Source: Candidatus Hermodarchaeum yapensis
GTDB taxonomy: Archaea; Asgardarchaeota; Hermodarchaeia; Hermodarchaeales; Hermodarchaeaceae
Direction: 5' to 3'
Length of the DNA stretch: 64,000 nt
Assembly: GCA_016840405.1 (NCBI GenBank)
Contig: JAEOSK010000002.1
Location: 1 to 64,000, forward strand
Below the pieces are notes generated by a model. The model saw only the letters and a program-made list of their open reading frames with translations. It was not told where the DNA came from and searched no databases. This document shows positions 1 through 64,000 of the stretch, piece after piece. The position numbers were made by a program, and so were the translations under genes. Position 1 is the first letter of the stretch. The number at the start of each line of letters is the position of its first letter.

Positions 1-1
1 C

Positions 2-577
2 ATCCCTCTATTTCGTCTCAGCATGGAAATTGAAAAAGACATCGTCCGTGGACCCCTCATCTCCTATCTTGCTCGACCCATTGATTATTCGGGTTTCAAG
101 GTCTTCGCCGAACTCCCCCGAACATTGGTATACCTTGCCTTTGGTGCACTTACCTATATGATCGCCTTGCTCCTCCTTCCACTAAATATCCCAACAATTT
201 ACAATCTGTTGCTCTTCATTGGCTTCTTCTACATCGCCTTCTTCATTGCCTTTCTCCTGGTCTTTGTTATCGCATTGGCAGCCTTCTGGATGAGTTCCCT
301 TTGGTGGATCCGACACCTTCTCGGCCTCACAATGTCCATCGCTGGAGGCGCCCTAATCCCTCTCACCTACTTTCCACACCTCGCACAGATAATCTTAGGT
401 TTACTTCCATTCCAGTATTTGTACTATGTACCAACTCTAATCCTACAAGGTTACTATCTGCCTGAACAACTGTTGCCGATGGCCATCCTGGGGATCTTCT
501 GGTTCATCGCCCTGTATTTGCTTTCACGTCTTATCTGGTATTTTGGACGTAGACGGTATGAAGGCGCAGGGGGTTAA
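2..577 (+). CDS. ABC-2 type transporter permease, C-terminal part
   Basis: The reading frame is open to the first base of the window, so the gene is cut at its 5' end; the first internal ATG at 23 is probably not the true start. The visible 191 residues are very hydrophobic with about five membrane segments. The stretch DIVRGPLISYLARPID near the N-end resembles the cytosolic loop of ABC-2 family permeases of the COG4587/COG3694 type, which usually sit beside an ATPase gene and export drugs or lipids. The partner ATPase would lie outside the window. The C-terminus ends in a basic YFGRRRYEG tail. Its stop overlaps the stop of the convergent gene by four bases. Family call is by sequence feel only; substrate unknown. 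Confidence 0.6.
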   Translation: MPLFRLSMEIEKDIVRGPLISYLARPIDYSGFKVFAELPRTLVYLAFGALTYMIALLLLPLNIPTIYNLLLFIGFFYIAFFIAFLLVFVIALAAFWMSSLWWIRHLLGLTMSIAGGALIPLTYFPHLAQIILGLLPFQYLYYVPTLILQGYYLPEQLLPMAILGIFWFIALYLLSRLIWYFGRRRYEGAGG

Positions 578-1932
578 AGGCAAATCCAGAACCCATACTC
601 TGGTGAATTGAGAATTCGTGTGTCGGAAGGTAAATGGATGTGATTCCGAGTGAGCCGAAAGATTTGTGCGCCAGCCTCGTAAACGAAGCCACAACGACCA
701 TGGGTAATGTCCGAATCGATGCCATCGACCCAGTAACTCTTTACAATTCCAGCAGTACCAATTGTCTCATACCATTGTAATTGGTAAGTGATGAGTCCTT
801 GATCGCCAAGGGACATGATGACATCAATCGCAGTGATGACTCCGTCTTGGAAAACGTCATTCCGGAGATTGTGCCGCGTGACCGTCACGTTGGTGAATTC
901 ATGGCGGACAGTGTTACCATCAATTGTGACTCGGGGAATAATCACTGAACCATTATTGACGTTCATTCGGTTGACTTCCTCGCGGAAGTTTTCATAGATG
1001 GCACCGAGTTCTGTTGGTGTTTCCCGGAAGAATTTCAACCACGCGCCATCTTTCCAGGGGTAATGGTCCATTCGGAAGGCGTTCTGTTCTGGCCAGCCGG
1101 CATCGTAAAAGATGCGATACCACCAGTTGGTCTCACCATTCAGCGAGTCAATTATGTGTGTGTTCATACTCGTGTTGAAATGATACTCGAGCTCCACTAA
1201 TCCTTGATTGTGTAGGTGAACTAGTACGTCAAAGGCTGAGAAGTACCCTGAGTTAAACAAGTCAGGGCGTAGGGTGTCGACTTCACTGGGGTCGAAGTCG
1301 AGTTGAAGATCTTCGACCCATACTTTGTTGGTTTCCTTTGTTGGTTGTATACCATTAAGTTGGATTGTCATGAGCATTCCTCCTGTGTCCCACCAAGTAA
1401 CCAGTAAGGCGGGGACTAGAATTGCTATGAGTAGGGTTGCGTTCACTGCTGAGCCAGAAATTTGACGACGGCCTAAAGCGAATTTGGCTCCAATTCCCAC
1501 ATGAATAAAGATGAGTACAATCAAGTAGATATCATAACTCAGGTGCTGAGCGAAGGGGAGCAAAGGGCTCAGTCCTATGACATACCAATCAAGCCCGGAC
1601 ACAACTACTAGTAATGCCAGAGCTATGATAGCGATTCCAGTAATACGTTGAATGAGCTTCAACCAATTCAACGAGGTTGCTGTGCCTACCCGAATTTTCT
1701 GCCCAGCTTGCTTCCAGTAGAACTTCGTCAATAGCGAGAGAACAACGTGTATCAATATGAGTCCAATAAAGAGGATCTCGAAGATAGTGTGATAAGGTAC
1801 AATTAACGCGAATTCAATGATGTTTCGAGCGGCTAAATAGCCTGTGAGAATTGTGCCAATGGCTGTCAGTAGTAGGAACCATGAAATATATCAGTTGAAC
1901 CTAATACGCTCTCGTGGAGCTAGTACCGCCAT
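574..1932 (-). CDS. Di-haem cytochrome b-like membrane protein with extracytoplasmic domain; interrupted by in-frame TGA
   Basis: Four N-terminal helices form two similar pairs. The second helix of each pair carries His-x13-His (H48/H62 and H130/H144 counted from the ATG at 1932), the pattern expected of two haem ligands in a four-helix cytochrome b (DUF4405 or SdhC-like). About 290 residues follow, Trp/Tyr-rich and probably outside the cell, containing two similar segments (FSAFDVLVHLHNQGL and ITAIDVIMSLGDQGL). The frame from the ATG at 1930-1932 is broken by TGA at 1891-1893 (codon 14) in the context RFN-stop-YISW, where Trp would fit. A TATA box (1952-1959) lies the right distance upstream of that ATG for a leaderless message, so the ATG is probably the ancestral start. 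Downstream TTG starts (for example at 1753-1755) would lose the first helix pair. Either a young pseudogene, a sequencing error, or recoding. Confidence 0.6.
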
Positions 1933-1949
1933 ACTAGAAATGCAACTAC

Positions 1950-2012
1950 GTTATTTATATTTTTTTACTTTTGAGTTAATAATTATTTATTATAGTAGGT
2001 GAGCTTAAATAC
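1950..2012. promoter_or_regulatory. Divergent promoter region with two TATA-like boxes
   Basis: Between the cytochrome b-like gene (minus) and the hydrolase gene (plus) the sequence is strongly AT-rich. TATAAATA on the minus strand covers 1952-1959, about 25 bases from the minus-strand ATG. On the plus strand, CTTAAATAC at 2004-2012 is about 30 bases before the ATG at 2041. Both spacings fit archaeal TATA/TBP promoters with no leader or a very short one. No palindromic operator was seen. Confidence 0.45.
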
Positions 2013-2040
2013 AACACATTCATACGAATCCTGACTAACT

Positions 2041-2793
2041 ATGCCGTTTCACATCATTAATGGAAAACAGGTCTACTACGACATCCAGGGTCAAGGAACA
2101 CCAATCCTCATGATTCATGGATCAATGTCCACACACCGAGTCTGGGATAAACAGCGCATCCTTGCCAAGAACTATGCTTTACTTTTCTTAGACCTGCCAG
2201 GCCACGGACAATCCGAACCACTCGAAGGAGAAATAACGGTCCCACGATTCGCCGAAATCGTTGCTCAGCTAATTCAAGAAATGGATCACAAAGGAGTATT
2301 CGTGATGGGGCATTCATTGGGAGGTGCCATTGCTCTTCAGCTCGCTTTAGACCATGCTTCACTTCTTGGTGGTTTGGTGTTGGTGGGAACGGGTGCAAAG
2401 CTGGGTGTGCTTCCCGCAATCCTCGAAGGTTTACGAACGGATTATCAAGCAGGGATTGAACTCGCCACGGGTCAGATGGCATTTGCAATAGGTGCAGATC
2501 CAGAGCTGGTGGAACGCAGTAAGAAAGAGTGTCTGCAATGTCCCCAGGAAGTAGGGTATAACGACTTTGTGGCATGCAATAATTTCGATGTGCGAGAACG
2601 TTTGAGTGAAATCAAGGTTCCTTCGTTGGTTGTTGTAGGGGATGAGGACAAGCTCACCCCCGTGAAATGGTCACAGTACTTAGCGGACCATCTTTTGAAT
2701 TCTGAACTGACAATTATTGAACAGGCAGGTCACATGGTGATGTTGGAACAGTCCAAAAAATTCAATCAGGCGATTACTGCTTTTCTCGGTTAG
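2041..2793 (+). CDS. Alpha/beta hydrolase
   Basis: A 250-residue alpha/beta hydrolase fold protein. The oxyanion region is IHGS (residues 26-28 area), the nucleophile elbow is GHSLGG with Ser92, the acid is Asp203 in GDEDKLTP, and the catalytic His is His231 in AGHMVML. The length and single domain match small esterases, haloperoxidase-like enzymes and C-C hydrolases. No signal peptide, so it is cytosolic. The substrate cannot be told from sequence. The gene stands alone with its own TATA-like promoter and a short leader. Confidence 0.85.
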   Translation: MPFHIINGKQVYYDIQGQGTPILMIHGSMSTHRVWDKQRILAKNYALLFLDLPGHGQSEPLEGEITVPRFAEIVAQLIQEMDHKGVFVMGHSLGGAIALQLALDHASLLGGLVLVGTGAKLGVLPAILEGLRTDYQAGIELATGQMAFAIGADPELVERSKKECLQCPQEVGYNDFVACNNFDVRERLSEIKVPSLVVVGDEDKLTPVKWSQYLADHLLNSELTIIEQAGHMVMLEQSKKFNQAITAFLG

Positions 2794-3043
2794 AAGCCAA
2801 TATTTTATCCAACCTGGAGTTGCCGAAATCATAATCCATAATAAGCTAGGAATCATAATTCTACTGCTTCTCAAGACCGGGCGGAGACCCAGAGAAGCCT
2901 TGTAGGATGGTCGCATTGGCGGGATCACATGCCACCCAGCTGTTGGCGATTCTTCTTGTCTCCGCCCCCCTCTTCCTTTAAACCCGTATCTTTTTCTGCT
3001 ACAGAATCTAGTGGTTTCACATCTAATTGAGGTAGGGATACAA

Positions 3044-3868
3044 TTGCCAGAGTTACCCGATATTGTATTGCTGGCTGAAAGTATGAATCAAGCGTTAGTG
3101 GGAAAAACGATACACCAAGTTCAAGTAAATCAACCTAAGGTGCTCAATAGGACAATTCCTACATTCAAGAATAACGTTCAAGGACGCACCTTCCAAAACT
3201 TTCAACAACGAGGAAAATGGCTGTTAAGTAGATTAGATAATGACTGGACGCTAGCGTTTAATTTGGGAATGGGTGGTGAACTTCGAATTCATTGGTCAGT
3301 TGAAACACCTGACCCTAACCGTGAACGGGTGGTCTTTTATTTCAACGATGGTGATCAATTGTGGGTGCATTTTTGGTGGTTTGGTCACATTCATCTCATT
3401 AAACCCGGAAAAGTGCAAGATCATCCGCAAGTTGGTATTCTTGGCGAGGAGCCTCTTTGTGACGATTTCACTGTGAATAAGCTAGCATCGATGTTGGAGG
3501 GCAAACGAGGACGAATCAAAAGTTATCTGTTAGACCAACGGTTCATTGCTGGGATCGGAAATGTTTACGTGCAAGATATCCTTTGGCATGCAGAATTGCA
3601 TCCCAATCGAAAATCGAATACCCTCCGTTCAGATGACATTAAGAAACTGCATCATGCAATTCAACATGTCTTAAAGGAAGGAATACGCTGGGGTCCAGGT
3701 CCAGGAGAACAGGATGTCTGGGGTACTCGTGGACAGTGGGGGAAACAACCTGGATGGCCACACATCGCCTATCGAACAGAAAAACCATGTCCAACCTGTC
3801 AAACCCTAGTTGAAGAACTTCGTGTCGGCAGTACCACCAGTTACATCTGCCCAAAATGCCAGAAATAG
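3044..3868 (+). CDS. Fpg/Nei family DNA glycosylase
   Basis: Formamidopyrimidine-DNA glycosylase/endonuclease VIII family, 274 residues. These enzymes remove oxidised bases and nick the abasic site, using the N-terminal proline as nucleophile. The start is the TTG at 3044-3046, because this makes the protein begin M-PELPDI with Pro2 and Glu3 in the catalytic positions, and GAGGT at 3029-3033 lies ten bases upstream; the GTG at 3011 would bury Pro2. The conserved RGKWLL stretch and the C-terminal zinc finger (C249, C252, C269, C272) are present. Whether it prefers 8-oxoguanine (Fpg) or pyrimidines (Nei) cannot be decided. Confidence 0.85.
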   Translation: MPELPDIVLLAESMNQALVGKTIHQVQVNQPKVLNRTIPTFKNNVQGRTFQNFQQRGKWLLSRLDNDWTLAFNLGMGGELRIHWSVETPDPNRERVVFYFNDGDQLWVHFWWFGHIHLIKPGKVQDHPQVGILGEEPLCDDFTVNKLASMLEGKRGRIKSYLLDQRFIAGIGNVYVQDILWHAELHPNRKSNTLRSDDIKKLHHAIQHVLKEGIRWGPGPGEQDVWGTRGQWGKQPGWPHIAYRTEKPCPTCQTLVEELRVGSTTSYICPKCQK

Positions 3869-3929
3869 TTTGCATTGGCGATAAGATTTTCAGACCCGAT
3901 TGACCCCCACTTACTGACTGGTGTTTTGC

Positions 3930-4382
3930 ATGAGTAAAAAAGCAATCCAGGATCAATGGACCGAATATGGAACAATGTGTTGGGGCTGTGGACGAAACAA
4001 CGAACACGGTCTCCAGATCAAAAGTTATTGGGACGGCGATGAAACCGTCGCAACCTGGCACCCCCAACCCTATCACCTTGCATTCCCCGGTGCCCTCAAT
4101 GGAGGAATCATCGCTGCACTAATCGACTGTCACAGCACAAACACAGCAAACGCAGCCGCAAATAAAGCTGAAGGTCACGAACTCAGCTCTGAAATAGTGA
4201 GAACATACGTGACAGGATCACTTTTTGTAAAATATCTTAAACCTACCCCAGTAGACACGCCTGTTACCCTACGAGCACGTGTTAAAGAAATGAAGGACCA
4301 GAAGGTCACCGTCACCTGCTCACTTTACTCAGAAGGCGTAGAATGCGTGACGGGTGAAGTCGTGGCTGTCCGCGTTAAGTAG
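3930..4382 (+). CDS. Hotdog-fold thioesterase, PaaI-like
   Basis: About 150 residues. The pattern HLAFPGALNGGIIAALID matches the helix and catalytic loop of PaaI/YbgC-type hotdog thioesterases, which hydrolyse acyl-CoA thioesters. The N-terminal MCWGCGRNNEHGLQI motif is common in this subfamily. I chose the ATG at 3930 over the GTG at 3921 since homologues start just before the CxxC motif. It lies 50 bases upstream of the nucleoside phosphorylase gene in the same direction. Substrate unknown. Confidence 0.75.
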   Translation: MSKKAIQDQWTEYGTMCWGCGRNNEHGLQIKSYWDGDETVATWHPQPYHLAFPGALNGGIIAALIDCHSTNTANAAANKAEGHELSSEIVRTYVTGSLFVKYLKPTPVDTPVTLRARVKEMKDQKVTVTCSLYSEGVECVTGEVVAVRVK

Positions 4383-4432
4383 CAAAGCTTAATGAGGAAC
4401 ACCGTTGCCAAAGTAAAGTTGGTGATGCGCCT

Positions 4433-5200
4433 TTGAAAAAACGGATACAACCACATATACGTCTAGGCGAAGGTGATGTGGCAAAAATCGTATTCATTGC
4501 TGGGAATCCGGATCGCATTCCCAAAATTGCTGCAAAAATGAAGGATGCTGAAGAACTTGCATACTATCGAGGACTACGATCCTATCGAGCTTTTACACCA
4601 AAAGGAGTTGAGGTAACCATCGCTACCTCTGGGATGGGCACCCCCTCAACAGGGATTGTAATCGAAGAACTAGCCAAACTTGGTGCTGAAGTATTCATCC
4701 GAATTGGATCATGTGGAGGTGTCAATCCGAACGTGAAAACGGGCGATGTCGTAGTTGCCACCGGTGCCGTTCGTGATGATCTCACCAGTTCAAATTATGC
4801 TCCGATATCCTATCCAGCCGTTGCAACACCCGAAATTTATATTGCGCTGCTAAAAGCACTAAAGGATTTACTACCACCAAAGCGTATTCATGCCGGAATT
4901 GTGTGGTCTACTGATATCTACTATGACCAGCGCGAAGGAAACATTCTGGATCGGTGGACTCGGGCTCAAGTACAATGTGTGGAAATGGAATCTTCCCTAT
5001 TGTTTGTCTTTGCTCAAACCAAGGGTCTCCAGGCCGGGTCTATACTCGCTTGTGATGGAAACCTTCATTCCGACCCGAAGGGCGAGCAAACCGATGAATC
5101 TGAAGCCACTGGAGAGCAGCATCCCCTACTGGTTGAAGCAGTTTCCAAAGAAATTGAAGCAGCTGTAACGGCCGTCGATAAATTATTCGCATCAAAATAG
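4433..5200 (+). CDS. Nucleoside phosphorylase, uridine phosphorylase (Udp/PNP) family
   Basis: A 255-residue phosphorylase of the PNP/UDP superfamily, cleaving nucleosides with phosphate into base and ribose-1-phosphate in salvage. Visible motifs are AGNPDRIP near the N-terminus, SGMGTPSTGIVIEEL (phosphate/ribose loop), RIGSCGG, and VEMESS, the ribose-binding Met-Glu pair. The start is TTG at 4433-4435 with GGTGATG just upstream. It most resembles archaeal uridine phosphorylases, but purine preference is possible. Confidence 0.8.
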   Translation: MKKRIQPHIRLGEGDVAKIVFIAGNPDRIPKIAAKMKDAEELAYYRGLRSYRAFTPKGVEVTIATSGMGTPSTGIVIEELAKLGAEVFIRIGSCGGVNPNVKTGDVVVATGAVRDDLTSSNYAPISYPAVATPEIYIALLKALKDLLPPKRIHAGIVWSTDIYYDQREGNILDRWTRAQVQCVEMESSLLFVFAQTKGLQAGSILACDGNLHSDPKGEQTDESEATGEQHPLLVEAVSKEIEAAVTAVDKLFASK

Positions 5201-5255
5201 AAGAACGAGGTTTCGAAGGGATACTGATAAGAATCATTACCAAAAAATACATTGT

Positions 5256-5274
5256 TAAGGAGGTAACCTCCTTA
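5256..5274. promoter_or_regulatory. Perfect 9+1+9 inverted repeat containing a Shine-Dalgarno-like core
   Basis: TAAGGAGGT and ACCTCCTTA are exact inverted copies around a single A. The left arm is a strong Shine-Dalgarno sequence, but no start codon follows within the usual spacing; the next gene begins 49 bases later. It could be an operator for the small downstream gene or an mRNA hairpin. No T-run follows, so a terminator is less likely. Confidence 0.35.
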
Positions 5275-5322
5275 TACCCAAACCCTCCCATCCAGATTCT
5301 TTGAGCGGTCATCTGATCAAAT

Positions 5323-5568
5323 ATGAAGATTGATAAGGCTCATCAGAAGGTGAACGTGCCATTGAGTTGTGCATTACGTGGCCATGATTACGCGGCCCTT
5401 TACGCTCGACTCAATAATGAAGCCGAAGGTCCCATTGAAGGTATCATGGAAGTCTGCCGGCGCTGCGGTAAACAAAGACCACTGCAAGGTCTACTTCGGA
5501 AGGGTGCAAAACTTTTCAATGATAAAGGTCAATGGCTGACCACTGTAAAAGAAGCTGCCGTCATCTAA
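5323..5568 (+). CDS. Small hypothetical protein with one CxxC pair
   Basis: 81 residues, soluble, not recognised. The middle holds VCRRCGKQRP, a single Cys-x2-Cys pair that could form half a zinc site or a redox pair, flanked by charged helices. Codon use resembles neighbouring genes and the ATG is the only reasonable start, so it is probably real. It lies downstream of the 5256-5274 palindrome and 73 bases before a YhhN-type gene. Confidence 0.5.
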   Translation: MKIDKAHQKVNVPLSCALRGHDYAALYARLNNEAEGPIEGIMEVCRRCGKQRPLQGLLRKGAKLFNDKGQWLTTVKEAAVI

Positions 5569-5641
5569 TTTTTTTCGAAAGCTTTTACAGGAAAAACAAC
5601 TCTATTGGGATGATTTCTTCCGTGCTAAGAGGTCGTTTTAA

Positions 5642-6439
5642 ATGTCCAGTAAATCGAGAGCGTTGTTTTTCTTTCGAAAACTGTATCTTATCATGTTACT
5701 TATCATCATCATAGCATATTTTGGTATGAGGGCACTCTACGAGATTTATGCCTTGGGTGATCTGACCATTCTCCAATGGAATTTTCTTACTGTTTCCATT
5801 CTTATTGCGTTCCTAGCGTTCTTCAATTATATCATTTCAATCTATTATGATCAAGTACGCTGGCAACCATATACGCTCCTCTTATTCATCGCGATGATTT
5901 TTGGTTCCTTAGGTGATTTTCTCCTTGGTGGGTTTGTCCCTCTTCCCATTGAACCCCTTATTCTGGGCACCGTCGCCTTCGCAATTGGACAAGTCTTCTA
6001 TCTAGTCGCCATGCGAAACCTCTCACCCCTGCTCATTAGTACGAACACTTCTTCTGAAGACACCACCTCTAAGACTCGGACAATAGTATTTCGGAATTTC
6101 ATAATCTGGCTAGCCTTCATACTCTTCGGAATAGCACTCTTCATCCTCACAGTGTTCAACCCCAGTGAACTCGAAATCAGCATCGGAGCCTTATGTTATG
6201 GACTTCTCTTTCTCTCCGTAATTGGCTTTGCCCTGACAAAATTCCTCGATGATTACCCCATCTTGTTCCGTGGTGCACTCTTCATTGGACTCTTACTGTT
6301 CTTCATCTCCGACTACGTCTTAATCATTAATCGCTTAACCACTCCCATTCTCTATGCTGGTCTCATCATCACCGTGACTTACATTATCGGACAATGTCTA
6401 ATTCACCTTACACCTCTGCTCATAGGCAAGTCAAAATAG
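5642..6439 (+). CDS. YhhN/TMEM86 family membrane protein
   Basis: 265 residues with about eight predicted membrane helices. The spaced motifs SLGDFLLGG, GTVAFAIGQVFY and FISDYVLIIN match the YhhN family, which includes eukaryotic TMEM86 lysoplasmalogenases that cleave vinyl-ether lipids; the Asp residues in GD and SD are the conserved ones. Whether an archaeal member acts on ether lipids is unknown. Two residue-rich loops (SEDTTSK) break the helices in the middle. Confidence 0.65.
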   Translation: MSSKSRALFFFRKLYLIMLLIIIIAYFGMRALYEIYALGDLTILQWNFLTVSILIAFLAFFNYIISIYYDQVRWQPYTLLLFIAMIFGSLGDFLLGGFVPLPIEPLILGTVAFAIGQVFYLVAMRNLSPLLISTNTSSEDTTSKTRTIVFRNFIIWLAFILFGIALFILTVFNPSELEISIGALCYGLLFLSVIGFALTKFLDDYPILFRGALFIGLLLFFISDYVLIINRLTTPILYAGLIITVTYIIGQCLIHLTPLLIGKSK

Positions 6440-6514
6440 AGTAGCAACTCGAAAGGATTTATGTAGCCTCATCCTGCCAAACCATCCTACAAACCATTCT
6501 TAGTGTTGATAAAA

Positions 6515-6691
6515 ATGGGAATACACTGTCATGATATGAAAAAAGGTCAAATCTATACTTGCCCCGAGTGTGGCATTGCGCTACAAGTGGTCAAAGAATG
6601 TGAGGAATGCGGAACCCCCAAAGGTGACTGTGGGTGTGCTGCCCCCTGCGTCTTTGAATGCTGTGGCAAACCTTTGACGCTTCAAAAATAA
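6515..6691 (+). CDS. Small cysteine-rich, probably metal-binding protein
   Basis: 58 residues from ATG 6515 (an upstream GTG at 6503 would add four). Ten cysteines are arranged as CPEC, CEEC, CGCAAPC and CC. Archaeal and bacterial genomes hold many such short proteins beginning near MKKGQIYTCPECG, resembling the N-terminal knuckle of desulfoferrodoxin-like proteins. A zinc or iron-sulfur site is likely; function unknown. Confidence 0.6.
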   Translation: MGIHCHDMKKGQIYTCPECGIALQVVKECEECGTPKGDCGCAAPCVFECCGKPLTLQK

Positions 6692-6721
6692 TTCACAATC
6701 ACTCATCAGGAGGCATGGGGT

Positions 6722-6750
6722 CTGAGATAAGATCCCCTCATCATTTTTTT
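6722..6750 (+). terminator. Hairpin plus T-run after the Cys-rich gene
   Basis: GGGGTCT and AGATCCCC pair imperfectly (one bulge), followed by a run of seven T bases. The position, directly after the small Cys-rich gene and before the thioredoxin reductase promoter region, fits a transcription stop. Confidence 0.4.
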
Positions 6751-6861
6751 ATCGATTTCACCTACACCTAAATTGAAAGACCCATTAGGCTCTTAATTTT
6801 CGTCCCCTATGAAGATTGAGGGGAAAACCGTAGGGCTCTAATACTTAAGGAGAATCACTGT

Positions 6862-7815
6862 ATGCAGGTAACTGAATTGACGGACCAACTGACTGATATC
6901 ATCATTGTGGGTGGCGGACCCGCTGGACTCGCAGCTGCTATCTACACAGCACGGATGGGGTTGAAGACCCTGCTCGTTGATGGTCAAATAATTGGCGGAC
7001 GAGCAGCAACTGCACCCCACGTTTGGAATTTCCCGGGATTCCCCGAAGGTATAACAGGTATCGAACTCATTGACCTCATGATGAAACAAGCCCAAAAATT
7101 CCAAGCAGAACTCAAGTTTCCAGACGAAGTCATCGAACTCTCCCTGAAAGATAAAATGAATAAGGTGATTACACGGTCTGGTCAATATTCCTCCCGTTCT
7201 GTAATACTCGCTACAGGTACTCAACGAAAGAAACTTCTAGTGCCTGGCGAAGAGACGCTTGTGGGTCGCGGAGTGTCTTATTGTCCGGTTTGTGATGGTC
7301 CACTCTATCGAGGATTGAACGTAGCTGTAATTGGTTCCGGGAGTGAAGCCTTTGAAGATGCCATTCACCTAGCAAATCTAGTATCAAAGGTCTTCTTGAT
7401 TACTCAAAGCGAAGAAATTATCGCAGAACAAGCACTAATTAACGAAGTCAAAGCAATCTCAAACCTAGAACTCATCAAAGGACAACTCCTCACGATCCAA
7501 GGCGATGACCTTGTTTCAGCACTAACCTATTCATTACACTCAGATGGATCAGAACACGAACTTCCCATTGATGGTGTCTTTATTGCGGTGGGAAGTGTTC
7601 CGATGACAAGTCTAATGAAAAAAGCAGGTATCACTGTCGATGATAAGGGCTGTGTCATGGTTAATCGTCGACAAGAGACAAATCTTCCGGGCGTCTACGC
7701 AGCAGGAGATTGTACCTGTGGAGGCATGCAAATAATCACCGCAACCGGTGAAGGTGCAATGGCTGCCATGCAAGCACACCGATTTGTCAAATCCCAAAAA
7801 AGTAAGAAAAAATAA
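6862..7815 (+). CDS. trxB: Thioredoxin reductase
   Basis: 317-residue low-molecular-weight thioredoxin reductase, a flavoprotein passing electrons from NAD(P)H to thioredoxin. The FAD dinucleotide fold GGGPAGLAAA begins at residue 17, the redox pair is C141-P-V-C144, and GSGSEAFEDA is the NAD(P) fold. Most relatives use CATC or CAVC, so CPVC is slightly unusual. The C-terminal FAD motif AAGDCTCGG carries an extra CTC where DVR or similar is usual. A clear AAGGAGAAT ribosome site precedes the ATG. It is followed 20 bases later by the DUF4185 gene. Confidence 0.9.
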   Translation: MQVTELTDQLTDIIIVGGGPAGLAAAIYTARMGLKTLLVDGQIIGGRAATAPHVWNFPGFPEGITGIELIDLMMKQAQKFQAELKFPDEVIELSLKDKMNKVITRSGQYSSRSVILATGTQRKKLLVPGEETLVGRGVSYCPVCDGPLYRGLNVAVIGSGSEAFEDAIHLANLVSKVFLITQSEEIIAEQALINEVKAISNLELIKGQLLTIQGDDLVSALTYSLHSDGSEHELPIDGVFIAVGSVPMTSLMKKAGITVDDKGCVMVNRRQETNLPGVYAAGDCTCGGMQIITATGEGAMAAMQAHRFVKSQKSKKK

Positions 7816-7835
7816 CCTCCTTCGAGAAGAGAATA

Positions 7836-9077
7836 ATGCGAAGACGAACTGTGGCTATAATCTTAATTGTGTTCATTCTCGGTTCAGTCTTCGGAGTATT
7901 CTTTATTTTCACATTTCTTAGTCAATACTCACCCCTACCTCATGAAATGGTCTGCCAGCTAACTGGAGAAGACGCCCTCAACGACACCACTGTGGTTAAT
8001 GTTTATGGTGCAGATGTAGGTTTACTAGTTGAGTGGCAAGACCGGTTGCACTTCATTTTTGGCGACACCTTTGGTCCAGATAATTGGGATTGGCGATCAA
8101 ATACAATGGCCTATACGCTAGACACCGACCCCTCAGATGGTATCGTACTGACAGATTGGATTACTGACAATGTGACGCATTTTGCTAAGGAACTGATTCA
8201 TAGTCTTAAGCTTGATGAGGTTGAGATGACAGTAATACCAACTACTGCTTACAGCAGTGGAGACTGTCTTTATGTATACTATATGTCTGTAAATACCTGG
8301 GGAGAACACGGTGATTGGACCAGTAATAATGCTAGCATTGCGTATTCCTTCGATGGACACACCTTCTTCAAGGCAACCAATATGTCTTGGTCAGGCACCT
8401 CCAATTTCGTCGAATGGGGACTGGTCAAGGGTGATGATTCAGCCCCTTCAACAGGTGGATACCTCTATTTCCTCACAACAGGAAGTGGTCGATACCATGA
8501 TTGCTTCCTTGTTCGAGTTCCTGAAAACCACATTTTGCACCAAAGCAGCTACCAATACTACATAGGACTCGGAGCCGGAGATGCTCCAACTTGGTCATCA
8601 AATCAAGAGGATGCCCAGCCTGTACTTGAAGCTCCCACGGGAGAAATTTCAGTCATGTGGAACACGTATTTGGGCAAATACACGTTAATGAATCTTGACG
8701 ATGTCCAAAAACAGATTTTAATTCGAACCGCAGACTCGCCATGGGGTCCTTGGAGTGCACCACGAATCATTATCCAACGTCCAGAATACGTAGGCTTCTA
8801 TGCACCCAATATTGATCCCATTCTCGTTGAAGACAACGGTCGAATCGTCTATTTCACGATGAGTCTTTGGTTCGAGTATAATGTGTACCTTATGAAAGTC
8901 GATTTAACCTCCTTATGGGGTTTAGCCAGTAATCACCTACTGATATCTTGTCTAGTTGCCAGTTTTGTGTCAGCATTAATGTTTGACGCTATTCGTTCCA
9001 GTGGTGACAACGTTTTCAATGGCATTAAGGGTCTTGGAAAAATCATCTTCGGTGTGCACAAAAGATACAACACCTAA
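7836..9077 (+). CDS. DUF4185-like anchored surface protein
   Basis: 413 residues with an N-terminal membrane segment or signal anchor (residues 7-28) and a second helix near residues 368-385. Between them the protein has the features of DUF4185, a beta-propeller related to glycosidases: DRLHFIFGDTFG, the propeller start, and repeated Trp-rich strands. Probably exposed outside the cell; substrate unknown. Its last 102 bases overlap the 3' end of the convergent aminomutase-like gene, so one of the two C-termini may be a late extension. Confidence 0.65.
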   Translation: MRRRTVAIILIVFILGSVFGVFFIFTFLSQYSPLPHEMVCQLTGEDALNDTTVVNVYGADVGLLVEWQDRLHFIFGDTFGPDNWDWRSNTMAYTLDTDPSDGIVLTDWITDNVTHFAKELIHSLKLDEVEMTVIPTTAYSSGDCLYVYYMSVNTWGEHGDWTSNNASIAYSFDGHTFFKATNMSWSGTSNFVEWGLVKGDDSAPSTGGYLYFLTTGSGRYHDCFLVRVPENHILHQSSYQYYIGLGAGDAPTWSSNQEDAQPVLEAPTGEISVMWNTYLGKYTLMNLDDVQKQILIRTADSPWGPWSAPRIIIQRPEYVGFYAPNIDPILVEDNGRIVYFTMSLWFEYNVYLMKVDLTSLWGLASNHLLISCLVASFVSALMFDAIRSSGDNVFNGIKGLGKIIFGVHKRYNT

Positions 9078-10289
9078 GCCATGATACCCGAACACACCCT
9101 CTTCAAGTAACCGACTCTGAAACACATTCGTTTTTTCAATATCAAAGACTTTGCCTAGCTTTCCAGCTGTTATCGGGCCCTCCTTAAGAGGTTCCTTTAA
9201 CGAATGGATAAACAAAATGGACCCTTTACCCATCGCCCTCTCGTTTGCATTTGCTCTTTCAAGGACGTTGTTGATCTGACGCCGTAGCTGGTCCCCACGT
9301 TGATTCAGAGTAACGTATTTCTCCTTATACGATTTGAGGACTTCAAGGGTTGTAAGTCCTGCCGTCATGGTCAAGGGGTGACTGGAGAAGGTTCCACCAC
9401 CTACCCATCGTCCTCCTGGAGCACCAGGAACAGCTAGTGCCATAACATCCTCTCTGCCACCATAGACGCCAATGGGTAGACCGCCTGCCAAGACTTTGCC
9501 ATGGGTTTGGAGATCAGGTTTTACCCCATACAATTGAATTCCGGCAGATCCATAGCAGAGCCGAAATCCAGTGATGATTTCATCAAAGATGAGGAGTATA
9601 TCCCGGGCTTCAGTTTCTTCTCTGAGATAAGGGAGAAATTCAGAATCGGGTTCAATTCCTCCTCCGGCTCCTAGGACCGGTTCGATAACAAGGGCAGCTA
9701 ATTGTTTCCCATGTTTCTTCATGAGAGTATCAACACTTCGCATATCATTGTAATCGAAGGATACACCATTATAGTAGGGGTCGTCCGTGTATGGATACTT
9801 AAGGTGATAGCCGAGAGCGTCATTACCACCGTGCCATCCGCCCCACGCCTTTGCAACTAATTTTCGTCCAGTAAACAAACGTGCTAGTCGGGTTGCATAC
9901 ATGGTGGACTCGCTACCAGTTGTACAAAATCGCATCTTCTCTAACTCGGGGATAGCTTCTTGGATTTTCTCTGCAAATATCACTTGGTCTTCATTCAACG
10001 CACCCAAATGCCAGCCTTCTCGAAGTCGTTGTTCTAAGGCTTGATGGATTTGTGGAGAGTTGTGGCCTAAAATCATACAATAGTGGGTCATCCAGTAATC
10101 GATGTATTCATTCCCGTCCACATCCCAGATATGACTTCCCTCACCACGGTGCATAAATGGTGGATGAGCCTGACAGCTGTTCAATCCAAAGATTCGAATA
10201 TTATGATTGACTCCACCACAAAACACCTTTTGGGCACGTATCCAAAGTTGACTGGAATTTGGAGAGGCCTGTCGGTAGCGTTCAAGCAT
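8976..10289 (-). CDS. Class III aminotransferase, glutamate-1-semialdehyde aminomutase-like
   Basis: 437 residues of the PLP-dependent fold-type I class III family. The Schiff-base lysine is Lys265 in THGKVLAGGLPIG, the PLP Asp is in LLIFDEIITGFR, and TTGSESTMYATRLAR binds phosphate. The spacing matches HemL (glutamate-1-semialdehyde 2,1-aminomutase) better than other transaminases. No haem or tetrapyrrole gene is adjacent, so it may instead act on another amino acid. It lies downstream of the diaminopentanoate dehydrogenase-like gene, from which it is now separated by the mobile element. Confidence 0.75.
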   Translation of the reverse strand: MLERYRQASPNSSQLWIRAQKVFCGGVNHNIRIFGLNSCQAHPPFMHRGEGSHIWDVDGNEYIDYWMTHYCMILGHNSPQIHQALEQRLREGWHLGALNEDQVIFAEKIQEAIPELEKMRFCTTGSESTMYATRLARLFTGRKLVAKAWGGWHGGNDALGYHLKYPYTDDPYYNGVSFDYNDMRSVDTLMKKHGKQLAALVIEPVLGAGGGIEPDSEFLPYLREETEARDILLIFDEIITGFRLCYGSAGIQLYGVKPDLQTHGKVLAGGLPIGVYGGREDVMALAVPGAPGGRWVGGGTFSSHPLTMTAGLTTLEVLKSYKEKYVTLNQRGDQLRRQINNVLERANANERAMGKGSILFIHSLKEPLKEGPITAGKLGKVFDIEKTNVFQSRLLEEGVFGYHGLGVVSFVHTEDDFSKTLNAIENVVTTGTNSVKH

Positions 10290-10350
10290 TCTAAATTCAC
10301 CAATAATGGGTGAATGTGGTGTTTAATCCTTTTAATTTATTTTTCGAGAG

Positions 10351-10374
10351 ATCCCTGTCTTTAAAGATGGGGAT
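10351..10374. repeat. Left-end subterminal hairpin of the IS element
   Basis: The 24 bases fold into an imperfect stem with the palindromic centre CTTTAAAG. Such hairpins near the left end are recognised by the single-strand transposase TnpA in IS200/IS605 elements. Confidence 0.5.
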
Positions 10375-10442
10375 GAATCGCCCAAACAGTTATCTGCACC
10401 CCCAAAAACCAGAAAACCCCCCACGACCTTCCGACCCACAGC

Positions 10443-11780
10443 ATGACTCCGATGCTGCTGACACACAAAATCCTCATCGCTCCCACGCCAGAACAAGCCC
10501 AAGTCCTGTGGGTTTTATCCGAAAAATGTCGTCTTCTCTACAACTTTGCCCTCGCCGAACGCCACCAGCATTGGACCATCAATCGTACAAAGCCGAAGAA
10601 CAAACGCACGCATATTACGTACACACAACAACAAAACACTTTACCCGCCCTCAAAATCAAGTATCCTGAGTATGCCTAGGTCTATTCGAAGGTCCTGCAA
10701 ATGACCTTGCGACGGCTCAATACTGATTACAAAGCCTTTTTTGCCCGTTGGCGCCGTAGAGATCTCAAGGCCCGACCGCCCCGTTTCAAGGGTAAGCAAT
10801 ACTTTACCACCCTGTGCTACAACCAATCAGGTTTCACCCTCTACACAGTTCATAAGCGAATTCGTTTCGCCCACCGCCACCCCTCAGGTGTTGACCTCAC
10901 ATTTGCCCTTCCTTGGGTACCACCCCTTCCCAGCAAAGTCAAACAGGTAGACCTCTTCCAGGATCGACGACGTCGATGGTTTGTCACCATCAGAAGCGAA
11001 GTGGCAATCCCCCAGTATGTGGACAATGGCCGGTATCAAGCCATGGACTTGGGAGTGATCAACTTGGTCACCGCAGTCAACTTGCAAGGAAAATTTGTGC
11101 CAATTCGGAATCATCGGGCGGACCTGTATTGGAAGGGCAAACTTCAGGAGGTACAGTCTCGGCGTGATCATTGTCGGAAGCACAGTAATCGGTGGTGGTT
11201 CTATCAGCGGAAATGGCTTAAGATGCGCTAAAAGCTAACCAACCCGCTGCGGGATTTCCAGCATAAGGTGTCCAAGGTCGTGGCGACGAATACCCGGGCA
11301 AATACCATTGTCATTAGTAATCTTGACGTGAAAGCCATGGTGCGAAAAAAGAAAGCCACGGGTTGTAGGCAGCAAGATGCAGCGACTCGGACGTTACATC
11401 ATTCGATGCAAAACACCGGCTTCTTTGGCCGGTTCGCCGAATTCTTAACCTACAAAGCTAAACAGGTAGGGAAGAGAGTTGTAAGAATTAATGAATCGTA
11501 TACTACATAGACGTGTTGCCGATGTGAACAGGTACATAAGCGGCGCTTGTCCGAGCGGATTATTCAATGCGATTGTGGAATTGGCCTTGACCGTGATCAG
11601 AACGCAGCAGTGAACCTGATGGTTCGGTTCCTATTGCAGCAACCCCCTATGAACGGGGAGTCATTGCAAGATTTCTTGCGTGGCTTGCATCGACAGACAG
11701 CCCTCCCCCAAGTTTTTAGGGGAGTGGACTCGATGGAAGCTCCTGCCTTCATGCAGTGGCAGTTCACACCGAATCCTTGA
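10443..11780 (+). pseudogene. tnpB: TnpB (RuvC-like RNA-guided nuclease) pseudogene with three in-frame stops
   Basis: One reading frame of 446 codons covers a full TnpB: N-terminal helix-turn-helix region, RuvC-like nuclease and zinc finger. It is broken by TAG at 10677-10679, TAA at 11229-11231 and TAG at 11508-11510, with homology continuing in frame across each (for example YA-stop-VYSKVLQ). The first RuvC Asp (MDLGV, codon 11046) and the DRDQNAA motif remain. The usual IE(D/N)L glutamate is replaced by Ser in VISNLDV (codon 11316), and the second zinc pair has shrunk to CDC. The protein would be inactive even if the stops were read through. Confidence 0.85.
11600..11768 (+). ncRNA. Possible omega/reRNA scaffold at the tnpB 3' end
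   Basis: TnpB systems encode their guide-RNA scaffold over the 3' end of tnpB and the right end of the element. Here CTCCCC (11703-11708) and GGGGAG (11719-11724) form a stem, followed by the right-end hairpin CTGCC/GGCAG and TTCAC. The guide would start immediately after, in the 3' end of the neighbouring dehydrogenase gene. The placement follows family knowledge; the 5' limit is a guess. Confidence 0.35.
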
Positions 11781-12801
11781 AGATGCGTTCTGTGTTATGT
11801 GGTGCTGGTATATCCCTCATGGTGTAAAGGCCAGGTTTGGCGTCAATTATTACAGGGATAAGGTTGAGGAGCATGCCAATCGTTGCATGATCGCCATGAA
11901 CGCCACCTTCCATTCGTTGATGAATACTGGGATGACCATCAATTCGGACTTCATCATATGCAGGATCAGCATCAGCATAGGCGTTGAAGTCTAGCGTGAT
12001 GAGGGTCTTTCCTGCTTTTTGGCCGATGGCTCGACTCTTTAGTCCTCGAACCATCCCTTTTTCAACCGTAGCAAAGGGGGTCACGATTTTCTTATCGGCA
12101 ATCACTGGTTCGGGAGGTAGTTCTTCGACATGTTCTAAGCCCATGTTAAGGGTGTCACCTATCATCTGTAGCGATTCAACCAATCCCACATGACCGGTAA
12201 TTGCTCCTGTGGAGATGGCATGCTCAAAGTCTTGTTTGGTCATACCGGTGCCTATTTTCTTCTGGAATGCTGCACGCCGTGAGCTGGAGTTCATATTTCG
12301 TGTTACATGAATGGTTTCCACATGCTGAATGGGGGCTGAGAGGAAGATTGGTAACAGGTCCATCAGGAATCCGGGGTTAATGCCAGTGCCTAGAATCGAT
12401 TTCTTTGTCTTTTGTCCCATTTCATCAAGTTTCTTTGAGAGTTCTGGGTTTTTCTCATATGGGAATGATAATTCTTCGCAGAGTGAAAGGACATCCATCC
12501 CAGCATTCAAGCAATCTGAGATGGTGGGAACCACTTTAGCGAGTGCTGATGAAGTTGAAACTATCGCCACGTCAGCAGGATTATCCTTGAAATCAGATAG
12601 GACTTGTTGGAGATCATCTCGAATAGTAAGAGTAGAATCAATTTCACCCTCGATTAAATCTGATAATCGTTTACCCTTCAACTCGGGATTAACGTCTACA
12701 ACGGCATCGAGTTGCAGATTCTCTCGTTGGATAATAGCTTTAGCAATTGAGCGACCCAATGTTCCAAAGCCGATTTGGATTACGCGGAATGGTTTAGGCA
12801 T
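11764..12801 (-). CDS. NAD(P)-dependent 2,4-diaminopentanoate dehydrogenase-like protein
   Basis: 345 residues. The N-terminal Rossmann motif is QIGFGTLGRSIAKA. The C-terminal half ends GGVHGDHATIGMLLN and PGLYTMRDIPAP, both typical of the DapB-related family that includes 2,4-diaminopentanoate dehydrogenase of ornithine breakdown. The family works on various amines, so the substrate is open. Its last codons (FKDSV-stop) and the stop at 11764-11766 fall in the right end of the IS element, so the insertion has probably supplied a new C-terminus; only a few residues seem affected. It lies 73 bases downstream of cdhD. Confidence 0.7.
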   Translation of the reverse strand: MPKPFRVIQIGFGTLGRSIAKAIIQRENLQLDAVVDVNPELKGKRLSDLIEGEIDSTLTIRDDLQQVLSDFKDNPADVAIVSTSSALAKVVPTISDCLNAGMDVLSLCEELSFPYEKNPELSKKLDEMGQKTKKSILGTGINPGFLMDLLPIFLSAPIQHVETIHVTRNMNSSSRRAAFQKKIGTGMTKQDFEHAISTGAITGHVGLVESLQMIGDTLNMGLEHVEELPPEPVIADKKIVTPFATVEKGMVRGLKSRAIGQKAGKTLITLDFNAYADADPAYDEVRIDGHPSIHQRMEGGVHGDHATIGMLLNLIPVIIDAKPGLYTMRDIPAPHNTERIFKDSV

Positions 12802-12874
12802 GATTGCATTCAGTAAAAAAGGTGCTTAAAAGCTGTTTCGATGAATTATTTCTCTGAATGCGGTGAATTTTTGG

Positions 12875-14227
12875 CTAATTTGTTGGAAGCGCTAATTTTG
12901 TCCAGTCAACGAAGTCTTCACGTTTCCGGTCAATACGAGTACTGAGCCAGCTAATGAGGTCGTGAACGGTTTTGATTGCTGCGGGATGCATCATCATAAA
13001 GACATCAACACCAGCAAGGAGGAACATGAGTGCTGTGGTGCTTTCCCAGATGGGTCCCCGAAGCTCACGAGGTCCAAGTTCAGGTCTTTTCATCCAGGCC
13101 TCACGGGCTGCCCAAGCATTCGTCGTACCACTGCTTAAGGGGAACTGGAGTTCTTCATCACCAATTATACCTGCAAGGCGCATACGTTCCATGATAGTAA
13201 AGCTGTACTCTGCACCATACCCCAATGCAGCAGTAGTTGGGTCAATGATAATCTGGTCAGGTGTGATGTAATCAAGTAGTCGACGGTTGAGCTCCTTTTG
13301 TTGATTGATGTCAATACTTGTCCAGGAAAGGACAAGTTGGTCATGAGCCTTTGCGGCTTTTGCAACTGGCTCCCACATATCGACCGTAGCCGAAGCTAGG
13401 AGGACCCGTTCGCCCTCGGCAACTTCGGCAGCCAATGATAGGACTTCTGCGTCCCTGGCAGGATCACCTGAAGCACCCACAATAATTGGCACCTTCACTG
13501 CCTGTAAGACGTTTTCTAAGCCTTTCATGGCTTCTTTGGCACTTGTATCCTTGAGGAGGGGATCTGTACTAATCATATGATAGGTGATGAGGTCTGCACC
13601 AAATTTGTCAATGACTAGCCTTGCCCACTCAGCAGGGTCATCCATAACATCATCGTAGTGCATGCGTACAGCTTTCGCAAGCTTGATGCGCATATCAAAG
13701 ACGTCAGCTGCAACTACGGGGGGATGCTTGGGCGGGGCTTGGAAAAGGTTCCATGCTGGACCCTTATGTCCGCCAACAGTGATGGTCTTACTCCGTGATC
13801 CTCCATTACCTTTCGTTGCACCAAGGGTGATTTCACGAATCTGACCCGAATACTCGGTGAGTGGCGCTTTAAAGCGAGCTTTCAGCAGTTCTGCTGGGCG
13901 AGTTGGCACTGGAATAGCAGGTATAGGCATTGTTGATTGACCCGTTGGAAGTTGCACCTGCATTCCTAACGCTGCGAGCATTTGCTGAGCGAATTGTTGT
14001 ACTGCAATAGCGTTTTGGGCAAGAAATTGTCGGGCTTGGTCAGACATGCCTGCTCCAGCGCCAGGTGGTACAGTGACTTCGAGTTCGTCGACATCAATGG
14101 TCATGTCTACCAGTTCGAGTTCCTCAAACTTCCCAAAGAGGGCTTCCAGTGGACCGAGGATTCCCAATTCGGGGTTGTCGGTGGAGACTGTGAGTTCACT
14201 TTTTTCTTTATTCTTCTCAGGCGACAT
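12875..14227 (-). CDS. cdhD: Corrinoid iron-sulfur protein small subunit, CODH/ACS delta
   Basis: 450 residues. CdhD forms, with CdhE, the corrinoid protein that carries the methyl group from tetrahydro(methano)pterin to the A cluster of CdhC. The N-terminal third is acidic and linker-like (MSPEKNKEK start, Pro/Gln-rich 70-115), followed by a TIM-barrel with VGGHKGPAWNLF, VIDKFGADLITYHM, IIVGASGDPARD and IIDPTTAALGYG. Fourth gene of the cdhA-B-C-D operon, 12 bases after cdhC. The gamma subunit gene cdhE, often next to it, is absent. Confidence 0.92.
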   Translation of the reverse strand: MSPEKNKEKSELTVSTDNPELGILGPLEALFGKFEELELVDMTIDVDELEVTVPPGAGAGMSDQARQFLAQNAIAVQQFAQQMLAALGMQVQLPTGQSTMPIPAIPVPTRPAELLKARFKAPLTEYSGQIREITLGATKGNGGSRSKTITVGGHKGPAWNLFQAPPKHPPVVAADVFDMRIKLAKAVRMHYDDVMDDPAEWARLVIDKFGADLITYHMISTDPLLKDTSAKEAMKGLENVLQAVKVPIIVGASGDPARDAEVLSLAAEVAEGERVLLASATVDMWEPVAKAAKAHDQLVLSWTSIDINQQKELNRRLLDYITPDQIIIDPTTAALGYGAEYSFTIMERMRLAGIIGDEELQFPLSSGTTNAWAAREAWMKRPELGPRELRGPIWESTTALMFLLAGVDVFMMMHPAAIKTVHDLISWLSTRIDRKREDFVDWTKLALPTN

Positions 14228-14239
14228 TATTCATCGCCT

Positions 14240-15673
14240 CTACGATTTTTTGCCCTTCTGATCTAGGCGTTTAATAATGACTTTCTCTGCATAAATTTTC
14301 GCGTTCTTAAAGATGATTTGGAATCCAGGACCACCGCCAGTTGCGGGCACCATCGTTGTCATTTGACCGGGCATCATGAAGGGTTGAGTCTGTTGACCTG
14401 CAGGCATGATTTCTTCCTGACGTTCTTCCTCTTCCAATCGCGCGGCAGCACCAGTCTCAACCCAGCGCTCAGCAACTGGGTGATGGTGGTCTTTAAGATA
14501 GGATTTCAATTCATCAATGCTAGATACGTCATTCTCAGTCGGGATAATATCTCGTAAATTCTCGGGCATGAAGTCATAGACCCGATCCTTTATGGCTTTG
14601 GGCAACCAGACAATCCGCTCCCACCCACCATCCACTTGAAGGAATTTTGGAGAGCGCATATATTCAATTGAAACGCCATGAAAACCAGGAATTTGACGTC
14701 CACCAGCTGTGGAATCTGCCATTGTGGAGAATGGAAGTCCATTCACGGCGTTTCCCTTATAGTCACGATGGACAAGTCCAAGACCATCGACTTCTGGGAT
14801 TACAAAGGCAATCGCTTCGAAACATCCACAACTAGTGTGCGGTTTTTCAAATGCACTGTACAAACAGACATCGGTTACTGCGCCTAGAGTTTTTTCTTTG
14901 TATGCCTGATTTACTCCCTCATATTCTCCCTTATATTCGTCAATGGGTGCTCCTTTTTCGATTGCAAATAAGGGTCCCTTTGGGTCCACTCGTGCAGCGG
15001 CGCGCCCGTCAAACCAACTAATTGCACCACAATTTGCATATCGTTGTGCAGTGATTGTGCAACAATGGGTAGGTGCGAAGCTCTGGCAGAGGGTGCAGCC
15101 ATAGAAGACATCAACTTCTTCATCTTTGAGGCCACGGGCACGTGCATCACGTTCGTCATAGCGGATGATGGCTTTATCATACTGTTCCGCGATTTTATCT
15201 GGGTCGGTGATGAAGGTGACCTGGATCTTTTCGATGATGGGAAGTTCGCTTTTATAGAGGCGCTCATAGACCTGACCCATGAGTTTGAAGGTATTGAGCC
15301 CTTTTTGGAAAGATTTCTTGCTAATCCGAATCCAGATGTCGTAGCGCTGGTTGAGGTGCATAACACCTTCCATGAAGTTTGTATATTCGTGAACGTGACG
15401 TTCAAGAACACCTTCTAAATCTTCTTCAACTTCCTTACCGGCGACTTCAATGAGGATACCTAGGGGATGGGCTCCACCTTCTTCGAGGTCTTTAAGGTCA
15501 GGACCAATGATCTCAACTTTGCCATCTTCGATTTCGTTCATCTTTTTGGTGACAACCAATTCGAATTTCTTTTCAATCTTGGGTCCACCAAGTTCAACTT
15601 GCATGTCAGCTTTTCGAATGCGTTCGCCTTCGAAGACGACACCGACAGCTACTGGTAAGTCTTCAAATGACAT
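14240..15673 (-). CDS. cdhC: Acetyl-CoA synthase, CODH/ACS beta subunit
   Basis: 477 residues. CdhC joins CO, a methyl group from the corrinoid protein and CoA into acetyl-CoA at the Ni-Ni-[4Fe-4S] A cluster. All A-cluster cysteines are visible: C193 and C196 in GCTLCQ, C205 in THCC, C282 and C284 in SCGCFE. As in other archaeal CdhC, the bacterial N-terminal domain is missing. The C-terminal tail is Met/Pro/Gln-rich (MMPGQMTTM). Its ATG follows the cdhB stop without a gap, with GGAGGT about ten bases upstream inside cdhB. Confidence 0.95.
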   Translation of the reverse strand: MSFEDLPVAVGVVFEGERIRKADMQVELGGPKIEKKFELVVTKKMNEIEDGKVEIIGPDLKDLEEGGAHPLGILIEVAGKEVEEDLEGVLERHVHEYTNFMEGVMHLNQRYDIWIRISKKSFQKGLNTFKLMGQVYERLYKSELPIIEKIQVTFITDPDKIAEQYDKAIIRYDERDARARGLKDEEVDVFYGCTLCQSFAPTHCCTITAQRYANCGAISWFDGRAAARVDPKGPLFAIEKGAPIDEYKGEYEGVNQAYKEKTLGAVTDVCLYSAFEKPHTSCGCFEAIAFVIPEVDGLGLVHRDYKGNAVNGLPFSTMADSTAGGRQIPGFHGVSIEYMRSPKFLQVDGGWERIVWLPKAIKDRVYDFMPENLRDIIPTENDVSSIDELKSYLKDHHHPVAERWVETGAAARLEEEERQEEIMPAGQQTQPFMMPGQMTTMVPATGGGPGFQIIFKNAKIYAEKVIIKRLDQKGKKS

Positions 15674-16219
15674 TTACTTTGTACCTCCTAAAATAGATAG
15701 GATTTCTTTGAGGGCATCATTCCATTTTTGTTTCTTGAGGTTTGGAAAGCTCCACGTTGCATGAGGTTGGAAATAACGACCGAGAGTAATGGTCTTGATT
15801 TGAGGGGCGAAGTTAATGAGCGCAGACAACATAAGCCATTCCATGTAGTATGGATATCCGAAGGTCATGACAAGGTCATGGGGTCCTTTCTTCGGAGCAA
15901 CCATCCAGTCGGGATCTTGAAGTTTTCCAGCGATTTCCATTACTCCGTGTGAGTAAACATTGTCAAAGTTCTTCTCTTTGAATGCTTTGATGGTGTTTGA
16001 TGTGGCAACGACTGGTATCTTTGCAGCTGTGGAAAGTTCAATGAAGTAGTCAATCATAGATTTTTTCCGCGTCTTTTCTGTTAGTGCGTTTGCACCTACT
16101 ATCAGAAGTGGGTGTTTTGCTTTTTTGAGAAGGGCTCCCACAACTACGGGTTTTTTGAGTTCTTGGGCTTTAGTTGGTCCGCAGACTTCAGCGGTTTGCC
16201 AGGGTTCAGCTCGCATCAT
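15674..16219 (-). CDS. cdhB: CODH/ACS epsilon subunit
   Basis: About 181 residues. CdhB binds tightly to CdhA in the archaeal CO dehydrogenase and has a Rossmann-like fold (LLIVGANAL near the N-terminus, VMTFGYPYYMEW later). I place the start at ATG 16217-16219, one base after the cdhA stop, because GGAGGT at 16230-16235 sits ten bases upstream; earlier GTG/ATG codons would overlap cdhA. The same arrangement recurs at the cdhB-cdhC junction, which suggests coupled translation. Confidence 0.9.
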   Translation of the reverse strand: MMRAEPWQTAEVCGPTKAQELKKPVVVGALLKKAKHPLLIVGANALTEKTRKKSMIDYFIELSTAAKIPVVATSNTIKAFKEKNFDNVYSHGVMEIAGKLQDPDWMVAPKKGPHDLVMTFGYPYYMEWLMLSALINFAPQIKTITLGRYFQPHATWSFPNLKKQKWNDALKEILSILGGTK

Positions 16220-16220
16220 T

Positions 16221-18578
16221 TTACTTGCTACCTCCATTGCCACCGAACACCATTCGTTTCAATAGCGTCGGATCTGGAATGGGTCGTTCTTTCCACTTGT
16301 TTTCCTTCATCTGAGCATGAATTTTGTCTTTAAGAGTGATAGGAATATCTGTTTCTCTCCGAATAAACGTGTGAACATCATCGGGGAAGTAACCTTTGTA
16401 TCTCTCGTGTAGATCGATGTAATGGCTCAGTTTAATTGCTCGACCTCTAGCAGTGTCGTTTGGTCGGATAGCTAATTTGGCAGTTAGTACCATGCATTCC
16501 TCCATGTTTTCTACAGCATAGAACAGGTGTTCGGGACCTGGAGCAATTTGAACTTCGTTCCCTGTTCGAGCATCGTATACCATCCAGTCCTTTGCTCGAT
16601 CAGCGCGACCTAATAGCATTCGACGATATTTAGCCCCGTGTGGACCAACAATAACTGGAACGCCGAGTCGCCAGAAACCAGAAGCAATTGAAGCAGCTTT
16701 CTGTGACATAGCACCCCAAGAGATTCCGACAGCTCCCACTCGATTGTGTATGTAGTCCGCGATTTCTTCGTAGTTTCCACGTAGGTTACGTTTGGCGAAG
16801 ATGCTCGCAATTTTTATGGCTGCACCTGCGATGTGGGGGTTTGACACACAAGATCCAACATTTACAACACCACCGGCATCAAAGTGACCTGAGCGACGTT
16901 CGTAGATACTTTTCCCTTCATCGTCTTTGATAGTGCCCACAGTCATTGCTGCACATCCAGATAATACGATAATGAAGCGACGTTGAGCAAATTCCTCGCA
17001 CATGTCATGGATGGCACGTCCTCCATCGGGGTAGTTGGCACATCCTACATGCGCGATAACACCGGGAATTTCTCCGAAAACAACGGGTTGTCCAACGGCC
17101 CGGATTTCGGTATCTTTGATTGCCCCACGCCCAGTGCGAACTAGGTAGCTCTCATTCATCCAACGGTCTTTAGCAGCGGTTACCATCCAGCTATGGAGAT
17201 CGTATTCATTTGGGCAAGCGGACTCACACCGGGCACAACCGATACATTCATCATAGACATCACCTAGAGGACCGAAATTCGCTTCTTGTGCGGCAAGGAC
17301 CGCTTCCATAATTGGTTGGTCATTTGGACATGCCCGTCGACATTCCGAGCATTGACGACATGCTTGAGCGAGTTCTTGGATTTTCTTTTTACTTGGGAGT
17401 GAGGTCTTACCTTTGCGTTTCGGTTTCACGGCAATAGCTGTTTTCACCACTACTTCGCCAACCTTATTATGGTCACCTATAAACACTCCAGGCACTTTAA
17501 ATGAAACAAGGTCAGCGACGATGTCATCGACATCATCATTTGTGCGGTCTGGTAAACCCATACAGGATTTATCGCAAGTGGCGATTACTGGGGCGTTCAC
17601 TTTCTGAGCATGTTGGGCAATATCGGTACGAATACACTGTTCATCTACGACAACAACGTCAGCTATGCCACTCCTTACAAAGCGGAGCTGCCAGGAAATT
17701 GGACCTACAATTTTGGCTTTAGCATCATGACGTGTTATGTCCCAGGCAGTACAACAAATTCCACTGACATCGAGTTTATTTTGAAGGTTATGTTCCATAG
17801 CGTAGTCAGTGATAGCTGCAGCAGGGACAACATTGTGTCCAATGCACAGGATATTGGCCTTAGACTGATCCATCGAAGCCATACCTGCTTCAACTAGAGG
17901 TGCCTCAGGATCAGATTGAGGAAAGCCCATCGTAGAAATCTGCACCAAATCGGCAATCTCCATTCCTACTTGATCGACCATTCCTGCATGAAAGGCCTTG
18001 GATTCAAAATCTATCCAACTACCTTCCTGTCCTGTATGGACTGCCGAGAGGGTATGAGTTAATTGTGTTTCACAATAGTCGAGAATCGATGAGGCATCAT
18101 CAAGTGTACGTGGTCGAATTCCAGTCACTAATCGAGACACAGGTGCTTCAATATCCACACCTTCTCCCTGTGTCAATTGATATCGCGGACCAAATTCATG
18201 AATCAAGTGATCAACTAGATGTCGAGCATGCGCCAAGTGTGCTGCACACCCAATATTGCAAGCAGCCAACACAATTCGCGCTGACTGCGCCTTAATATCT
18301 AAACCACATGCTCCTCGTTTTCCCCCCGTCAAATCGCATTTTCCGAATGTACAAAGGCAGCATAGTTGACATGCTGGCATGTATGATGGTTCGTACTTTG
18401 TGAGGAGTTTGTGGTCCCAGTCACGAAGAGTTGTGACGCCTGGCATGGGTGTGGGTCCCATAGGCTCGTCCCAATCTTCATCGATGACTTTGCCGATGGT
18501 GACTTCGACGTTTCGGAAGGACCCGAATCCGGTGTCGAGTTTATCGGCTTTGATTCGTGCTCGTTTTTGTTCTGTCAA
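16221..18578 (-). CDS. cdhA: CO dehydrogenase, CODH/ACS alpha subunit
   Basis: 785 residues, the usual length for the archaeal alpha subunit. It interconverts CO2 and CO at a Ni-Fe-S C cluster and passes CO to CdhC. N-terminal cysteines C70, C73/C74, C76, C81 and C91 match the B/D-cluster region. A two-cluster ferredoxin domain unique to archaeal CdhA lies at C407-C417 (CRQCSECRRACPN) and C445-C455 (CIGCARCESACPN). Later Cys motifs (HVGCANY, LSGCAAM, VGSCVSN) include the C-cluster ligands. First gene of the operon; start TTG at 18576-18578 with GGTTGAT upstream. Confidence 0.95.
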   Translation of the reverse strand: MTEQKRARIKADKLDTGFGSFRNVEVTIGKVIDEDWDEPMGPTPMPGVTTLRDWDHKLLTKYEPSYMPACQLCCLCTFGKCDLTGGKRGACGLDIKAQSARIVLAACNIGCAAHLAHARHLVDHLIHEFGPRYQLTQGEGVDIEAPVSRLVTGIRPRTLDDASSILDYCETQLTHTLSAVHTGQEGSWIDFESKAFHAGMVDQVGMEIADLVQISTMGFPQSDPEAPLVEAGMASMDQSKANILCIGHNVVPAAAITDYAMEHNLQNKLDVSGICCTAWDITRHDAKAKIVGPISWQLRFVRSGIADVVVVDEQCIRTDIAQHAQKVNAPVIATCDKSCMGLPDRTNDDVDDIVADLVSFKVPGVFIGDHNKVGEVVVKTAIAVKPKRKGKTSLPSKKKIQELAQACRQCSECRRACPNDQPIMEAVLAAQEANFGPLGDVYDECIGCARCESACPNEYDLHSWMVTAAKDRWMNESYLVRTGRGAIKDTEIRAVGQPVVFGEIPGVIAHVGCANYPDGGRAIHDMCEEFAQRRFIIVLSGCAAMTVGTIKDDEGKSIYERRSGHFDAGGVVNVGSCVSNPHIAGAAIKIASIFAKRNLRGNYEEIADYIHNRVGAVGISWGAMSQKAASIASGFWRLGVPVIVGPHGAKYRRMLLGRADRAKDWMVYDARTGNEVQIAPGPEHLFYAVENMEECMVLTAKLAIRPNDTARGRAIKLSHYIDLHERYKGYFPDDVHTFIRRETDIPITLKDKIHAQMKENKWKERPIPDPTLLKRMVFGGNGGSK

Positions 18579-18728
18579 TGTTTAATCAACCTTTATTCTG
18601 CGCGCATTGTCAAAGGTGAAATGTTGTCAAAATAGTAGCAATATGTCCTTTAAGTTTTGATGCATCTGCAATGTTTTCCATTAACAGTGTAAATACGGGG
18701 GTTTAAACACACAAGAAGGAACCGAAAT

Positions 18729-19106
18729 TCACCTAATTCGTCTCCTTACTCGAATAATGACTAGAGGAATAATCACAAACAGGCAACCAACGAGAACGGA
18801 AATCCATGGATATCCCGGAACTGGTGGTGGAGCGATTGCCTCTACTGTGATGATAATCGTCGTAGAGAAGGAATTTCCATGAGCATCACACACTGTGATG
18901 GTTACAGAATATTCGCCTGGTTCAAGAAGGAGAGTATTGGTGAGTAAGCCACTGGAGCTGATGCTGAAATGGGTTATACCATCAATAGTACACTGAGTGA
19001 TTCCGGAAAGGTCAGTGGCATACATTCTATATAAAAATAAGGATGGCTTCCTCAACATTACGCTTCCATTCTGAGAGGCGATCAAGACGGTTGACGTCAC
19101 GATCAA
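18729..19106 (-). pseudogene. C-terminal fragment of an anchored surface protein
   Basis: About 125 codons. DLSGITQCTIDGITHFSI, GLLTNTLLLEPGEYSVTI and VCDAHGNSFSTTIIITVEA match the immunoglobulin-like repeat found many times over in long archaeal surface proteins, then Pro-rich PPPVPGYP, a membrane helix and an RVRRRIR tail. Only one repeat and the anchor remain, there is no signal peptide, and the 5' end abuts the upstream phosphatase gene at 45 bases. It is probably the remnant of a longer gene, cut by deletion. Confidence 0.55.
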
Positions 19107-19150
19107 CTAATCAGCCTCTCTCCACTTTTTTCTAGCAGATATTCAAGATT

Positions 19151-20227
19151 CTAGAATCGTTTCCGTTTTTTGAAGTAGATGACCAAAACAATACACACAA
19201 TGACACAGCATAAAGTAACCACGATAAGTAGTTGGAACTGGATGGGAATTGTCTGAGACATTGTGTTGATGACGAAGAAATCGATGGTTGTATTGTCAGG
19301 TTGAATTGCGGTAACACTGACTTGGGTTGACTCCACATCGATTTTACAGAAATGGTATGCCTGATAAGCCACATCTCCGACTTGCCACTGTGGAGCGGTG
19401 GGATCCGGTGGATAAGGTGGGGCTCCTCCACCACCAGTGACAACGTAGTAGATACCATCACGGATACATCGGTAGTAATAATGGTCATGGCCACAAAAGA
19501 CGAGGTCGACACCATGTTGGACAAAGAGTTGGTGAAATTCTTGACGAATGGTTTCAGCTTGGTCCCATCGGTCTACTCGGTTTTGACGAATGGACCATGC
19601 GGGTCTATGGTATGAAGCTATGATGAAGTCTGTAGGTCGTGTATTGGCTAAATCGGTAAGTAACCAGTCCATTTGGGTTTGTGAGCAGTTGAAAATATCA
19701 GTGTCATAGTCAAAGTAGTCATCGGTGTTTAAGATGATGAAATGGATTCCGCCATAATCAAAGGAGTAATGGAGTTCGGTTTCACCAGGATTGTTAGTAA
19801 AATCAGCGAAATTGAAGAACTGACGATATTGAGTGAAATCCTCATCGGTGATGTTCCATTGATCCGTGTATTTTTCATGATTACCAACGACGCCGAAGAA
19901 GAGTATTCCAGCATCCCAGATGGGTTGGATTGAGTCATTGAATTCTAGCCACTGGTTCCAGATGCCACCTCTATTCACCATATCTCCGGTGTGAATGACA
20001 AAATCAGGATTTTGTTGCAAGTATGCTGTAACAATATCTGAATGGATGGGCGATACTGCGTCGTCTCCAGCCCCTCGAGAATCTCCGTAGGCAATGAATG
20101 TGAAATCAGAAAGGGGTTGAGCTAGTATGGAGGTAGACGTGATTAATTGAGGAGCAAGTATTGAAAAAAGGAGCACAAAGATTGCTGCAATCGTATTTTT
20201 TTGTGGTCGAACCATAATCATTGCCAT
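19151..20227 (-). CDS. Secreted, membrane-anchored calcineurin-like phosphoesterase
   Basis: 358 residues with an N-terminal signal sequence (hydrophobic 12-35) and a C-terminal helix with a KKRKRF tail, so the enzyme faces outward. The metallophosphatase ligands appear in order: YGDSRG, HTGDMVNRGG, GVVGNHEKY, SYHRPAWS and FCGHDHYYYR, the set found in purple-acid-phosphatase-like enzymes binding two metals. It could release phosphate from extracellular organophosphates. Of three close ATG codons, the first (20227) is used here. Confidence 0.85.
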   Translation of the reverse strand: MAMIMVRPQKNTIAAIFVLLFSILAPQLITSTSILAQPLSDFTFIAYGDSRGAGDDAVSPIHSDIVTAYLQQNPDFVIHTGDMVNRGGIWNQWLEFNDSIQPIWDAGILFFGVVGNHEKYTDQWNITDEDFTQYRQFFNFADFTNNPGETELHYSFDYGGIHFIILNTDDYFDYDTDIFNCSQTQMDWLLTDLANTRPTDFIIASYHRPAWSIRQNRVDRWDQAETIRQEFHQLFVQHGVDLVFCGHDHYYYRCIRDGIYYVVTGGGGAPPYPPDPTAPQWQVGDVAYQAYHFCKIDVESTQVSVTAIQPDNTTIDFFVINTMSQTIPIQFQLLIVVTLCCVIVCIVLVIYFKKRKRF

Positions 20228-20489
20228 GAAGTTTGTCTTTGAGATAGGATAAATCGCTTTCTCATGGTTAATACGGGTGATTCAGAATTGTGTGGTTGAC
20301 AATAGTGGTGGTTTCTTTCTAAGTCAACAATGAGTTAAAGGTTCTAATCTTGAGAGTATTCTAGGTAAGCGAAAACTTGTCAGCTTTACATTATTCGTTT
20401 TACATTAGTGATTTAACTGTTGACTTAAGTCAACATTATTAAAAGCTTAAGTAAAACTATTCCTAAACTTTTCTTTGAGGTGAAAGGTT
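20228..20489. other. Intergenic region with repeated GTTGAC/GTCAAC half sites
   Basis: No gene. GTTGAC at 20295-20300 and GTCAAC at 20323-20328 are inverted half sites of the palindrome at 20418-20435. The region is shared by the divergent phosphoesterase and GYD-domain genes, so a regulator could act on both. Confidence 0.4.
20418..20435. promoter_or_regulatory. 18-base perfect palindrome, probable operator of the GYD gene
   Basis: TGTTGACTTAAGTCAACA is a perfect inverted repeat. It lies immediately upstream of a TATA-like TTATTAAAAG stretch and about 55 bases from the ATG of the GYD-domain gene. A dimeric helix-turn-helix regulator is the likely binder. Position just upstream of TATA could mean activation or blocking of TFB. 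Confidence 0.55.
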
Positions 20490-20783
20490 ATGCCCCTTTA
20501 TATCACTCTCATGAAATTAACTGAAAAAGGCGTCAAAGAACTTCAGGATGCGCCCAAACGAATCGAAACCGGCATCAAGTACATGGAACGGCTTGGTGGA
20601 AAGTTACTGGGATTCTATGTGACATTCGGTGAATACGATTATATTGGAATTGCTGATGCTCCTAATGATGAGGTGGCGATGCGGTTCCTCCTTGGCTTGG
20701 GTTCAGCGGGTAATGTACGAACGACGACTCTCAAGGCGTTCACGAAAGAACAGTATGCAGAGATCATCAAGAAGATCCCGTGA
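20490..20783 (+). CDS. GYD domain protein
   Basis: 97 residues of the GYD family (ferredoxin-like alpha/beta fold). The hallmark appears as FYVTFGEYDYIGIADAP, where GEYDYI is the family signature. Members are small, soluble and often next to regulated metabolic genes; their biochemical role is unknown. Start ATG with GAGGTGAAAGG directly upstream, a strong ribosome site. It ends 13 bases before the convergent amidohydrolase. Confidence 0.85.
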   Translation: MPLYITLMKLTEKGVKELQDAPKRIETGIKYMERLGGKLLGFYVTFGEYDYIGIADAPNDEVAMRFLLGLGSAGNVRTTTLKAFTKEQYAEIIKKIP

Positions 20784-20795
20784 TGAGAGAGTAGG

Positions 20796-22010
20796 TTACT
20801 CTTCAATGGGTATTTTCTTGCCGTTGATGTAGACTTCGCTTACTTCACTATAGAATTCGAAGGGATGTCCAGTCCAGACTACGATATCGGCATCTTTACC
20901 GGGTTCGAGTGAGCCAACACGATCTTGGAGGTTGAGTATCTCAGCGGGATTAATGGTGACACATTTCAGTGCATCTTCTCGGCTCATCCCATGTTTGATA
21001 GCATACATGGGAAGCAGTGGGAAGTAATTCATCGGTGTCAGCGAGTCTGTCTGTAGGGCTACTTTTACTCCAGCGTCATTGAGGATGACCGCTGTTTTAA
21101 AGCCACGTTCACGGGTTTCAGGCTTGGAAACCCACAACATAGTGGGACCAATCACGGCTGGAACTTTTTTCTTTGCAAGATATTTCGCGATTTTATGACC
21201 TTCAGTGCAATGAATAATGACAAGTCGTAAATTAAATTCCTCAGCAATCCGAATGATAGTGGCAATATCATCCGCACGATGGGAGTGAGCGTGGAAAGGG
21301 ATTTCTCGTTTCAACACCTTCACTACAGTTTCCATTCCTAAGCTTCGCTCTGGCGTTTTCGGAGGTGGATCACCTTTCTTTTTAGCGTGTTTGGATTTCG
21401 TTCCGTAGACTTTCCATGCTTCTAGATAATTCTGGGCATCAGTGAGGGTTTTCCGAATTAACGCAGCAACACCCATGCGCGTTTGGGGCATTCGTTTATT
21501 CTCACTTCCGTGAACCCGTTTCGGATTTTCCCCTAAGGCAATTTTGAGTCCTGACGGAGACAGTACAACCATCTCATCAACGACATTACCAGCAACGGGT
21601 TTGATGACGAAACACTCACCACCGATTACATTACCTGATCCCGGTCCTGTATTGATAGTAGTGACCCCACCACGGATTACTTCTTTGAGTGATTTTTCAA
21701 AGGGATTGAAGCCATCCATCCCACGCATTTCTGGAGTAATGGGCGTTGTCATTTCGTTACCGTCTTGGCCCATAGGTCCAATCGAACCGTCAAAGAGTCC
21801 TTGGTGGCAATGGGCATCGATGAATCCCGGCAGCACATATTGTCCTTCGACGTCAATGGTTTTTGCTTTACTCGGAATTGGGATAGACTTCCCGACCCCG
21901 ACGATTTTTCCTTTATCAAAGAGAACCGTACCTTTTTCGATGCGACCCCGTACGGGGCACAGAATAGTTGCATTAGTAATCGCTCTCAAAGTATTCACCA
22001 CTCGGTACAT
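20796..22010 (-). CDS. Amidohydrolase, imidazolonepropionase/prolidase-like
   Basis: 404 residues of the metal-dependent amidohydrolase superfamily. The two-His metal site is PGFIDAHCHQG, further ligands are HAHSHRAD and IIHCTEGH, and ALQTDS carries the catalytic Asp. The C-terminal GSLEPGKDADIVVWTGHP is the standard end of the family's small beta domain. The closest group by feel is COG1228. Cytosolic; substrate unknown. Convergent with the GYD gene. Confidence 0.85.
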   Translation of the reverse strand: MYRVVNTLRAITNATILCPVRGRIEKGTVLFDKGKIVGVGKSIPIPSKAKTIDVEGQYVLPGFIDAHCHQGLFDGSIGPMGQDGNEMTTPITPEMRGMDGFNPFEKSLKEVIRGGVTTINTGPGSGNVIGGECFVIKPVAGNVVDEMVVLSPSGLKIALGENPKRVHGSENKRMPQTRMGVAALIRKTLTDAQNYLEAWKVYGTKSKHAKKKGDPPPKTPERSLGMETVVKVLKREIPFHAHSHRADDIATIIRIAEEFNLRLVIIHCTEGHKIAKYLAKKKVPAVIGPTMLWVSKPETRERGFKTAVILNDAGVKVALQTDSLTPMNYFPLLPMYAIKHGMSREDALKCVTINPAEILNLQDRVGSLEPGKDADIVVWTGHPFEFYSEVSEVYINGKKIPIEE

Positions 22011-22054
22011 TGGTTCAAGGGGTTACGAAAAGGTTTGGGTAATATCAGACTTCG

Positions 22055-22660
22055 CTAATCCTTCAGCTTCTTCAGCTTAGGAATAACTGCACCCGTACGC
22101 CTTTGATATTCTCGGTATTCATCACCGAAACGTTTGATCAAATCCTTTTCTTCGTAATGAATGATAATGGGGGTGACAATGATGATCATGATGATAGCCC
22201 AGATTGTTAGGAAGAGCGAGTTCATGAAGAGGGCAATGATAACAAACCAAGGCATTTCACCAACTGTTTGTGGATGACGGATATAGTTGTAAATTCCTCC
22301 AAACATCTCAGTGGACTGGGAGGGTTCCATAGCTTCTTTTCCAGCATCGATGGCACCTTTAATCCAAATAGGAGTGAAAATCATGGCTAGAATTATTCCG
22401 ATGAGAATGCTGAAAAGCCAGATAGAGTGGACTGACCAAGCAAGTTCTGGGATGGGAAACCATAACCAGAGAATCATGTTGACAGTCATGACACCCATAA
22501 AAACGCCAGTGATGATGCGATGCCTTTTTGCCATAGTCCAGGCTTGTTCACCATGTTTTTCTGACCGAGTAACTGGTTGGACGCTAAGAATGTAGAAATA
22601 CCAGCAGAAAACTGTAACAATATTTAGAATTAAGAAATTACTCCAAGCAATAACTGACAT
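22055..22660 (-). CDS. Membrane methyltransferase of the isoprenylcysteine/phospholipid methyltransferase type
   Basis: About 201 residues with five or more membrane helices. The C-terminal part shows GIYNYIRHPQTVGE followed by YEEKDLIKRFGDEYREYQRR, the SAM-binding and catalytic pattern shared by ICMT, NnrU-like and PEMT-like methyltransferases. The substrate may be a lipid or an isoprenoid. The ATG at 22658-22660 is chosen over a TTG four codons upstream. It lies 45 bases upstream of the amidohydrolase in the same direction. Confidence 0.75.
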   Translation of the reverse strand: MSVIAWSNFLILNIVTVFCWYFYILSVQPVTRSEKHGEQAWTMAKRHRIITGVFMGVMTVNMILWLWFPIPELAWSVHSIWLFSILIGIILAMIFTPIWIKGAIDAGKEAMEPSQSTEMFGGIYNYIRHPQTVGEMPWFVIIALFMNSLFLTIWAIIMIIIVTPIIIHYEEKDLIKRFGDEYREYQRRTGAVIPKLKKLKD

Positions 22661-22779
22661 CGGGCTCCACAATGGGAGTTAAACTCGTTGGTAATAATTA
22701 TTTTCTTAATACGACTGCTTCTTAAGAAAAAAGGGAGCGCCTGACAGGAGCCAAGCCCATCAGACGATATGATGGGTAA

Positions 22780-23175
22780 TTAGTCTCGTACTTGGATGAA
22801 GTATCCGATGAGGAAGAGGAAGAGTAGGATTGCTAGTGTAGAGATTAAGAGAGTCCCGGCAAGCATTGTATACATGGGATCCAAGAACATATGAACGACA
22901 GCGCCAATCAAACCGAGAATGCACCAGAAAATTTCCACTTCTACGATAATACGAACGCGTACCCATTCTTTTGTAGCCAATGCGAGCACTGAACCAATAG
23001 TCAACGCTAGTAATGCTGCACCGAGTACCCGTGTTGATGGGTCATTGAAACCCATGGCAAATAATCCAAGAAACATTTCTGGGATAATGTAAAGACCAAT
23101 GCCAAAGATTGCTCCTAAAACGATGTGGATTAAGAATGTGATCTTAAGGACCATGTTATATTCTTCTTTAGCCAT
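22780..23175 (-). CDS. Four-helix membrane protein of unknown function
   Basis: 131 residues from the ATG at 23173-23175, which follows a GAGGAG ribosome site; the earlier ATG at 23244 would add 23 polar residues without one. Four hydrophobic helices with short loops. No family recognised with confidence; the layout is similar to DUF4345-like small membrane proteins. It lies between the methyltransferase and cooC genes, all on the minus strand. Confidence 0.6.
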   Translation of the reverse strand: MAKEEYNMVLKITFLIHIVLGAIFGIGLYIIPEMFLGLFAMGFNDPSTRVLGAALLALTIGSVLALATKEWVRVRIIVEVEIFWCILGLIGAVVHMFLDPMYTMLAGTLLISTLAILLFLFLIGYFIQVRD

Positions 23176-23306
23176 TCTTCTCAACTCCTCAGAGTGTGAC
23201 GAATGTAGACCAACTGTATTTGATTCTACTATATAAATCGACATTTATGAGCAAGTTAAAACAGAAAAGGAAATACAAAGCGATTAGAATTCTAGTTGAC
23301 GTTTGT

Positions 23307-24110
23307 TTAGGGATCAGCGTTATTGAGTCTAGCACGGAGCTCTGGGATCAGGGCCCGGATGGCTCGGATTGCTGGTGAATCGTGAGCAAAATCGATTGGG
23401 GCTTTGCCTTTAAGGTTGGCAAGTCGGATGGCTTTATCGAAGGGGATGACAGTCAGTAAGGGGATTTGCAGTTCGTCTAATGTGGACCTGATGGCTTTTT
23501 CATCCATCTCGTCCATGACTTTATTCGCAACACCAAAGACGGTGTCAACACTGATGTCTTGAGCGAGTTTCTTGATTCGGGCAACGGTGGATATCGATGT
23601 TTGTCCTGGCTCAACAACGGTAATGAGTGCATCCATTCCTCGTGATGTTCCGCGTCCGAGGTTTTCAATACCGGCTTCAAGGTCCATAACAAAGGCTTCA
23701 TCGCTTCCCACGATGAGGTGTCGGATTAATGCTTTCAAGAGGGCGCCTGCAGGGCACATGCATCCTGCTCCACCAATTGTAACGGTTCCGGCTACAAGTA
23801 AAGTGACGTTATCCGGCGCAGGAACACCAAATTTCTCTGCAAGATCTGAGACGTGTGGATTTAGTTTGAACATTCCGCCGTAGGTTTTACGGTCCATCCC
23901 CGTACGCTCTTCGACTAGTTCATCATTTTCAGTGAGTGGTATGATTTGTTCTGCTACATCGGGAGAGACTCCTAGCGCTGATGCGAGTGTTGGATTTGGG
24001 TCGGCATCAACGGCTAGGACTTGGATTCCTTCCTTTCCTAAGAATCGTGCGAGAGTTCCTGCTACAAGGGTTTTTCCGACACCGCCTTTTCCGGCAACTG
24101 CTATTTTCAT
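23307..24110 (-). CDS. cooC: CO dehydrogenase maturation ATPase
   Basis: 267 residues from ATG 24108-24110 (GGTGA just upstream; a GTG three codons earlier is less likely). A MinD/SIMIBI ATPase: MKIAVAGKGGVGKT is the deviant Walker A, VLAVDADPNPT is switch I, FVMDLEAGIENLGRG is Walker B. GAGCMCPAGALLKALI holds the Cys-x-Cys pair by which CooC/AcsF dimers bind nickel before inserting it into the CO dehydrogenase C cluster. It is the last gene of the Fe-S protein, fwdB, cooC run, 72 bases after fwdB. Confidence 0.92.
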   Translation of the reverse strand: MKIAVAGKGGVGKTLVAGTLARFLGKEGIQVLAVDADPNPTLASALGVSPDVAEQIIPLTENDELVEERTGMDRKTYGGMFKLNPHVSDLAEKFGVPAPDNVTLLVAGTVTIGGAGCMCPAGALLKALIRHLIVGSDEAFVMDLEAGIENLGRGTSRGMDALITVVEPGQTSISTVARIKKLAQDISVDTVFGVANKVMDEMDEKAIRSTLDELQIPLLTVIPFDKAIRLANLKGKAPIDFAHDSPAIRAIRALIPELRARLNNADP

Positions 24111-24182
24111 CAGGTTCACCCTTTGAGCGTAGGTACTTGTTGAGTGTGCTTAAAGCCTTCGCCATTATCCAGACCGATGATA

Positions 24183-25466
24183 TTACTGGAATTGGGTGAG
24201 AAGGTGTGTTATTACTTGATGTTCAGTAGGAATGTTTTGTGGTGCTTTTGCAAATGGTTTGAGGGGGACTGCTACGCCGTCCATACGATAGACGGTTCCG
24301 TCGGCTTCTACTCCAGTAAGGGCGGTGGGAATAACTACCATAGATTCCCGTGTGGTCATGGTAGGTTGAGTAGATAATGAAATGATTGGAATACTTTGAA
24401 GCGATTTTGCGATGGGTCCTGGAAGAAAGCTGAGCGCATCCCATCCGACAATTAAGGCTGCATCAAACTCATTGTTTCGTAATCCCTCTTGCATTGATGG
24501 ATAGGGTTTTGGTGTCTGTGAAGTGAAATCAACTAAAAACGGAAGCCCAGTTTCTTCTAAGCTCGTTTTAACTACTCCTGCTGAATTACAGAGTGTGACC
24601 ATGGGTAAGATAACACACGGTCGTTTTTTCTTGTCAAGTCGGTTTGCGACCTTGGCTAAAAGGGGAAGTGTGTTCGATTCATGAGGTGCATGTAATAATC
24701 CATTGCCATAGAATATGGCGATATAATCCGCCTCTTTGATCTGCTTGGAAAAACTGAGAAATTCGATTGCGGGGACTCCACCTACCTGTTCTGGTGGGGT
24801 ACCCAGGGTGCCTTTAAGTTCATTGAGTAGGGCGTTGAGGAAGTGTTCATCACCGTTTCTTGGATCAAGAATGAGTTGATGGTTTGCTAGCCGCATCGAT
24901 TCAGATTCACGAATGTCAACAACAGCAATAACGCGGCTTTCACGCCCCTCTGGAATATTAGTACCCTTCGGGAATACCGTATATCTACTTGCATGCCGAT
25001 GGTGACTTTCTGCAGGATTCACTCCCCAATAGACAATGAAATCCGCGAAGTTACGCACATCCTCTAACGTCGCTTTTTCGGCTTCCCCTCCCACAAGCTT
25101 GTAGTCTAAGAGCCGTCCATATTCAAAGCTAGCTGTACTATCAAAAACGCCCTTCAGACGTTTTGCCAAGGTTATACCCAAGCTCGAAACTTCGGAAGGG
25201 CTGTTGGACCACCCCAACAATAATGGTCGTTTACTCTCTGAAAGAATGGATACAGCTTGTTCATATGCCGCAGATAACGATACAGCCTGTTGTTTTCCCG
25301 TTCCCATTTTTACTTGGGGTTTAGTCAGTCGGGTTTTACTTCGAATGGAAGCACAATAAGCGTGGCCCAATGTGCAGAGCCCTAAAGATTGGAGATCAGA
25401 TTTCTTGAGAGAAACAGCTACGTCATCGCACACCACTGAACAACCACAGCAAACCGTATCTTGCAT
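24183..25466 (-). CDS. fwdB: FwdB-like formylmethanofuran dehydrogenase subunit B lacking the metal-ligand cysteine
   Basis: 427 residues, the normal length of FwdB/FmdB, the W/Mo-pterin subunit that reduces CO2 to formate for formyl-methanofuran synthesis. The [4Fe-4S] ligands C6, C9, C13 and C31 are present, as are YWGVNPAESHHRHASRY, VDIRESESMRLANHQ and the C-terminal GVEADGTVYRMDGVAVP. At the active site, where relatives have DNTASVCHGPS with the metal-ligating Cys or Sec and His, this protein has DSTASFEYGRL (residues 109-119), so Cys becomes Glu115 and His becomes Tyr116. It may be inactive, use another ligand, or act on another substrate. ATG with GGAGT upstream; 27 bases after the Fe-S gene. 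Confidence 0.88.
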   Translation of the reverse strand: MQDTVCCGCSVVCDDVAVSLKKSDLQSLGLCTLGHAYCASIRSKTRLTKPQVKMGTGKQQAVSLSAAYEQAVSILSESKRPLLLGWSNSPSEVSSLGITLAKRLKGVFDSTASFEYGRLLDYKLVGGEAEKATLEDVRNFADFIVYWGVNPAESHHRHASRYTVFPKGTNIPEGRESRVIAVVDIRESESMRLANHQLILDPRNGDEHFLNALLNELKGTLGTPPEQVGGVPAIEFLSFSKQIKEADYIAIFYGNGLLHAPHESNTLPLLAKVANRLDKKKRPCVILPMVTLCNSAGVVKTSLEETGLPFLVDFTSQTPKPYPSMQEGLRNNEFDAALIVGWDALSFLPGPIAKSLQSIPIISLSTQPTMTTRESMVVIPTALTGVEADGTVYRMDGVAVPLKPFAKAPQNIPTEHQVITHLLTQFQ

Positions 25467-25493
25467 GAAATCTTCGACTCCTAGGTAGTTGGC

Positions 25494-25961
25494 TTACCAT
25501 ATTTCAATGGCTTTCACATAGCAACCTTGCTCACACACCCGACAATTCATGCGTTCAGGGGGAAATCGACGACATTTTTCGAGGTTAATAATTTTTGCAA
25601 TGCCATTTTCAACACGAAACACCGTGTCTTCTGATCGCGCGGCTTTACCTGATGCCGTGTCAGGTTCTACTGTTGCATCGACAGGACACACCACCACGCA
25701 GTTACCACATCCTGTACATTTCGTCTCATCAAGAGCTACGCCTGTCTCCTCCGCAGCCAGAAGTGGAGTGATTAGCTCAGTGAGTTGATTACGCTGATCA
25801 ATGTATTGATCTTCTTCGAAAAGAGGTGTACATTCTTTTAACTCGACTTCTCGCAGTGCTAGACGCGTGGCAAAAGCCATGCAGGTCATCCCACATTTCT
25901 TACAATTAGTTTGGGGAAGAAGCTTGTATATCTGCATAGGAGTGAGTTTTTGATCAGCCAT
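25494..25961 (-). CDS. Fe-S protein: CdhE-type N-domain fused to ferredoxin-like domain
   Basis: 155 residues. The N-terminal half (LTPMQIYKLLPQTNCKKC, then GMTC and a later Cys) matches the single-cluster Fe-S domain found at the N-terminus of the corrinoid protein gamma subunit CdhE/AcsC. The rest is ferredoxin-like: KCTGCGNCVVVCPVDAT, and a final cluster made of KCRRFPPERMNC, RVC and EQGC. It carries no TIM barrel or cobalamin domain, so it is not CdhE itself. First gene of an operon with fwdB and cooC; probably an electron carrier for FwdB. Confidence 0.75.
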   Translation of the reverse strand: MADQKLTPMQIYKLLPQTNCKKCGMTCMAFATRLALREVELKECTPLFEEDQYIDQRNQLTELITPLLAAEETGVALDETKCTGCGNCVVVCPVDATVEPDTASGKAARSEDTVFRVENGIAKIINLEKCRRFPPERMNCRVCEQGCYVKAIEIW

Positions 25962-26131
25962 TCAATCACGACACACTCTTCATTTAATTTTTGAGGATTC
26001 TTACCCCTTTATCTGTTCGGTAGCAACTAATGCTTTGATGTAGAGATTGCCTTAATAATTAAATTAGAAGATAGTAAGGTAAGAACTGTTATAGCTTGAA
26101 AAGCAGCATCGAAACATGGTAAATTCGTGCG

Positions 26132-28582
26132 GTGACATCTTTGGCTAAACCAGCAACAAAGAAGGGAACAAAAAGCCAGTCCAAAACCATACGCAAGAAA
26201 CCAGGTAAGAAATTCCCACCCAAAACAGCCTTATTTCTCTGTCACTGTGGATCAAATATCAAAACCATCATAGATATCGATCAATTGAAAACGCATTATG
26301 AGAAACAGCCCAACATCGTGGTTAATGATGACGCTCATTTTTGTATTGAACAGGGCCTGAATCTGATTCGTGATACGATTCGAGAAAACCAAGTTGATTA
26401 TGTGGTGGTGGCTGCCTGTTCACCGCAATTGCATGGCGAGTTGATGAGCCAAACCGTTGAAGAGGCTGGGCTTAACCGGGGGCATCTAGTCATCGCCAAT
26501 ATCCGTGAGCAATGTAGTTGGGTCCATTGGGATAACCCAGAAGCTGCCACTGCTAAGGCTCGATTGATGATTGATGCAGCAATCAAAATGGCTGAACACA
26601 GCCTTCCAATTCATTCTATTGATATACCAATTACGAAACGCGTACTTGTCATTGGTGGAGGAGTTGCAGGCGCTACTTCTGCCATCCAACTTGCTGACGC
26701 GGGATACGAAGTGATACTGGTTGAACAATCAGGATTCTTGGGCGGACATATGGCCAAATGGGATAAACTCTTTCCGAGCCTAGATTGCAGTTTATGCATC
26801 CTCGGACCTCTCCTAACCCGAGTGGCTACGCATCCCAAGATTACGATGCTGACCCTCAGTGAAGTCACCGATATCCAAGGTACACCCGGGGACTATGAAG
26901 TCAAAATCCATCAAGAACCTCGATATGTAGACTTAGAAACCTGTAATGGCTGCAACAAATGCATAGAAATCTGTCCAATCGATGAGCCCAATGAGTATAA
27001 CTATGGGTTAGGCACTCGGAAGGCAATTATCCGACCGTATCCTAGTTCAGTTCCCCTGGCTCCCTATATTGACATGGACGCATGTGTGGGCTGCCAATCC
27101 TGCGTCGGAGTTTGTGAAAAGGAATCGATTCGCTTTGAGGATTCAGACCGGGACCATACTTTCAAAATCGGAGCAATCGTTGTCGCAACGGGATTTCAAC
27201 CCTTCAACCCTGAACACCTTAAAGAATATGGCTATGAGCGCTACTCAGATGTGATTACTGCCCCAGAACTAGAACGACTGTTGAATCCTTCTGGACCTTC
27301 TCAAGGAACAGTCATCCAACCATCAAATGGTGAACAACCAAGAAAAGCTGCTTTTGTGCAATGTGTGGGAAGTCGCGATATTCGAATTAGACGACCCTAT
27401 TGCAGTCGCATTTGCTGTACGTACGCAGTCAAAGAAGCCGTGCAACTAAGACTCGCCCAACCTGACACAGAGGTCTATATCTTCTATACTGACATGCGAA
27501 CCTTTGGAAAGGGATTTGAAGAGCTCTATGAACGTGCCGCACGCGAACATGGGGTAAACTTCATCCGTGGTCGTGTAGCCGAAATTGAAGAAGATCCACA
27601 AACCAAGAAACTGTTGGTTCGAGCTGAAGATACTGAGCTTTGTGAACCAATCGAGTTACCTGTCGATCTCGTTGTGCTCAGTGTGGGAGTCGATCCAGCA
27701 CCCACCAACCCGAAACTAGCAACCATTTTGAATCTTCCATTGGATGAGAATAACTTTTTCCTGGAAAAGCATCCCAAGTTGAATCCTACAGGAACATATT
27801 CTGCAGGCATCTTTCTTGCAGGGAATGCGCAAGGGCCCAAGGATATTGCGGACACGGTTACCCATGCAGGTTTGGCTGCGGCTCAAGTCTCGACATTACT
27901 ACACCGACGAAAAATATCTCTTGAAGTCCACGCTCCAATTCTCAATTCCCAACTGTGTGAAAGTTGTCGACTGTGTGAAAAAACTTGTGATGCAAATGCG
28001 ATATCCTTTGAGGGTTCTGATATTCCTCTCATCGATGAACTCGCCTGTACCGGGTGTGGTGCCTGTGTGGCTGCTTGTCCAACAGGCGCTTTGGATTTAC
28101 CTGGGTTTACTCGACAACAACTAAAGACAGCAGTAGACACTGCGTGTCAGAACAATCCCCTCCAACCTATTGTAATTGGTTTCTTATGCAACTGGTGCGC
28201 CTATGCTGCAGCAGACAGTGCTGGTGTCAATCGACTCCGGTATCCCCCCCAACTCATTCCAATTCGCGTCCCATGCAGTGGTCGTCTTGACCCGCTCCTC
28301 ATTTTGGAAGCTTTCTCTCAAGGGGCGGATGGTGTAGCAATCCTAGGCTGTCACGAACATGATTGCTATTATCGAACTGGAATGACAAAAACCAAAGGCC
28401 GAGTAGAAAATATGCTACCTATACTAAATGAGATGGGAATTAATCCAGACCGACTTTTTCTTGAGGGTACAGCAGCGTCTGAAGGAGGTCGGCTGGTAGA
28501 ACTCGTTTCAGATTTTGTGAAGAAAATCGCAGAGATGGGTCCTTTGGGTGCCGAACTGATAGTCAGCACGAAAAGTCGATAG
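26132..28582 (+). CDS. hdrA: HdrA-MvhD fusion, heterodisulfide reductase-type electron bifurcation subunit
   Basis: 816 residues. After a basic N-tail, an HdrA N-domain (LFLCHCGSNI start, then VVVAACSPQLH) leads to the FAD fold VLVIGGGVAGATSAI and the typical SGFLGGHMAKWDKLFPSLDC. Ferredoxin motifs are CNGCNKCIEICP and CVGCQSCVGVC in the middle, and CESCRLCEKTC and CTGCGACVAACP later. The C-terminal 150 residues (GFLCNWCAYAAADSAG, PCSGRLDPLLI, GCHEHDCYYRTG) are MvhD, the [2Fe-2S] link to hydrogenase or formate dehydrogenase. HdrA splits electron pairs, reducing ferredoxin. Divergent from the fwdB operon. Start GTG; no ATG is available nearby. Confidence 0.92.
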   Translation: MTSLAKPATKKGTKSQSKTIRKKPGKKFPPKTALFLCHCGSNIKTIIDIDQLKTHYEKQPNIVVNDDAHFCIEQGLNLIRDTIRENQVDYVVVAACSPQLHGELMSQTVEEAGLNRGHLVIANIREQCSWVHWDNPEAATAKARLMIDAAIKMAEHSLPIHSIDIPITKRVLVIGGGVAGATSAIQLADAGYEVILVEQSGFLGGHMAKWDKLFPSLDCSLCILGPLLTRVATHPKITMLTLSEVTDIQGTPGDYEVKIHQEPRYVDLETCNGCNKCIEICPIDEPNEYNYGLGTRKAIIRPYPSSVPLAPYIDMDACVGCQSCVGVCEKESIRFEDSDRDHTFKIGAIVVATGFQPFNPEHLKEYGYERYSDVITAPELERLLNPSGPSQGTVIQPSNGEQPRKAAFVQCVGSRDIRIRRPYCSRICCTYAVKEAVQLRLAQPDTEVYIFYTDMRTFGKGFEELYERAAREHGVNFIRGRVAEIEEDPQTKKLLVRAEDTELCEPIELPVDLVVLSVGVDPAPTNPKLATILNLPLDENNFFLEKHPKLNPTGTYSAGIFLAGNAQGPKDIADTVTHAGLAAAQVSTLLHRRKISLEVHAPILNSQLCESCRLCEKTCDANAISFEGSDIPLIDELACTGCGACVAACPTGALDLPGFTRQQLKTAVDTACQNNPLQPIVIGFLCNWCAYAAADSAGVNRLRYPPQLIPIRVPCSGRLDPLLILEAFSQGADGVAILGCHEHDCYYRTGMTKTKGRVENMLPILNEMGINPDRLFLEGTAASEGGRLVELVSDFVKKIAEMGPLGAELIVSTKSR

Positions 28583-28651
28583 AACCGATTACCCTTAACA
28601 CCAAAGTTAAAAGTGAATCCAATATAAAACCACTCGACGACTCATAGTGAG

Positions 28652-30343
28652 TTGGAGAGATTGAGGAAGGGTTTAGTCTTAGTTATATCATGCCTTCTTT
28701 TTTCCCTTCTACTCTTAGCTCCACTCTTGGTTATCGCCACTGCACAATCCCCTCAGTCGGACCTGACAATGGGCGATGACGATCTACTTTGGAGCTTCAA
28801 ATTTGGAGCAAACGACAGTCAAGACGCAGCATATTCAATAATCCAGTGTGAAGATGGTGGCTATCTAATCGTAGGCTCATCCCAGCTTGAAGAAACAACT
28901 GATGTGCTAATATTTCGATTAAATGATGCTGGAGAATTGGAATGGAGTGATATCCTAACTCAGGAGGGGACGGAAATCGCCAAAGAGGTCATTGAATGTG
29001 AATCTGGTGGTTACGCAATAATTGGATACAGCCAAAAACAAGGGGCAAATGGAACTCTATTAGAGTACGATGCCCTCCTGATTCGAATTGCCTCAAACGG
29101 GACGATTGTATGGATTCAAACCATTGGGGATAATTCATCACAACAAGCGTATTCTATTGTCGAGTGCCAGGATGGCGGATTTGCTTTTGCTGGCTATACT
29201 CACAGTTCTGAAAGCAATAACTTGGATTTCTGGCTCGTTCGAACATCCAGCGAAGGACAAGCGCTCTGGAACAGAACCTACGATACCATAGGAAATGAGA
29301 TTTGTAACTCATTGGTTGAAAATCATTATGGAGGATTTGTCCTGGTTGGAAGCAAAGAAAATATAGATACAGGAGAACTGGATGGCTGGATCATTTGCAC
29401 CGACAGCATAGGGAATCTTCATTGGGAACGAATTTTTGATATGTCTGGAGATGATGTGTGTAACAAGATTATACGCAAATCATATATCGGATATGTCATT
29501 GTGGGAACAACAGAGAATGTCCCCGAAGGAAGCTTCGACGCTTTTGCCCTAAGTGTTCTAGCAAATGGTAATTTTTCCTGGAACTCAATCCTAGAAGGAC
29601 CCTATGAAGAAGAAGCCTATGACATCACTTCTTGCCAAAATGGTGGATTTGCCATTACAGGATACACTATCGAAGAAACCGAGTTTGGGATGAAAACACA
29701 CCTCTTGTTAGCTCGATTGGAAAGCAACGGAGATGTACAATGGAACAAGCGGTATGGCGGGATGGGTAAAGAAATTGGCTGGTCAATAATTCAATCACCT
29801 TCTCACGATTTTATCATCGCAGGGACAACCAAATCATACAACAGTAATGAACCTGGGATTAATGCACTGATAATACGTGTACCAGATGCTGAAACCGATA
29901 CGAATCCTTTCGGAGAACCTGGTCCCCCGAACTACGATTTAATTGCCTTTGGTGCAATTTTCGGAATTATCATTATTGCAGGGATGTCAGTGATCTATTC
30001 TCGCAGTAAACGAGAAATTACTGAGGTTGAGATTGGCTTCTCAAATCGGCAGCTTGGACAAACATTCTTGATCCCACGTACACTAAAAGAGGTCACATCA
30101 ATTCTTCGAGGAATCGTCCGCTGTCGCAAATGTGGAACAATTCAAAAAAGAAAACAGATAATCTGCAATCATTGTATTGCACTACTGCACAGGTGCTTGT
30201 TTTGCGATAACACAATGGATAATGAGGATTTAGTCATTTTTTGTCCGAGTTGTAGGAATCTTTCTCATGCACATGAAATGATATCTTGGCTGAAAAAAAG
30301 AAAGACTTGTCCAATCTGTGGATTCAAATTAAAAAAAAGATAG
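28652..30343 (+). CDS. Extracellular propeller, one membrane helix and cytosolic RING-like zinc module
   Basis: 563 residues. A signal segment (8-31) is followed by seven imperfect repeats with a GGYAIIGYS-like core (VGSS, IGYS, AGYT, VGSK, VGTT, TGYT, AGTT variants), suggesting a seven-bladed propeller outside the cell. One helix at about 430-449 is followed by basic SRSKR. The cytosolic end has two zinc units: CRKC/CNHC (491-508) and CLFC, CPSC, HAH, CPIC (515-556). The last resembles prokaryotic RING-like domains, including the SWLKKRKTCPIC helix and knuckle. Start TTG at 28652 is uncertain. It lies between hdrA and the polyferredoxin gene but has no obvious link to them. Confidence 0.75.
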   Translation: MERLRKGLVLVISCLLFSLLLLAPLLVIATAQSPQSDLTMGDDDLLWSFKFGANDSQDAAYSIIQCEDGGYLIVGSSQLEETTDVLIFRLNDAGELEWSDILTQEGTEIAKEVIECESGGYAIIGYSQKQGANGTLLEYDALLIRIASNGTIVWIQTIGDNSSQQAYSIVECQDGGFAFAGYTHSSESNNLDFWLVRTSSEGQALWNRTYDTIGNEICNSLVENHYGGFVLVGSKENIDTGELDGWIICTDSIGNLHWERIFDMSGDDVCNKIIRKSYIGYVIVGTTENVPEGSFDAFALSVLANGNFSWNSILEGPYEEEAYDITSCQNGGFAITGYTIEETEFGMKTHLLLARLESNGDVQWNKRYGGMGKEIGWSIIQSPSHDFIIAGTTKSYNSNEPGINALIIRVPDAETDTNPFGEPGPPNYDLIAFGAIFGIIIIAGMSVIYSRSKREITEVEIGFSNRQLGQTFLIPRTLKEVTSILRGIVRCRKCGTIQKRKQIICNHCIALLHRCLFCDNTMDNEDLVIFCPSCRNLSHAHEMISWLKKRKTCPICGFKLKKR

Positions 30344-30457
30344 ACCTCTCCCATAGATGTTTGCATTAAAACAAGGAAGGCTTCTAGGACGGTAACAAGC
30401 GTTAAAGGTGTCCAGTTGGAATGTTAAATTAGAGTGCTTGTGTGAAGGTTCTAATTA

Positions 30458-31918
30458 ATGACAAAAACGCACAGGGATCGAATCACCGTAGGCGAGCGCC
30501 CAAAGGTTACGAGTGAGATTCTCAACGATACCAATATCCAGTACAATTGGAAAACTTCGTTACTTAATAAGAACCTAAAATATGACCTAACTCGGTGTGT
30601 TGGCTGTAGTCTTTGTATTCCCTGTCCGTGGGATGCTATCGAATTGGGTCCAGTACAAGAAGTTGCTGCTGGTCGAATGGAAGGCGCCCCCCTCGTCCTC
30701 ATTGACGAAGACAAATGCACGTTTTGTGGATTGTGTGATTCAGCGTGCCTTTTCAACGCCATAGAAGCCCGGTTTGATGATATCCCTGCTGACGTTAAAT
30801 ATGCTCGATTAAAAGGCAAACATGAACTCGACGAAGACAAATGTGCGCCGTGTCTGCTATGTGCAAAGATTTGTCCACGCGAAGCAATCTCGGTTGAGCT
30901 CAAGGTTACCCCGAAAACTGGGTTAGTCAAATATCAAGACCCGAAAGCCGCTCAATGGGTGGCGAAAGGCAAACCCGAGGCCACCGGCTCTATCAAAATT
31001 GATGAAGACAAATGCACATGGTGCGGCCTGTGTGAATTACTATGCCCCGAATGCATTACCATTTACTGGCACGAAGAAAAACCCCAACCTCCCGATTTCA
31101 AACCCGCAGTGAGTATTCGGGTTGATACCACCCACTGTGATTATTGTGGACTCTGTGAAACCATCTGTCCCTCCGATGCTGTACGTGTGACTTGCGACAA
31201 ATCCCCCCCTCGCCAAATCAAGGACCCGAAAGTTGAAGGCACCATGACCATTGATGATGGCTTGTGTGTCGACTGCACACTCTGCGCCCTGAAATGTCCC
31301 TATGAAGCCCTAGATGTTACTCTTCCACTAACTGGGGATGTTGAAATCCATAATTTAGAGAAATGTGACCCGACAGGCTGTGTCAATTGTTTCAACATCT
31401 GTCCCACCAAAGCCATCTATGCAACGGGAGACAAAGACAAAATCGCCATCAACAAAGAGATATGTGTCTTCTGCGGCGCGTGCGAAAACGCGTGCCCTGA
31501 ACAAGTCCTCAAAGTCACCCGCGATAGTTACCAACTCTCCCAAATCGAAGAAGCCCGAGGTTGGGAACGGGGTCGTGCTCTACACTTTTATGATCAGCTA
31601 GTTGGACGTGAAGCACCTCAAAATAACATTTATGAACGTGTGATTAAAGCTTCCCCGGTTAAACCTTCAGTGCCTATCCAAACCAAATCTGAAGATTGGT
31701 CTGAAAGCAAACTTAATCGCCGACTAGCCCAAGACCGAGTCCGGAAAGTTCAGGAGTTTATCAAAAAGAATTGGCGATTACGATTGCTCTTTGAGAGAGG
31801 TCGTGTTGGTCCTCTCTTCACGGCTCTTCGTAAAGAGACTCTTAAGAAAACTAGTATACAAGCACCGAGTGAATCGAGGTCCGAACCGAAGAAAAACTCT
31901 TCAAAAAAGTCTCAATGA
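30458..31918 (+). CDS. fwdF: Polyferredoxin with eight 4Fe-4S motifs, FwdF-like
   Basis: 486 residues. Eight cluster motifs can be counted: CVGCSLCIPC, CTFCGLCDSAC, CAPCLLCAKIC, CTWCGLCELLC, CDYCGLCETIC, CVDCTLCALKC, CDPTGCVNCFNIC (with an insertion) and CVFCGACENAC, most followed by Pro. FwdF of methanogens wires the FwdB active sites with eight clusters, and the size here fits. The last 120 residues are basic and cluster-free, which is unusual for the family. It is convergent with fwdD and lies 4.5 kb from fwdB, so assignment to the Fwd complex is inference. Confidence 0.8.
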   Translation: MTKTHRDRITVGERPKVTSEILNDTNIQYNWKTSLLNKNLKYDLTRCVGCSLCIPCPWDAIELGPVQEVAAGRMEGAPLVLIDEDKCTFCGLCDSACLFNAIEARFDDIPADVKYARLKGKHELDEDKCAPCLLCAKICPREAISVELKVTPKTGLVKYQDPKAAQWVAKGKPEATGSIKIDEDKCTWCGLCELLCPECITIYWHEEKPQPPDFKPAVSIRVDTTHCDYCGLCETICPSDAVRVTCDKSPPRQIKDPKVEGTMTIDDGLCVDCTLCALKCPYEALDVTLPLTGDVEIHNLEKCDPTGCVNCFNICPTKAIYATGDKDKIAINKEICVFCGACENACPEQVLKVTRDSYQLSQIEEARGWERGRALHFYDQLVGREAPQNNIYERVIKASPVKPSVPIQTKSEDWSESKLNRRLAQDRVRKVQEFIKKNWRLRLLFERGRVGPLFTALRKETLKKTSIQAPSESRSEPKKNSSKKSQ

Positions 31919-31952
31919 ATCGCTAAGTCCTTTTCGATCCCCTCTTGTTAAA

Positions 31953-32330
31953 TTATGGAAGATCGGTTGAGGATGTTATTGGCCCTTTACTCGGTTTGAT
32001 AATCACTTCGGTTCCCTGGCTAGGAACCATGGACTCAATGACTGCATAAGCCCAGGGACTCGGTTGCATCAGAGCAATTCCTTCGGGTTGATTTTCCTTT
32101 AGCTGAGTTCTCACAATGACATTTCCTACCTTTGAGCTAACTTCAATGAAATTGCCCTCTTTGATACCTAATCGTTGTGCATCTCGAACTGAAATCGTAA
32201 TACGGGCCGCCACTTTTTCATATTCTTTGGATAGGGTACCTTGACCAGCTTGGACTTCGTCAACTTCAAGTGTACGCGCAAGTAATAATCGTACTTCGAG
32301 CTGTGGGTAGAGAAAATCACGTAACGCCAT
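31953..32330 (-). CDS. fwdD: FwdD/FmdD-type molybdopterin dinucleotide-binding protein
   Basis: About 125 residues. The double-psi beta-barrel pattern LSKEYEKVAARITISVRDAQ, LGIKEGNFIEVSSKVG and GIALMQPSPWAYAVI matches FwdD, the small subunit that binds the pterin cofactor with FwdB. Relatives show GPWAN where this has SPWAY. The ATG at 32328-32330 is used; a GTG lies one codon earlier. FwdA (hydrolase) and FwdC are absent from the window, so only part of the complex is visible here. Confidence 0.8.
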   Translation of the reverse strand: MALRDFLYPQLEVRLLLARTLEVDEVQAGQGTLSKEYEKVAARITISVRDAQRLGIKEGNFIEVSSKVGNVIVRTQLKENQPEGIALMQPSPWAYAVIESMVPSQGTEVIIKPSKGPITSSTDLP

Positions 32331-32597
32331 CACTTGTCACACACCGAGTATATGGTACTATGCCTTCATATTTCTTATTTTTTGGCATGGGATAAAATTT
32401 GAAAATAATAGAGCACCCTGTTGATGTTCGAATATCAGCTAAGATAACGGTACTAAGTTTCAAGAAGAGTAAGCGCTATTCCGAGAAAAAAGTTCAGTAA
32501 GGCTAAGTATTGTGTGTAAAGAAGCATCGATTATAGATTTTGCCAATAAAATAAATTGAAGTACGAATTCGAAAAAAGGGAGAATCACAGATTTTAA
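32331..32597. other. AT-rich intergenic region containing repeat copy A
   Basis: No gene. Positions 32368-32506 hold a copy of an interspersed repeat also found at 33834-33975. Confidence 0.6.
32368..32506. repeat. Interspersed repeat, copy A (about 140 bases)
   Basis: Begins ATATTTCTTATTTTTTG, contains GAAAATAATAGAG, GTTCGAATATCAG and AGAGTAAGCGCTATTC, and ends CAGTAAGGCT. It is roughly 80 percent identical by eye to the copy at 33834-33975. Confidence 0.7.
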
Positions 32598-33158
32598 TCA
32601 TTCATTCTTGCATGGATTCTTCGATTTTTCTCCCAATTTAAATTGTTTGATTTTATAGAACAACATGACCGCCAGTGCAACTAGGGTTGCTAATATACAA
32701 AGATTACCAAGATTCCAAAAGATGATCACGAATTCGTTAATGGTAAAACGCCATCCCATAAATCCCCAAAGGCTTGAAGACCGGAAGGAGAGTCCAGCGA
32801 AACCTCCAATTGAATACGACACAATAGCGAGAAATACTGATAAGATTATGATACCCTTTCCATATTCGGGGTTCTTCCTGTAAAGGTGGACGAAAATCAG
32901 AATGGCTAGTTGTGCGCATAGGACATAACCGCCCACCATTATGATTAACTCATACGGAATATAGGAGATGCTTAAGATGATCTGGCGCAGAATTATGGAG
33001 ATGCGAAAGATGATCTGCTGTATGTGAAAGATGATCTGCTGCGGAATCATTCCTGAAACAACTATTATCCAGAGGATGGTGACGACACAGGCTAGGATGA
33101 GTGACATCAACACTATTTTTAGGAACTTGCGTTTTGCATTATTCATTCGACTTCCCAT
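32598..33158 (-). CDS. Hypothetical membrane protein with internal tandem repeat
   Basis: 186 residues, four hydrophobic helices, no family recognised. Residues 38-60 contain repeated QQIIFHI/QQIIFRI units, encoded by three copies of an AAGATGATCTG-containing unit at about 32964, 32997 and 33024. The unit spacings (33 and 21 bases) keep the frame, so the expansion is tolerated in a coding sequence. It lies directly downstream of the 33160 gene on the same strand. Confidence 0.5.
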   Translation of the reverse strand: MGSRMNNAKRKFLKIVLMSLILACVVTILWIIVVSGMIPQQIIFHIQQIIFRISIILRQIILSISYIPYELIIMVGGYVLCAQLAILIFVHLYRKNPEYGKGIIILSVFLAIVSYSIGGFAGLSFRSSSLWGFMGWRFTINEFVIIFWNLGNLCILATLVALAVMLFYKIKQFKLGEKSKNPCKNE

Positions 33159-33159
33159 T

Positions 33160-33627
33160 TTATATCACTAACATTAACACAACAAATCCATCCGAGGATG
33201 CCGTAACCATATAGTTTTGGAGGATATGAAGAGTCAGCGTCATTTCAATCAATCTACTCCTCCACATATGTTTCTCGCTGTACCGATAGGGTTCGTTGTA
33301 CTCGCCGCCCTTGGCTTCCAACCAAAGCAGGTGGTGGTTCCAGCAATAGCAAAGCCTCCATTCAAACAGATCATAACCATCTTCAATCCTATAGTAACCA
33401 AGCGTGTAGGTTGTATTCCATATGGCACTCTTAATCGGAGCGTTGTACTTGTTTTTGATAGTAGACGGAAGAATATCTTGAGTCGAAACTAATACTCGAA
33501 AAGATTGTCTTTGTACTGAAGTAAAAGAAGCAAGTAGGTGCAGTATTATAATTACCGCGAATAGGTAAAGTTGTATGATTGGTGCTGTCTTGAATACCGC
33601 TTTATTCGGGTAGACAGCAGATTGCAC
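33160..33627 (-). CDS. Hypothetical protein with N-terminal membrane segment
   Basis: 155 residues; not recognised. An N-terminal helix (about 17-36) could be a signal anchor, and the rest is Trp/Tyr-rich. Start GTG with GGGGAG five bases upstream, which supports translation. Its stop is one base from the start of the next gene, suggesting an operon. Composition is less gene-like than neighbours, so confidence is modest. Confidence 0.4.
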   Translation of the reverse strand: MQSAVYPNKAVFKTAPIIQLYLFAVIIILHLLASFTSVQRQSFRVLVSTQDILPSTIKNKYNAPIKSAIWNTTYTLGYYRIEDGYDLFEWRLCYCWNHHLLWLEAKGGEYNEPYRYSEKHMWRSRLIEMTLTLHILQNYMVTASSDGFVVLMLVI

Positions 33628-33804
33628 TTAACTCCCCTGAACATGAGAAGATAGCAATTCGAAGTACAAAAACACTCGTATTCACAGCTAGGAGCTAGAT
33701 GTTTTTCTGACGAAAAATTTTAGTAAGGCTTGGATTTGTAAGTTCAAACTAATTATTAGTTGATTAATTGAATTTGCTATACATTAGATGTAAACATATA
33801 ATTA

Positions 33805-33975
33805 CAGGAAAATATACCTCAATGTTGATTAAAATATTTCTTATTTTTTGACAGAGCATAAGATATGAAAATAATAGAGTACCCTGTTGCTGTTCGAATA
33901 TCAGTTAAGAATACGGGACTATGTTTCGCGTAGAGTAAGCGCTATTCTGAGGAAAAATTTCAGTGAGCTCTGATT
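33805..33975. repeat. Interspersed repeat, copy B (longest)
   Basis: Begins CAGGAAAATATACCTCA, continues as in copy A from 33834, and ends near TTTGTGAGTA. Its first 45 bases recur at 40577-40620 and its last 35 bases recur, degenerate, at 33699-33745, 34951-34990 and 36137-36170. Confidence 0.7.
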
Positions 33976-34319
33976 TTGTGAGTATTAAATCTTTTACACT
34001 CACAGGTTAACATAATAGAAAAACGAATAAAATAATCAAACTCTTAGGGAATACTCATCTTTAGTAAATATATGTCTGACTGAAACTCCTGCTGGTTCCT
34101 CCTTACTAAGGTCCAACGACTTGCAGTACTCTCTATTTGTTGAGTATTTTTTTGAATCCATCACACAACTCAGGGTTGCGGAGTATAACTCTGATTGTCG
34201 CAACTGAATCTGATAGATATTTGATTTCGTAGCGATTGGTTTTACGGAAAACCCTGGAAAGCATTTCGTAGTCTGGAGTATTACGCCATAAATACATGAG
34301 AACCAAAAAAAGAAAAGAA

Positions 34320-34336
34320 GGGAGGCCAAGCCTCCC
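34320..34336 (-). terminator. Hairpin terminator downstream of the 34347 gene
   Basis: GGGAGGC, CAA, GCCTCCC form a seven-base stem with a three-base loop; on the minus strand a T-rich tract (TTCTTTTCTTTTTTTGG) follows. It lies a few bases after the stop of the 34347-34823 gene. Confidence 0.7.
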
Positions 34337-34346
34337 AAAAATGCAA

Positions 34347-34823
34347 TCACTCAGTTACAATAAGGGTTTCAATAAAGACCAGCACAGGTTCGTGTCCGAT
34401 ATAAAGCTCGACTCGCCAGTCATACTCGCCGGGTGTGAAGTAGTCCGCTTCGAAAATTATATAGTAAATGAACGCGTGATAAGGTCCTGGTAACTCTGGG
34501 TCATAGTAGTCTTTATCGTTGAAAACAAAGTGTTTGTTCTTAAGATCGATTTCCGTGTCGTCAATGAATAGCTTCGCTTCAAAAGGTCGCCATTCTGAGA
34601 GAAAATTACTCGGAATACCAAAGCAGCCGTGCCATACGTTACTTTGTTTACTAGCACTAATTTCCATACTAACCCACGGATGAATACGTTGGCCATGGCT
34701 CTCTATCCAATCTACAAACTCCCACGGACCATATTGTTTTGCTTGCACGGATTGTAGACAGGGGAGCACGCAGAACACGAGCAAACACACCAGACTTACT
34801 TTTAGCAACTGTTTCTGTTTCAT
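34347..34823 (-). CDS. Small secreted protein of unknown function
   Basis: 158 residues from ATG 34821-34823, with GGAGTGG upstream. A typical signal peptide (KQKQLLKVSLVCLLVFCVL) ends near VQAKQ. The mature part is a beta-rich domain (EAKLFIDDTEIDLKNKHF, FTPGEYDWRVELYIG), of the kind found in small archaeal surface proteins. No anchor helix, so it may be released. Followed by a hairpin terminator. Confidence 0.6.
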   Translation of the reverse strand: MKQKQLLKVSLVCLLVFCVLPCLQSVQAKQYGPWEFVDWIESHGQRIHPWVSMEISASKQSNVWHGCFGIPSNFLSEWRPFEAKLFIDDTEIDLKNKHFVFNDKDYYDPELPGPYHAFIYYIIFEADYFTPGEYDWRVELYIGHEPVLVFIETLIVTE

Positions 34824-34950
34824 TGAAATTTCCACTCCAATTGTACGCCACTTCGTGGCGTCGAGTTAAAGTATGATATATATCGTATATAAGAGTTAGA
34901 GGTTTTTTTCTCTACACGCCGTTTTACTTAGATAAACATTTAACCATCAG

Positions 34951-34990
34951 ATAAAAAAAGCCCAGTAAGGCTTGGGTTTATGAGTAGTGT
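34951..34990. repeat. Interspersed repeat, partial copy D
   Basis: CAGTAAGGCTTGGGTTTATGAGTA matches the end of copies A and B. It lies in the short gap between the secreted protein and the next membrane gene. Confidence 0.5.
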
Positions 34991-35106
34991 CTTTAGTGTT
35001 AGTGGCGATTTCTTCTTTCGCCACATAAGATGAGCGTTGCGTGATTCTGTGAGTAAAAGCATATCGGATGTCTTTGACCCACTTCTTTTAGTTTTTATTG
35101 GATTAT

Positions 35107-36063
35107 TCAAGGCTTCTTCCTGATAACCCCTGAGAAACCCATTAAGATTAATCCGATTAGGGAAATAAGCAAGGCTACCCCGGATAAAATGAGTGGAAGT
35201 GGATTCTCAGGCGTCATCCAGGGGTATCGAGGGCTTCCAGTGACCCCGGATAAATAGTATGTGAAGTAAAAAAATACTGCCAAGAGTATTCCCATTATGC
35301 ATACGGTGATACCACTCCACCGCATGATTGTACCAATTAGTGTAAAATCTCTTTTGAAGTAGAAATCTGACTCTATTGGTTCAAGTGAATGATAGAATCT
35401 TAGTATCCCTAAGACTGCTGCTCCAAATATGGACACAATTTGTAGTATTGGTAGAAAATAACCTAATGAGAATACAGATATTGGGAGAAAGTACCACGAA
35501 CCAAATGCAATTGTAAGGATACCTGCAATTATGAAAAAGGTAGTAGTAGTCTTTTGAATCGAATGGGATTTCGAATTAATTGGTATCTTCCTAAAAGCTA
35601 TTCCCCAGATTACCAAACCAAACCCGATTAGGAGATTAAGGGCTAAAAGCGTGTACAATTCGGAGAAAATGAAGATAATGAAAGCCGGTTGTGTAAGTAT
35701 TGTTGGCAACCAGAATTGGAAAGAAAGAAATAGTGCCGTAATTGTAATTCCTGTAAACAGGATAGAATAGCCAGTAACAAACAGGGCTATTTCAGACTGA
35801 TAAATTCTCCAATACCCCAAGAATGCGACCCCGATGAGAATTACACTTAGAAACTTCAGGAAAAAGATGACAATCCAGGTTCCTTGAGGTAACCCCATGT
35901 ATGCTCCTGCATTAAGAGAATAAGCAACAATTAGTAGGATCATTCCGATGATCCCAAGGTGAAAATAGACTCTTATCCGAGCCTCAGGCTGTTCAACAGG
36001 TTTTAGAGTTCGCTCTTTTGCACTTTCAATCGAAAATGTGATATTCGGCAAGAATTCCCGCAC
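35107..36063 (-). CDS. Polytopic membrane protein of unknown function
   Basis: 318 residues with about eight helices; a charged N-terminal tail (residues 1-30) precedes the first. No motif recognised and no conserved charged residues inside helices that suggest transport. Start GTG at 36061-36063. It is flanked by repeat copies on both sides (34951-34990 and 36137-36170). Confidence 0.55.
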   Translation of the reverse strand: MREFLPNITFSIESAKERTLKPVEQPEARIRVYFHLGIIGMILLIVAYSLNAGAYMGLPQGTWIVIFFLKFLSVILIGVAFLGYWRIYQSEIALFVTGYSILFTGITITALFLSFQFWLPTILTQPAFIIFIFSELYTLLALNLLIGFGLVIWGIAFRKIPINSKSHSIQKTTTTFFIIAGILTIAFGSWYFLPISVFSLGYFLPILQIVSIFGAAVLGILRFYHSLEPIESDFYFKRDFTLIGTIMRWSGITVCIMGILLAVFFYFTYYLSGVTGSPRYPWMTPENPLPLILSGVALLISLIGLILMGFSGVIRKKP

Positions 36064-36136
36064 CCACAGGTTTGAAGGTGTATCGAATTAATAAGCGTTT
36101 AGAAAACAATCGTGAAGATCAAATTTCCCAATTGAT

Positions 36137-36170
36137 TAAAAAAATAAGAAAGGCCTGGTTTTGTGAGTAA
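36137..36170. repeat. Interspersed repeat, partial copy E
   Basis: AAGGCCTGGTTTTGTGAGTA resembles the end of copies A, B and D. It lies in the gap upstream of the first solute-binding gene. Confidence 0.4.
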
Positions 36171-36315
36171 AAAGGCGTTAGTTATCCCAAGTTGACTATG
36201 AATTTTTTCCTCAGAGGGTTCTTCGCCCCCTTCATTACACTAATAAGGTGAATCTGAACCAGTAATGCTTGAGGGAATTGCCGGTAACGCCCCACACTAG
36301 GAGCTGACCGTCACC

Positions 36316-38274
36316 ATGGGGATGTCATACAAGAATCGTCTCCTCTTCTGTTCACTCATACTCATCTGCTTAATTGGCGCCACAAGTCTTTTTGCACCTG
36401 ACACTTCGGTAACGAGTCGGGCGGATTGGACCTATCCTAGTGGCTTCGACCCCCATGGTGGCCATATTGACCGATTGACTATGGTAGTTTATCCTTCAAA
36501 TGCGACATCGAGAGCTCTACAGGATTTGGAGGCGAACAATATCTATGCCTACGACGACAACGTCCCCCTTTCTTCCATCGATGAACTCGTAATGCAATCC
36601 AACATTGAGGTCAATACGGAACAGGGTACCGGCTTACTCTTATTCTCATTCCGCAATTGGTTCCCCGCAAACATTTCGGGGTATCGTCGTGCACTCGCTT
36701 ATGCACTAGATAAATACGTTGTATGTGAACGGTCAACCGATGGCTATGCATTGCCTATTGATGGGGTTATCCCTCTTGCCAACTCAACTTATTCGTATGA
36801 ATCCCAGATTACCGAGTATTTCTATAGTAAAGAAATTGTGAAAGCAAATGCTTCCTTGGAAGCTTGTGGTTTCCGCGATTTGGACGGTGACGGCTGGCGT
36901 GAATACGATGCAAACAACAACAGCCTATGGGACGCTGATATAGACGTTGATGATGGCAGTTGGGCTCACGATTTCTTATGGCTTCCCATATACGTATGGC
37001 TAGGTGACGATCCTGCTTTTCATGCTGCTGAAATACTGGTTGAAGGTATGGCAGAATGTGGGCTTCATGGAGCTGTTATTGAATGGGACCCATATACATA
37101 TACTGAGTGGCCCCCTGAGAAGGCCTGGTGTTCCATGTGGAATGGACCAATTTCTGAAGAGCCAAACTTCCTTTATTTATTACATACTGGTTCTTATACC
37201 AGTCAATACTTGGACTACAGTAATCCAGAGTATGATGTAAACGTCACTCTCATGTACGGGGCTTCAACGAAACTAGAGGTTCGAGACTGGGCCTGGAACT
37301 GTTCTCAGATTCTTCTCCAGGATATGCCAATCATCCCGTGCTATAACGATGTCATCACCCAAGCTTACTGGACCGATCTGTGGGAGGGCTATGTGAATAT
37401 GCTGGGGGTCAATCGGTTGGGGAATAATCCCTGGACCTTTACCCACCTCCGCCTTAAGGATGAAGCGGGTGGTCCATTTGGTCCCTACCCCACAGAATAC
37501 CTTTGTGCCCTTACTGAGGGGATGGATTCTACGAATATTCGAGTATCCAGCAGTCGTTACGCGGATCGGGTGTTTATGAATGTGTATAGTCGTTTATGGC
37601 AGATGGATCCCCTCACCTGGGAGGAAGTCCCTGACCTCGCATACGACTGGATGATTGAACCCACTGAGCCTTCCGGGGATATCCGCTTGGGACAGAAGTT
37701 CACCTTCCACCTTTATGAGAACGTAACCTGGCATGATGGGACGCTTTTCACTGCTCAGGATGTTGCATTCAGTTTTAATCATATTTGGAAAGGGATGAGT
37801 AGTTGGGAAGGCGGTTTCTATACAACTGACCCTGTCGATAATATCTATCGCATCGACACCCCTGACGATTATACTGTTGTCATTTACACCAACCAAACTG
37901 GATACTTGGAATTTTATAAAGGCACACATCACTATATCCTGCCAAAACATATTTGGGAACAACATCTATGGAATGGAACCGACTCTCTCATGGATTGGGA
38001 GCCTTCAACACCACAGGATTTGGTAGGAACTGGCCCGTTTCGTTGGGTGAATCGAGTTCCCGGTTCGTATATCGTGTTGGATCGCCATTATAACTGGCAT
38101 TTCACTGTTGATCAGTCTCTACGAACACCAATGATTCCATGGACTCTATACATATTCATTTCTCTGGGAATTATCATTGTTCTCATCCAGATCGGGATTC
38201 TCGGATATCTCCTCAATAAGCGAAGGGCGTCTAAGACCAAACATCAATATAACCAGAAAAAGGGTGACGCCTGA
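36316..38274 (+). CDS. Solute-binding protein family 5, circularly permuted, membrane-anchored
   Basis: 652 residues with a signal peptide and a C-terminal helix followed by a basic tail. The first half holds what is normally the C-terminal lobe of family 5 peptide/solute-binding proteins: GYRRALAYALDKY, then KANASLEACGFRDLDGDG. The second half holds the normal N-terminal lobe: VFMNVYSRLW, PDLAYDWMIE, QKFTFHLYENVTWHDG, AQDVAFSF and GTGPFRWVNR with VLDRHYNW. So the lobes are swapped in order, with the break in the loop after LDR. No permease or ATPase is adjacent. The downstream paralogue has the same layout and starts two bases after this stop. Confidence 0.8.
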   Translation: MGMSYKNRLLFCSLILICLIGATSLFAPDTSVTSRADWTYPSGFDPHGGHIDRLTMVVYPSNATSRALQDLEANNIYAYDDNVPLSSIDELVMQSNIEVNTEQGTGLLLFSFRNWFPANISGYRRALAYALDKYVVCERSTDGYALPIDGVIPLANSTYSYESQITEYFYSKEIVKANASLEACGFRDLDGDGWREYDANNNSLWDADIDVDDGSWAHDFLWLPIYVWLGDDPAFHAAEILVEGMAECGLHGAVIEWDPYTYTEWPPEKAWCSMWNGPISEEPNFLYLLHTGSYTSQYLDYSNPEYDVNVTLMYGASTKLEVRDWAWNCSQILLQDMPIIPCYNDVITQAYWTDLWEGYVNMLGVNRLGNNPWTFTHLRLKDEAGGPFGPYPTEYLCALTEGMDSTNIRVSSSRYADRVFMNVYSRLWQMDPLTWEEVPDLAYDWMIEPTEPSGDIRLGQKFTFHLYENVTWHDGTLFTAQDVAFSFNHIWKGMSSWEGGFYTTDPVDNIYRIDTPDDYTVVIYTNQTGYLEFYKGTHHYILPKHIWEQHLWNGTDSLMDWEPSTPQDLVGTGPFRWVNRVPGSYIVLDRHYNWHFTVDQSLRTPMIPWTLYIFISLGIIIVLIQIGILGYLLNKRRASKTKHQYNQKKGDA

Positions 38275-38275
38275 G

Positions 38276-40159
38276 ATGAGACACAAACCAAGAATAACCC
38301 TTTGGGTAGGTGTGGTTTTTTTTTGTATACTCATCTTCATTCAGGGCTGTTCCTCCCTCTCCTCACAACCCATTCCATCAAAGACGTGGACCTATCCCGA
38401 CGGTTATGACCCCCACGGCGGATACCTGGACCGGGTGACCTTCGTCGTCTATCCCCCCGAAGACGAACAACTGGGGCTCCAAGCCCTTCAGGCGAACATT
38501 ATCTATGCGTGGGACGAGCATGTCTCTGCCGAGAACATTACCGAGCTTGAAGCGGCACCCGGTGTGGAGGTTGCCACTGAACCCGGGGATTTGTATCGCA
38601 TGTTTGCGCTTGACTGTGGAACATTCCCCATGAATATTACCGGATACCGGCGAGCTATTGCTTTTGCCCTAGATAAATATGCTGTCGTTCAGGGGTCAAC
38701 AGATGGCCTTGGATTACCCCAAGATTGTGCAATTCCACGCGCTCTGACCAATTGGACCTATGAAAGTCAGCTCACTGAAACCTACTATGCACAAGATATC
38801 GTCAAAGCTAACGCCTCCTTGGAGGCAGCAGGTTTCCGAGACCTCACGAGTGACGGCTGGCGAGACTACGATGCGGATTTGAGTGGGACACTAACCTCTG
38901 GCGATAAGAATAGTCATGAAGTCGCGATCAGTTTTTTATATACAGGACATATTCCCTTGACCAATGCTATCACATTGGCAATAGAAGGATTGGCTAAGTG
39001 TGGTATTCGTGCTTATACCGTCCCTTGGGACCCTTACGATCCTATTGGACGATATTATGATGTAGGGACTCATACAATCAATCTTAAGGAATCCGGGGAT
39101 CTGTTTTTGTTGTATCACTTTTTCCATAGTTCCACAGGTGCCAACGAATGGTATTTTGGAGGCTGGAGGAACGACACTTACAATCAATACGCTGAGAACC
39201 TGATGGCTGCACGAACCAAAGAGGAGGTTCAGTACTGGACCTGGAAATGTCAGGAGATTCTTTGGTATGAACAGCCCATGATTGTCTGCTACAACGACGT
39301 CTTTACCAATGCTTATCGAACGGACATCTGGGAAGACTACATCAACATGCAAGGTCGGAACCGGATCGGGAACGGCTACAGCCTCGTGCACATCAAGCTC
39401 AAGGAAGAAGCAGGCGGTCCCTTCGGGTGTTTCCCTACCGAGTATATCATGAGCCTGAACGAAGGGCTAGATACGACCAACTATCTACGGAGCAATTCAG
39501 AATACACAAAAACGGTATTCCAGCTCGTCTACGAGAGACTTTGGACCTACTCACCCTATGATTGGACCCCCCAGCCGTCACTCGCCTATGCTTGGGAAAC
39601 GGAAGCTACTGTTGCCTCCGGGGATATCCAAGAGGGGGAGAAGTACACTTTCCATCTCTTTGAGAATGCCACCTGGCACGATGGAACTCCGGTCACTGCC
39701 GATGATGTGGCATTTAGTGTGTCACTGGGATTACAAGATCCGTACAACGCGGAAAACTATCAACACGTTTACAAGACCAACATTGTCGATAACATGACGA
39801 TTGAAATCTTCACCAACGCAACGGGCTTCTTCGAGTGGACACGGGCCACGGGTTTTACCGTCTATCCCGCACACATCTGGTCACTCCCATCTAGCATCTT
39901 CTCGTGGGTTCCAACCGTGCCTGAACTGGTGGGGTCCGGACCCTACATCTTCGCTGCCTATGTCCAAGGGCAATATGTGGTGTTGGACCGCAATCCTGAG
40001 TGGCACTTTGCTGTATCACAACCTCCACGCACTCCATGTCCTGTAACAGTTGATTGCTTTTGGTGTTATCCTTTGCTCTTGGGGATCATCATTATTCAAG
40101 TTTGCATCTTAGTGTATTTGGTTAATCGGCGTCGCAGTAGGGACGCTTCCAAGAAATGA
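38276..40159 (+). CDS. Solute-binding protein family 5, circularly permuted paralogue
   Basis: 627 residues from ATG 38276. A signal peptide with a lipobox-like FIQGC is followed by the same permuted order as the upstream gene: GYRRAIAFALDKY and KANASLEAAGFRD first, then VFQLVYERLW, EKYTFHLFENATWHDGTP, ADDVAFSVS, GSGPYIFAAY and VLDRNPEWHF. A C-terminal helix and NRRRSRDASKK tail anchor it. Strong similarity through the whole length shows the pair arose by duplication after the permutation. A peptide or sugar ligand is possible. Confidence 0.8.
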   Translation: MRHKPRITLWVGVVFFCILIFIQGCSSLSSQPIPSKTWTYPDGYDPHGGYLDRVTFVVYPPEDEQLGLQALQANIIYAWDEHVSAENITELEAAPGVEVATEPGDLYRMFALDCGTFPMNITGYRRAIAFALDKYAVVQGSTDGLGLPQDCAIPRALTNWTYESQLTETYYAQDIVKANASLEAAGFRDLTSDGWRDYDADLSGTLTSGDKNSHEVAISFLYTGHIPLTNAITLAIEGLAKCGIRAYTVPWDPYDPIGRYYDVGTHTINLKESGDLFLLYHFFHSSTGANEWYFGGWRNDTYNQYAENLMAARTKEEVQYWTWKCQEILWYEQPMIVCYNDVFTNAYRTDIWEDYINMQGRNRIGNGYSLVHIKLKEEAGGPFGCFPTEYIMSLNEGLDTTNYLRSNSEYTKTVFQLVYERLWTYSPYDWTPQPSLAYAWETEATVASGDIQEGEKYTFHLFENATWHDGTPVTADDVAFSVSLGLQDPYNAENYQHVYKTNIVDNMTIEIFTNATGFFEWTRATGFTVYPAHIWSLPSSIFSWVPTVPELVGSGPYIFAAYVQGQYVVLDRNPEWHFAVSQPPRTPCPVTVDCFWCYPLLLGIIIIQVCILVYLVNRRRSRDASKK

Positions 40160-40194
40160 CAAATCTAAACTTGTGTTTAATGGGAGTCGAGAGA

Positions 40195-40437
40195 TTATTT
40201 TAATTTATTGCGGTGGGGTTCGGCGTAAAAGTTCATGACGCAGCAGAAAGGGTGAAAGGTTTCAGAATGGGTAACGCCTTCGGGGATGAAATAGGATTTC
40301 CCGGGATTCAACTCATGGGTCATGCCACTGATGGTGAGTGTAAAGGAGCCTTCGACGGTTCACGGGGCCCCCAGCTCACTTGCTGGAATCAGTATCAACG
40401 TCGTGTCTGGAAGAACGGTTAAGGAGAAAGAATTCAA
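40195..40437 (-). pseudogene. Cupin-domain fragment with in-frame TGA
   Basis: A minus-strand frame from TTG 40435-40437 reads a short N-part, then TGA at 40360-40362, then GSFTLTISGMTHELNPG and KSYFIPEGVTHSETF. The latter matches cupin motif 2 (G, five residues, P-x-G, two, H). Only about 80 codons remain, roughly half a cupin, and the stop falls between two beta strands. A truncated relic is likelier than a working gene. Confidence 0.5.
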
Positions 40438-40576
40438 TTTTATTTATGGGATTGGAAAAGAGTGATGAACCGTACTGATAACGTGGTGATCGCACTGTTC
40501 ATTTCTGGCGTGTGTGTTGCGGTGGAGAATCACCATCAAACGGCTGAAAATATTCCTCAGGTGCAAGAATATACCT

Positions 40577-40620
40577 CAGGAAAATATACCTGAGTGGTTA
40601 TTGAAATGTTTCTTATTTCC
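40577..40620. repeat. Interspersed repeat, partial copy F
   Basis: CAGGAAAATATACCTGAG, TTATTGAAATG and TTTCTTATTT follow the first 45 bases of copy B. An ATATACCTCAGG stretch immediately before it is a short tandem echo of the same start. Confidence 0.55.
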
Positions 40621-40705
40621 ATCACTCAATCACAAAGCATAATAAGCCAAAATTGGAAGCCAAGCCAGAGACAACACCTAGATTTCCATTCGGAGACGAC
40701 TTAAC

Positions 40706-41392
40706 GTGACTTATGCGTACGCCTATCGGCCCTTGAGGCCGTATATGACATATACGCTCATTCTCCTTAATACCTTCATTCATCTCATGCAATACGTCAT
40801 ACCAATGATAACCACAGTCTTTACCATGGTTCCCGCTAATATCATTGTGGGTCAAGCACTCATCACGTTGGTAACGAGTACTTTCCTTCATGCCGATTTT
40901 TTCCATCTTTTTATTAACATGTACTTTCTCTTCATCTTCGGAACCGTGGTCGAGGGAGAAATGCATCCTTTCTCCTACTTTGCTCTCTATCTCGTAGCCG
41001 GAATCTTCGGAAGCCTCGGACACGTCCTCATTACTGCAACTTTGGGAGTTATCTTTGATCCAATGGGTATTGGTATTGGTATTCCCGCTCTCGGTGCCTC
41101 TGGTGCCATTTTTGGTGTCATGGCGGCGTACGCCTACCTCCTCCCACGTCGTCCTCTTGGGGTCTATAGGGATGGTGGACGAACCACAGCCGCCTGGAGT
41201 ATTATCATCATCTATTTCTTCCTTGAACTCTTCCAGATGTTTCTCTCATTCGGAAGTGGCGTAGCCCATGGAGCTCATGTTTTCGGTTTTGTTGGGGGAT
41301 TCATCTTCGCTCTTTTCTATCGGTTTATTCGCATTCAAATGAATAAACGGAGACCTGAAGTCCAATATGATCCCTACGAATACTATGTGTGA
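40706..41392 (+). CDS. Rhomboid-family intramembrane serine protease
   Basis: 228 residues, six or seven helices. The catalytic Ser132 lies in GASGAIFG and the His in VAHGAHVFGFVGG (His191). HLFINMYFL in the second helix carries the conserved His and Asn. These enzymes cut membrane proteins within the bilayer. Start GTG at 40706. The cofC gene begins 17 bases after its stop, possibly co-transcribed. Confidence 0.88.
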   Translation: MTYAYAYRPLRPYMTYTLILLNTFIHLMQYVIPMITTVFTMVPANIIVGQALITLVTSTFLHADFFHLFINMYFLFIFGTVVEGEMHPFSYFALYLVAGIFGSLGHVLITATLGVIFDPMGIGIGIPALGASGAIFGVMAAYAYLLPRRPLGVYRDGGRTTAAWSIIIIYFFLELFQMFLSFGSGVAHGAHVFGFVGGFIFALFYRFIRIQMNKRRPEVQYDPYEYYV

Positions 41393-41409
41393 TTGAAGAA
41401 AAGAGAACG

Positions 41410-42081
41410 ATGAAGTTGAGTAGCACGGTGGCTTTAATCCCTGTCCGTTTTCTTCCTGAAGCAAAACACCGTCTCGCAGAAAATTGGGATACAACAAGCC
41501 GTAGAACGCTTGTTCAAGCCATGCTTGCAGATGTTCTCAAAGCCTTAGAGTTTTCAAAAGCAATTGGTCAGCGTATAATCGTAACCGGCGATGATAACTT
41601 CTCCCCTATATATTCTCAAAATAACGTTGAAACATATAGAAGTACAGTTAAAGGACTTAATTCTGAGCTCATGGCCTACATTCAACTTCTGACAGAAAAT
41701 GGAGTTAAAGATGTCGTCATTATCTTGGCAGACTTACCATTACTCACCGATGTTGCATTGGACGAAATCGTTACGATTGGGAAGCGTACTCAAAGACCTG
41801 TGATTGCCCAAGACTGGAAAGGCACGGGAACAAACATTCTCTTCAGCCTCCTCCCACTTCCCATTGAATTATGCTTTGGAAATCAGAGTCTTCAAAACTT
41901 TAGAACTAGATTAGAAGAAGCGAATCTGATACCCATCATCTATCATTCAGTTGAATCCGCATTAGACATCGATGATGACTTAGCAATCGAACGATTCTTG
42001 TTCCTTTCTCGCCTTGACAAGAAACGACAACAAACACACACCTATCGTCTATTAGACCGTGAAGAAAAAAAGAGGAAGTAA
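41410..42081 (+). CDS. cofC: 2-phospho-L-lactate guanylyltransferase-like (F420 biosynthesis)
   Basis: About 223 residues. The nucleotidyltransferase pattern is ALIPVRFLPEAKHRLAE near the N-terminus, IILADLPLLTD (metal Asp) and GTGTNILFSLLPLP, then FGNQSLQNF, all typical of CofC, which makes the GDP/GTP-activated lactate or enolpyruvate precursor of coenzyme F420. ATG 41410 preferred over the overlapping GTG at 41389. The C-terminal tail is rich in Arg and Lys and longer than usual. F420 would fit the methanopterin-linked pathway nearby. Confidence 0.8.
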   Translation: MKLSSTVALIPVRFLPEAKHRLAENWDTTSRRTLVQAMLADVLKALEFSKAIGQRIIVTGDDNFSPIYSQNNVETYRSTVKGLNSELMAYIQLLTENGVKDVVIILADLPLLTDVALDEIVTIGKRTQRPVIAQDWKGTGTNILFSLLPLPIELCFGNQSLQNFRTRLEEANLIPIIYHSVESALDIDDDLAIERFLFLSRLDKKRQQTHTYRLLDREEKKRK

Positions 42082-42109
42082 AGCAACGAAGATCAATTCG
42101 TCGCTTTAC
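42078..42109. terminator. Bidirectional hairpin between cofC and the MFS gene
   Basis: GTAAAGCAACGAA pairs with TTCGTCGCTTTAC (one G-U) around a six-base loop, overlapping both stop codons. On the plus strand GGTTTTTGG follows. A shared stop of transcription for the two convergent genes is likely. Confidence 0.55.
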
Positions 42110-43479
42110 GAGGTTTTTGGTTTCACTGAAGTATCATATTTTGAAAAGTCTGGATCAATGTCAGTGAATTGAAGTACAAGTACAGCAAACACAAGGAAGA
42201 TTGCATACACTGGGCCCCACCAGAAAAATCCGAAGTTAACAGGAGGAGGTCCTGGATCGACCTGTAACACAAATAGGAACCAACCAAGAAACGTGGTTCC
42301 AACAGCTTGGAAAGCATTCAATGGCACTCCCTGAAATCCTTCATAGATTCCGGCTCGAGCTTCACCGGTTTCGAGTTCATTTTTGTGGGCAATATCGGCA
42401 AGAACGACATAACGCATCACATAAGTGACTGCGATACAACATGCCAGAGGAATGGCAAAGATAAGCACTTGATATACTACTGGTCCAAACATTGGTAGGC
42501 CTAGTACAGCTGTGAATGGTAGAATCGCGGCTAGAATTAGCAGTGCAGCCCTAAGGATACCTTTCTTGCTGAAGCGTTTGAATAGGAATGACAGAACAAA
42601 TGGAAAAGTCATGATGATGACAAGGAACGCAATCATGGGTACCATCAATTCTGCTAATCCAAGGCCCAACCCACTCTCAAGCATTAGCATAATGATTTGT
42701 GTAATTGTGATAATTGTAAAGGACCAGAATCCAACCACAAAAATCCATTTCACAAAATTGCGATTCTTGAGGACAGTTTTTGTTTCGGCAGCAATTGATC
42801 GTTCTATCACTTTTATTCCAGGACGTTCTCGTACAAAGAGCATAGCAGGTATGTATAATACAAAACACAGGAGACAGATGGTTACTAGGATACCTAATCC
42901 TATTGGAGTGAGTATACCAATTCCTGCGATGAATAGAAGGCTTGGGAGAAAACCTAGGACTATGCCCACTCCAGTGCCAATCCAAGTTGCTGTATTTTCC
43001 ATTGCTGCAACATTAGGTCGTTCATCGGGATCAGCAATCTCTGGAAGCCATGCTTGATAGGCGGTTACTAGAAAGGCATAGAAGAATTTGAATAAGGCTA
43101 ACGTCGTGAGATAATACGCAAAGTTGATGGCTTGCCAAGCTGGATCGCCTGGAGGGTTCGGGGAGGGTGGAATGAACCAATGGGGAATGAAGATAAGGAA
43201 TGCCGTGATGGCTAAGGCTGGTGCTCCAATCATGATGTAGGGGCGACGTCTACCAAAACGGCTTTTTGTTCTGTCACTTGCATATCCCATGAACCAGTGG
43301 CTGAGTCCAACAACGATAAATCCAAAGGCAGCTGCTAGCCCTGCGTAGAGTGGATTGAGTAGGAAATAGGCATAATAGACGTTTAATCCGGCGAAATCAA
43401 CGAAGGTCAATAGCAACGAAGAACCTGTACGTCCCATGCTATAGGAGACACGCTTTGGAATTGATAACAAGACATTCAC
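42106..43479 (-). CDS. MFS/GPH-type sugar transporter
   Basis: 457 residues, twelve helices. MGYASDRTKSRFGRRRPY between helices two and three is the hallmark of the glycoside-pentoside-hexuronide and SLC45-like group of cation symporters, and PEIADPDERPNVAA resembles their later loop. Likely imports a sugar or its glycoside with a proton or sodium; the exact substrate is unknown. Confidence 0.8.
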   Translation of the reverse strand: MNVLLSIPKRVSYSMGRTGSSLLLTFVDFAGLNVYYAYFLLNPLYAGLAAAFGFIVVGLSHWFMGYASDRTKSRFGRRRPYIMIGAPALAITAFLIFIPHWFIPPSPNPPGDPAWQAINFAYYLTTLALFKFFYAFLVTAYQAWLPEIADPDERPNVAAMENTATWIGTGVGIVLGFLPSLLFIAGIGILTPIGLGILVTICLLCFVLYIPAMLFVRERPGIKVIERSIAAETKTVLKNRNFVKWIFVVGFWSFTIITITQIIMLMLESGLGLGLAELMVPMIAFLVIIMTFPFVLSFLFKRFSKKGILRAALLILAAILPFTAVLGLPMFGPVVYQVLIFAIPLACCIAVTYVMRYVVLADIAHKNELETGEARAGIYEGFQGVPLNAFQAVGTTFLGWFLFVLQVDPGPPPVNFGFFWWGPVYAIFLVFAVLVLQFTDIDPDFSKYDTSVKPKTS

Positions 43480-43682
43480 ACATCCTAAAGAGATTCAGGA
43501 CAAGTCATACTAGCTGGAAAGTTCCATTTAAGATGCCACCCTTTACTTAGGCGAATACTTAACCATCAGTGAGTGAGACACGGAAAATCAATACGTTTAT
43601 TAGGTGGCTAGAAGGTCGTGGTTGCAGTTAGAGCGGGTGAGCAATAGCTACACGTCGTCTACATAAAACCACACTGAGGATT

Positions 43683-46397
43683 ATGACTATGACAGCGAAA
43701 TGGGTATATCTGTTCAGTGAAGGCAAAAAAGAAATGCGTGACCTCCTCGGCGGAAAAGGCGCAAATATTGCTGAAATGACCAATGCTGGGCTTCCTGTCC
43801 CTCCTGGATTTACGATCACAACTGAGGCATGTATAGCCTACTTTGCGAATAAGAAGCAATTCCCTGAAGGCATGTGGGAACAAGTATTGAACGCAATTGA
43901 GGTTTTAGAGAAGCATAGTGGGAAGAAACTGGGTGATCCAAAAAACCCCTTACTGGTTTCAGCACGTTCGGGTGCTCGAGTATCAATGCCCGGCATGATG
44001 GACACTGTTCTCAACATCGGATTCAACCCAAAGGTCTTGAAAGGATATGCTGAATTAACCGGTAATGAACGTGTCGCGTGGGATGCCTACCGTCGACTAG
44101 TCCAAATGTTTGGTAACATCGTAAAAGAGATTGATCGGCACAAGTTTGAAGTCATTCTTGATAAATACAAGGCGCAAACGATAGGTGGGCGGGATACAGA
44201 TCTCACAGTGAATATGCTCAAAGGCGTGGTTAAAGACTTCAAAGCACTATATGAGTATGAATTAGGGGAGAAGTTCCCAGATGACCCTCTTGAACAAATC
44301 CGTCAAGCCATCGCCGCGGTATTCAACTCCTGGTTCGGTGCTCCGGCAACCACTTATCGGAAAGCAGAAGGAATCCCCGAAGATTGGGGTACTGCAGTCA
44401 ATATTCAGACCATGGTGTTTGGTAACATGGGAGAAACCAGTGGCACAGGAGTCGCTTTCACGCGAAATCCTGCTACTGGCGAAAAGGAAGTATGGGGAGA
44501 ATACTTACTTAATGCCCAAGGTGAAGATGTCGTAGCTGGGATTCGAACACCCAAACCAATCTCTCAATTGCAGGGTGAAATGCCAGCGGTCTATAAGGAA
44601 TTCCTTAAAATCTCTGATCGGCTTGAACGTCATTATCATGACATGCAAGACATGGAATTCACTATAGAACGTACAAAATTATGGATGCTTCAAACCCGTA
44701 CAGGAAAACGGACAGCCCTAGCTGCAGTGAAAATCGCAGTGGATATGGTCAACGAGGGCCTTATAACAAAAGAGGAAGCTCTTCTGCGAGTTGACCCCAA
44801 TCAAATTGATCAATTCTTACACCCGCGGTTCGATCCTGTTGAGGTTGAAAAAGCAAAATTTGATGGAAGGTTGTTAGCTACTGGACTGAACGCATCACCT
44901 GGAGCCGCTACAGGCATCGCAATATTCGATGCCGATTTAGCTGAGGAAAAAGGTCAGGGAGGAGCGACTGTTATTCTTGTCCGCCCTGAAACCAATCCCG
45001 ATGATGTTCACGGAATGATTGAGTCCCAAGGAATCCTTACCCAGCGAGGTGGAATGACTTCACATGCCGCTGTTGTAGCACGGGGTTGGGGCAAAGCTTG
45101 CGTAGCAGGATGTGAAACTATCTCAATCGACCTAGATGCAAGGGCATTTCGAGTAGGCGACAAAGTCATTCGGGAAGGCGATTTCATATCTATTGATGGA
45201 TCAACAGGTGCTGTATTTGAAGGAAAAATCCCAACCATCGAGGCTAGTTTTGATGAAGAAAGTGACCTAGTAACTCTGCTTACATGGGCTGATGAAGTCC
45301 GCAAATTGGGTGTATGGACCAATGCTGACACACCAAATGATGCAGCACGAGCCCGTAGTTTTGGAGCAGAAGGTATCGGGCTTTGTCGAACTGAACATAT
45401 GTTCTTCGAAGAAGAACGGCGTCCAATCGTCGTGAAGATGATTATGTCTGATGACGAAACGGAACGACGGAAATTACTCAAGAAACTTCTTCCCTTCCAA
45501 CGTGAGGACTTTGAAGGCATCTTCAAGGCCATGGACGGATTACCCGTTATCATCCGGCTAATTGATCCACCGATGCATGAATTCCTTCCAACAAAGGACG
45601 AACTTGGGGAAGAAATTTGTCAACTCAAATTGGCGCTCAATAGCAATCCAACTCAAGTTAAACGAAAACGGTTAGAAAAGAAACTAGCTGAAGTAGAAGC
45701 CCTCCTAACCATTGTAGAATCTATGTGGGAAGTCAATCCTATGATGGGGCTTCGTGGATGCCGGGCAGGCATCATGTATCCCGGCCTGACAGAAATGCAG
45801 GTTCGTGCTATCTTCGAGGCTGCCTGCAATGTTGTCAAAGAAGGTGTCAAAGTCTATCCTGAAGTAATGATTCCCCTAGTCAGTCATGTTAATGAGCTAC
45901 GCCTCGAACGTGAGAAACTCGAAGGTGTCGCAAAAAGGGTTATGAAAGAGAAGAATTGTAAATTCGACTACAAATTTGGCCTAATGATAGAAACACCTCG
46001 TGCAGCCCTAACGGCCGATATCGTAGCTGAATCTGCTGATTTCTTTTCCTTTGGTACAAATGACCTAACTCAGATGACCTACGGTGTGAGCCGAGACGAC
46101 GCTGAAGGCAAATTCCTCCGACGATATGTTGACAAAAATATCTTACCGAACAATCCCTTCGAAATTCTTGACCGAGAAGGCGTGGGCGAACTCATGCGAA
46201 TCGCCATCCAAAAAGGTCGCGCAACAAATCGCAAACTCGAAATCGGAGGATGCGGTGAACACTTCGGAGAACCACACTCAATCGAGTTCTCACATATTGT
46301 TGGATTGAATTATGTCAGTGCATCACCCTTCCGTGTGCCAATCGCTCGATTAGCTGCCGCACAAGCCGCTCTTCAACATAAATATGGATTGAAATAA
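43683..46397 (+). CDS. ppdK: Pyruvate, phosphate dikinase
   Basis: 904 residues, normal for the family. It interconverts pyruvate, ATP and phosphate with phosphoenolpyruvate, AMP and pyrophosphate, connecting acetyl-CoA/pyruvate to gluconeogenesis. The ATP-grasp domain begins KGANIAEMTNAGLPVP, the swivelling phosphohistidine is His461 in GGMTSHAAVVARGWG, and the C-terminal PEP barrel shows RTEHMFF, GTNDLTQMTYG and GCGEHFGEP with the catalytic Cys. Two ATGs (43683 and 43689) are close; the first is used. The GNAT gene follows by 20 bases. Confidence 0.95.
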   Translation: MTMTAKWVYLFSEGKKEMRDLLGGKGANIAEMTNAGLPVPPGFTITTEACIAYFANKKQFPEGMWEQVLNAIEVLEKHSGKKLGDPKNPLLVSARSGARVSMPGMMDTVLNIGFNPKVLKGYAELTGNERVAWDAYRRLVQMFGNIVKEIDRHKFEVILDKYKAQTIGGRDTDLTVNMLKGVVKDFKALYEYELGEKFPDDPLEQIRQAIAAVFNSWFGAPATTYRKAEGIPEDWGTAVNIQTMVFGNMGETSGTGVAFTRNPATGEKEVWGEYLLNAQGEDVVAGIRTPKPISQLQGEMPAVYKEFLKISDRLERHYHDMQDMEFTIERTKLWMLQTRTGKRTALAAVKIAVDMVNEGLITKEEALLRVDPNQIDQFLHPRFDPVEVEKAKFDGRLLATGLNASPGAATGIAIFDADLAEEKGQGGATVILVRPETNPDDVHGMIESQGILTQRGGMTSHAAVVARGWGKACVAGCETISIDLDARAFRVGDKVIREGDFISIDGSTGAVFEGKIPTIEASFDEESDLVTLLTWADEVRKLGVWTNADTPNDAARARSFGAEGIGLCRTEHMFFEEERRPIVVKMIMSDDETERRKLLKKLLPFQREDFEGIFKAMDGLPVIIRLIDPPMHEFLPTKDELGEEICQLKLALNSNPTQVKRKRLEKKLAEVEALLTIVESMWEVNPMMGLRGCRAGIMYPGLTEMQVRAIFEAACNVVKEGVKVYPEVMIPLVSHVNELRLEREKLEGVAKRVMKEKNCKFDYKFGLMIETPRAALTADIVAESADFFSFGTNDLTQMTYGVSRDDAEGKFLRRYVDKNILPNNPFEILDREGVGELMRIAIQKGRATNRKLEIGGCGEHFGEPHSIEFSHIVGLNYVSASPFRVPIARLAAAQAALQHKYGLK

Positions 46398-46417
46398 CGC
46401 AAACGAAGTGAAACTCC

Positions 46418-47239
46418 GTGGATTCAAATCCACCACACATTCGACCAATGCGTGAAGAAGATTGGAGCTCATTGGACCAACTAGAAGCTGAAATATTTCC
46501 TGAAGACCGATTAAATGAGAAAGACTTTCAGCGCATACTAGTCACTCAACGTATGTTCGCCCTCGAATCAGAATCAAATCAGCTTATTGGCTACCTCTAT
46601 GTAGCTCCATTTGGAGACGACACCGGAATAATTGGACGTATTGGTGTCACAAAAAAACAGCAGAAAAAAGGACTAGGCAGTCAACTCATGCAATACGCTC
46701 TAAACTGGTTCCAAGAACATGGAGGAATTCGCAAAGTCATACTCAATACCCAAGACTTCAACATGGCCGCTCAAAAACTCTATACAAAATTCGGCTTTCG
46801 CACCGTAGGAACCACCTGGCACTACTTTGTACCCTTTAATACAATCCAACCTCAAGGTCGATATACATGCCAGGAAATCAGTAGCAAGGAAATTGACTCC
46901 ATAAGCACAATTTATCCCGAAACGATGCCAGCTAGCCAGATTCATAGGTGGCTCGAAAATGATCTCTTTGTATTTACTCTTAAAACAACAACAAAGAAGA
47001 TTATTGGTGCTTGTCGGTTCACACCAGACTTCCCAGGAGCTTATCCATTTAATTTAGAAGTCATTGAAGCGTTTGATGATTTCATTGAAGGAATTCGTGC
47101 CTTCAGTCTACCTTCTTATGATTATGTACGTGTCACCTTCGAAGATAATTTAGAGCTTGCGAAATTAATGGCGCATCGGAAGTACAAACTTCATCATCGA
47201 CTGTTTAAAATGGAATTGAACCTAGCTAAAAAAGAGTAG
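46418..47239 (+). CDS. GNAT acetyltransferase with extra C-terminal domain
   Basis: 273 residues. The first 135 form a GNAT domain: IRPMREEDW start, GRIGVTKKQQKKGLGSQLM for acetyl-CoA binding, and AQKLYTKFGFRTVG at its end. The C-terminal half is a second, degenerate alpha/beta domain without the binding motif. Start GTG at 46418. It probably shares a transcript with ppdK and may modify a protein or small molecule; acetylation of PpdK is only speculation. Confidence 0.75.
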   Translation: MDSNPPHIRPMREEDWSSLDQLEAEIFPEDRLNEKDFQRILVTQRMFALESESNQLIGYLYVAPFGDDTGIIGRIGVTKKQQKKGLGSQLMQYALNWFQEHGGIRKVILNTQDFNMAAQKLYTKFGFRTVGTTWHYFVPFNTIQPQGRYTCQEISSKEIDSISTIYPETMPASQIHRWLENDLFVFTLKTTTKKIIGACRFTPDFPGAYPFNLEVIEAFDDFIEGIRAFSLPSYDYVRVTFEDNLELAKLMAHRKYKLHHRLFKMELNLAKKE

Positions 47240-47241
47240 AA

Positions 47242-47262
47242 AGTGGAGGCAGTGCCTCCACT
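47242..47262. terminator. Bidirectional hairpin terminator
   Basis: AGTGGAGGC and GCCTCCACT form a perfect nine-base stem around AGT, between the stops of the convergent GNAT and surface-protein genes, with a TTTTAC tract nearby. Confidence 0.65.
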
Positions 47263-47269
47263 GCGAATT

Positions 47270-49153
47270 TTACTTCTGGTTGTTGCGTCGACGTCGTACA
47301 AGGAAAATGGCACCTAGACTGAGAAGTAGTCCAAGGGCGATAGCTTCGAGGGGGAATCCAGGAATTGGTGGGAATGGTGGTATTTCCGGTATTCCAACCG
47401 CGAAGACGCCATCTGAAATGTCTACTCCCGTCATGCCATAATCCATGGCTTGGACTCGAATGAGCGAGAGTGGACTAAATAGAAGACCTGTAACGTTCCA
47501 GCTTATGCTAGTATCTGTTAGTCCAGAGGCAATGGTTGACCATGAAGAACCGTTGTCAGGACTATACGAGACTGTATAACTATGGATGAGGTCGTTGTTT
47601 GGGTCGTACGCGGACCAAGAGATTGTTTCAACTCCAGTAGTATAGGTCTCGCCACCATTTGGAGAAAGGACTGTCACTACTGGAGCCCGGTTCTCACCTA
47701 GCCACTTGATCGTGTTCATGGCTAGAATATCATTGTCACTATCATAGTAGTTCATGTCCATATCACCATCCGCATCGCTGGAACTGTCGAAGGCATTGAA
47801 ATCAGTACCAATTACAATTCGTCCACGTTGATACTCTAAAGTCGCGAACACAGGAATCTCTGGAGCCGCTGTGTTGTTACTCCAATAGGATGTGCCATCA
47901 ATGTCAGTAATGATGACATCAACAGCCTCAGCTGGTTTTCTGACAATTGCATTACTCAAATAGAACTCGACTCTAGTTACACCTTGGGTAATCGGATGTG
48001 TGATGAGATTGCTATCTTCATAAGCAACCCAATAGGGTGTTGCCGCAATGTAATCATCAGTATCATTTAGAGAAACCAAATTCAATTCGAAATTAAACCC
48101 AAACTGTTCAGCGATTGGATCTACTTCAAAAGCATATGAACTATAATCCCCTATCAGAAGGAGACTACCACCTTGCGAAACGAAGTCTTCAATTATTGTC
48201 AATTCTCCACCAGTATAGACGTCATTGGGATAAGAGATTACTAAGACATCACTAGCATTCAGATAATCGCTTGTGAAGGTATCCATCTGAGAGACTGCAA
48301 ATCCTGCAGCCCGTAAATCTTCACGCCAACCCCAAAATTCCATGTCAATTTCATAGCCGTTTGAATGCGAATCATCAAAGACAACATGTCGATGAAGGCG
48401 AATGGCATTAGCAAGAATGGTTTCAAAGTTGGGTTCAACTGTGAAATAGTCATAACCGATCATAACGAAGTGGCCCTTACCGATCATATCATGCATAACG
48501 ACATAATCGCCAGCACTCACAACCTTCGTAATTGAGGTTGTTTCATCATAAGATACAGTCATGCTTTCCTCTGTCCACGACGCTGCCGCGCCTTGGCCAA
48601 GGGCGTCACTGGTATGTATCTTGTTCACCGTAACCCATCCAGGACCACCCGGGTCATACGCCGCGATGAAGCTGATAAACCCGGCAGACATCATGAGCCG
48701 TCCATTAACCCCAATCGCTCCAGATGGAGCAGAGTAACCATCACACGAAATGACAATGCCGCCTCTTTCAACGTAATCATGGAGAATGGGATCCCATGCC
48801 GCTCCAATCGTATCCATAGTAGTCATCGTACCCCATTCTTGCTCAGGAATCAAGAAGATATCATGGACCTTGAGAGCCTCTTCCAGATTATTCCAATCCG
48901 ACAGATTTGTCCAAGTGAAATCCGGGCCATAGGTGTTAGTAATGACATCACGGGTTCGAAAGACCTCACCACTACCGTTGTTATCTGCGAATTCTATATA
49001 TGCTAAGATGCTGGGACCGTCCGGTGAAGGAACCGGCGGAGCGAACGCAGTCGAAAGTGTCGATTCTGAGGCAGTCACTGGGAAACCAAGAGGTGTTAAT
49101 AAAACAAAGAATGAAGCTAGTAAAACAAAACAAAGGATTTTCGAAATTTTCAT
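47270..49153 (-). CDS. Anchored surface protein with GATase-like and Ig-like domains
   Basis: About 627 residues from ATG 49151-49153 (GGGGA upstream; a codon nine residues earlier lacks a site). A signal peptide is followed by two flavodoxin-like halves: residues 50-250 (LEEALKVHDIFLIPEQEW, GGIVISCDGY) and 265-450 (VVFDDSHSNG, DFVSQGGSLLLIGDY), as in ThuA/DUF4350-like domains. A fibronectin-like domain (PNGGETYTTGVETISWSA) then leads to IPGFPLEAIALGLLLSL and an RRRRNNQK tail, the form of archaeal C-terminal sorting signals described for Asgard groups. Role unknown. Confidence 0.75.
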   Translation of the reverse strand: MKISKILCFVLLASFFVLLTPLGFPVTASESTLSTAFAPPVPSPDGPSILAYIEFADNNGSGEVFRTRDVITNTYGPDFTWTNLSDWNNLEEALKVHDIFLIPEQEWGTMTTMDTIGAAWDPILHDYVERGGIVISCDGYSAPSGAIGVNGRLMMSAGFISFIAAYDPGGPGWVTVNKIHTSDALGQGAAASWTEESMTVSYDETTSITKVVSAGDYVVMHDMIGKGHFVMIGYDYFTVEPNFETILANAIRLHRHVVFDDSHSNGYEIDMEFWGWREDLRAAGFAVSQMDTFTSDYLNASDVLVISYPNDVYTGGELTIIEDFVSQGGSLLLIGDYSSYAFEVDPIAEQFGFNFELNLVSLNDTDDYIAATPYWVAYEDSNLITHPITQGVTRVEFYLSNAIVRKPAEAVDVIITDIDGTSYWSNNTAAPEIPVFATLEYQRGRIVIGTDFNAFDSSSDADGDMDMNYYDSDNDILAMNTIKWLGENRAPVVTVLSPNGGETYTTGVETISWSAYDPNNDLIHSYTVSYSPDNGSSWSTIASGLTDTSISWNVTGLLFSPLSLIRVQAMDYGMTGVDISDGVFAVGIPEIPPFPPIPGFPLEAIALGLLLSLGAIFLVRRRRNNQK

Positions 49154-49424
49154 ATTATATCCCCTAATGTTGACCTGCAAATGATGTGAAGCCTTCTCAA
49201 AGGTCGAAGAATCACAAACCTCCCATCAAAACCGCAAGTCAAACCTGCTTAATATGCACGGAACGAGGTTATTTAAACATAAGTGTAGGGTACCCGGAAC
49301 TAAACACCAATCAAATGCAGGTCTATTGAATAGTTGAGACTTCCAAATGGCGTTTAAGGGTATGCTTATAATGGCGTCTTAACATAGAGTCAGCAAATTT
49401 CCTTTTTTGGGAATTAATTGGTAG

Positions 49425-51095
49425 ATGATAATGGTTTCAAAGAAAGGTGTAAACTCAAAGATACTTACAGGGCTATGCCTATGTCTCCTTCTTACCTTGC
49501 TTTCCGGAACAGCATTAGTAACTGCGGCGTCATTCCCGGTTGTTTTAAATCCCGGATTTGAAGCCCCTGGTGCAGGGCCACCTGTCTTTCCGAATAACTG
49601 GGTTTTCACTACAACGCTCGATCCACCTGATGATTTCCTTTGGCTGTATCCAACAGGATTTCCCCATACTGGAGCAGAATCAGCAGGTATCATGGTGAAC
49701 TCACCCAACGGAGCAGAACCTGGTGACCATGCCGAGTGGAGTCAATTAGCTGTAATCCCAGTGTATCCTAGTACCACGTATAACCTCTCAGCCTGGGTGT
49801 TCATGACAACCCCTCCAAACCTGTTCGTTGATATTGGTGTAATTTGGGAAGACAGCGGTGGTACCCCGCTTGGGACAGCATTCACAGCACCCGTCAATGT
49901 TCCCCAAGCAGCCTGGTTCGAACTCTACCACATCGCAACATCACCCGCTGGAACCGCCCAAGTAACAATTGTCTTACGGGCTACGCTAATTGGTGGTGAT
50001 GCCATTACCTGGGGAGATATCTTCTTTGACGATGTTGCATTCTACCCTCTAGGAGACTCTAGCTTGGGTGGAAATACTCCAGGTGATCATGGCAACTATT
50101 TCGATCCAGATGCTGATCCCTATAACGAGATGCTGCAAGTCAACGTTACTGCAACTAACGAAGGATTAACCCAAATCAATTTCACCCTTGCTGCATATGG
50201 CACAGCAGATGACAGTACTGACATCGCAGAAGTCGACTTGATTTACGATCAAAATGCGAATGGCCTCTATGATAGTGGGACTGAATCTATCTTGGATAGT
50301 GGCGTCTATGCTTCTGACAATGGTACTCTCCAATTAGATTCAGGTCATACCGTCCCACAAGGGCAAAGCCATGCTTTCTTGATTGTGTATCAATTGACTT
50401 TCACAGCGACTGCCGGAGAAACCTTCCAGTTCAACGTCACGCAAATCCGTGCCTTAGGACAAACCTCTGGATTAACCTTGAATCTTCCAGGTCCGCCATA
50501 TACGTCTGCAGTCAAGACAATGGTGGGAAGTGTCGTTGCCTCAGTTGGTGATAACTCTCCTGGCAATCATGATTGGGCTCCCAATGGAATAACTCCGAAC
50601 GTGTTACTCCAACTCGACTTATTTGCCATTGGGGAAGACTTCACTGTTGAAGGCATTACCCTCTCATTTACTAGGGGCGACACAGCTCACGTAATTGCCG
50701 TACTAATCATCTTGGATGTTGATGGTAATGGAGAATATGATGCCACTGATGAACTGGTGGGAACAGGTCTGGGTCAAGCAACACAGACAATTACCCTTGA
50801 TCCTACAGTATTAGTCAGCCAAGGGGAAACGGAGCATTTCCTTATCGCACTTACTATGGCAACTACTGCTGTAGAAGGAGCAACCTATTCAGTGGATGTC
50901 ACCGACGTTGATGTTGTTGGCGCTATCGATTCGAGCACACAAGTAGTCAGCCTCCCAATAAGATCCTCAACGAAAACGATAATTGCACCGCCTCCGTTAC
51001 CCTTCGATCCGCTATTGCTAATCCTTGGCATTGTGATACTAATCCTCGTCATACTCGTCATTGTGTTACTTATTCGCCGACGTAGAAGTGGCTAA
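49425..51095 (+). CDS. Anchored surface protein with carbohydrate-binding-like N-domain
   Basis: 556 residues. After a signal peptide (residues 10-35), VVLNPGFEAPGAG opens a beta-sandwich with PSTTYNLSAWVFM and AAWFELYHIA, as seen in carbohydrate-binding modules. Two repeats follow, each with D/N-rich calcium-like loops (DQNANGLYDSGTE and DVDGNGEYDATDE). The C-terminus is PPPLPFDPLLLILGIVIL with RRRRSG. Probably a structural or adhesive cell-surface protein. A hairpin terminator follows. Confidence 0.7.
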   Translation: MIMVSKKGVNSKILTGLCLCLLLTLLSGTALVTAASFPVVLNPGFEAPGAGPPVFPNNWVFTTTLDPPDDFLWLYPTGFPHTGAESAGIMVNSPNGAEPGDHAEWSQLAVIPVYPSTTYNLSAWVFMTTPPNLFVDIGVIWEDSGGTPLGTAFTAPVNVPQAAWFELYHIATSPAGTAQVTIVLRATLIGGDAITWGDIFFDDVAFYPLGDSSLGGNTPGDHGNYFDPDADPYNEMLQVNVTATNEGLTQINFTLAAYGTADDSTDIAEVDLIYDQNANGLYDSGTESILDSGVYASDNGTLQLDSGHTVPQGQSHAFLIVYQLTFTATAGETFQFNVTQIRALGQTSGLTLNLPGPPYTSAVKTMVGSVVASVGDNSPGNHDWAPNGITPNVLLQLDLFAIGEDFTVEGITLSFTRGDTAHVIAVLIILDVDGNGEYDATDELVGTGLGQATQTITLDPTVLVSQGETEHFLIALTMATTAVEGATYSVDVTDVDVVGAIDSSTQVVSLPIRSSTKTIIAPPPLPFDPLLLILGIVILILVILVIVLLIRRRRSG

Positions 51096-51133
51096 TAGCA
51101 CAAATTCAACCTACAAATCTCTGGTAGAATAAG

Positions 51134-51150
51134 GGGCTCCCAAGGAGCCC
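51134..51150 (+). terminator. Hairpin terminator after the surface-protein gene
   Basis: GGGCTCC, CAA, GGAGCCC form a seven-base stem followed by TTTCTCTTCTTTTTC. The stem length and the CAA loop are the same as in the terminator at 34320-34336. Confidence 0.7.
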
Positions 51151-51320
51151 TTTCTCTTCTTTTTCTTGAAAGCCCTTGTAAAAGCGACTCATTTGTAATC
51201 GTACATCTCGGTAAAGCCGTGTTAGTTCAAAACCACATTTTTTCCATACTGATATCAACGTAGATAAGGCTAAAATAGAGCCTTACATCCCAGTGTAACC
51301 AATTCATGCACTGTAGGTAG

Positions 51321-52655
51321 ATGACGAAAATGTCACCACATGATGATCTCCCAATAGAAAGTCAACCCAATGCACTCCCCGACGAAATCGATCCAGAGAA
51401 ATATGTCATTGCGACCTACTACTTTGGTGCGCCCATTGGATTACCCATCAAAGATATTTGTGAAATGGCAGCTGTTGAGCAAAGCACTGGAACCTGGGTG
51501 CTGGTTCCAGGCGAAACTCCACAAATGCGGAAAAAATATGTCGCCAAAGTCATTGGCATCTATGAAGGACCATACCCCGAATATAGTCAACCCAAAGATG
51601 TCACCCACCGCCACTACATTGTCCAAGTCGCCTTTCCATGGGTGAATTTCGGGCAACAAATCCCCATGCTCCTCTCAACTGTTGTGGGAAATATCAGCAT
51701 GGGTGGACGCGTGAAGGTTCTGGACCTTCGATTTCCGAAAAGCTGGCTGAAAGGGTTCCAAGGTCCAAAGTTTGGCACAAAGGGTGTGTTCAAAGTCCTT
51801 GGAGTGAAAGGTCGACCCCTGTTGAACAATATGATTAAACCTTGCACTGGTTATCCTCCCAAGGTCGGTGCCAAGCTTCTCTATGAAGCGGCACGGGGTG
51901 GTGCGGATATCATCAAGGATGACGAACTCATCGCTGATCCCGTGTTTAATCGCATCACTGAGCGCCTCCCCTTGTACATGGATGCAATCGATAAGGCGAA
52001 CTCTGAGAAGGACGAAAAAACCCTATACACCATCAACATTACGGACCGAATTCCGAAACTTATGGAAAATGCTGAAGCGGCCCTCGAACATGGAGCCAAC
52101 GCCTTGATGATTAATTACCTTGCTGTCGGATATAGTGCCGTCAGGCAAGTCACAGATGATCCCAGTATCAATGTACCCGTCCTAGGACACATGGACATTG
52201 CTGGGGCCCTCAGTTATTCCCCAATCAGTGGTCTCTCAACTCAGTTAGTCATTGGAAAACTCCCTCGACTCGCGGGTATCGATATTGAAGTGTTCCCTGC
52301 ACCCTATGGCAAAGCACCACTGCTTAAACAACGGTATATCGAAATGGCTCGAGCGATGAATTATCCTTTACAACACATTAAACCGACTATGCCCATGCCC
52401 AGTGGTGGAATAACACCCGGACACGTACCCATGGTGGTGGAGGATCTCGGCTTAGAAATCATGATAGGAACCGGTGGCGGTATCCATGCCTACCCCGCAG
52501 AACACGGAGGGCCCTCAGCTGGAGCCAAGGCATTCCGCCAAGCCATCGATGCCACGGTTAAAGGTATCACATTGAAAGACTACGCAGAAGACCATTCGGA
52601 ATTGAAAGTTGCACTTGACAAATGGGGCGCTGGGAAAACTGGGTTCGAAATGTAG
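51321..52655 (+). CDS. RuBisCO-like protein (form IV or divergent form III)
   Basis: 444 residues with the full RuBisCO fold. Kept: E53, T58 and W59 in EQSTGTW, N124 in VGN, K173 in MIKP, K199-D-D-E202 (carbamylated Lys and metal ligands), K331 in YGKAP, S361 in MPSGG, G385-G387. Lost by alignment: the Lys after IKP (here Cys175), the Arg after His290 (Met291) and the His two residues before GLS (Ser302/303 region). These bind RuBP phosphate or act in catalysis, so carboxylation is doubtful. RuBisCO-like proteins act as enolases or isomerases in methionine salvage or isoprenoid routes. Start at ATG 51321 or 51330. The gene stands alone. Confidence 0.85.
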   Translation: MTKMSPHDDLPIESQPNALPDEIDPEKYVIATYYFGAPIGLPIKDICEMAAVEQSTGTWVLVPGETPQMRKKYVAKVIGIYEGPYPEYSQPKDVTHRHYIVQVAFPWVNFGQQIPMLLSTVVGNISMGGRVKVLDLRFPKSWLKGFQGPKFGTKGVFKVLGVKGRPLLNNMIKPCTGYPPKVGAKLLYEAARGGADIIKDDELIADPVFNRITERLPLYMDAIDKANSEKDEKTLYTINITDRIPKLMENAEAALEHGANALMINYLAVGYSAVRQVTDDPSINVPVLGHMDIAGALSYSPISGLSTQLVIGKLPRLAGIDIEVFPAPYGKAPLLKQRYIEMARAMNYPLQHIKPTMPMPSGGITPGHVPMVVEDLGLEIMIGTGGGIHAYPAEHGGPSAGAKAFRQAIDATVKGITLKDYAEDHSELKVALDKWGAGKTGFEM

Positions 52656-52836
52656 GAGAACATCACTCCCACTGTTGACCCACTACACTTGATTCGAAAC
52701 GCACTCATCAGGTTGACAATTTTTATTGGCAACGTGGTTAACGGTCGAAAACCGCACTTTCCGGTATAGATGAGTATATCTAATACTACTTCGGCAGGAT
52801 ACCTGCCTTGAGTTAATCAAGGAACTGGTGATATCA

Positions 52837-54264
52837 ATGAAAGATTCCCATGCAATTCTTTTAACGATACTCTTAGCTTCGCAATTCTTCATTTTACCAG
52901 CAGCAATAGCTAGTCAGTCACCATTTACGCAAATTCCCGTGCCCCTCGGCTTGGCGCAAGATGGTGCCAACGAATTCGGCACGAATATCCGCGTCACGGA
53001 TGGCACCTCACCTTACACAGATCAAGTTGAGCCAACCATGGCAATAACGAGTGATGGACGCATACTCGTAGGTTGGAAAGAAGCTGAATCCCATGACGGA
53101 CCTGGTCGCCGTGTAGGGTTCGCCTATTCCCTCGATGGCGGAATCACCTACACTCCAAATATTCTGATGACCCGGATGGATGACAATAACTTCCAATCGG
53201 ACCCTTGGTTGGAAGCCGATGCTGATGATAATGTCTATTTTGTGTGGATTGAATTCAATGACATTGTTAACAACTACGACCCTGAAGGGGTCGGAGTAGC
53301 AAAAACTACAGATGGTGGTGAAACTTGGGGAACTCCTGTGAATGCAGCAGACACCACATATTTCGATGACAAAGAAACAGCATGTATCGATTCCAATGGA
53401 AACATATACATTGTCTGGGATCACATTGAAATCGATTCCGACTACATCGAACAGAGTTGGGATTTACGATTTACTAAATCCATTGATGGTGGAGCCTCAT
53501 TCACGCCAACAACAACACCGGCTGAACCATGGATCCCTTACCTCCACTGCACCTCCAACGATTCACTTTACATGACCTATGTAAATGGCACATCGGATAC
53601 CGCACCACTTACACAGATTTTCTTCACCCGATCCGATGACCAAGGAACTACTTGGACACCTGGTGTCCTTGTCAATCCTCCATATATTTCGTTAAACCTC
53701 ATTACAGTAGTGCGAAGTGATAGTTCACAAAACGTCTATGTCGCCTACAGCGCTGGTCTCGACACTAGCCCACAATATCATGAAATCTATGTCATCAAAT
53801 CCATTGATGGCGGTCGGACATGGAATACTGCTGTGCAAGTCAATGATGACTACACAGGGATGCAGCGAATGGTGGAAATGTACATCACTGATGATGACAC
53901 CATCCACATGGCGTGGCTGGATGCCCGGTTGGGCGAATGGAACATCTACTACAGCTATTCCAGCGATGGTGGAGCCACCTTTTCCGATGACGAACGCATC
54001 TCCGATGTGGGGTTTCCGCTCACCTTCACACGTCCAGGTGATTACTTCTGCCTACGCCCTGCCCCGAATGGGGATATGTGCATAGTCTGGACTGATGGTC
54101 GCAACGGCTTAAACCACGACATCTACTTCGCTCGACAAGGTCTCGTTCTTGCCCCTGTAATGCAGTTTCCTGCTGAATGGCTACTAATCATTGTGGCCGT
54201 AGCTGTAGTTGTCGTTGTCATCATTATCGTTGTGTGGCTTATGTTGAGACGAAAAGGCGAGTAA
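52837..54264 (+). CDS. Anchored sialidase-like propeller protein
   Basis: 475 residues from ATG 52837 (GGTGAT upstream; a GTG three codons earlier is less likely). A signal peptide is followed by repeated Asp-box motifs: YSLDGGITYTP, KTTDGGETWGT, KSIDGGASFTP, RSDDQGTTWTP, KSIDGGRTWNT and YSSDGGATFSD. This BNR pattern marks sialidase-type propellers, but the Arg triad and nucleophile pair of true sialidases could not be identified. C-terminal helix and MLRRKGE tail. Likely binds or processes surface glycans. Confidence 0.75.
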   Translation: MKDSHAILLTILLASQFFILPAAIASQSPFTQIPVPLGLAQDGANEFGTNIRVTDGTSPYTDQVEPTMAITSDGRILVGWKEAESHDGPGRRVGFAYSLDGGITYTPNILMTRMDDNNFQSDPWLEADADDNVYFVWIEFNDIVNNYDPEGVGVAKTTDGGETWGTPVNAADTTYFDDKETACIDSNGNIYIVWDHIEIDSDYIEQSWDLRFTKSIDGGASFTPTTTPAEPWIPYLHCTSNDSLYMTYVNGTSDTAPLTQIFFTRSDDQGTTWTPGVLVNPPYISLNLITVVRSDSSQNVYVAYSAGLDTSPQYHEIYVIKSIDGGRTWNTAVQVNDDYTGMQRMVEMYITDDDTIHMAWLDARLGEWNIYYSYSSDGGATFSDDERISDVGFPLTFTRPGDYFCLRPAPNGDMCIVWTDGRNGLNHDIYFARQGLVLAPVMQFPAEWLLIIVAVAVVVVVIIIVVWLMLRRKGE

Positions 54265-54278
54265 TAGTGAAAAACAGA

Positions 54279-54299
54279 GATTGTGGAAATTCCATAATC
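54279..54299 (+). terminator. Hairpin terminator after the propeller gene
   Basis: GATTGTGGA and TCCATAATC pair over nine bases (one G-U) around AAT, followed by CTTCTCTTCTTCTTCTTTTT. It lies 15 bases after the stop. Confidence 0.6.
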
Positions 54300-54391
54300 C
54301 TTCTCTTCTTCTTCTTTTTTCCTTGTATTTCGGAGTCCTTTTATTTTCTCTAATTCAAAGATTGCTAGGATTTCGATAAAAGGTTCTGTCA

Positions 54392-55069
54392 ATGGCGAAA
54401 AGCGGATTTCAGATTAGCCGGGTCAACCGATCACGATCAGATGCTAAGCGAACCTACGACCGGTATAGTCGATGGTATGATTGGATTAGCGGTTCGTTTG
54501 AAAGGAAATACGCCGAAGTTGGCGTTGCACAATTAGCGGTTCAACATGGAGAACATATTCTAGAGATCGGATACGGTACTGGTCATATGCTAATAACTGT
54601 AGCAAAACAAGTGGGATCCACTGGCAAGGTCGTTGGGATAGATATCTCGAAGGGTATGTATGATATAGCCCTCAAACGAGTTCAAAAGTCGGGTGTTACT
54701 GACCGTGTCAAGATTGTCTGTGGGGATGCTGTAATCTTACCCTTTGAGTCCAACACGTTTGATGTAGTCTTCATGAGCTTCACACTGGAGCTGTTTGATA
54801 CACCTGACATTCCTCGACTCTTGTTTGAGTGTCAACGAGTGTTACGGAAGGGTGGGCGAATGGGTGTTGTTTCACTTTCGAAGAAAGGATCCGAAGGCGT
54901 CGTCACAAGAATCTATGAAAAATTGCATTCGCTGTTTCCAAAATGGGTTGATTGTCGCCCCATCTATCTCGCCCATATTTTGAATGAAAATGGGTTTCAA
55001 GTTGTAAAGGAAAGTATGCAATTTATGTTTGGCTTAAACGTTGAAATCGTTGTAGTGACGAATCCTTAA
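54392..55069 (+). CDS. SAM-dependent methyltransferase, UbiE/class I
   Basis: 225 residues. YDRYSRWYDWISGSFERKY is the typical N-terminus of UbiE/MenG-like enzymes, HILEIGYGTGHML is SAM motif I, VVGIDIS is motif post-I, DVVFMSFTLELF is motif II and RVLRKGGRMGVVS is motif III. Probably methylates a quinone-like, lipid or small molecule; no such pathway is adjacent. Confidence 0.82.
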   Translation: MAKSGFQISRVNRSRSDAKRTYDRYSRWYDWISGSFERKYAEVGVAQLAVQHGEHILEIGYGTGHMLITVAKQVGSTGKVVGIDISKGMYDIALKRVQKSGVTDRVKIVCGDAVILPFESNTFDVVFMSFTLELFDTPDIPRLLFECQRVLRKGGRMGVVSLSKKGSEGVVTRIYEKLHSLFPKWVDCRPIYLAHILNENGFQVVKESMQFMFGLNVEIVVVTNP

Positions 55070-55165
55070 ACCCAAAGTATGTTTGCCTCGAACGCTTTAG
55101 AGATATGACATTCTGATTGTATTAATATGGCTCTGACTCCTATTCCCCATGAGAGATGTTCTTCA

Positions 55166-55609
55166 ATGACTCAAACTAAGGAACAGATACTACAAGTTGC
55201 TAAGGACTTTGATGATGTGATTGAAACCCAAGATATTGAACGGATTTTACCTTTCTTTGCAAAAGACTGTAGTATCGAACTATTTGGTATAACTTTACAC
55301 GGACATGAAGGTGCTCGAAAATGGTTAGATTGGATGTTTCACCATCTAACTGAAATTTCCTTTGAGCCAATTAGTATAATGGTGGATGACAACGTGTTTT
55401 TCGAAGAATTCATCGTTCAAGGCAAATTACAGGATGGTCGTACAGTGCAATCCAAACAGGCAGAACTCCTTGTGTATGAAAACCTGTTAGTGAAATCGCT
55501 GCGGTTATACTTTGATCGCCTGGATTTTGCTGAAGCGGTGTCATCAAGTTGGATCAATCGAAAGATTATCCATAAGATCATCAAAGAATCCACCAAGGGT
55601 CTTGAATAA
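55166..55609 (+). CDS. NTF2/SnoaL-like protein
   Basis: 147 residues from ATG 55166; an upstream ATG at 55127 would add 13. TKEQILQVAKDFDDVIETQD, then FAKDCSIELFG and the strand-rich end AELLVYENLLVKSLRLYFD are typical of the cone-shaped NTF2-like fold (SnoaL, ketosteroid isomerase). Function unknown. It precedes two small membrane proteins by 14 bases, and may share their transcript. Confidence 0.65.
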   Translation: MTQTKEQILQVAKDFDDVIETQDIERILPFFAKDCSIELFGITLHGHEGARKWLDWMFHHLTEISFEPISIMVDDNVFFEEFIVQGKLQDGRTVQSKQAELLVYENLLVKSLRLYFDRLDFAEAVSSSWINRKIIHKIIKESTKGLE

Positions 55610-55623
55610 AGAGGGAACCGATT

Positions 55624-56241
55624 ATGGAGCAGGAAGAACAAGCAATTCAAGACACTCTCAAATCAACACGAAAGCTACTGATTGCTTTTATCGGATTAAG
55701 CGTGTTTGCGTTTTTACTGGTGTTCATTGCGGTTGAGTTGTTTTTGAATACGGCTTTTGTTTTGTTAGTGTTTGGCGTTAATGGGCCTTGGCCACCTGAA
55801 TTATTTCCAACCTTCACTCTAACGCAGTTTCATGACATTGGAATTGTACTCGCCTCCGTGGGACTGGTGCTTCTGTATTTACCTATCACCTTGACTCTAG
55901 TGATAGTTGAACAATCTGAAACACGGCCAACTCGCATTCGAAGTCGAGTGATACACCTATTTAGTCATTCAGATTTCTTCAAGATTGTTGGTTTTCTCGG
56001 ACTTTTTCTCGCTGCAGGAGGAATATGGTTTTGCATGCATCAAGCCTTTCTCTTTCAGGGTGAATGGCTGAAAGGCACACTGCTCTTCAACAATTACATC
56101 TTCTTGAGTTTGGAAATCTCGCCGATGATTCTTCACCTTTTTGGGAATTTATTAGTACTTGGTGGACTCGGTACAATTGTTCTCATCAGTTCTGTAAAGC
56201 TAATCTTAGGACTCTTAGCACAGATGGGACGGCTCAGATAA
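55624..56241 (+). CDS. Four-helix membrane protein, first of a tandem pair
   Basis: 205 residues, four or more helices, not recognised. A GAGGGAACCG ribosome site precedes the ATG. Its stop overlaps the start of the next gene as TAATG, and that gene encodes another 205-residue membrane protein with a similar helix pattern (DIGIVLASVGLVLLYL versus YIGIAFFVIGLIIMG), so the two likely form a complex. Confidence 0.6.
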   Translation: MEQEEQAIQDTLKSTRKLLIAFIGLSVFAFLLVFIAVELFLNTAFVLLVFGVNGPWPPELFPTFTLTQFHDIGIVLASVGLVLLYLPITLTLVIVEQSETRPTRIRSRVIHLFSHSDFFKIVGFLGLFLAAGGIWFCMHQAFLFQGEWLKGTLLFNNYIFLSLEISPMILHLFGNLLVLGGLGTIVLISSVKLILGLLAQMGRLR

Positions 56242-56858
56242 TGAATGAACAACAACCTAACAAACAGGAACGTTGGATAGATCGGGTTCGATTCGTCGAA
56301 CACGATTGGGTTTTCTATTCTGCAGCTTTCATTCCATTCTTTATCATCGCCTTTGCTGTTTGGATTTGTTTGGATGAAGCCATCTTTGCCCTCCGTTACC
56401 GCATTGTTATCCAATGGTCCCTATTTCCCATTCTCCGAATATTTCCAGATACCTGGCATTACATTGGCATAGCCTTTTTCGTGATTGGTCTAATCATAAT
56501 GGGATTCACGTTTTCTCTACAACGCGCTCCGTCAAATGAAACGTCTCAGACCCGGAAACAACAAGAATGGTTCCGCGTCATCAGCCGATTTCGTCACTGG
56601 CTCAGTGAAAGTCATTTACTTGTAATTCTTGGTATCCTTGGAATGAGTTGTTTGACTATCGCACTGGTTGCCATGCGATACGCCTTCATCTCCCAACTCG
56701 CCTGTTCAGCAGTTAGTCCAGGAATTCCTTGCTTCACAAATCTCTTCGGACTTATTATCATCGAATCCCTATTCTTACATCAGATTGCCGATGTTCTCGT
56801 TGCCATCGGACTAGCCCTAATATTTATCGTGCTCATACGCGAACGATCTGAAGACTGA
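56241..56858 (+). CDS. Four-helix membrane protein, second of a tandem pair
   Basis: 205 residues from ATG 56241, which overlaps the upstream stop (TAATG), the usual sign of coupled translation. The helices have the same order and spacing as in the neighbour: a charged N-tail, a large extracytoplasmic loop after helix 1 (FALRYRIVIQWSLF), and basic loops inside. Function unknown; equal length suggests duplication and heterodimer formation. Confidence 0.6.
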   Translation: MNEQQPNKQERWIDRVRFVEHDWVFYSAAFIPFFIIAFAVWICLDEAIFALRYRIVIQWSLFPILRIFPDTWHYIGIAFFVIGLIIMGFTFSLQRAPSNETSQTRKQQEWFRVISRFRHWLSESHLLVILGILGMSCLTIALVAMRYAFISQLACSAVSPGIPCFTNLFGLIIIESLFLHQIADVLVAIGLALIFIVLIRERSED

Positions 56859-56895
56859 CCAACATCAAAAATCAAAGAATGGTTTTATTTCGTTG

Positions 56896-57261
56896 CTAAG
56901 AAATCAATGTTTCAATACCACGTAAACGAAGGTAGCTAGCCTGAAACCTTAGCTCTGCTGCCAATTGCGTATCGCCGATCCGCTCATAAATTTTGGCGAT
57001 GCGCTCCAACGCGTCAGCTGCTTGAGAAAAATCTTCTGTACTCAAACTTTGCTGGACCTGCATTTCAAAGCATGCCAGCGCTTGATCTTCATATTTCCGG
57101 GGGGAGCGATTCACCTTATGAGCAATTTTGGCAGCCCGTTGATAGAAAACACCAGCTGTGTAAAAATCTTGTAAATTCTTCCGTTTTCGCGCCTCGCGGA
57201 TATACCCGCGGATTTTCGCGGCATACAGTTCAGTGCTCAAGCTCTCCACAGCCTGGCCCAC
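56896..57261 (-). CDS. Helical TPR-like protein
   Basis: About 121 residues. Repeated helix pairs (LQDFYTAGVFYQRAAKIAHK, DFSQAADALERIAKIYER, DTQLAAELRFQASYLR) have TPR or SNAP-like character. Suggested start GTG 57259-57261: a TATA box (57289-57294) places transcription start near 57264, downstream of the alternative GTG at 57270. A 19-base palindrome covers this region. Convergent with the membrane pair. Confidence 0.6.
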   Translation of the reverse strand: MGQAVESLSTELYAAKIRGYIREARKRKNLQDFYTAGVFYQRAAKIAHKVNRSPRKYEDQALACFEMQVQQSLSTEDFSQAADALERIAKIYERIGDTQLAAELRFQASYLRLRGIETLIS

Positions 57262-57277
57262 GGTAGTCACTACCGTG
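57259..57277. promoter_or_regulatory. 9+1+9 palindrome over the predicted start of transcription
   Basis: CACGGTAGT and ACTACCGTG are exact inverted copies around one C. The TATA box TATATA lies at 57289-57294, so the palindrome would cover the start site of the minus-strand TPR-like gene. This is a typical repressor operator position in archaea. Confidence 0.5.
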
Positions 57278-57394
57278 CCCTACCCAGATATATACACTCT
57301 CAGAACCCGCATAAGTGTTTCTTTTACAGGTTTTACTGGGGATAAGTGAATCCACAAGTTTGTTTTAGCAAACTCTATTCCTTCGTTTATTTAG

Positions 57395-57425
57395 TACCTC
57401 GTCGCCCGGCTCGCATGACGAGGTA
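57395..57425. other. Long stem-loop after the flavodoxin gene
   Basis: TACCTCGTC and GACGAGGTA form a nine-base stem around a GC-rich 13-base loop, 48 bases after the flavodoxin stop. It could be a terminator, but no clear T-run follows on the minus strand. Confidence 0.35.
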
Positions 57426-57472
57426 AATTACGAGTTTGAAGGCGACGAAGAACAGTGTCAAAAGATAGCTGG

Positions 57473-57934
57473 TCAGGTCTTAAGTTGCGTAGCAATTTTC
57501 TTTCCGAAATCTTTGGATTTGGGCAACTCTCCATCTGTGACTGGTCCTTTCATTCCGTCGACCCGTATGGACAGGCCCGAAGTGATTAGCTTCAATTTGG
57601 GAACTTTTTCGTTTATTCTCTTCTCCATCTTTTTCACAGATTTTTCGAAGTCTTCTCCTAGATAAGTGTCGAAAAGAGCAACCCATTTCGCCTTTGTGTC
57701 AAGTTTGCCCAGTTTATCAATAAACTTCTTGATACCCCTAACAGGTCCCCCAAAATGTGTTGGTGACCCGATGACTATTGCATCATAATCTGCTGCCTCT
57801 TTGGGATCGGTATCCTTGACATCACTGATAGTAGTTTCTATTCCCTCGACTTCACTTACCCCTTCCATAATCTTTTCCGCTACAAGCTTTGTGTTACCAT
57901 ATTTCGTATCATAAACGATAATAGTTCTTATCAT
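57473..57934 (-). CDS. Flavodoxin
   Basis: 153 residues from ATG 57932-57934 with GGTGA upstream. YDTKYGNTKLVAEKI is the FMN phosphate loop, SPTHFGGP the 50s loop and FDTYLG the region of the second aromatic contact. A one-electron or two-electron carrier that could replace ferredoxin in the Wood-Ljungdahl and HdrA chemistry, though it is not adjacent to these genes. Confidence 0.88.
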   Translation of the reverse strand: MIRTIIVYDTKYGNTKLVAEKIMEGVSEVEGIETTISDVKDTDPKEAADYDAIVIGSPTHFGGPVRGIKKFIDKLGKLDTKAKWVALFDTYLGEDFEKSVKKMEKRINEKVPKLKLITSGLSIRVDGMKGPVTDGELPKSKDFGKKIATQLKT

Positions 57935-58104
57935 TTCGTTCACCAGCCATTTTAGCAGTATTCCACGTTTTTTTAACTTGTTGTTTGTTTTGGCTTAAAC
58001 TCGGCCTGTCATGATTTGACTTCATAACACAAATACCCATAGTAAAAACTGTGTCTTCGGAAAAAAAGGAAAAAGGGTAGGGTGAGTGCCTTACACGCAC
58101 CTGA

Positions 58105-59001
58105 TTAGGGGTGTCGCCGGAAGTAGAGGATGACGAGGACGATGATGACGATCAGCTCAATAGCACTGACAGCAATCAACGGCAGCGTAAAGTCCAGTGG
58201 TGGAGGTGGTGGTTCAGTTGGTTCAGGTGGTTCAGGGGGCGGAGGTGGAGGAACAACGTAGTCATATATTGCCACATTATCAATGGCCTGACCAGTTAGA
58301 CCGGCAAAGATGAAGTAACCCGATGGGATAGTAATTTGTTCCTGTTGAGACATGCGGAGAGTTCCGTTGATATATACATTGAAATACCCAGTTGAGTTTC
58401 GTGTCACATCGAAGTGGGTCCAGCAATTGTTCCATGAATACGAAGGTGGTCCAACATCATAGCTTCCAAGACTTGTATGTTCAGTTCCAACAAGTCTCCA
58501 GAAGTCAATCGTTGGCTGGTAATAATATTCGCCTATATTATGTGTGATCATCACAAAGCAGTAACTGTAATTCATACCTGGACCTGGGATTGTTGAAATT
58601 TCCTGTGCTGGATTATAGTGATCAGCAATTAAGTGAACCACGCACTCCGCACCAGGAGTATCGACTACAAACAGGTCGAAGCTCCAGGTGCCATAATTCA
58701 CTGAGTGATTCAAGTACGCTAAATTCATGTATTGTAGGTCCCAGGTGGTTTCTGATCCGTTGACCCTCAAAGTCTTATCAGCAGCAGTGAAATTACCGAC
58801 ACCAGCATCATAGTACCTGTAATCCGTTCTATTGTACAATATTCCGAAAGTATCCCAGCCATCGTAATTCATGTCATTGAAATTGTCTGTGATGAGTTCT
58901 GTTGCTTTAACCGGGTCTTGTAATGGAAGTTGTAAAGATAGTACCAACAGAAGAGCGATGGCGACAAGAAGAGTTGTCAATCTTCTGTGCTTCACGAACA
59001 A
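58105..59001 (-). CDS. Anchored lectin-like surface protein, copy 1
   Basis: 298 residues from TTG 58999-59001, which follows AAGGAG at good spacing; a TTG nine codons upstream is weaker. A signal peptide precedes a concanavalin-like beta sandwich (ATELITDNFNDMNYDGW, GTWSFDLFVVD, HFDVTRNSTGYFNVYINGT, DNVAIYDYV), then a Pro-rich linker and a C-terminal helix with RRHP tail. Tandem with a close paralogue, 40-50 percent identical by eye. Probably binds glycans on the cell surface. Confidence 0.7.
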   Translation of the reverse strand: MFVKHRRLTTLLVAIALLLVLSLQLPLQDPVKATELITDNFNDMNYDGWDTFGILYNRTDYRYYDAGVGNFTAADKTLRVNGSETTWDLQYMNLAYLNHSVNYGTWSFDLFVVDTPGAECVVHLIADHYNPAQEISTIPGPGMNYSYCFVMITHNIGEYYYQPTIDFWRLVGTEHTSLGSYDVGPPSYSWNNCWTHFDVTRNSTGYFNVYINGTLRMSQQEQITIPSGYFIFAGLTGQAIDNVAIYDYVVPPPPPPEPPEPTEPPPPPLDFTLPLIAVSAIELIVIIVLVILYFRRHP

Positions 59002-59133
59002 TTTAGATATCTCCTTTTTTTTCTCCAAATCCTCCTCAAGGGAAGGATTGTATCCACACTATTCTCATGAACCCTATAAATCTGATTTTATTACTAAATT
59101 TGCACTTTGATTATTTTGAAAAAAGGGAGGGGT

Positions 59134-59151
59134 GTAGGGCGTTTGCCCTAC
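59134..59151 (-). terminator. Hairpin terminator between the lectin-like genes
   Basis: GTAGGGC and GCCCTAC form a seven-base stem around a four-base loop. On the minus strand it follows the stop of the upstream paralogue by about ten bases and is followed by CCCTCCCTTTTTTC, so the two paralogues are likely separate transcripts. Confidence 0.65.
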
Positions 59152-59161
59152 GACCACCTGC

Positions 59162-60055
59162 TTATGAGCGTCGTCTGAGGTAGAAGATGACTAGCACAAT
59201 TATGATGATGAGTTCGATGGTGCCGATTGCTATCATGAGTGTTGTGTTGTTAGGTGGTGGTGGGGGCGTTTCGGGTGTTTCGGGTGTTTCGGGGGGCGGA
59301 TGTGGAACGATGTAATCAAATATTGCCACGTTATCAATGGCCCAACCACTCTGGGCTTCAAAGGCGAAGTAACCAGATATGGGAAAAACAGCGTCTTGTA
59401 CTGAGATGCAGTGAGTTCCATTAAGATAGATGTTGAAATACCCGGTGGAATTTCGGGTTATATCGAAGTGATTCCAGCAATTTGACCAAGTAGCCGTGCC
59501 TGGCAAAACCGCATGTTGCCCCTCAAGAGTGTAAGTACCGTCATAGCATCGTTCAAGGGTAATCGTAGGCTGATAATAGTGTGATCCTAGATTCCGCGTG
59601 TATATCCAAATTTCGTAACTGTAATTCTTGTATGGACCCGGAATATTGGACCAACCTTCTATGGGATTATAGGAATCGCCAATTAATTGAACGAAACACC
59701 AACCCAGTGTATTGTTGAATACAAACACATCGAAGCTCCATGTGCCATAGCAAATTGAGCTATTTATGTACGCCATACTCAAGTAGTGAAAGGTCTCATT
59801 TTCTGAGGGTCCAATGACCTTCAATGTTTGATCAGCAGCAGAAAAATTACCAACACCATCAGGAAAATACTCCATAAATGCAATTTTATTAAGAAATCTT
59901 CCGTAGGTATCCCAGCCCATATAGTCCATGTCATTGAAGGTATCCGCAATCACATCCGTTGCCCGCACCGCATCAGAGAACGGCAACAGCATCGACATCG
60001 CCCAGAGCACAGCTATTACAACTAGCAGACCACTCAACTTTCTCTGTTTTTTCAT
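59162..60055 (-). CDS. Anchored lectin-like surface protein, copy 2
   Basis: 297 residues from ATG 60053-60055. Same layout as copy 1: signal peptide, the NDMDYMGWDTYG opening, GTWSFDVFVF, CWNHFDITRNSTGYFNIYL, DNVAIFDYIVP, then an ETPETPETPPPPP linker, helix and LRRRS tail. The linker differs from copy 1 (PEPPEPTEPP), so linkers evolve quickly. Function as for copy 1 is inference. Confidence 0.7.
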   Translation of the reverse strand: MKKQRKLSGLLVVIAVLWAMSMLLPFSDAVRATDVIADTFNDMDYMGWDTYGRFLNKIAFMEYFPDGVGNFSAADQTLKVIGPSENETFHYLSMAYINSSICYGTWSFDVFVFNNTLGWCFVQLIGDSYNPIEGWSNIPGPYKNYSYEIWIYTRNLGSHYYQPTITLERCYDGTYTLEGQHAVLPGTATWSNCWNHFDITRNSTGYFNIYLNGTHCISVQDAVFPISGYFAFEAQSGWAIDNVAIFDYIVPHPPPETPETPETPPPPPNNTTLMIAIGTIELIIIIVLVIFYLRRRS

Positions 60056-60436
60056 CAAATTCGGACTCTCCTAGACTTACTCCTACACCCTTCCGCCCAG
60101 GAAGGGTTGGACGCCCTCCCTTATCCTTCGAACCTTAAAAATTCGATTTTTCGATAAAACGTGAGGTTTAGTATTTCTTATTAATGGAAAACCGTAGATT
60201 AGTAAATTTGAACGCCAGATGACTTTCTAAATAAGTATGGTATCTTTTGGCTTCTTCATAATTGGAGACTCCCGGATTGTTTTTTGGTGAAGTATAGGTG
60301 GGGCTCAGGGTTCCTTTAGCAAAAATAGAAACTGGCTCATTTTCATTATGAGGATCTCATTCTACCAGAAAAGATTTCGATAGCACTGTGAGAAGACGAT
60401 TATGTATTCCGTTTTGGAGCTTAAGCCATGAGAACG
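60056..60436. other. Intergenic region with a strong hairpin, no gene seen
   Basis: A seven-base stem (CCCTTCC/GGAAGGG, 60088-60106) lies upstream of lectin-like copy 2. Beyond it the sequence is AT-rich with no convincing frame on either strand until the katG relic. Confidence 0.5.
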
Positions 60437-60556
60437 GTCCTGCCAGATGAGTTCCTCAGTGGGAATCTCGGGGTCTAAGTAGCACTCGGGGTACCATGTC
60501 GTGGTACATCAGCTTGAACCACACCCAAACGAAGGCGTCTGCGAGCTGATTATCCG
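60437..60556 (-). pseudogene. katG: Relic of catalase-peroxidase katG
   Basis: The minus strand, starting within the last codons of the catalase gene, reads [19 protein letters not shown] then MVPR, and after a one-base frameshift YLDPEIPTEELIWQD. In catalase-peroxidases the matching segment is roughly ADAFARAWFKLTHRDMGP followed by RYLGPEVPAEELIWQDP. About 40 codons remain, and homology stops after WQD. It marks the end of an imported GC-rich block. Confidence 0.75.
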
Positions 60557-62007
60557 CCTTTCACGCCTTTGGCTATGCGGTCGCCGATTTCCTTATCGAT
60601 GTTGCGCCAGTATTCAAAGGCCCGCTGCAGAACGGGTTCGGACACGCCGTTTTGCAAATGCCCCACCACATTGGACACCAGCCGGTCGCGCTGCGCATCG
60701 TCCATGACCTTGCGCACCAGTGTGCCAGGTTGACCGAAATCGTCGTCGTCCTTGCGTTTGGTGTAGGCGGCACGGATGAACTCGCCGCTGGCACTCCAGA
60801 TGGCCACCTCGGGATACCGCTCAGGGTCGGCTTTGGGGCCGCCTTTTGAGTTGGGCGTATAGACAGGATCTGAGACGTTGTCAATCCGCATGGCCCCGCC
60901 CTTGCTGTAGTTGTGCACTGGTACTTTGGGTCGGTTGACTGGAATCTGCTTGTAGTTGACACCTAGACGAGCCCGGTGGGCGTCAGCATATGAAACCAGA
61001 CGGGCGAGCAGCATTTTATCCGGGCTCGGACCGATTCCGGGGACGAGGTTGTTCGGCCCGAACGCCGCCTGCTCAATCTCAGCGTGAAAATCGCTCGGAT
61101 TACGGTCCAGCGTCAGCTGGCCCACTTCGTGTACCGGGTAATCTCCGTGGGGCCACACCTTGGTCAGGTCGAAGGGGTTGAATCGGTAAGTCTCGGCCTC
61201 TTTGAAGGGCATGATCTGGACTTTCAGGGTCCAACTGGGGTAATCCCCCCGCTTGATCGCCTCGAACAGATCGCGGCGGTGGTAATCGGCATCAACACCG
61301 GCAATCCGGTCGGCCTCTTCCTGGGTGAGGAAGTCAATGCCCTGGTTTGTCTTGAAGTGATACTTCACCCAGTATCGCTCGCCTTTGGCATTGACCCACA
61401 TAAATGTGTGGCTCGAGTAGCCGTTCATGTGCCGATAGCTTTTGGGGACTCCACGATCACTCATCAAGATGGTGACTTGATGGGCCGTCTCGGGTGAAAG
61501 CGTCCAGAAGTCCCACTGCATGTCGTTATCACGCAGGCCGCTGTCCGCACGGCGCTTCTGGGAGTGGATGAAGTGCTGGAACTTCATAGGATCACGTACG
61601 AAGAAAACAGGGGTGTTGTTTCCCACCATGTCATAATTGCCTTCTGTGGTGTAAAACTTCAGCGCAAAGCCGCGTACATCCCGCCAGGTATCGGGACTGC
61701 CGCTTTCGCCAGCTACAGTGGAGAATCGGGCCAACACCTCGGTCTTCGTGCCCGGTTGGAACACGGCTGCCTTTGTATAAGTACTGACGTCCTTGGTCAC
61801 CTCAAAGTATCCGAAGGCCCCGGAACCCTTTGCGTGGGGCTGGCGGTCTGGAATCATCTCCCTGTTAAAGTTGGCCATCTGCTCCATCAAGTAGTGGTCC
61901 TGCAGCAGAATTGGGCCATCAGGCCCTACGGTAAGAGAAAACTCATCGCTGGCTACTGGGATCCCGGCATCTGTTGTTGTGGGTTTTAGTCTTTTTTTCT
62001 TTGCCAA
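60550..62007 (-). CDS. katA: Monofunctional haem catalase, bacterial type
   Basis: 485 residues, a small-subunit haem catalase that splits hydrogen peroxide. Catalytic His58 ([13 protein letters not shown]), Asn131 (GNNTPVFF), and haem-ligand Tyr340 with Arg336 ([10 protein letters not shown]) are all present, so it should be active. The gene is markedly GC-rich, with codons ending in G or C, unlike its neighbours, and its 3' end runs into a katG relic. Both point to recent transfer from a bacterium. An archaeal AT-rich promoter region lies upstream, so it may be expressed. Start ATG 62005-62007. Confidence 0.95.
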
Positions 62008-62286
62008 TACTTAATCCTCCAAAATTTGATTGATTAGTAATAGTGCTATTCGACTTTAAAATTCATTACTTCTTCTTAATCGGCAAAGGTTTTTACTTTC
62101 TAATTATTAGCACTGACAAACCTAACCAGAAAAGGGTGATGTTTTGTGTGCTCCATGCTTGAACAGTTCATCAATAATTAGACTTAAATAAGATGTCTTG
62201 TTTAAGCTCTTCCTTGAGGGATAGGTTTCTGGTAATTAAGAAATCTATCAGGAAGATATTCAGGTATTAAAAAAAGGTTGGTCAAA

Positions 62287-62583
62287 ATGAAGTATATCGC
62301 CTATTGGGAGGCTGACATGGAAAAATTAGATGCGCTTGTGAAGAAAAATGCAGAACTTATAGCGATTTACGAAAAAGGCACCGATAAGTATCCTAAGGTC
62401 AAATATGGCCCTTACAACATTATTAGCGAAAGTGGAAATCGAGGGTTTGTAATCCTTGATGTCGATGATCCCCATCAATTAGTTCGATGGAACCTTCATT
62501 ACGCTGGCTTATCTGAGTGGACCTTCGTTCCGATTTATAGTACTGCAAAAACCACCGATGTTTATTTGAAAGAGATGAAGTAA
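62287..62583 (+). CDS. Small DUF3303-like protein
   Basis: 98 residues from ATG 62287, after AAGGT at good spacing; a TTG at 62278 is less likely. MKYIAYWEADMEKLD start, GFVILDVDDPHQLVRWN and WTFVPIYSTAKT match the DUF3303 pattern, a ferredoxin-like fold of unknown role found widely in methanogens and other archaea. It is divergent from katA. Confidence 0.65.
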   Translation: MKYIAYWEADMEKLDALVKKNAELIAIYEKGTDKYPKVKYGPYNIISESGNRGFVILDVDDPHQLVRWNLHYAGLSEWTFVPIYSTAKTTDVYLKEMK

Positions 62584-62700
62584 ATCCCCAAAAAACGAAA
62601 CGCAATGGAATTAATACCTCCACATCTCCTAGAAGATAGATTAACTACTACTCAGTCCTTTGAATTAGGTCAATAGTCTATAAACAACAAAAGGAAAAGA

Positions 62701-62731
62701 GGATCTTTTTACCCCAGAACTACCACGTGTT
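62701..62731. repeat. Direct repeat, copy 1
   Basis: 31 bases starting GGATCTTTTTA and ending CTACCACGTGTT; 28 of 31 match copy 2 at 63969-63999. The two copies enclose the VapBC genes. Confidence 0.75.
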
Positions 62732-62827
62732 AATGTGTTTATGACCTAACACGTAAAGGTTGGAATTCATCCAACAACGCGTGTTAGCTTGACTAACTAA
62801 ACCGGAAAACGGTGATGTTTAGTGTTT

Positions 62828-62841
62828 CTAACACGTGTTAG
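62828..62841. promoter_or_regulatory. Palindrome CTAACACGTGTTAG
   Basis: A perfect 14-base inverted repeat, 235 bases upstream of the vapB start. Related sites: CCACGTGTTAA (62723-62733), CTAACACGTAA (62747-62757), GCGTGTTAG (62779-62787). Likely protein-binding sites. Confidence 0.5.
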
Positions 62842-63075
62842 CTTTTCCGTCAAGATGAATAGATGAGTGTTTCCAAACTCTCCCAAATTCAGGACAAGTA
62901 CATCGCAAATAAACTTTAAACGTTCAGCGAGGGTGTTTAAAGGTGAAATGATCGACGTACAGCTTCTTAAACAGTTTTTTCTAGACCCACAATTTGCTCC
63001 CTAGTCATACAGAAATTATATCTAACACAAACATTATATTAAGCACAACCACTATGTATAACATGGTGAAAATAA

Positions 63076-63318
63076 GTGACGACGATTTCCATTAAAGAGG
63101 ATACAAGAAAACATCTCCTCAAAATTGCAGCTGATCTTCAGCGGCAACAAGGTCGAAGAGTCGACTTTGATGCCACTATTAAGCATTTAATCCACTTTTT
63201 TGAGCACCAGAAAAAAGATATAGCTTCGTGGGAGTCATTTACAACACCAGAGCCTGGACTAGATTTTGATGAACTTTATCAACTACTGATACAGGAGCGA
63301 CTCAAAGACAATGGCTAA
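63076..63318 (+). CDS. VapB-like antitoxin
   Basis: 80 residues. TTISIKEDTRKHLLKIAADL is the ribbon-helix-helix-like N-terminus used by many archaeal antitoxins to bind DNA. The acidic C-terminal part (PEPGLDFDELYQLLIQE) would cover the toxin. Start GTG with GGTGA six bases upstream. It overlaps the PIN-domain gene by eight bases, the usual order in VapBC modules. Confidence 0.75.
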   Translation: MTTISIKEDTRKHLLKIAADLQRQQGRRVDFDATIKHLIHFFEHQKKDIASWESFTTPEPGLDFDELYQLLIQERLKDNG

Positions 63319-63736
63319 AGAAACTAAGCCTGCAGTCTTCGTTCTTGATGGTGGTGTCCTAATCGCACTGGCTACAGGAGAAAAAAGAACAGAAGATTTA
63401 GCTCAGGAAATTGCAGCAGGAAACAGCCTATTTGCTTGTACTGAACTAGCAATGAGTGAACTAGCTTACATTATCTGTAGGAAAGCAGGGTGGGAAACAG
63501 CATCAAAAAAAGTAAAGAGCCTTATTAAATCAGCTACTATCCAAACAATTCCTGCTTCGTCATTGTGGCAACTTTCAGCGCAACTAAAGTGCAAGGCTGC
63601 TATTGCACTTCCTGATTGTTTCACCATTGCTGCAGCCCAGATCCTCAAGGGTGCTGCACTTTTTGTACGAAAAGAAAAGGAATTAAAAAAAGCCATTGAC
63701 CACAGATTAGTACCCAACATCCTACAATTTCTGTAA
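63311..63736 (+). CDS. VapC-like PIN-domain toxin
   Basis: 141 residues. PIN-domain acidic residues: Asp13 in FVLDGGVLIAL, Glu50 in AMSELAYII and Asp102 in ALPDCFTIAAA. The fourth acidic position is in VRKEKEL, where Asp is more usual. PIN toxins cut RNA, often tRNA, when the antitoxin is lost. ATG inside the end of the antitoxin gene indicates coupled translation. Confidence 0.8.
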   Translation: MAKETKPAVFVLDGGVLIALATGEKRTEDLAQEIAAGNSLFACTELAMSELAYIICRKAGWETASKKVKSLIKSATIQTIPASSLWQLSAQLKCKAAIALPDCFTIAAAQILKGAALFVRKEKELKKAIDHRLVPNILQFL

Positions 63737-63968
63737 TTACAATTCAATGGAACAACGCATGAATGTCAGCTATAATCCTAGTTAATGAAATCTTCAATTG
63801 TGTTTCCACCTTTGACTTTAGTCCATTCTATCCTAATTGTTCTAAATATGATAATATGCTAAAAAATACTGTCTAATGCAGGTGGAGCTATCTTTAGTTA
63901 CATCTATGTCTTCGAACTGTGACATAGTGAAAGTTCTCAACCTGTGCTAATATCTTGATTACTAATGG

Positions 63969-63999
63969 GGGTCTTTTTATCCCAGAGCTACCACGTGTT
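63969..63999. repeat. Direct repeat, copy 2
   Basis: 31 bases starting GGGTCTTTTTA and ending CTACCACGTGTT. It differs from copy 1 at three places and lies at the window edge, so more of it may continue beyond. Confidence 0.7.
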
Positions 64000-64000
64000 G

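Follow-up and report, generated by a model that had tools for sequence, protein, structure and literature searches.

A FwdB paralogue lacking catalytic residues, and its CdhE-FwdG fusion partner, beside CODH/ACS genes in Asgard archaea and other archaeal lineages

Cofactor-less relatives of FwdB, the subunit that in M. wolfeii ligates W/Mo through Cys118, are already known. One instance of the FDH/FwdB fold without pterin is NuoG of complex I, which forms part of an electron-transfer arm, as we propose below for the archaeal protein that we term FwdB2; NuoG differs from it in its independent lineage, its membrane-complex context and its extra N-terminal clusters. In Fwd itself the metallopterin is located at the FwdB/FwdD interface and FwdFG is the electron-donating module (PMC11656701), with a chain of clusters running through FwdB, FwdG and FwdI in one such enzyme (PMC11493965). 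FhcB of the bacterial formyltransferase/hydrolase complex (PDB: 6s6y) is a FwdB homologue of about 360 aa without the ligand cysteine, the cofactor or a FwdD partner, and scaffolds the hydrolase and transferase subunits; its cofactor loss has been ascribed to the absent D subunit and loop remodelling (PMC11656701). FwdB-family matches without the required cysteine are also mentioned, with no further analysis in the passages concerned, in PMC10100899. The Molybdop proteins of type II HdrA clusters in ANME-2/3 and Methanosarcina are likewise MopB proteins without Cys118 that occur with HdrA and MvhD; they form a clade close to FdhG and FhcB and pair with FdhB and HdrBC (PMC12054007). Finally, Methanospirillum hungatei possesses an Hdr-Fmd/Fwd supercomplex (PDB: 7bkb) in which an inserted ferredoxin domain of HdrA is the FmdF binding site (PMC12350162), and the ACDS zeta subunit and FwdI of Ca. 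Ethanoperedens show CODH/ACS and Fwd to share one kind of electron module, an F420 reductase (PMC11493965).

The locus described here lies in a 64,000-nucleotide stretch of Candidatus Hermodarchaeum yapensis (the window) and resembles each of these systems in part. FwdB2 is like FwdB/FmdB (PDB: 5t5i_B, 8rja_B) in its whole fold, its N-terminal [4Fe-4S] site, its score above the TIGR03129 cut-off and its companion FwdD, FwdF and FwdG homologues, but it is without Cys118, His119, Arg288 and His290, its FwdD has lost its motifs, its FwdG is fused to a CdhE domain, and neither FwdC nor, as a rule, FwdA lies beside the Hermodarchaeal and Thorarchaeal copies. Unlike FhcB it keeps the Fe-S domain, is accompanied by a FwdD paralogue (FwdD2) and lies beside HdrA, FwdF, the FwdG fusion and CODH/ACS genes; unlike the Molybdop proteins it groups with FwdB, and its partners are FwdF, FwdD2, the FwdG fusion and CODH/ACS. 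As in the Hdr-Fmd/Fwd supercomplex, homologues of HdrA, FwdF, FwdG, FwdB and FwdD occur in one unit, here as genes only, whereas the CO2-reducing site is missing, the linkage is to CODH/ACS in place of FwdA/FwdC, and the window holds no HdrBC. Where Ethanoperedens uses an F420 reductase, the corresponding module would here be HdrA-FwdF with a fused adaptor. In the literature searched, mostly open-access papers, we found no description of the FwdB2 family and module, the fusion partner or their tie to CODH/ACS.

Catalytic residues and relatives of FwdB2

The features that bear on catalysis are:

24183..25466, minus strand: FwdB2, a FwdB paralogue of 427 aa (TIGR03129, 339 bits against a curated cut-off of 327.8; direct alignments; AlphaFold2 model)
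25122..25124, minus strand: codon of Glu115 (GAA), aligned with the W/Mo ligand Cys118 of M. wolfeii FwdB
24597..24599, minus strand: codon of Val290, aligned with the active-site Arg288
31953..32333, minus strand: FwdD2, a FwdD paralogue that has lost the TGRT..QG and STGMP..KG motifs

Residues 109-119 of the window protein read DSTASFEYGRL (codons GAT AGT ACA GCT AGC TTT GAA TAT GGA CGG CTC). The first-pass annotation had held that the metal-binding cysteine is replaced here by glutamate and the following histidine by tyrosine, and direct alignments to the FwdB chains 5t5i_B and 8rja_B bear this out, placing Glu115 opposite Cys118 and Tyr116 opposite His119, a pairing repeated in an alignment of 107 sequences. 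Alignment further shows Arg288 replaced by Val290 and His290 by Leu292. The [4Fe-4S] ligands Cys6, Cys9, Cys13 and Cys31, the NP...HRH motif and the C-terminal domain are retained in the window protein, as the same annotation had stated. AlphaFold2 predicts the fold with confidence (pLDDT 93.2), the model superimposing on FwdB structures with TM-scores of 0.91-0.94; several Hermodarchaeal relatives score below the TIGR03129 cut-off. The alignment places no second conserved cysteine at the metal site, the only conserved cysteines being the Fe-S ligands: a cysteine near position 293 in one genus is serine in another, and selenocysteine was discarded since no TGA stands at the ligand site.

Loss of several catalytic residues could in principle reflect a pseudogene or an assembly artefact, an explanation to which we attach practically negligible probability. 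A cysteine codon is three substitutions away from GAA, and GAA or GAG also stands at this site in six further Hermodarchaeota MAGs, which rules out an assembly error; the E-Y-G triplet is found in all seven Hermodarchaeal copies, which are 54-68% identical to that of the window. Moreover, the 427-aa frame is intact, the predicted fold is confident and the gene order is conserved, and an omega of 0.14, from the genes of two close relatives, points to purifying selection, looser than that on canonical FwdB (0.05); the fusion described below gave 0.07. With seven concordant genomes and this omega, both error and pseudogene were rejected.

To place the protein we collected 56 nearly full-length non-canonical sequences and 51 with the canonical Cys-His-Arg from Asgard genomes and GTDB contigs, and built a tree with columns 118, 119 and 288 masked. 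Canonical FwdB forms one side of a single branch (bootstrap 100, SH-aLRT 98), with the window protein outside it; "FwdB2" is our label for the other, non-canonical side and implies no single root. A tree of homologues had been suggested for the glutamate-bearing copies, and the Hermodarchaeal copies, which carry this residue, indeed form one clade, sister to a single clade of Thorarchaeal copies with glycine at the ligand position (100/99). FwdB2 ranges over Asgard archaea, Bathyarchaeota and Nezhaarchaeota. Arg288 is missing from every member, and the four Fe-S cysteines are invariant in 56/56. Cys118, His119 and Arg288 are all replaced in 7/7 Hermodarchaeal and 18/18 Thorarchaeal copies, most Lokiarchaeal copies read C-Q-G, and Cys118 is retained in those of Bathyarchaeota, Baldrarchaeota and Nezhaarchaeota. 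This graded series, with Arg288 lost throughout and Cys and His in some lineages, offers a good case of the passage from an enzyme to a non-catalytic subunit. Thr, Tyr and Gln stand at the ligand position in the FwdB2 copies L194, L195 and L064, from further Asgard families; these are probably independent losses.

The question raised earlier, whether the genome has a second, canonical fwdB, was answered positively: contig C42 encodes a FwdB with Cys, His and Arg in place (DNTSSVCHGPG, PLRGHF) together with fwdD, fwdA and fwdC. A canonical FwdB is also present in the five further FwdB2 genomes tested, so FwdB2 is a second copy. Planctomycete matches were considered as cofactor-less relatives and rejected; they carry Cys or UGA together with His119/Arg288 and group with canonical FwdB, not with FwdB2, in the tree. 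As a separate observation, in 14 of 17 FwdB genes checked from Planctomycetes and Acidobacteria the very position of Cys118 is occupied by an in-frame TGA (DSHTSL*HGPTE; GTDB contigs L126, L128, L131, L135, L138, L139, L141, L143, L150, L151, L166, L171, L172 and L179), which probably encodes selenocysteine.

The genome's canonical FwdD retains the motifs TGRT..QG and STGMP..KG, both of which are missing from the window FwdD2 and from its Thorarchaeal and Lokiarchaeal relatives. Taken together with the residue losses in FwdB2, this makes a bound bis-MGD unlikely, and from the sequences FwdB2 most likely no longer reduces CO2 and carries no W/Mo-bisMGD. The WGxNP, VDxRxT and GxD segments, which we take to be P-MGD contacts in the superfamily, are retained, and one MGD might therefore still bind. 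The first-pass annotation had offered two explanations for the glutamate, a non-canonical ligand or a repurposed subunit. The former would make FwdB2 an active W/Mo enzyme acting on a new substrate, with a glutamate ligand in Hermodarchaeota and no protein ligand in Thorarchaeota. Asp and Ser metal ligands do occur in this superfamily, the presumed P-MGD segments persist, the omega is low, and E-Y-G is invariant among the seven divergent Hermodarchaeal copies, although this last is unexceptional since 138 of the 427 positions are invariant there. Set against these points, His119, Arg288, Gly289 and mostly His290 were lost together with the FwdD2 motifs, and, depending on lineage, Glu, Gly, Thr, Tyr or Gln stands at the ligand position, a drift that argues against glutamate as a purposeful ligand. 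We therefore consider an active enzyme very improbable, and it is the repurposed subunit that is favored by the joint loss of the catalytic residues and FwdD motifs.

The CdhE-FwdG fusion and the gene neighborhood

The genes surrounding fwdB2 in the window are:

25494..25961, minus strand: three-cluster Fe-S protein of 155 aa, a CdhE-N::FwdG fusion (HMM, PDB sequence and fold searches)
23307..24119, minus strand: CooC-type ATPase for CODH nickel insertion, with a C-x-C motif (best PDB match CooC 3kje, E = 2.4e-42)
26132..28582, plus strand: HdrA2 with a fused MvhD/FlpD domain (NF040770, E = 9.5e-276)
30458..31918, plus strand: FwdF-like polyferredoxin (NF042909, E = 2.1e-64)
16221..18578, minus strand: CdhA, CODH/ACS alpha (TIGR00314, 1118.5 bits)
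15674..16243, minus strand: CdhB, CODH/ACS epsilon (TIGR00315)
14240..15673, minus strand: CdhC, CODH/ACS beta (TIGR00316)
12875..14227, minus strand: CdhD, CODH/ACS delta (TIGR00381)

The Fe-S protein, encoded 27 bp upstream of fwdB2, joins two parts: residues ~5-72 correspond to the [4Fe-4S] domain at the N-terminus of CdhE, the CFeSP large subunit, and residues ~76-155 to FwdG. An HMM search recovered the CdhE part (NF003195, E = 1.9e-18, residues 5-76), which is 49% identical to CdhE, and a PDB sequence search matched the FwdG part to 9sfi_U (E = 2e-12) and 5t5i_G (E = 5.8e-9) and also recovered CFeSP (9fzy, 2h9a). A fold search with the predicted model likewise placed 5t5i_G first, followed with weaker E-values by CFeSP N-terminal domains (4c1n, 2ycl, 9fzy). 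None of the 12 cysteines varies among 24 relatives that span Asgard archaea to Bathyarchaeota. The fusion is not a piece split off from CdhE, since a full-length CdhE with its own N-terminal domain is encoded on contig C54 of the genome. It adjoins 51 of 52 FwdB2 genes and none of the 18 canonical fwdB genes with adequate flanks.

The gene for CooC lies 63 bp downstream of fwdB2, hdrA diverges from this FeS-fwdB2-cooC operon across a gap of 170 bp, and the FwdD2 gene lies beyond that for FwdF as viewed from fwdB2. The resulting set of HdrA, FwdF, FwdG, FwdB and FwdD homologues is found in one locus in the window and in Thorarchaeota, Bathyarchaeota, Nezhaarchaeota and Baldrarchaeota; Thorarchaeota, Bathyarchaeota and a Thermoproteota MAG share the arrangement seen in the window, while the orientation is changed in Nezhaarchaeota and Baldrarchaeota. 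A Thermoproteota MAG has the module next to cdhABC, Baldrarchaeota have it close to cooC-cdhA, and the Thorarchaeal operon runs FeS-FwdB2-CooC-CdhA-B-C-D-E. Within 9 kb of fwdB2 in 23 Hermodarchaeal and Thorarchaeal loci, some on contigs that end sooner, we recovered HdrA in 22, CooC in 21, FwdF in 18 and CdhA/C in 18, and no FwdA or FwdC homologue within this distance of the Hermodarchaeal genes. Among Thorarchaeota, 17 of the 20 FwdB2-bearing genomes have CdhC, as against 0 of ~21 that are without FwdB2, many of the latter retaining canonical FwdB (Fisher p = 4e-9 to 4e-8 by the negatives counted, a value inflated by shared descent); neither this co-occurrence nor the gene linkage is independent of the other or of shared descent. 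The tie to the carbonyl branch, earlier drawn from CooC adjacency, is thus made stronger by the Thorarchaeal operons and the CdhE-domain partner. The link is not universal in the family, as Cys118 is still present in Lokiarchaeal and some other copies, which are not found close to cdh genes.

Several smaller observations concern these genes. The window FwdF is the only close FwdF found in the genome, none having been recovered for the canonical Fwd, which it might therefore also serve. HdrBC is not encoded beside the window HdrA; the window has no HdrB match, with HdrB copies on contigs C77, C58 and C57, and the 2.7-Mb genome has six HdrA-like genes (contigs C39, C58, C77, C42 and C73). A window amidohydrolase (20796-22010) was considered as FwdA without support, FwdA being on C42. 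A 563-aa repeat protein with a Cys-rich C-terminal tail (28652-30343, plus strand) separates hdrA from fwdF in some Hermodarchaeota only (the window and L056), and a relative of 2,4-diaminopentanoate dehydrogenase, below its family cut-off, lies directly downstream of cdhD (11764-12801, minus strand). In a Lokiarchaea-like family (f2, L034-L050) the fusion, FwdB2 (C-Q-G or C-H-G, Arg288 lost), FwdD2 and a FwdA paralogue (FwdA2) form an operon; the charged residues and histidines that never vary in canonical FwdA persist in FwdA2, the metal ligands among them, and this four-gene operon possibly encodes a formyl-hydrolysing or otherwise altered Fwd.

The proximity of cooC raises the possibility that the fusion, FwdB2 and CooC take part in CODH/ACS maturation, supplying electrons or docking in nickel insertion or reductive activation. 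This accords with the adjacency of fwdB2 and cooC in both Hermodarchaeota and Thorarchaeota and with the high count of CooC within 9 kb. Yet the FeS-FwdB2 pair has no adjacent cooC in Bathyarchaeota, Thermoproteota, Nezhaarchaeota and most Lokiarchaeota loci, and the more constant partners, HdrA and FwdF, are not maturation proteins; we hence regard a maturation role as quite unlikely.

A candidate electron route to CODH/ACS

We lean, by a little, towards the view that FwdB2 and FwdD2 form a cofactor-less core with a part in coupling CODH/ACS to an electron wire made up of HdrA and FwdF. By analogy to the passage of electrons through FwdF, FwdG and FwdB in Fwd, we propose that the core, which retains its [4Fe-4S] cluster and presumably the docking surfaces for FwdG and FwdF, would hold the fusion so that its FwdG half takes the place of FwdG in Fwd and its CdhE-N half offers a CFeSP-type [4Fe-4S] domain to CODH/ACS. 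The assembly HdrA(MvhD)-FwdF-[FwdG::CdhE-N]-FwdB2/FwdD2 would then act like the methanogen Hdr-Fwd supercomplex, with CODH/ACS as its outlet. Electrons bifurcated at HdrA, or confurcated in the reverse direction, would pass through FwdF to the fusion, and from there would serve either CO2/CO interconversion at CODH or the reactivation of Co(I) at the corrinoid protein.

FwdB2 and FwdD2 might instead be purely structural, in the manner of FhcB, with no part in electron transfer, for instance as pseudo-subunits assisting assembly of the canonical FwdABCD or, in Lokiarchaeota, of FwdA2. FhcB is an established cofactor-less FwdB homologue with a scaffold role (PMC10100899), a structural role has been proposed for the non-catalytic Molybdop proteins of HdrA clusters (PMC12054007), canonical FwdB is present in the FwdB2 genomes checked, and the Lokiarchaeal FwdB2 adjoins a FwdA2 with conserved metal-site residues. 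A pure scaffold would, however, have no need of the four FwdB2 and 12 fusion Fe-S cysteines that are invariant; further, the canonical fwd genes lie elsewhere in Hermodarchaeal genomes, and the CODH-less Thorarchaea keep canonical FwdB yet are without FwdB2. We judge a scaffold alone to be unlikely.

A broader form of the electron-wiring proposal, which we advance tentatively and with rather less than even confidence, is that Asgard archaea and several Thermoproteota-related lineages possess a dedicated supercomplex hard-wiring the flavin-based electron bifurcation of HdrA to CODH/ACS, by way of the polyferredoxin and the CdhE-domain::FwdG fusion, and built on a dead Fwd core. If this is so, the archaeal Wood-Ljungdahl pathway would possess, for its carbonyl branch, a separate equivalent of the Hdr-Fwd supercomplex, and the reduction of CO2 to CO would not rely solely on free ferredoxin, a direct and testable answer to how low-potential electrons are supplied for this step in Asgard archaea and Bathyarchaeota. 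On the practical side, since some FwdB2 pass the curated cut-off without an active site, calling the methyl branch of the Wood-Ljungdahl pathway from fwdB only may mislead, and fwdB annotations in Asgard archaea and Bathyarchaeota are unreliable. The window also encodes, at 51321-52655 on the plus strand, a RuBisCO-like protein whose matches to RuBisCO, MtnW and OiaX models all stay under the respective cut-off.
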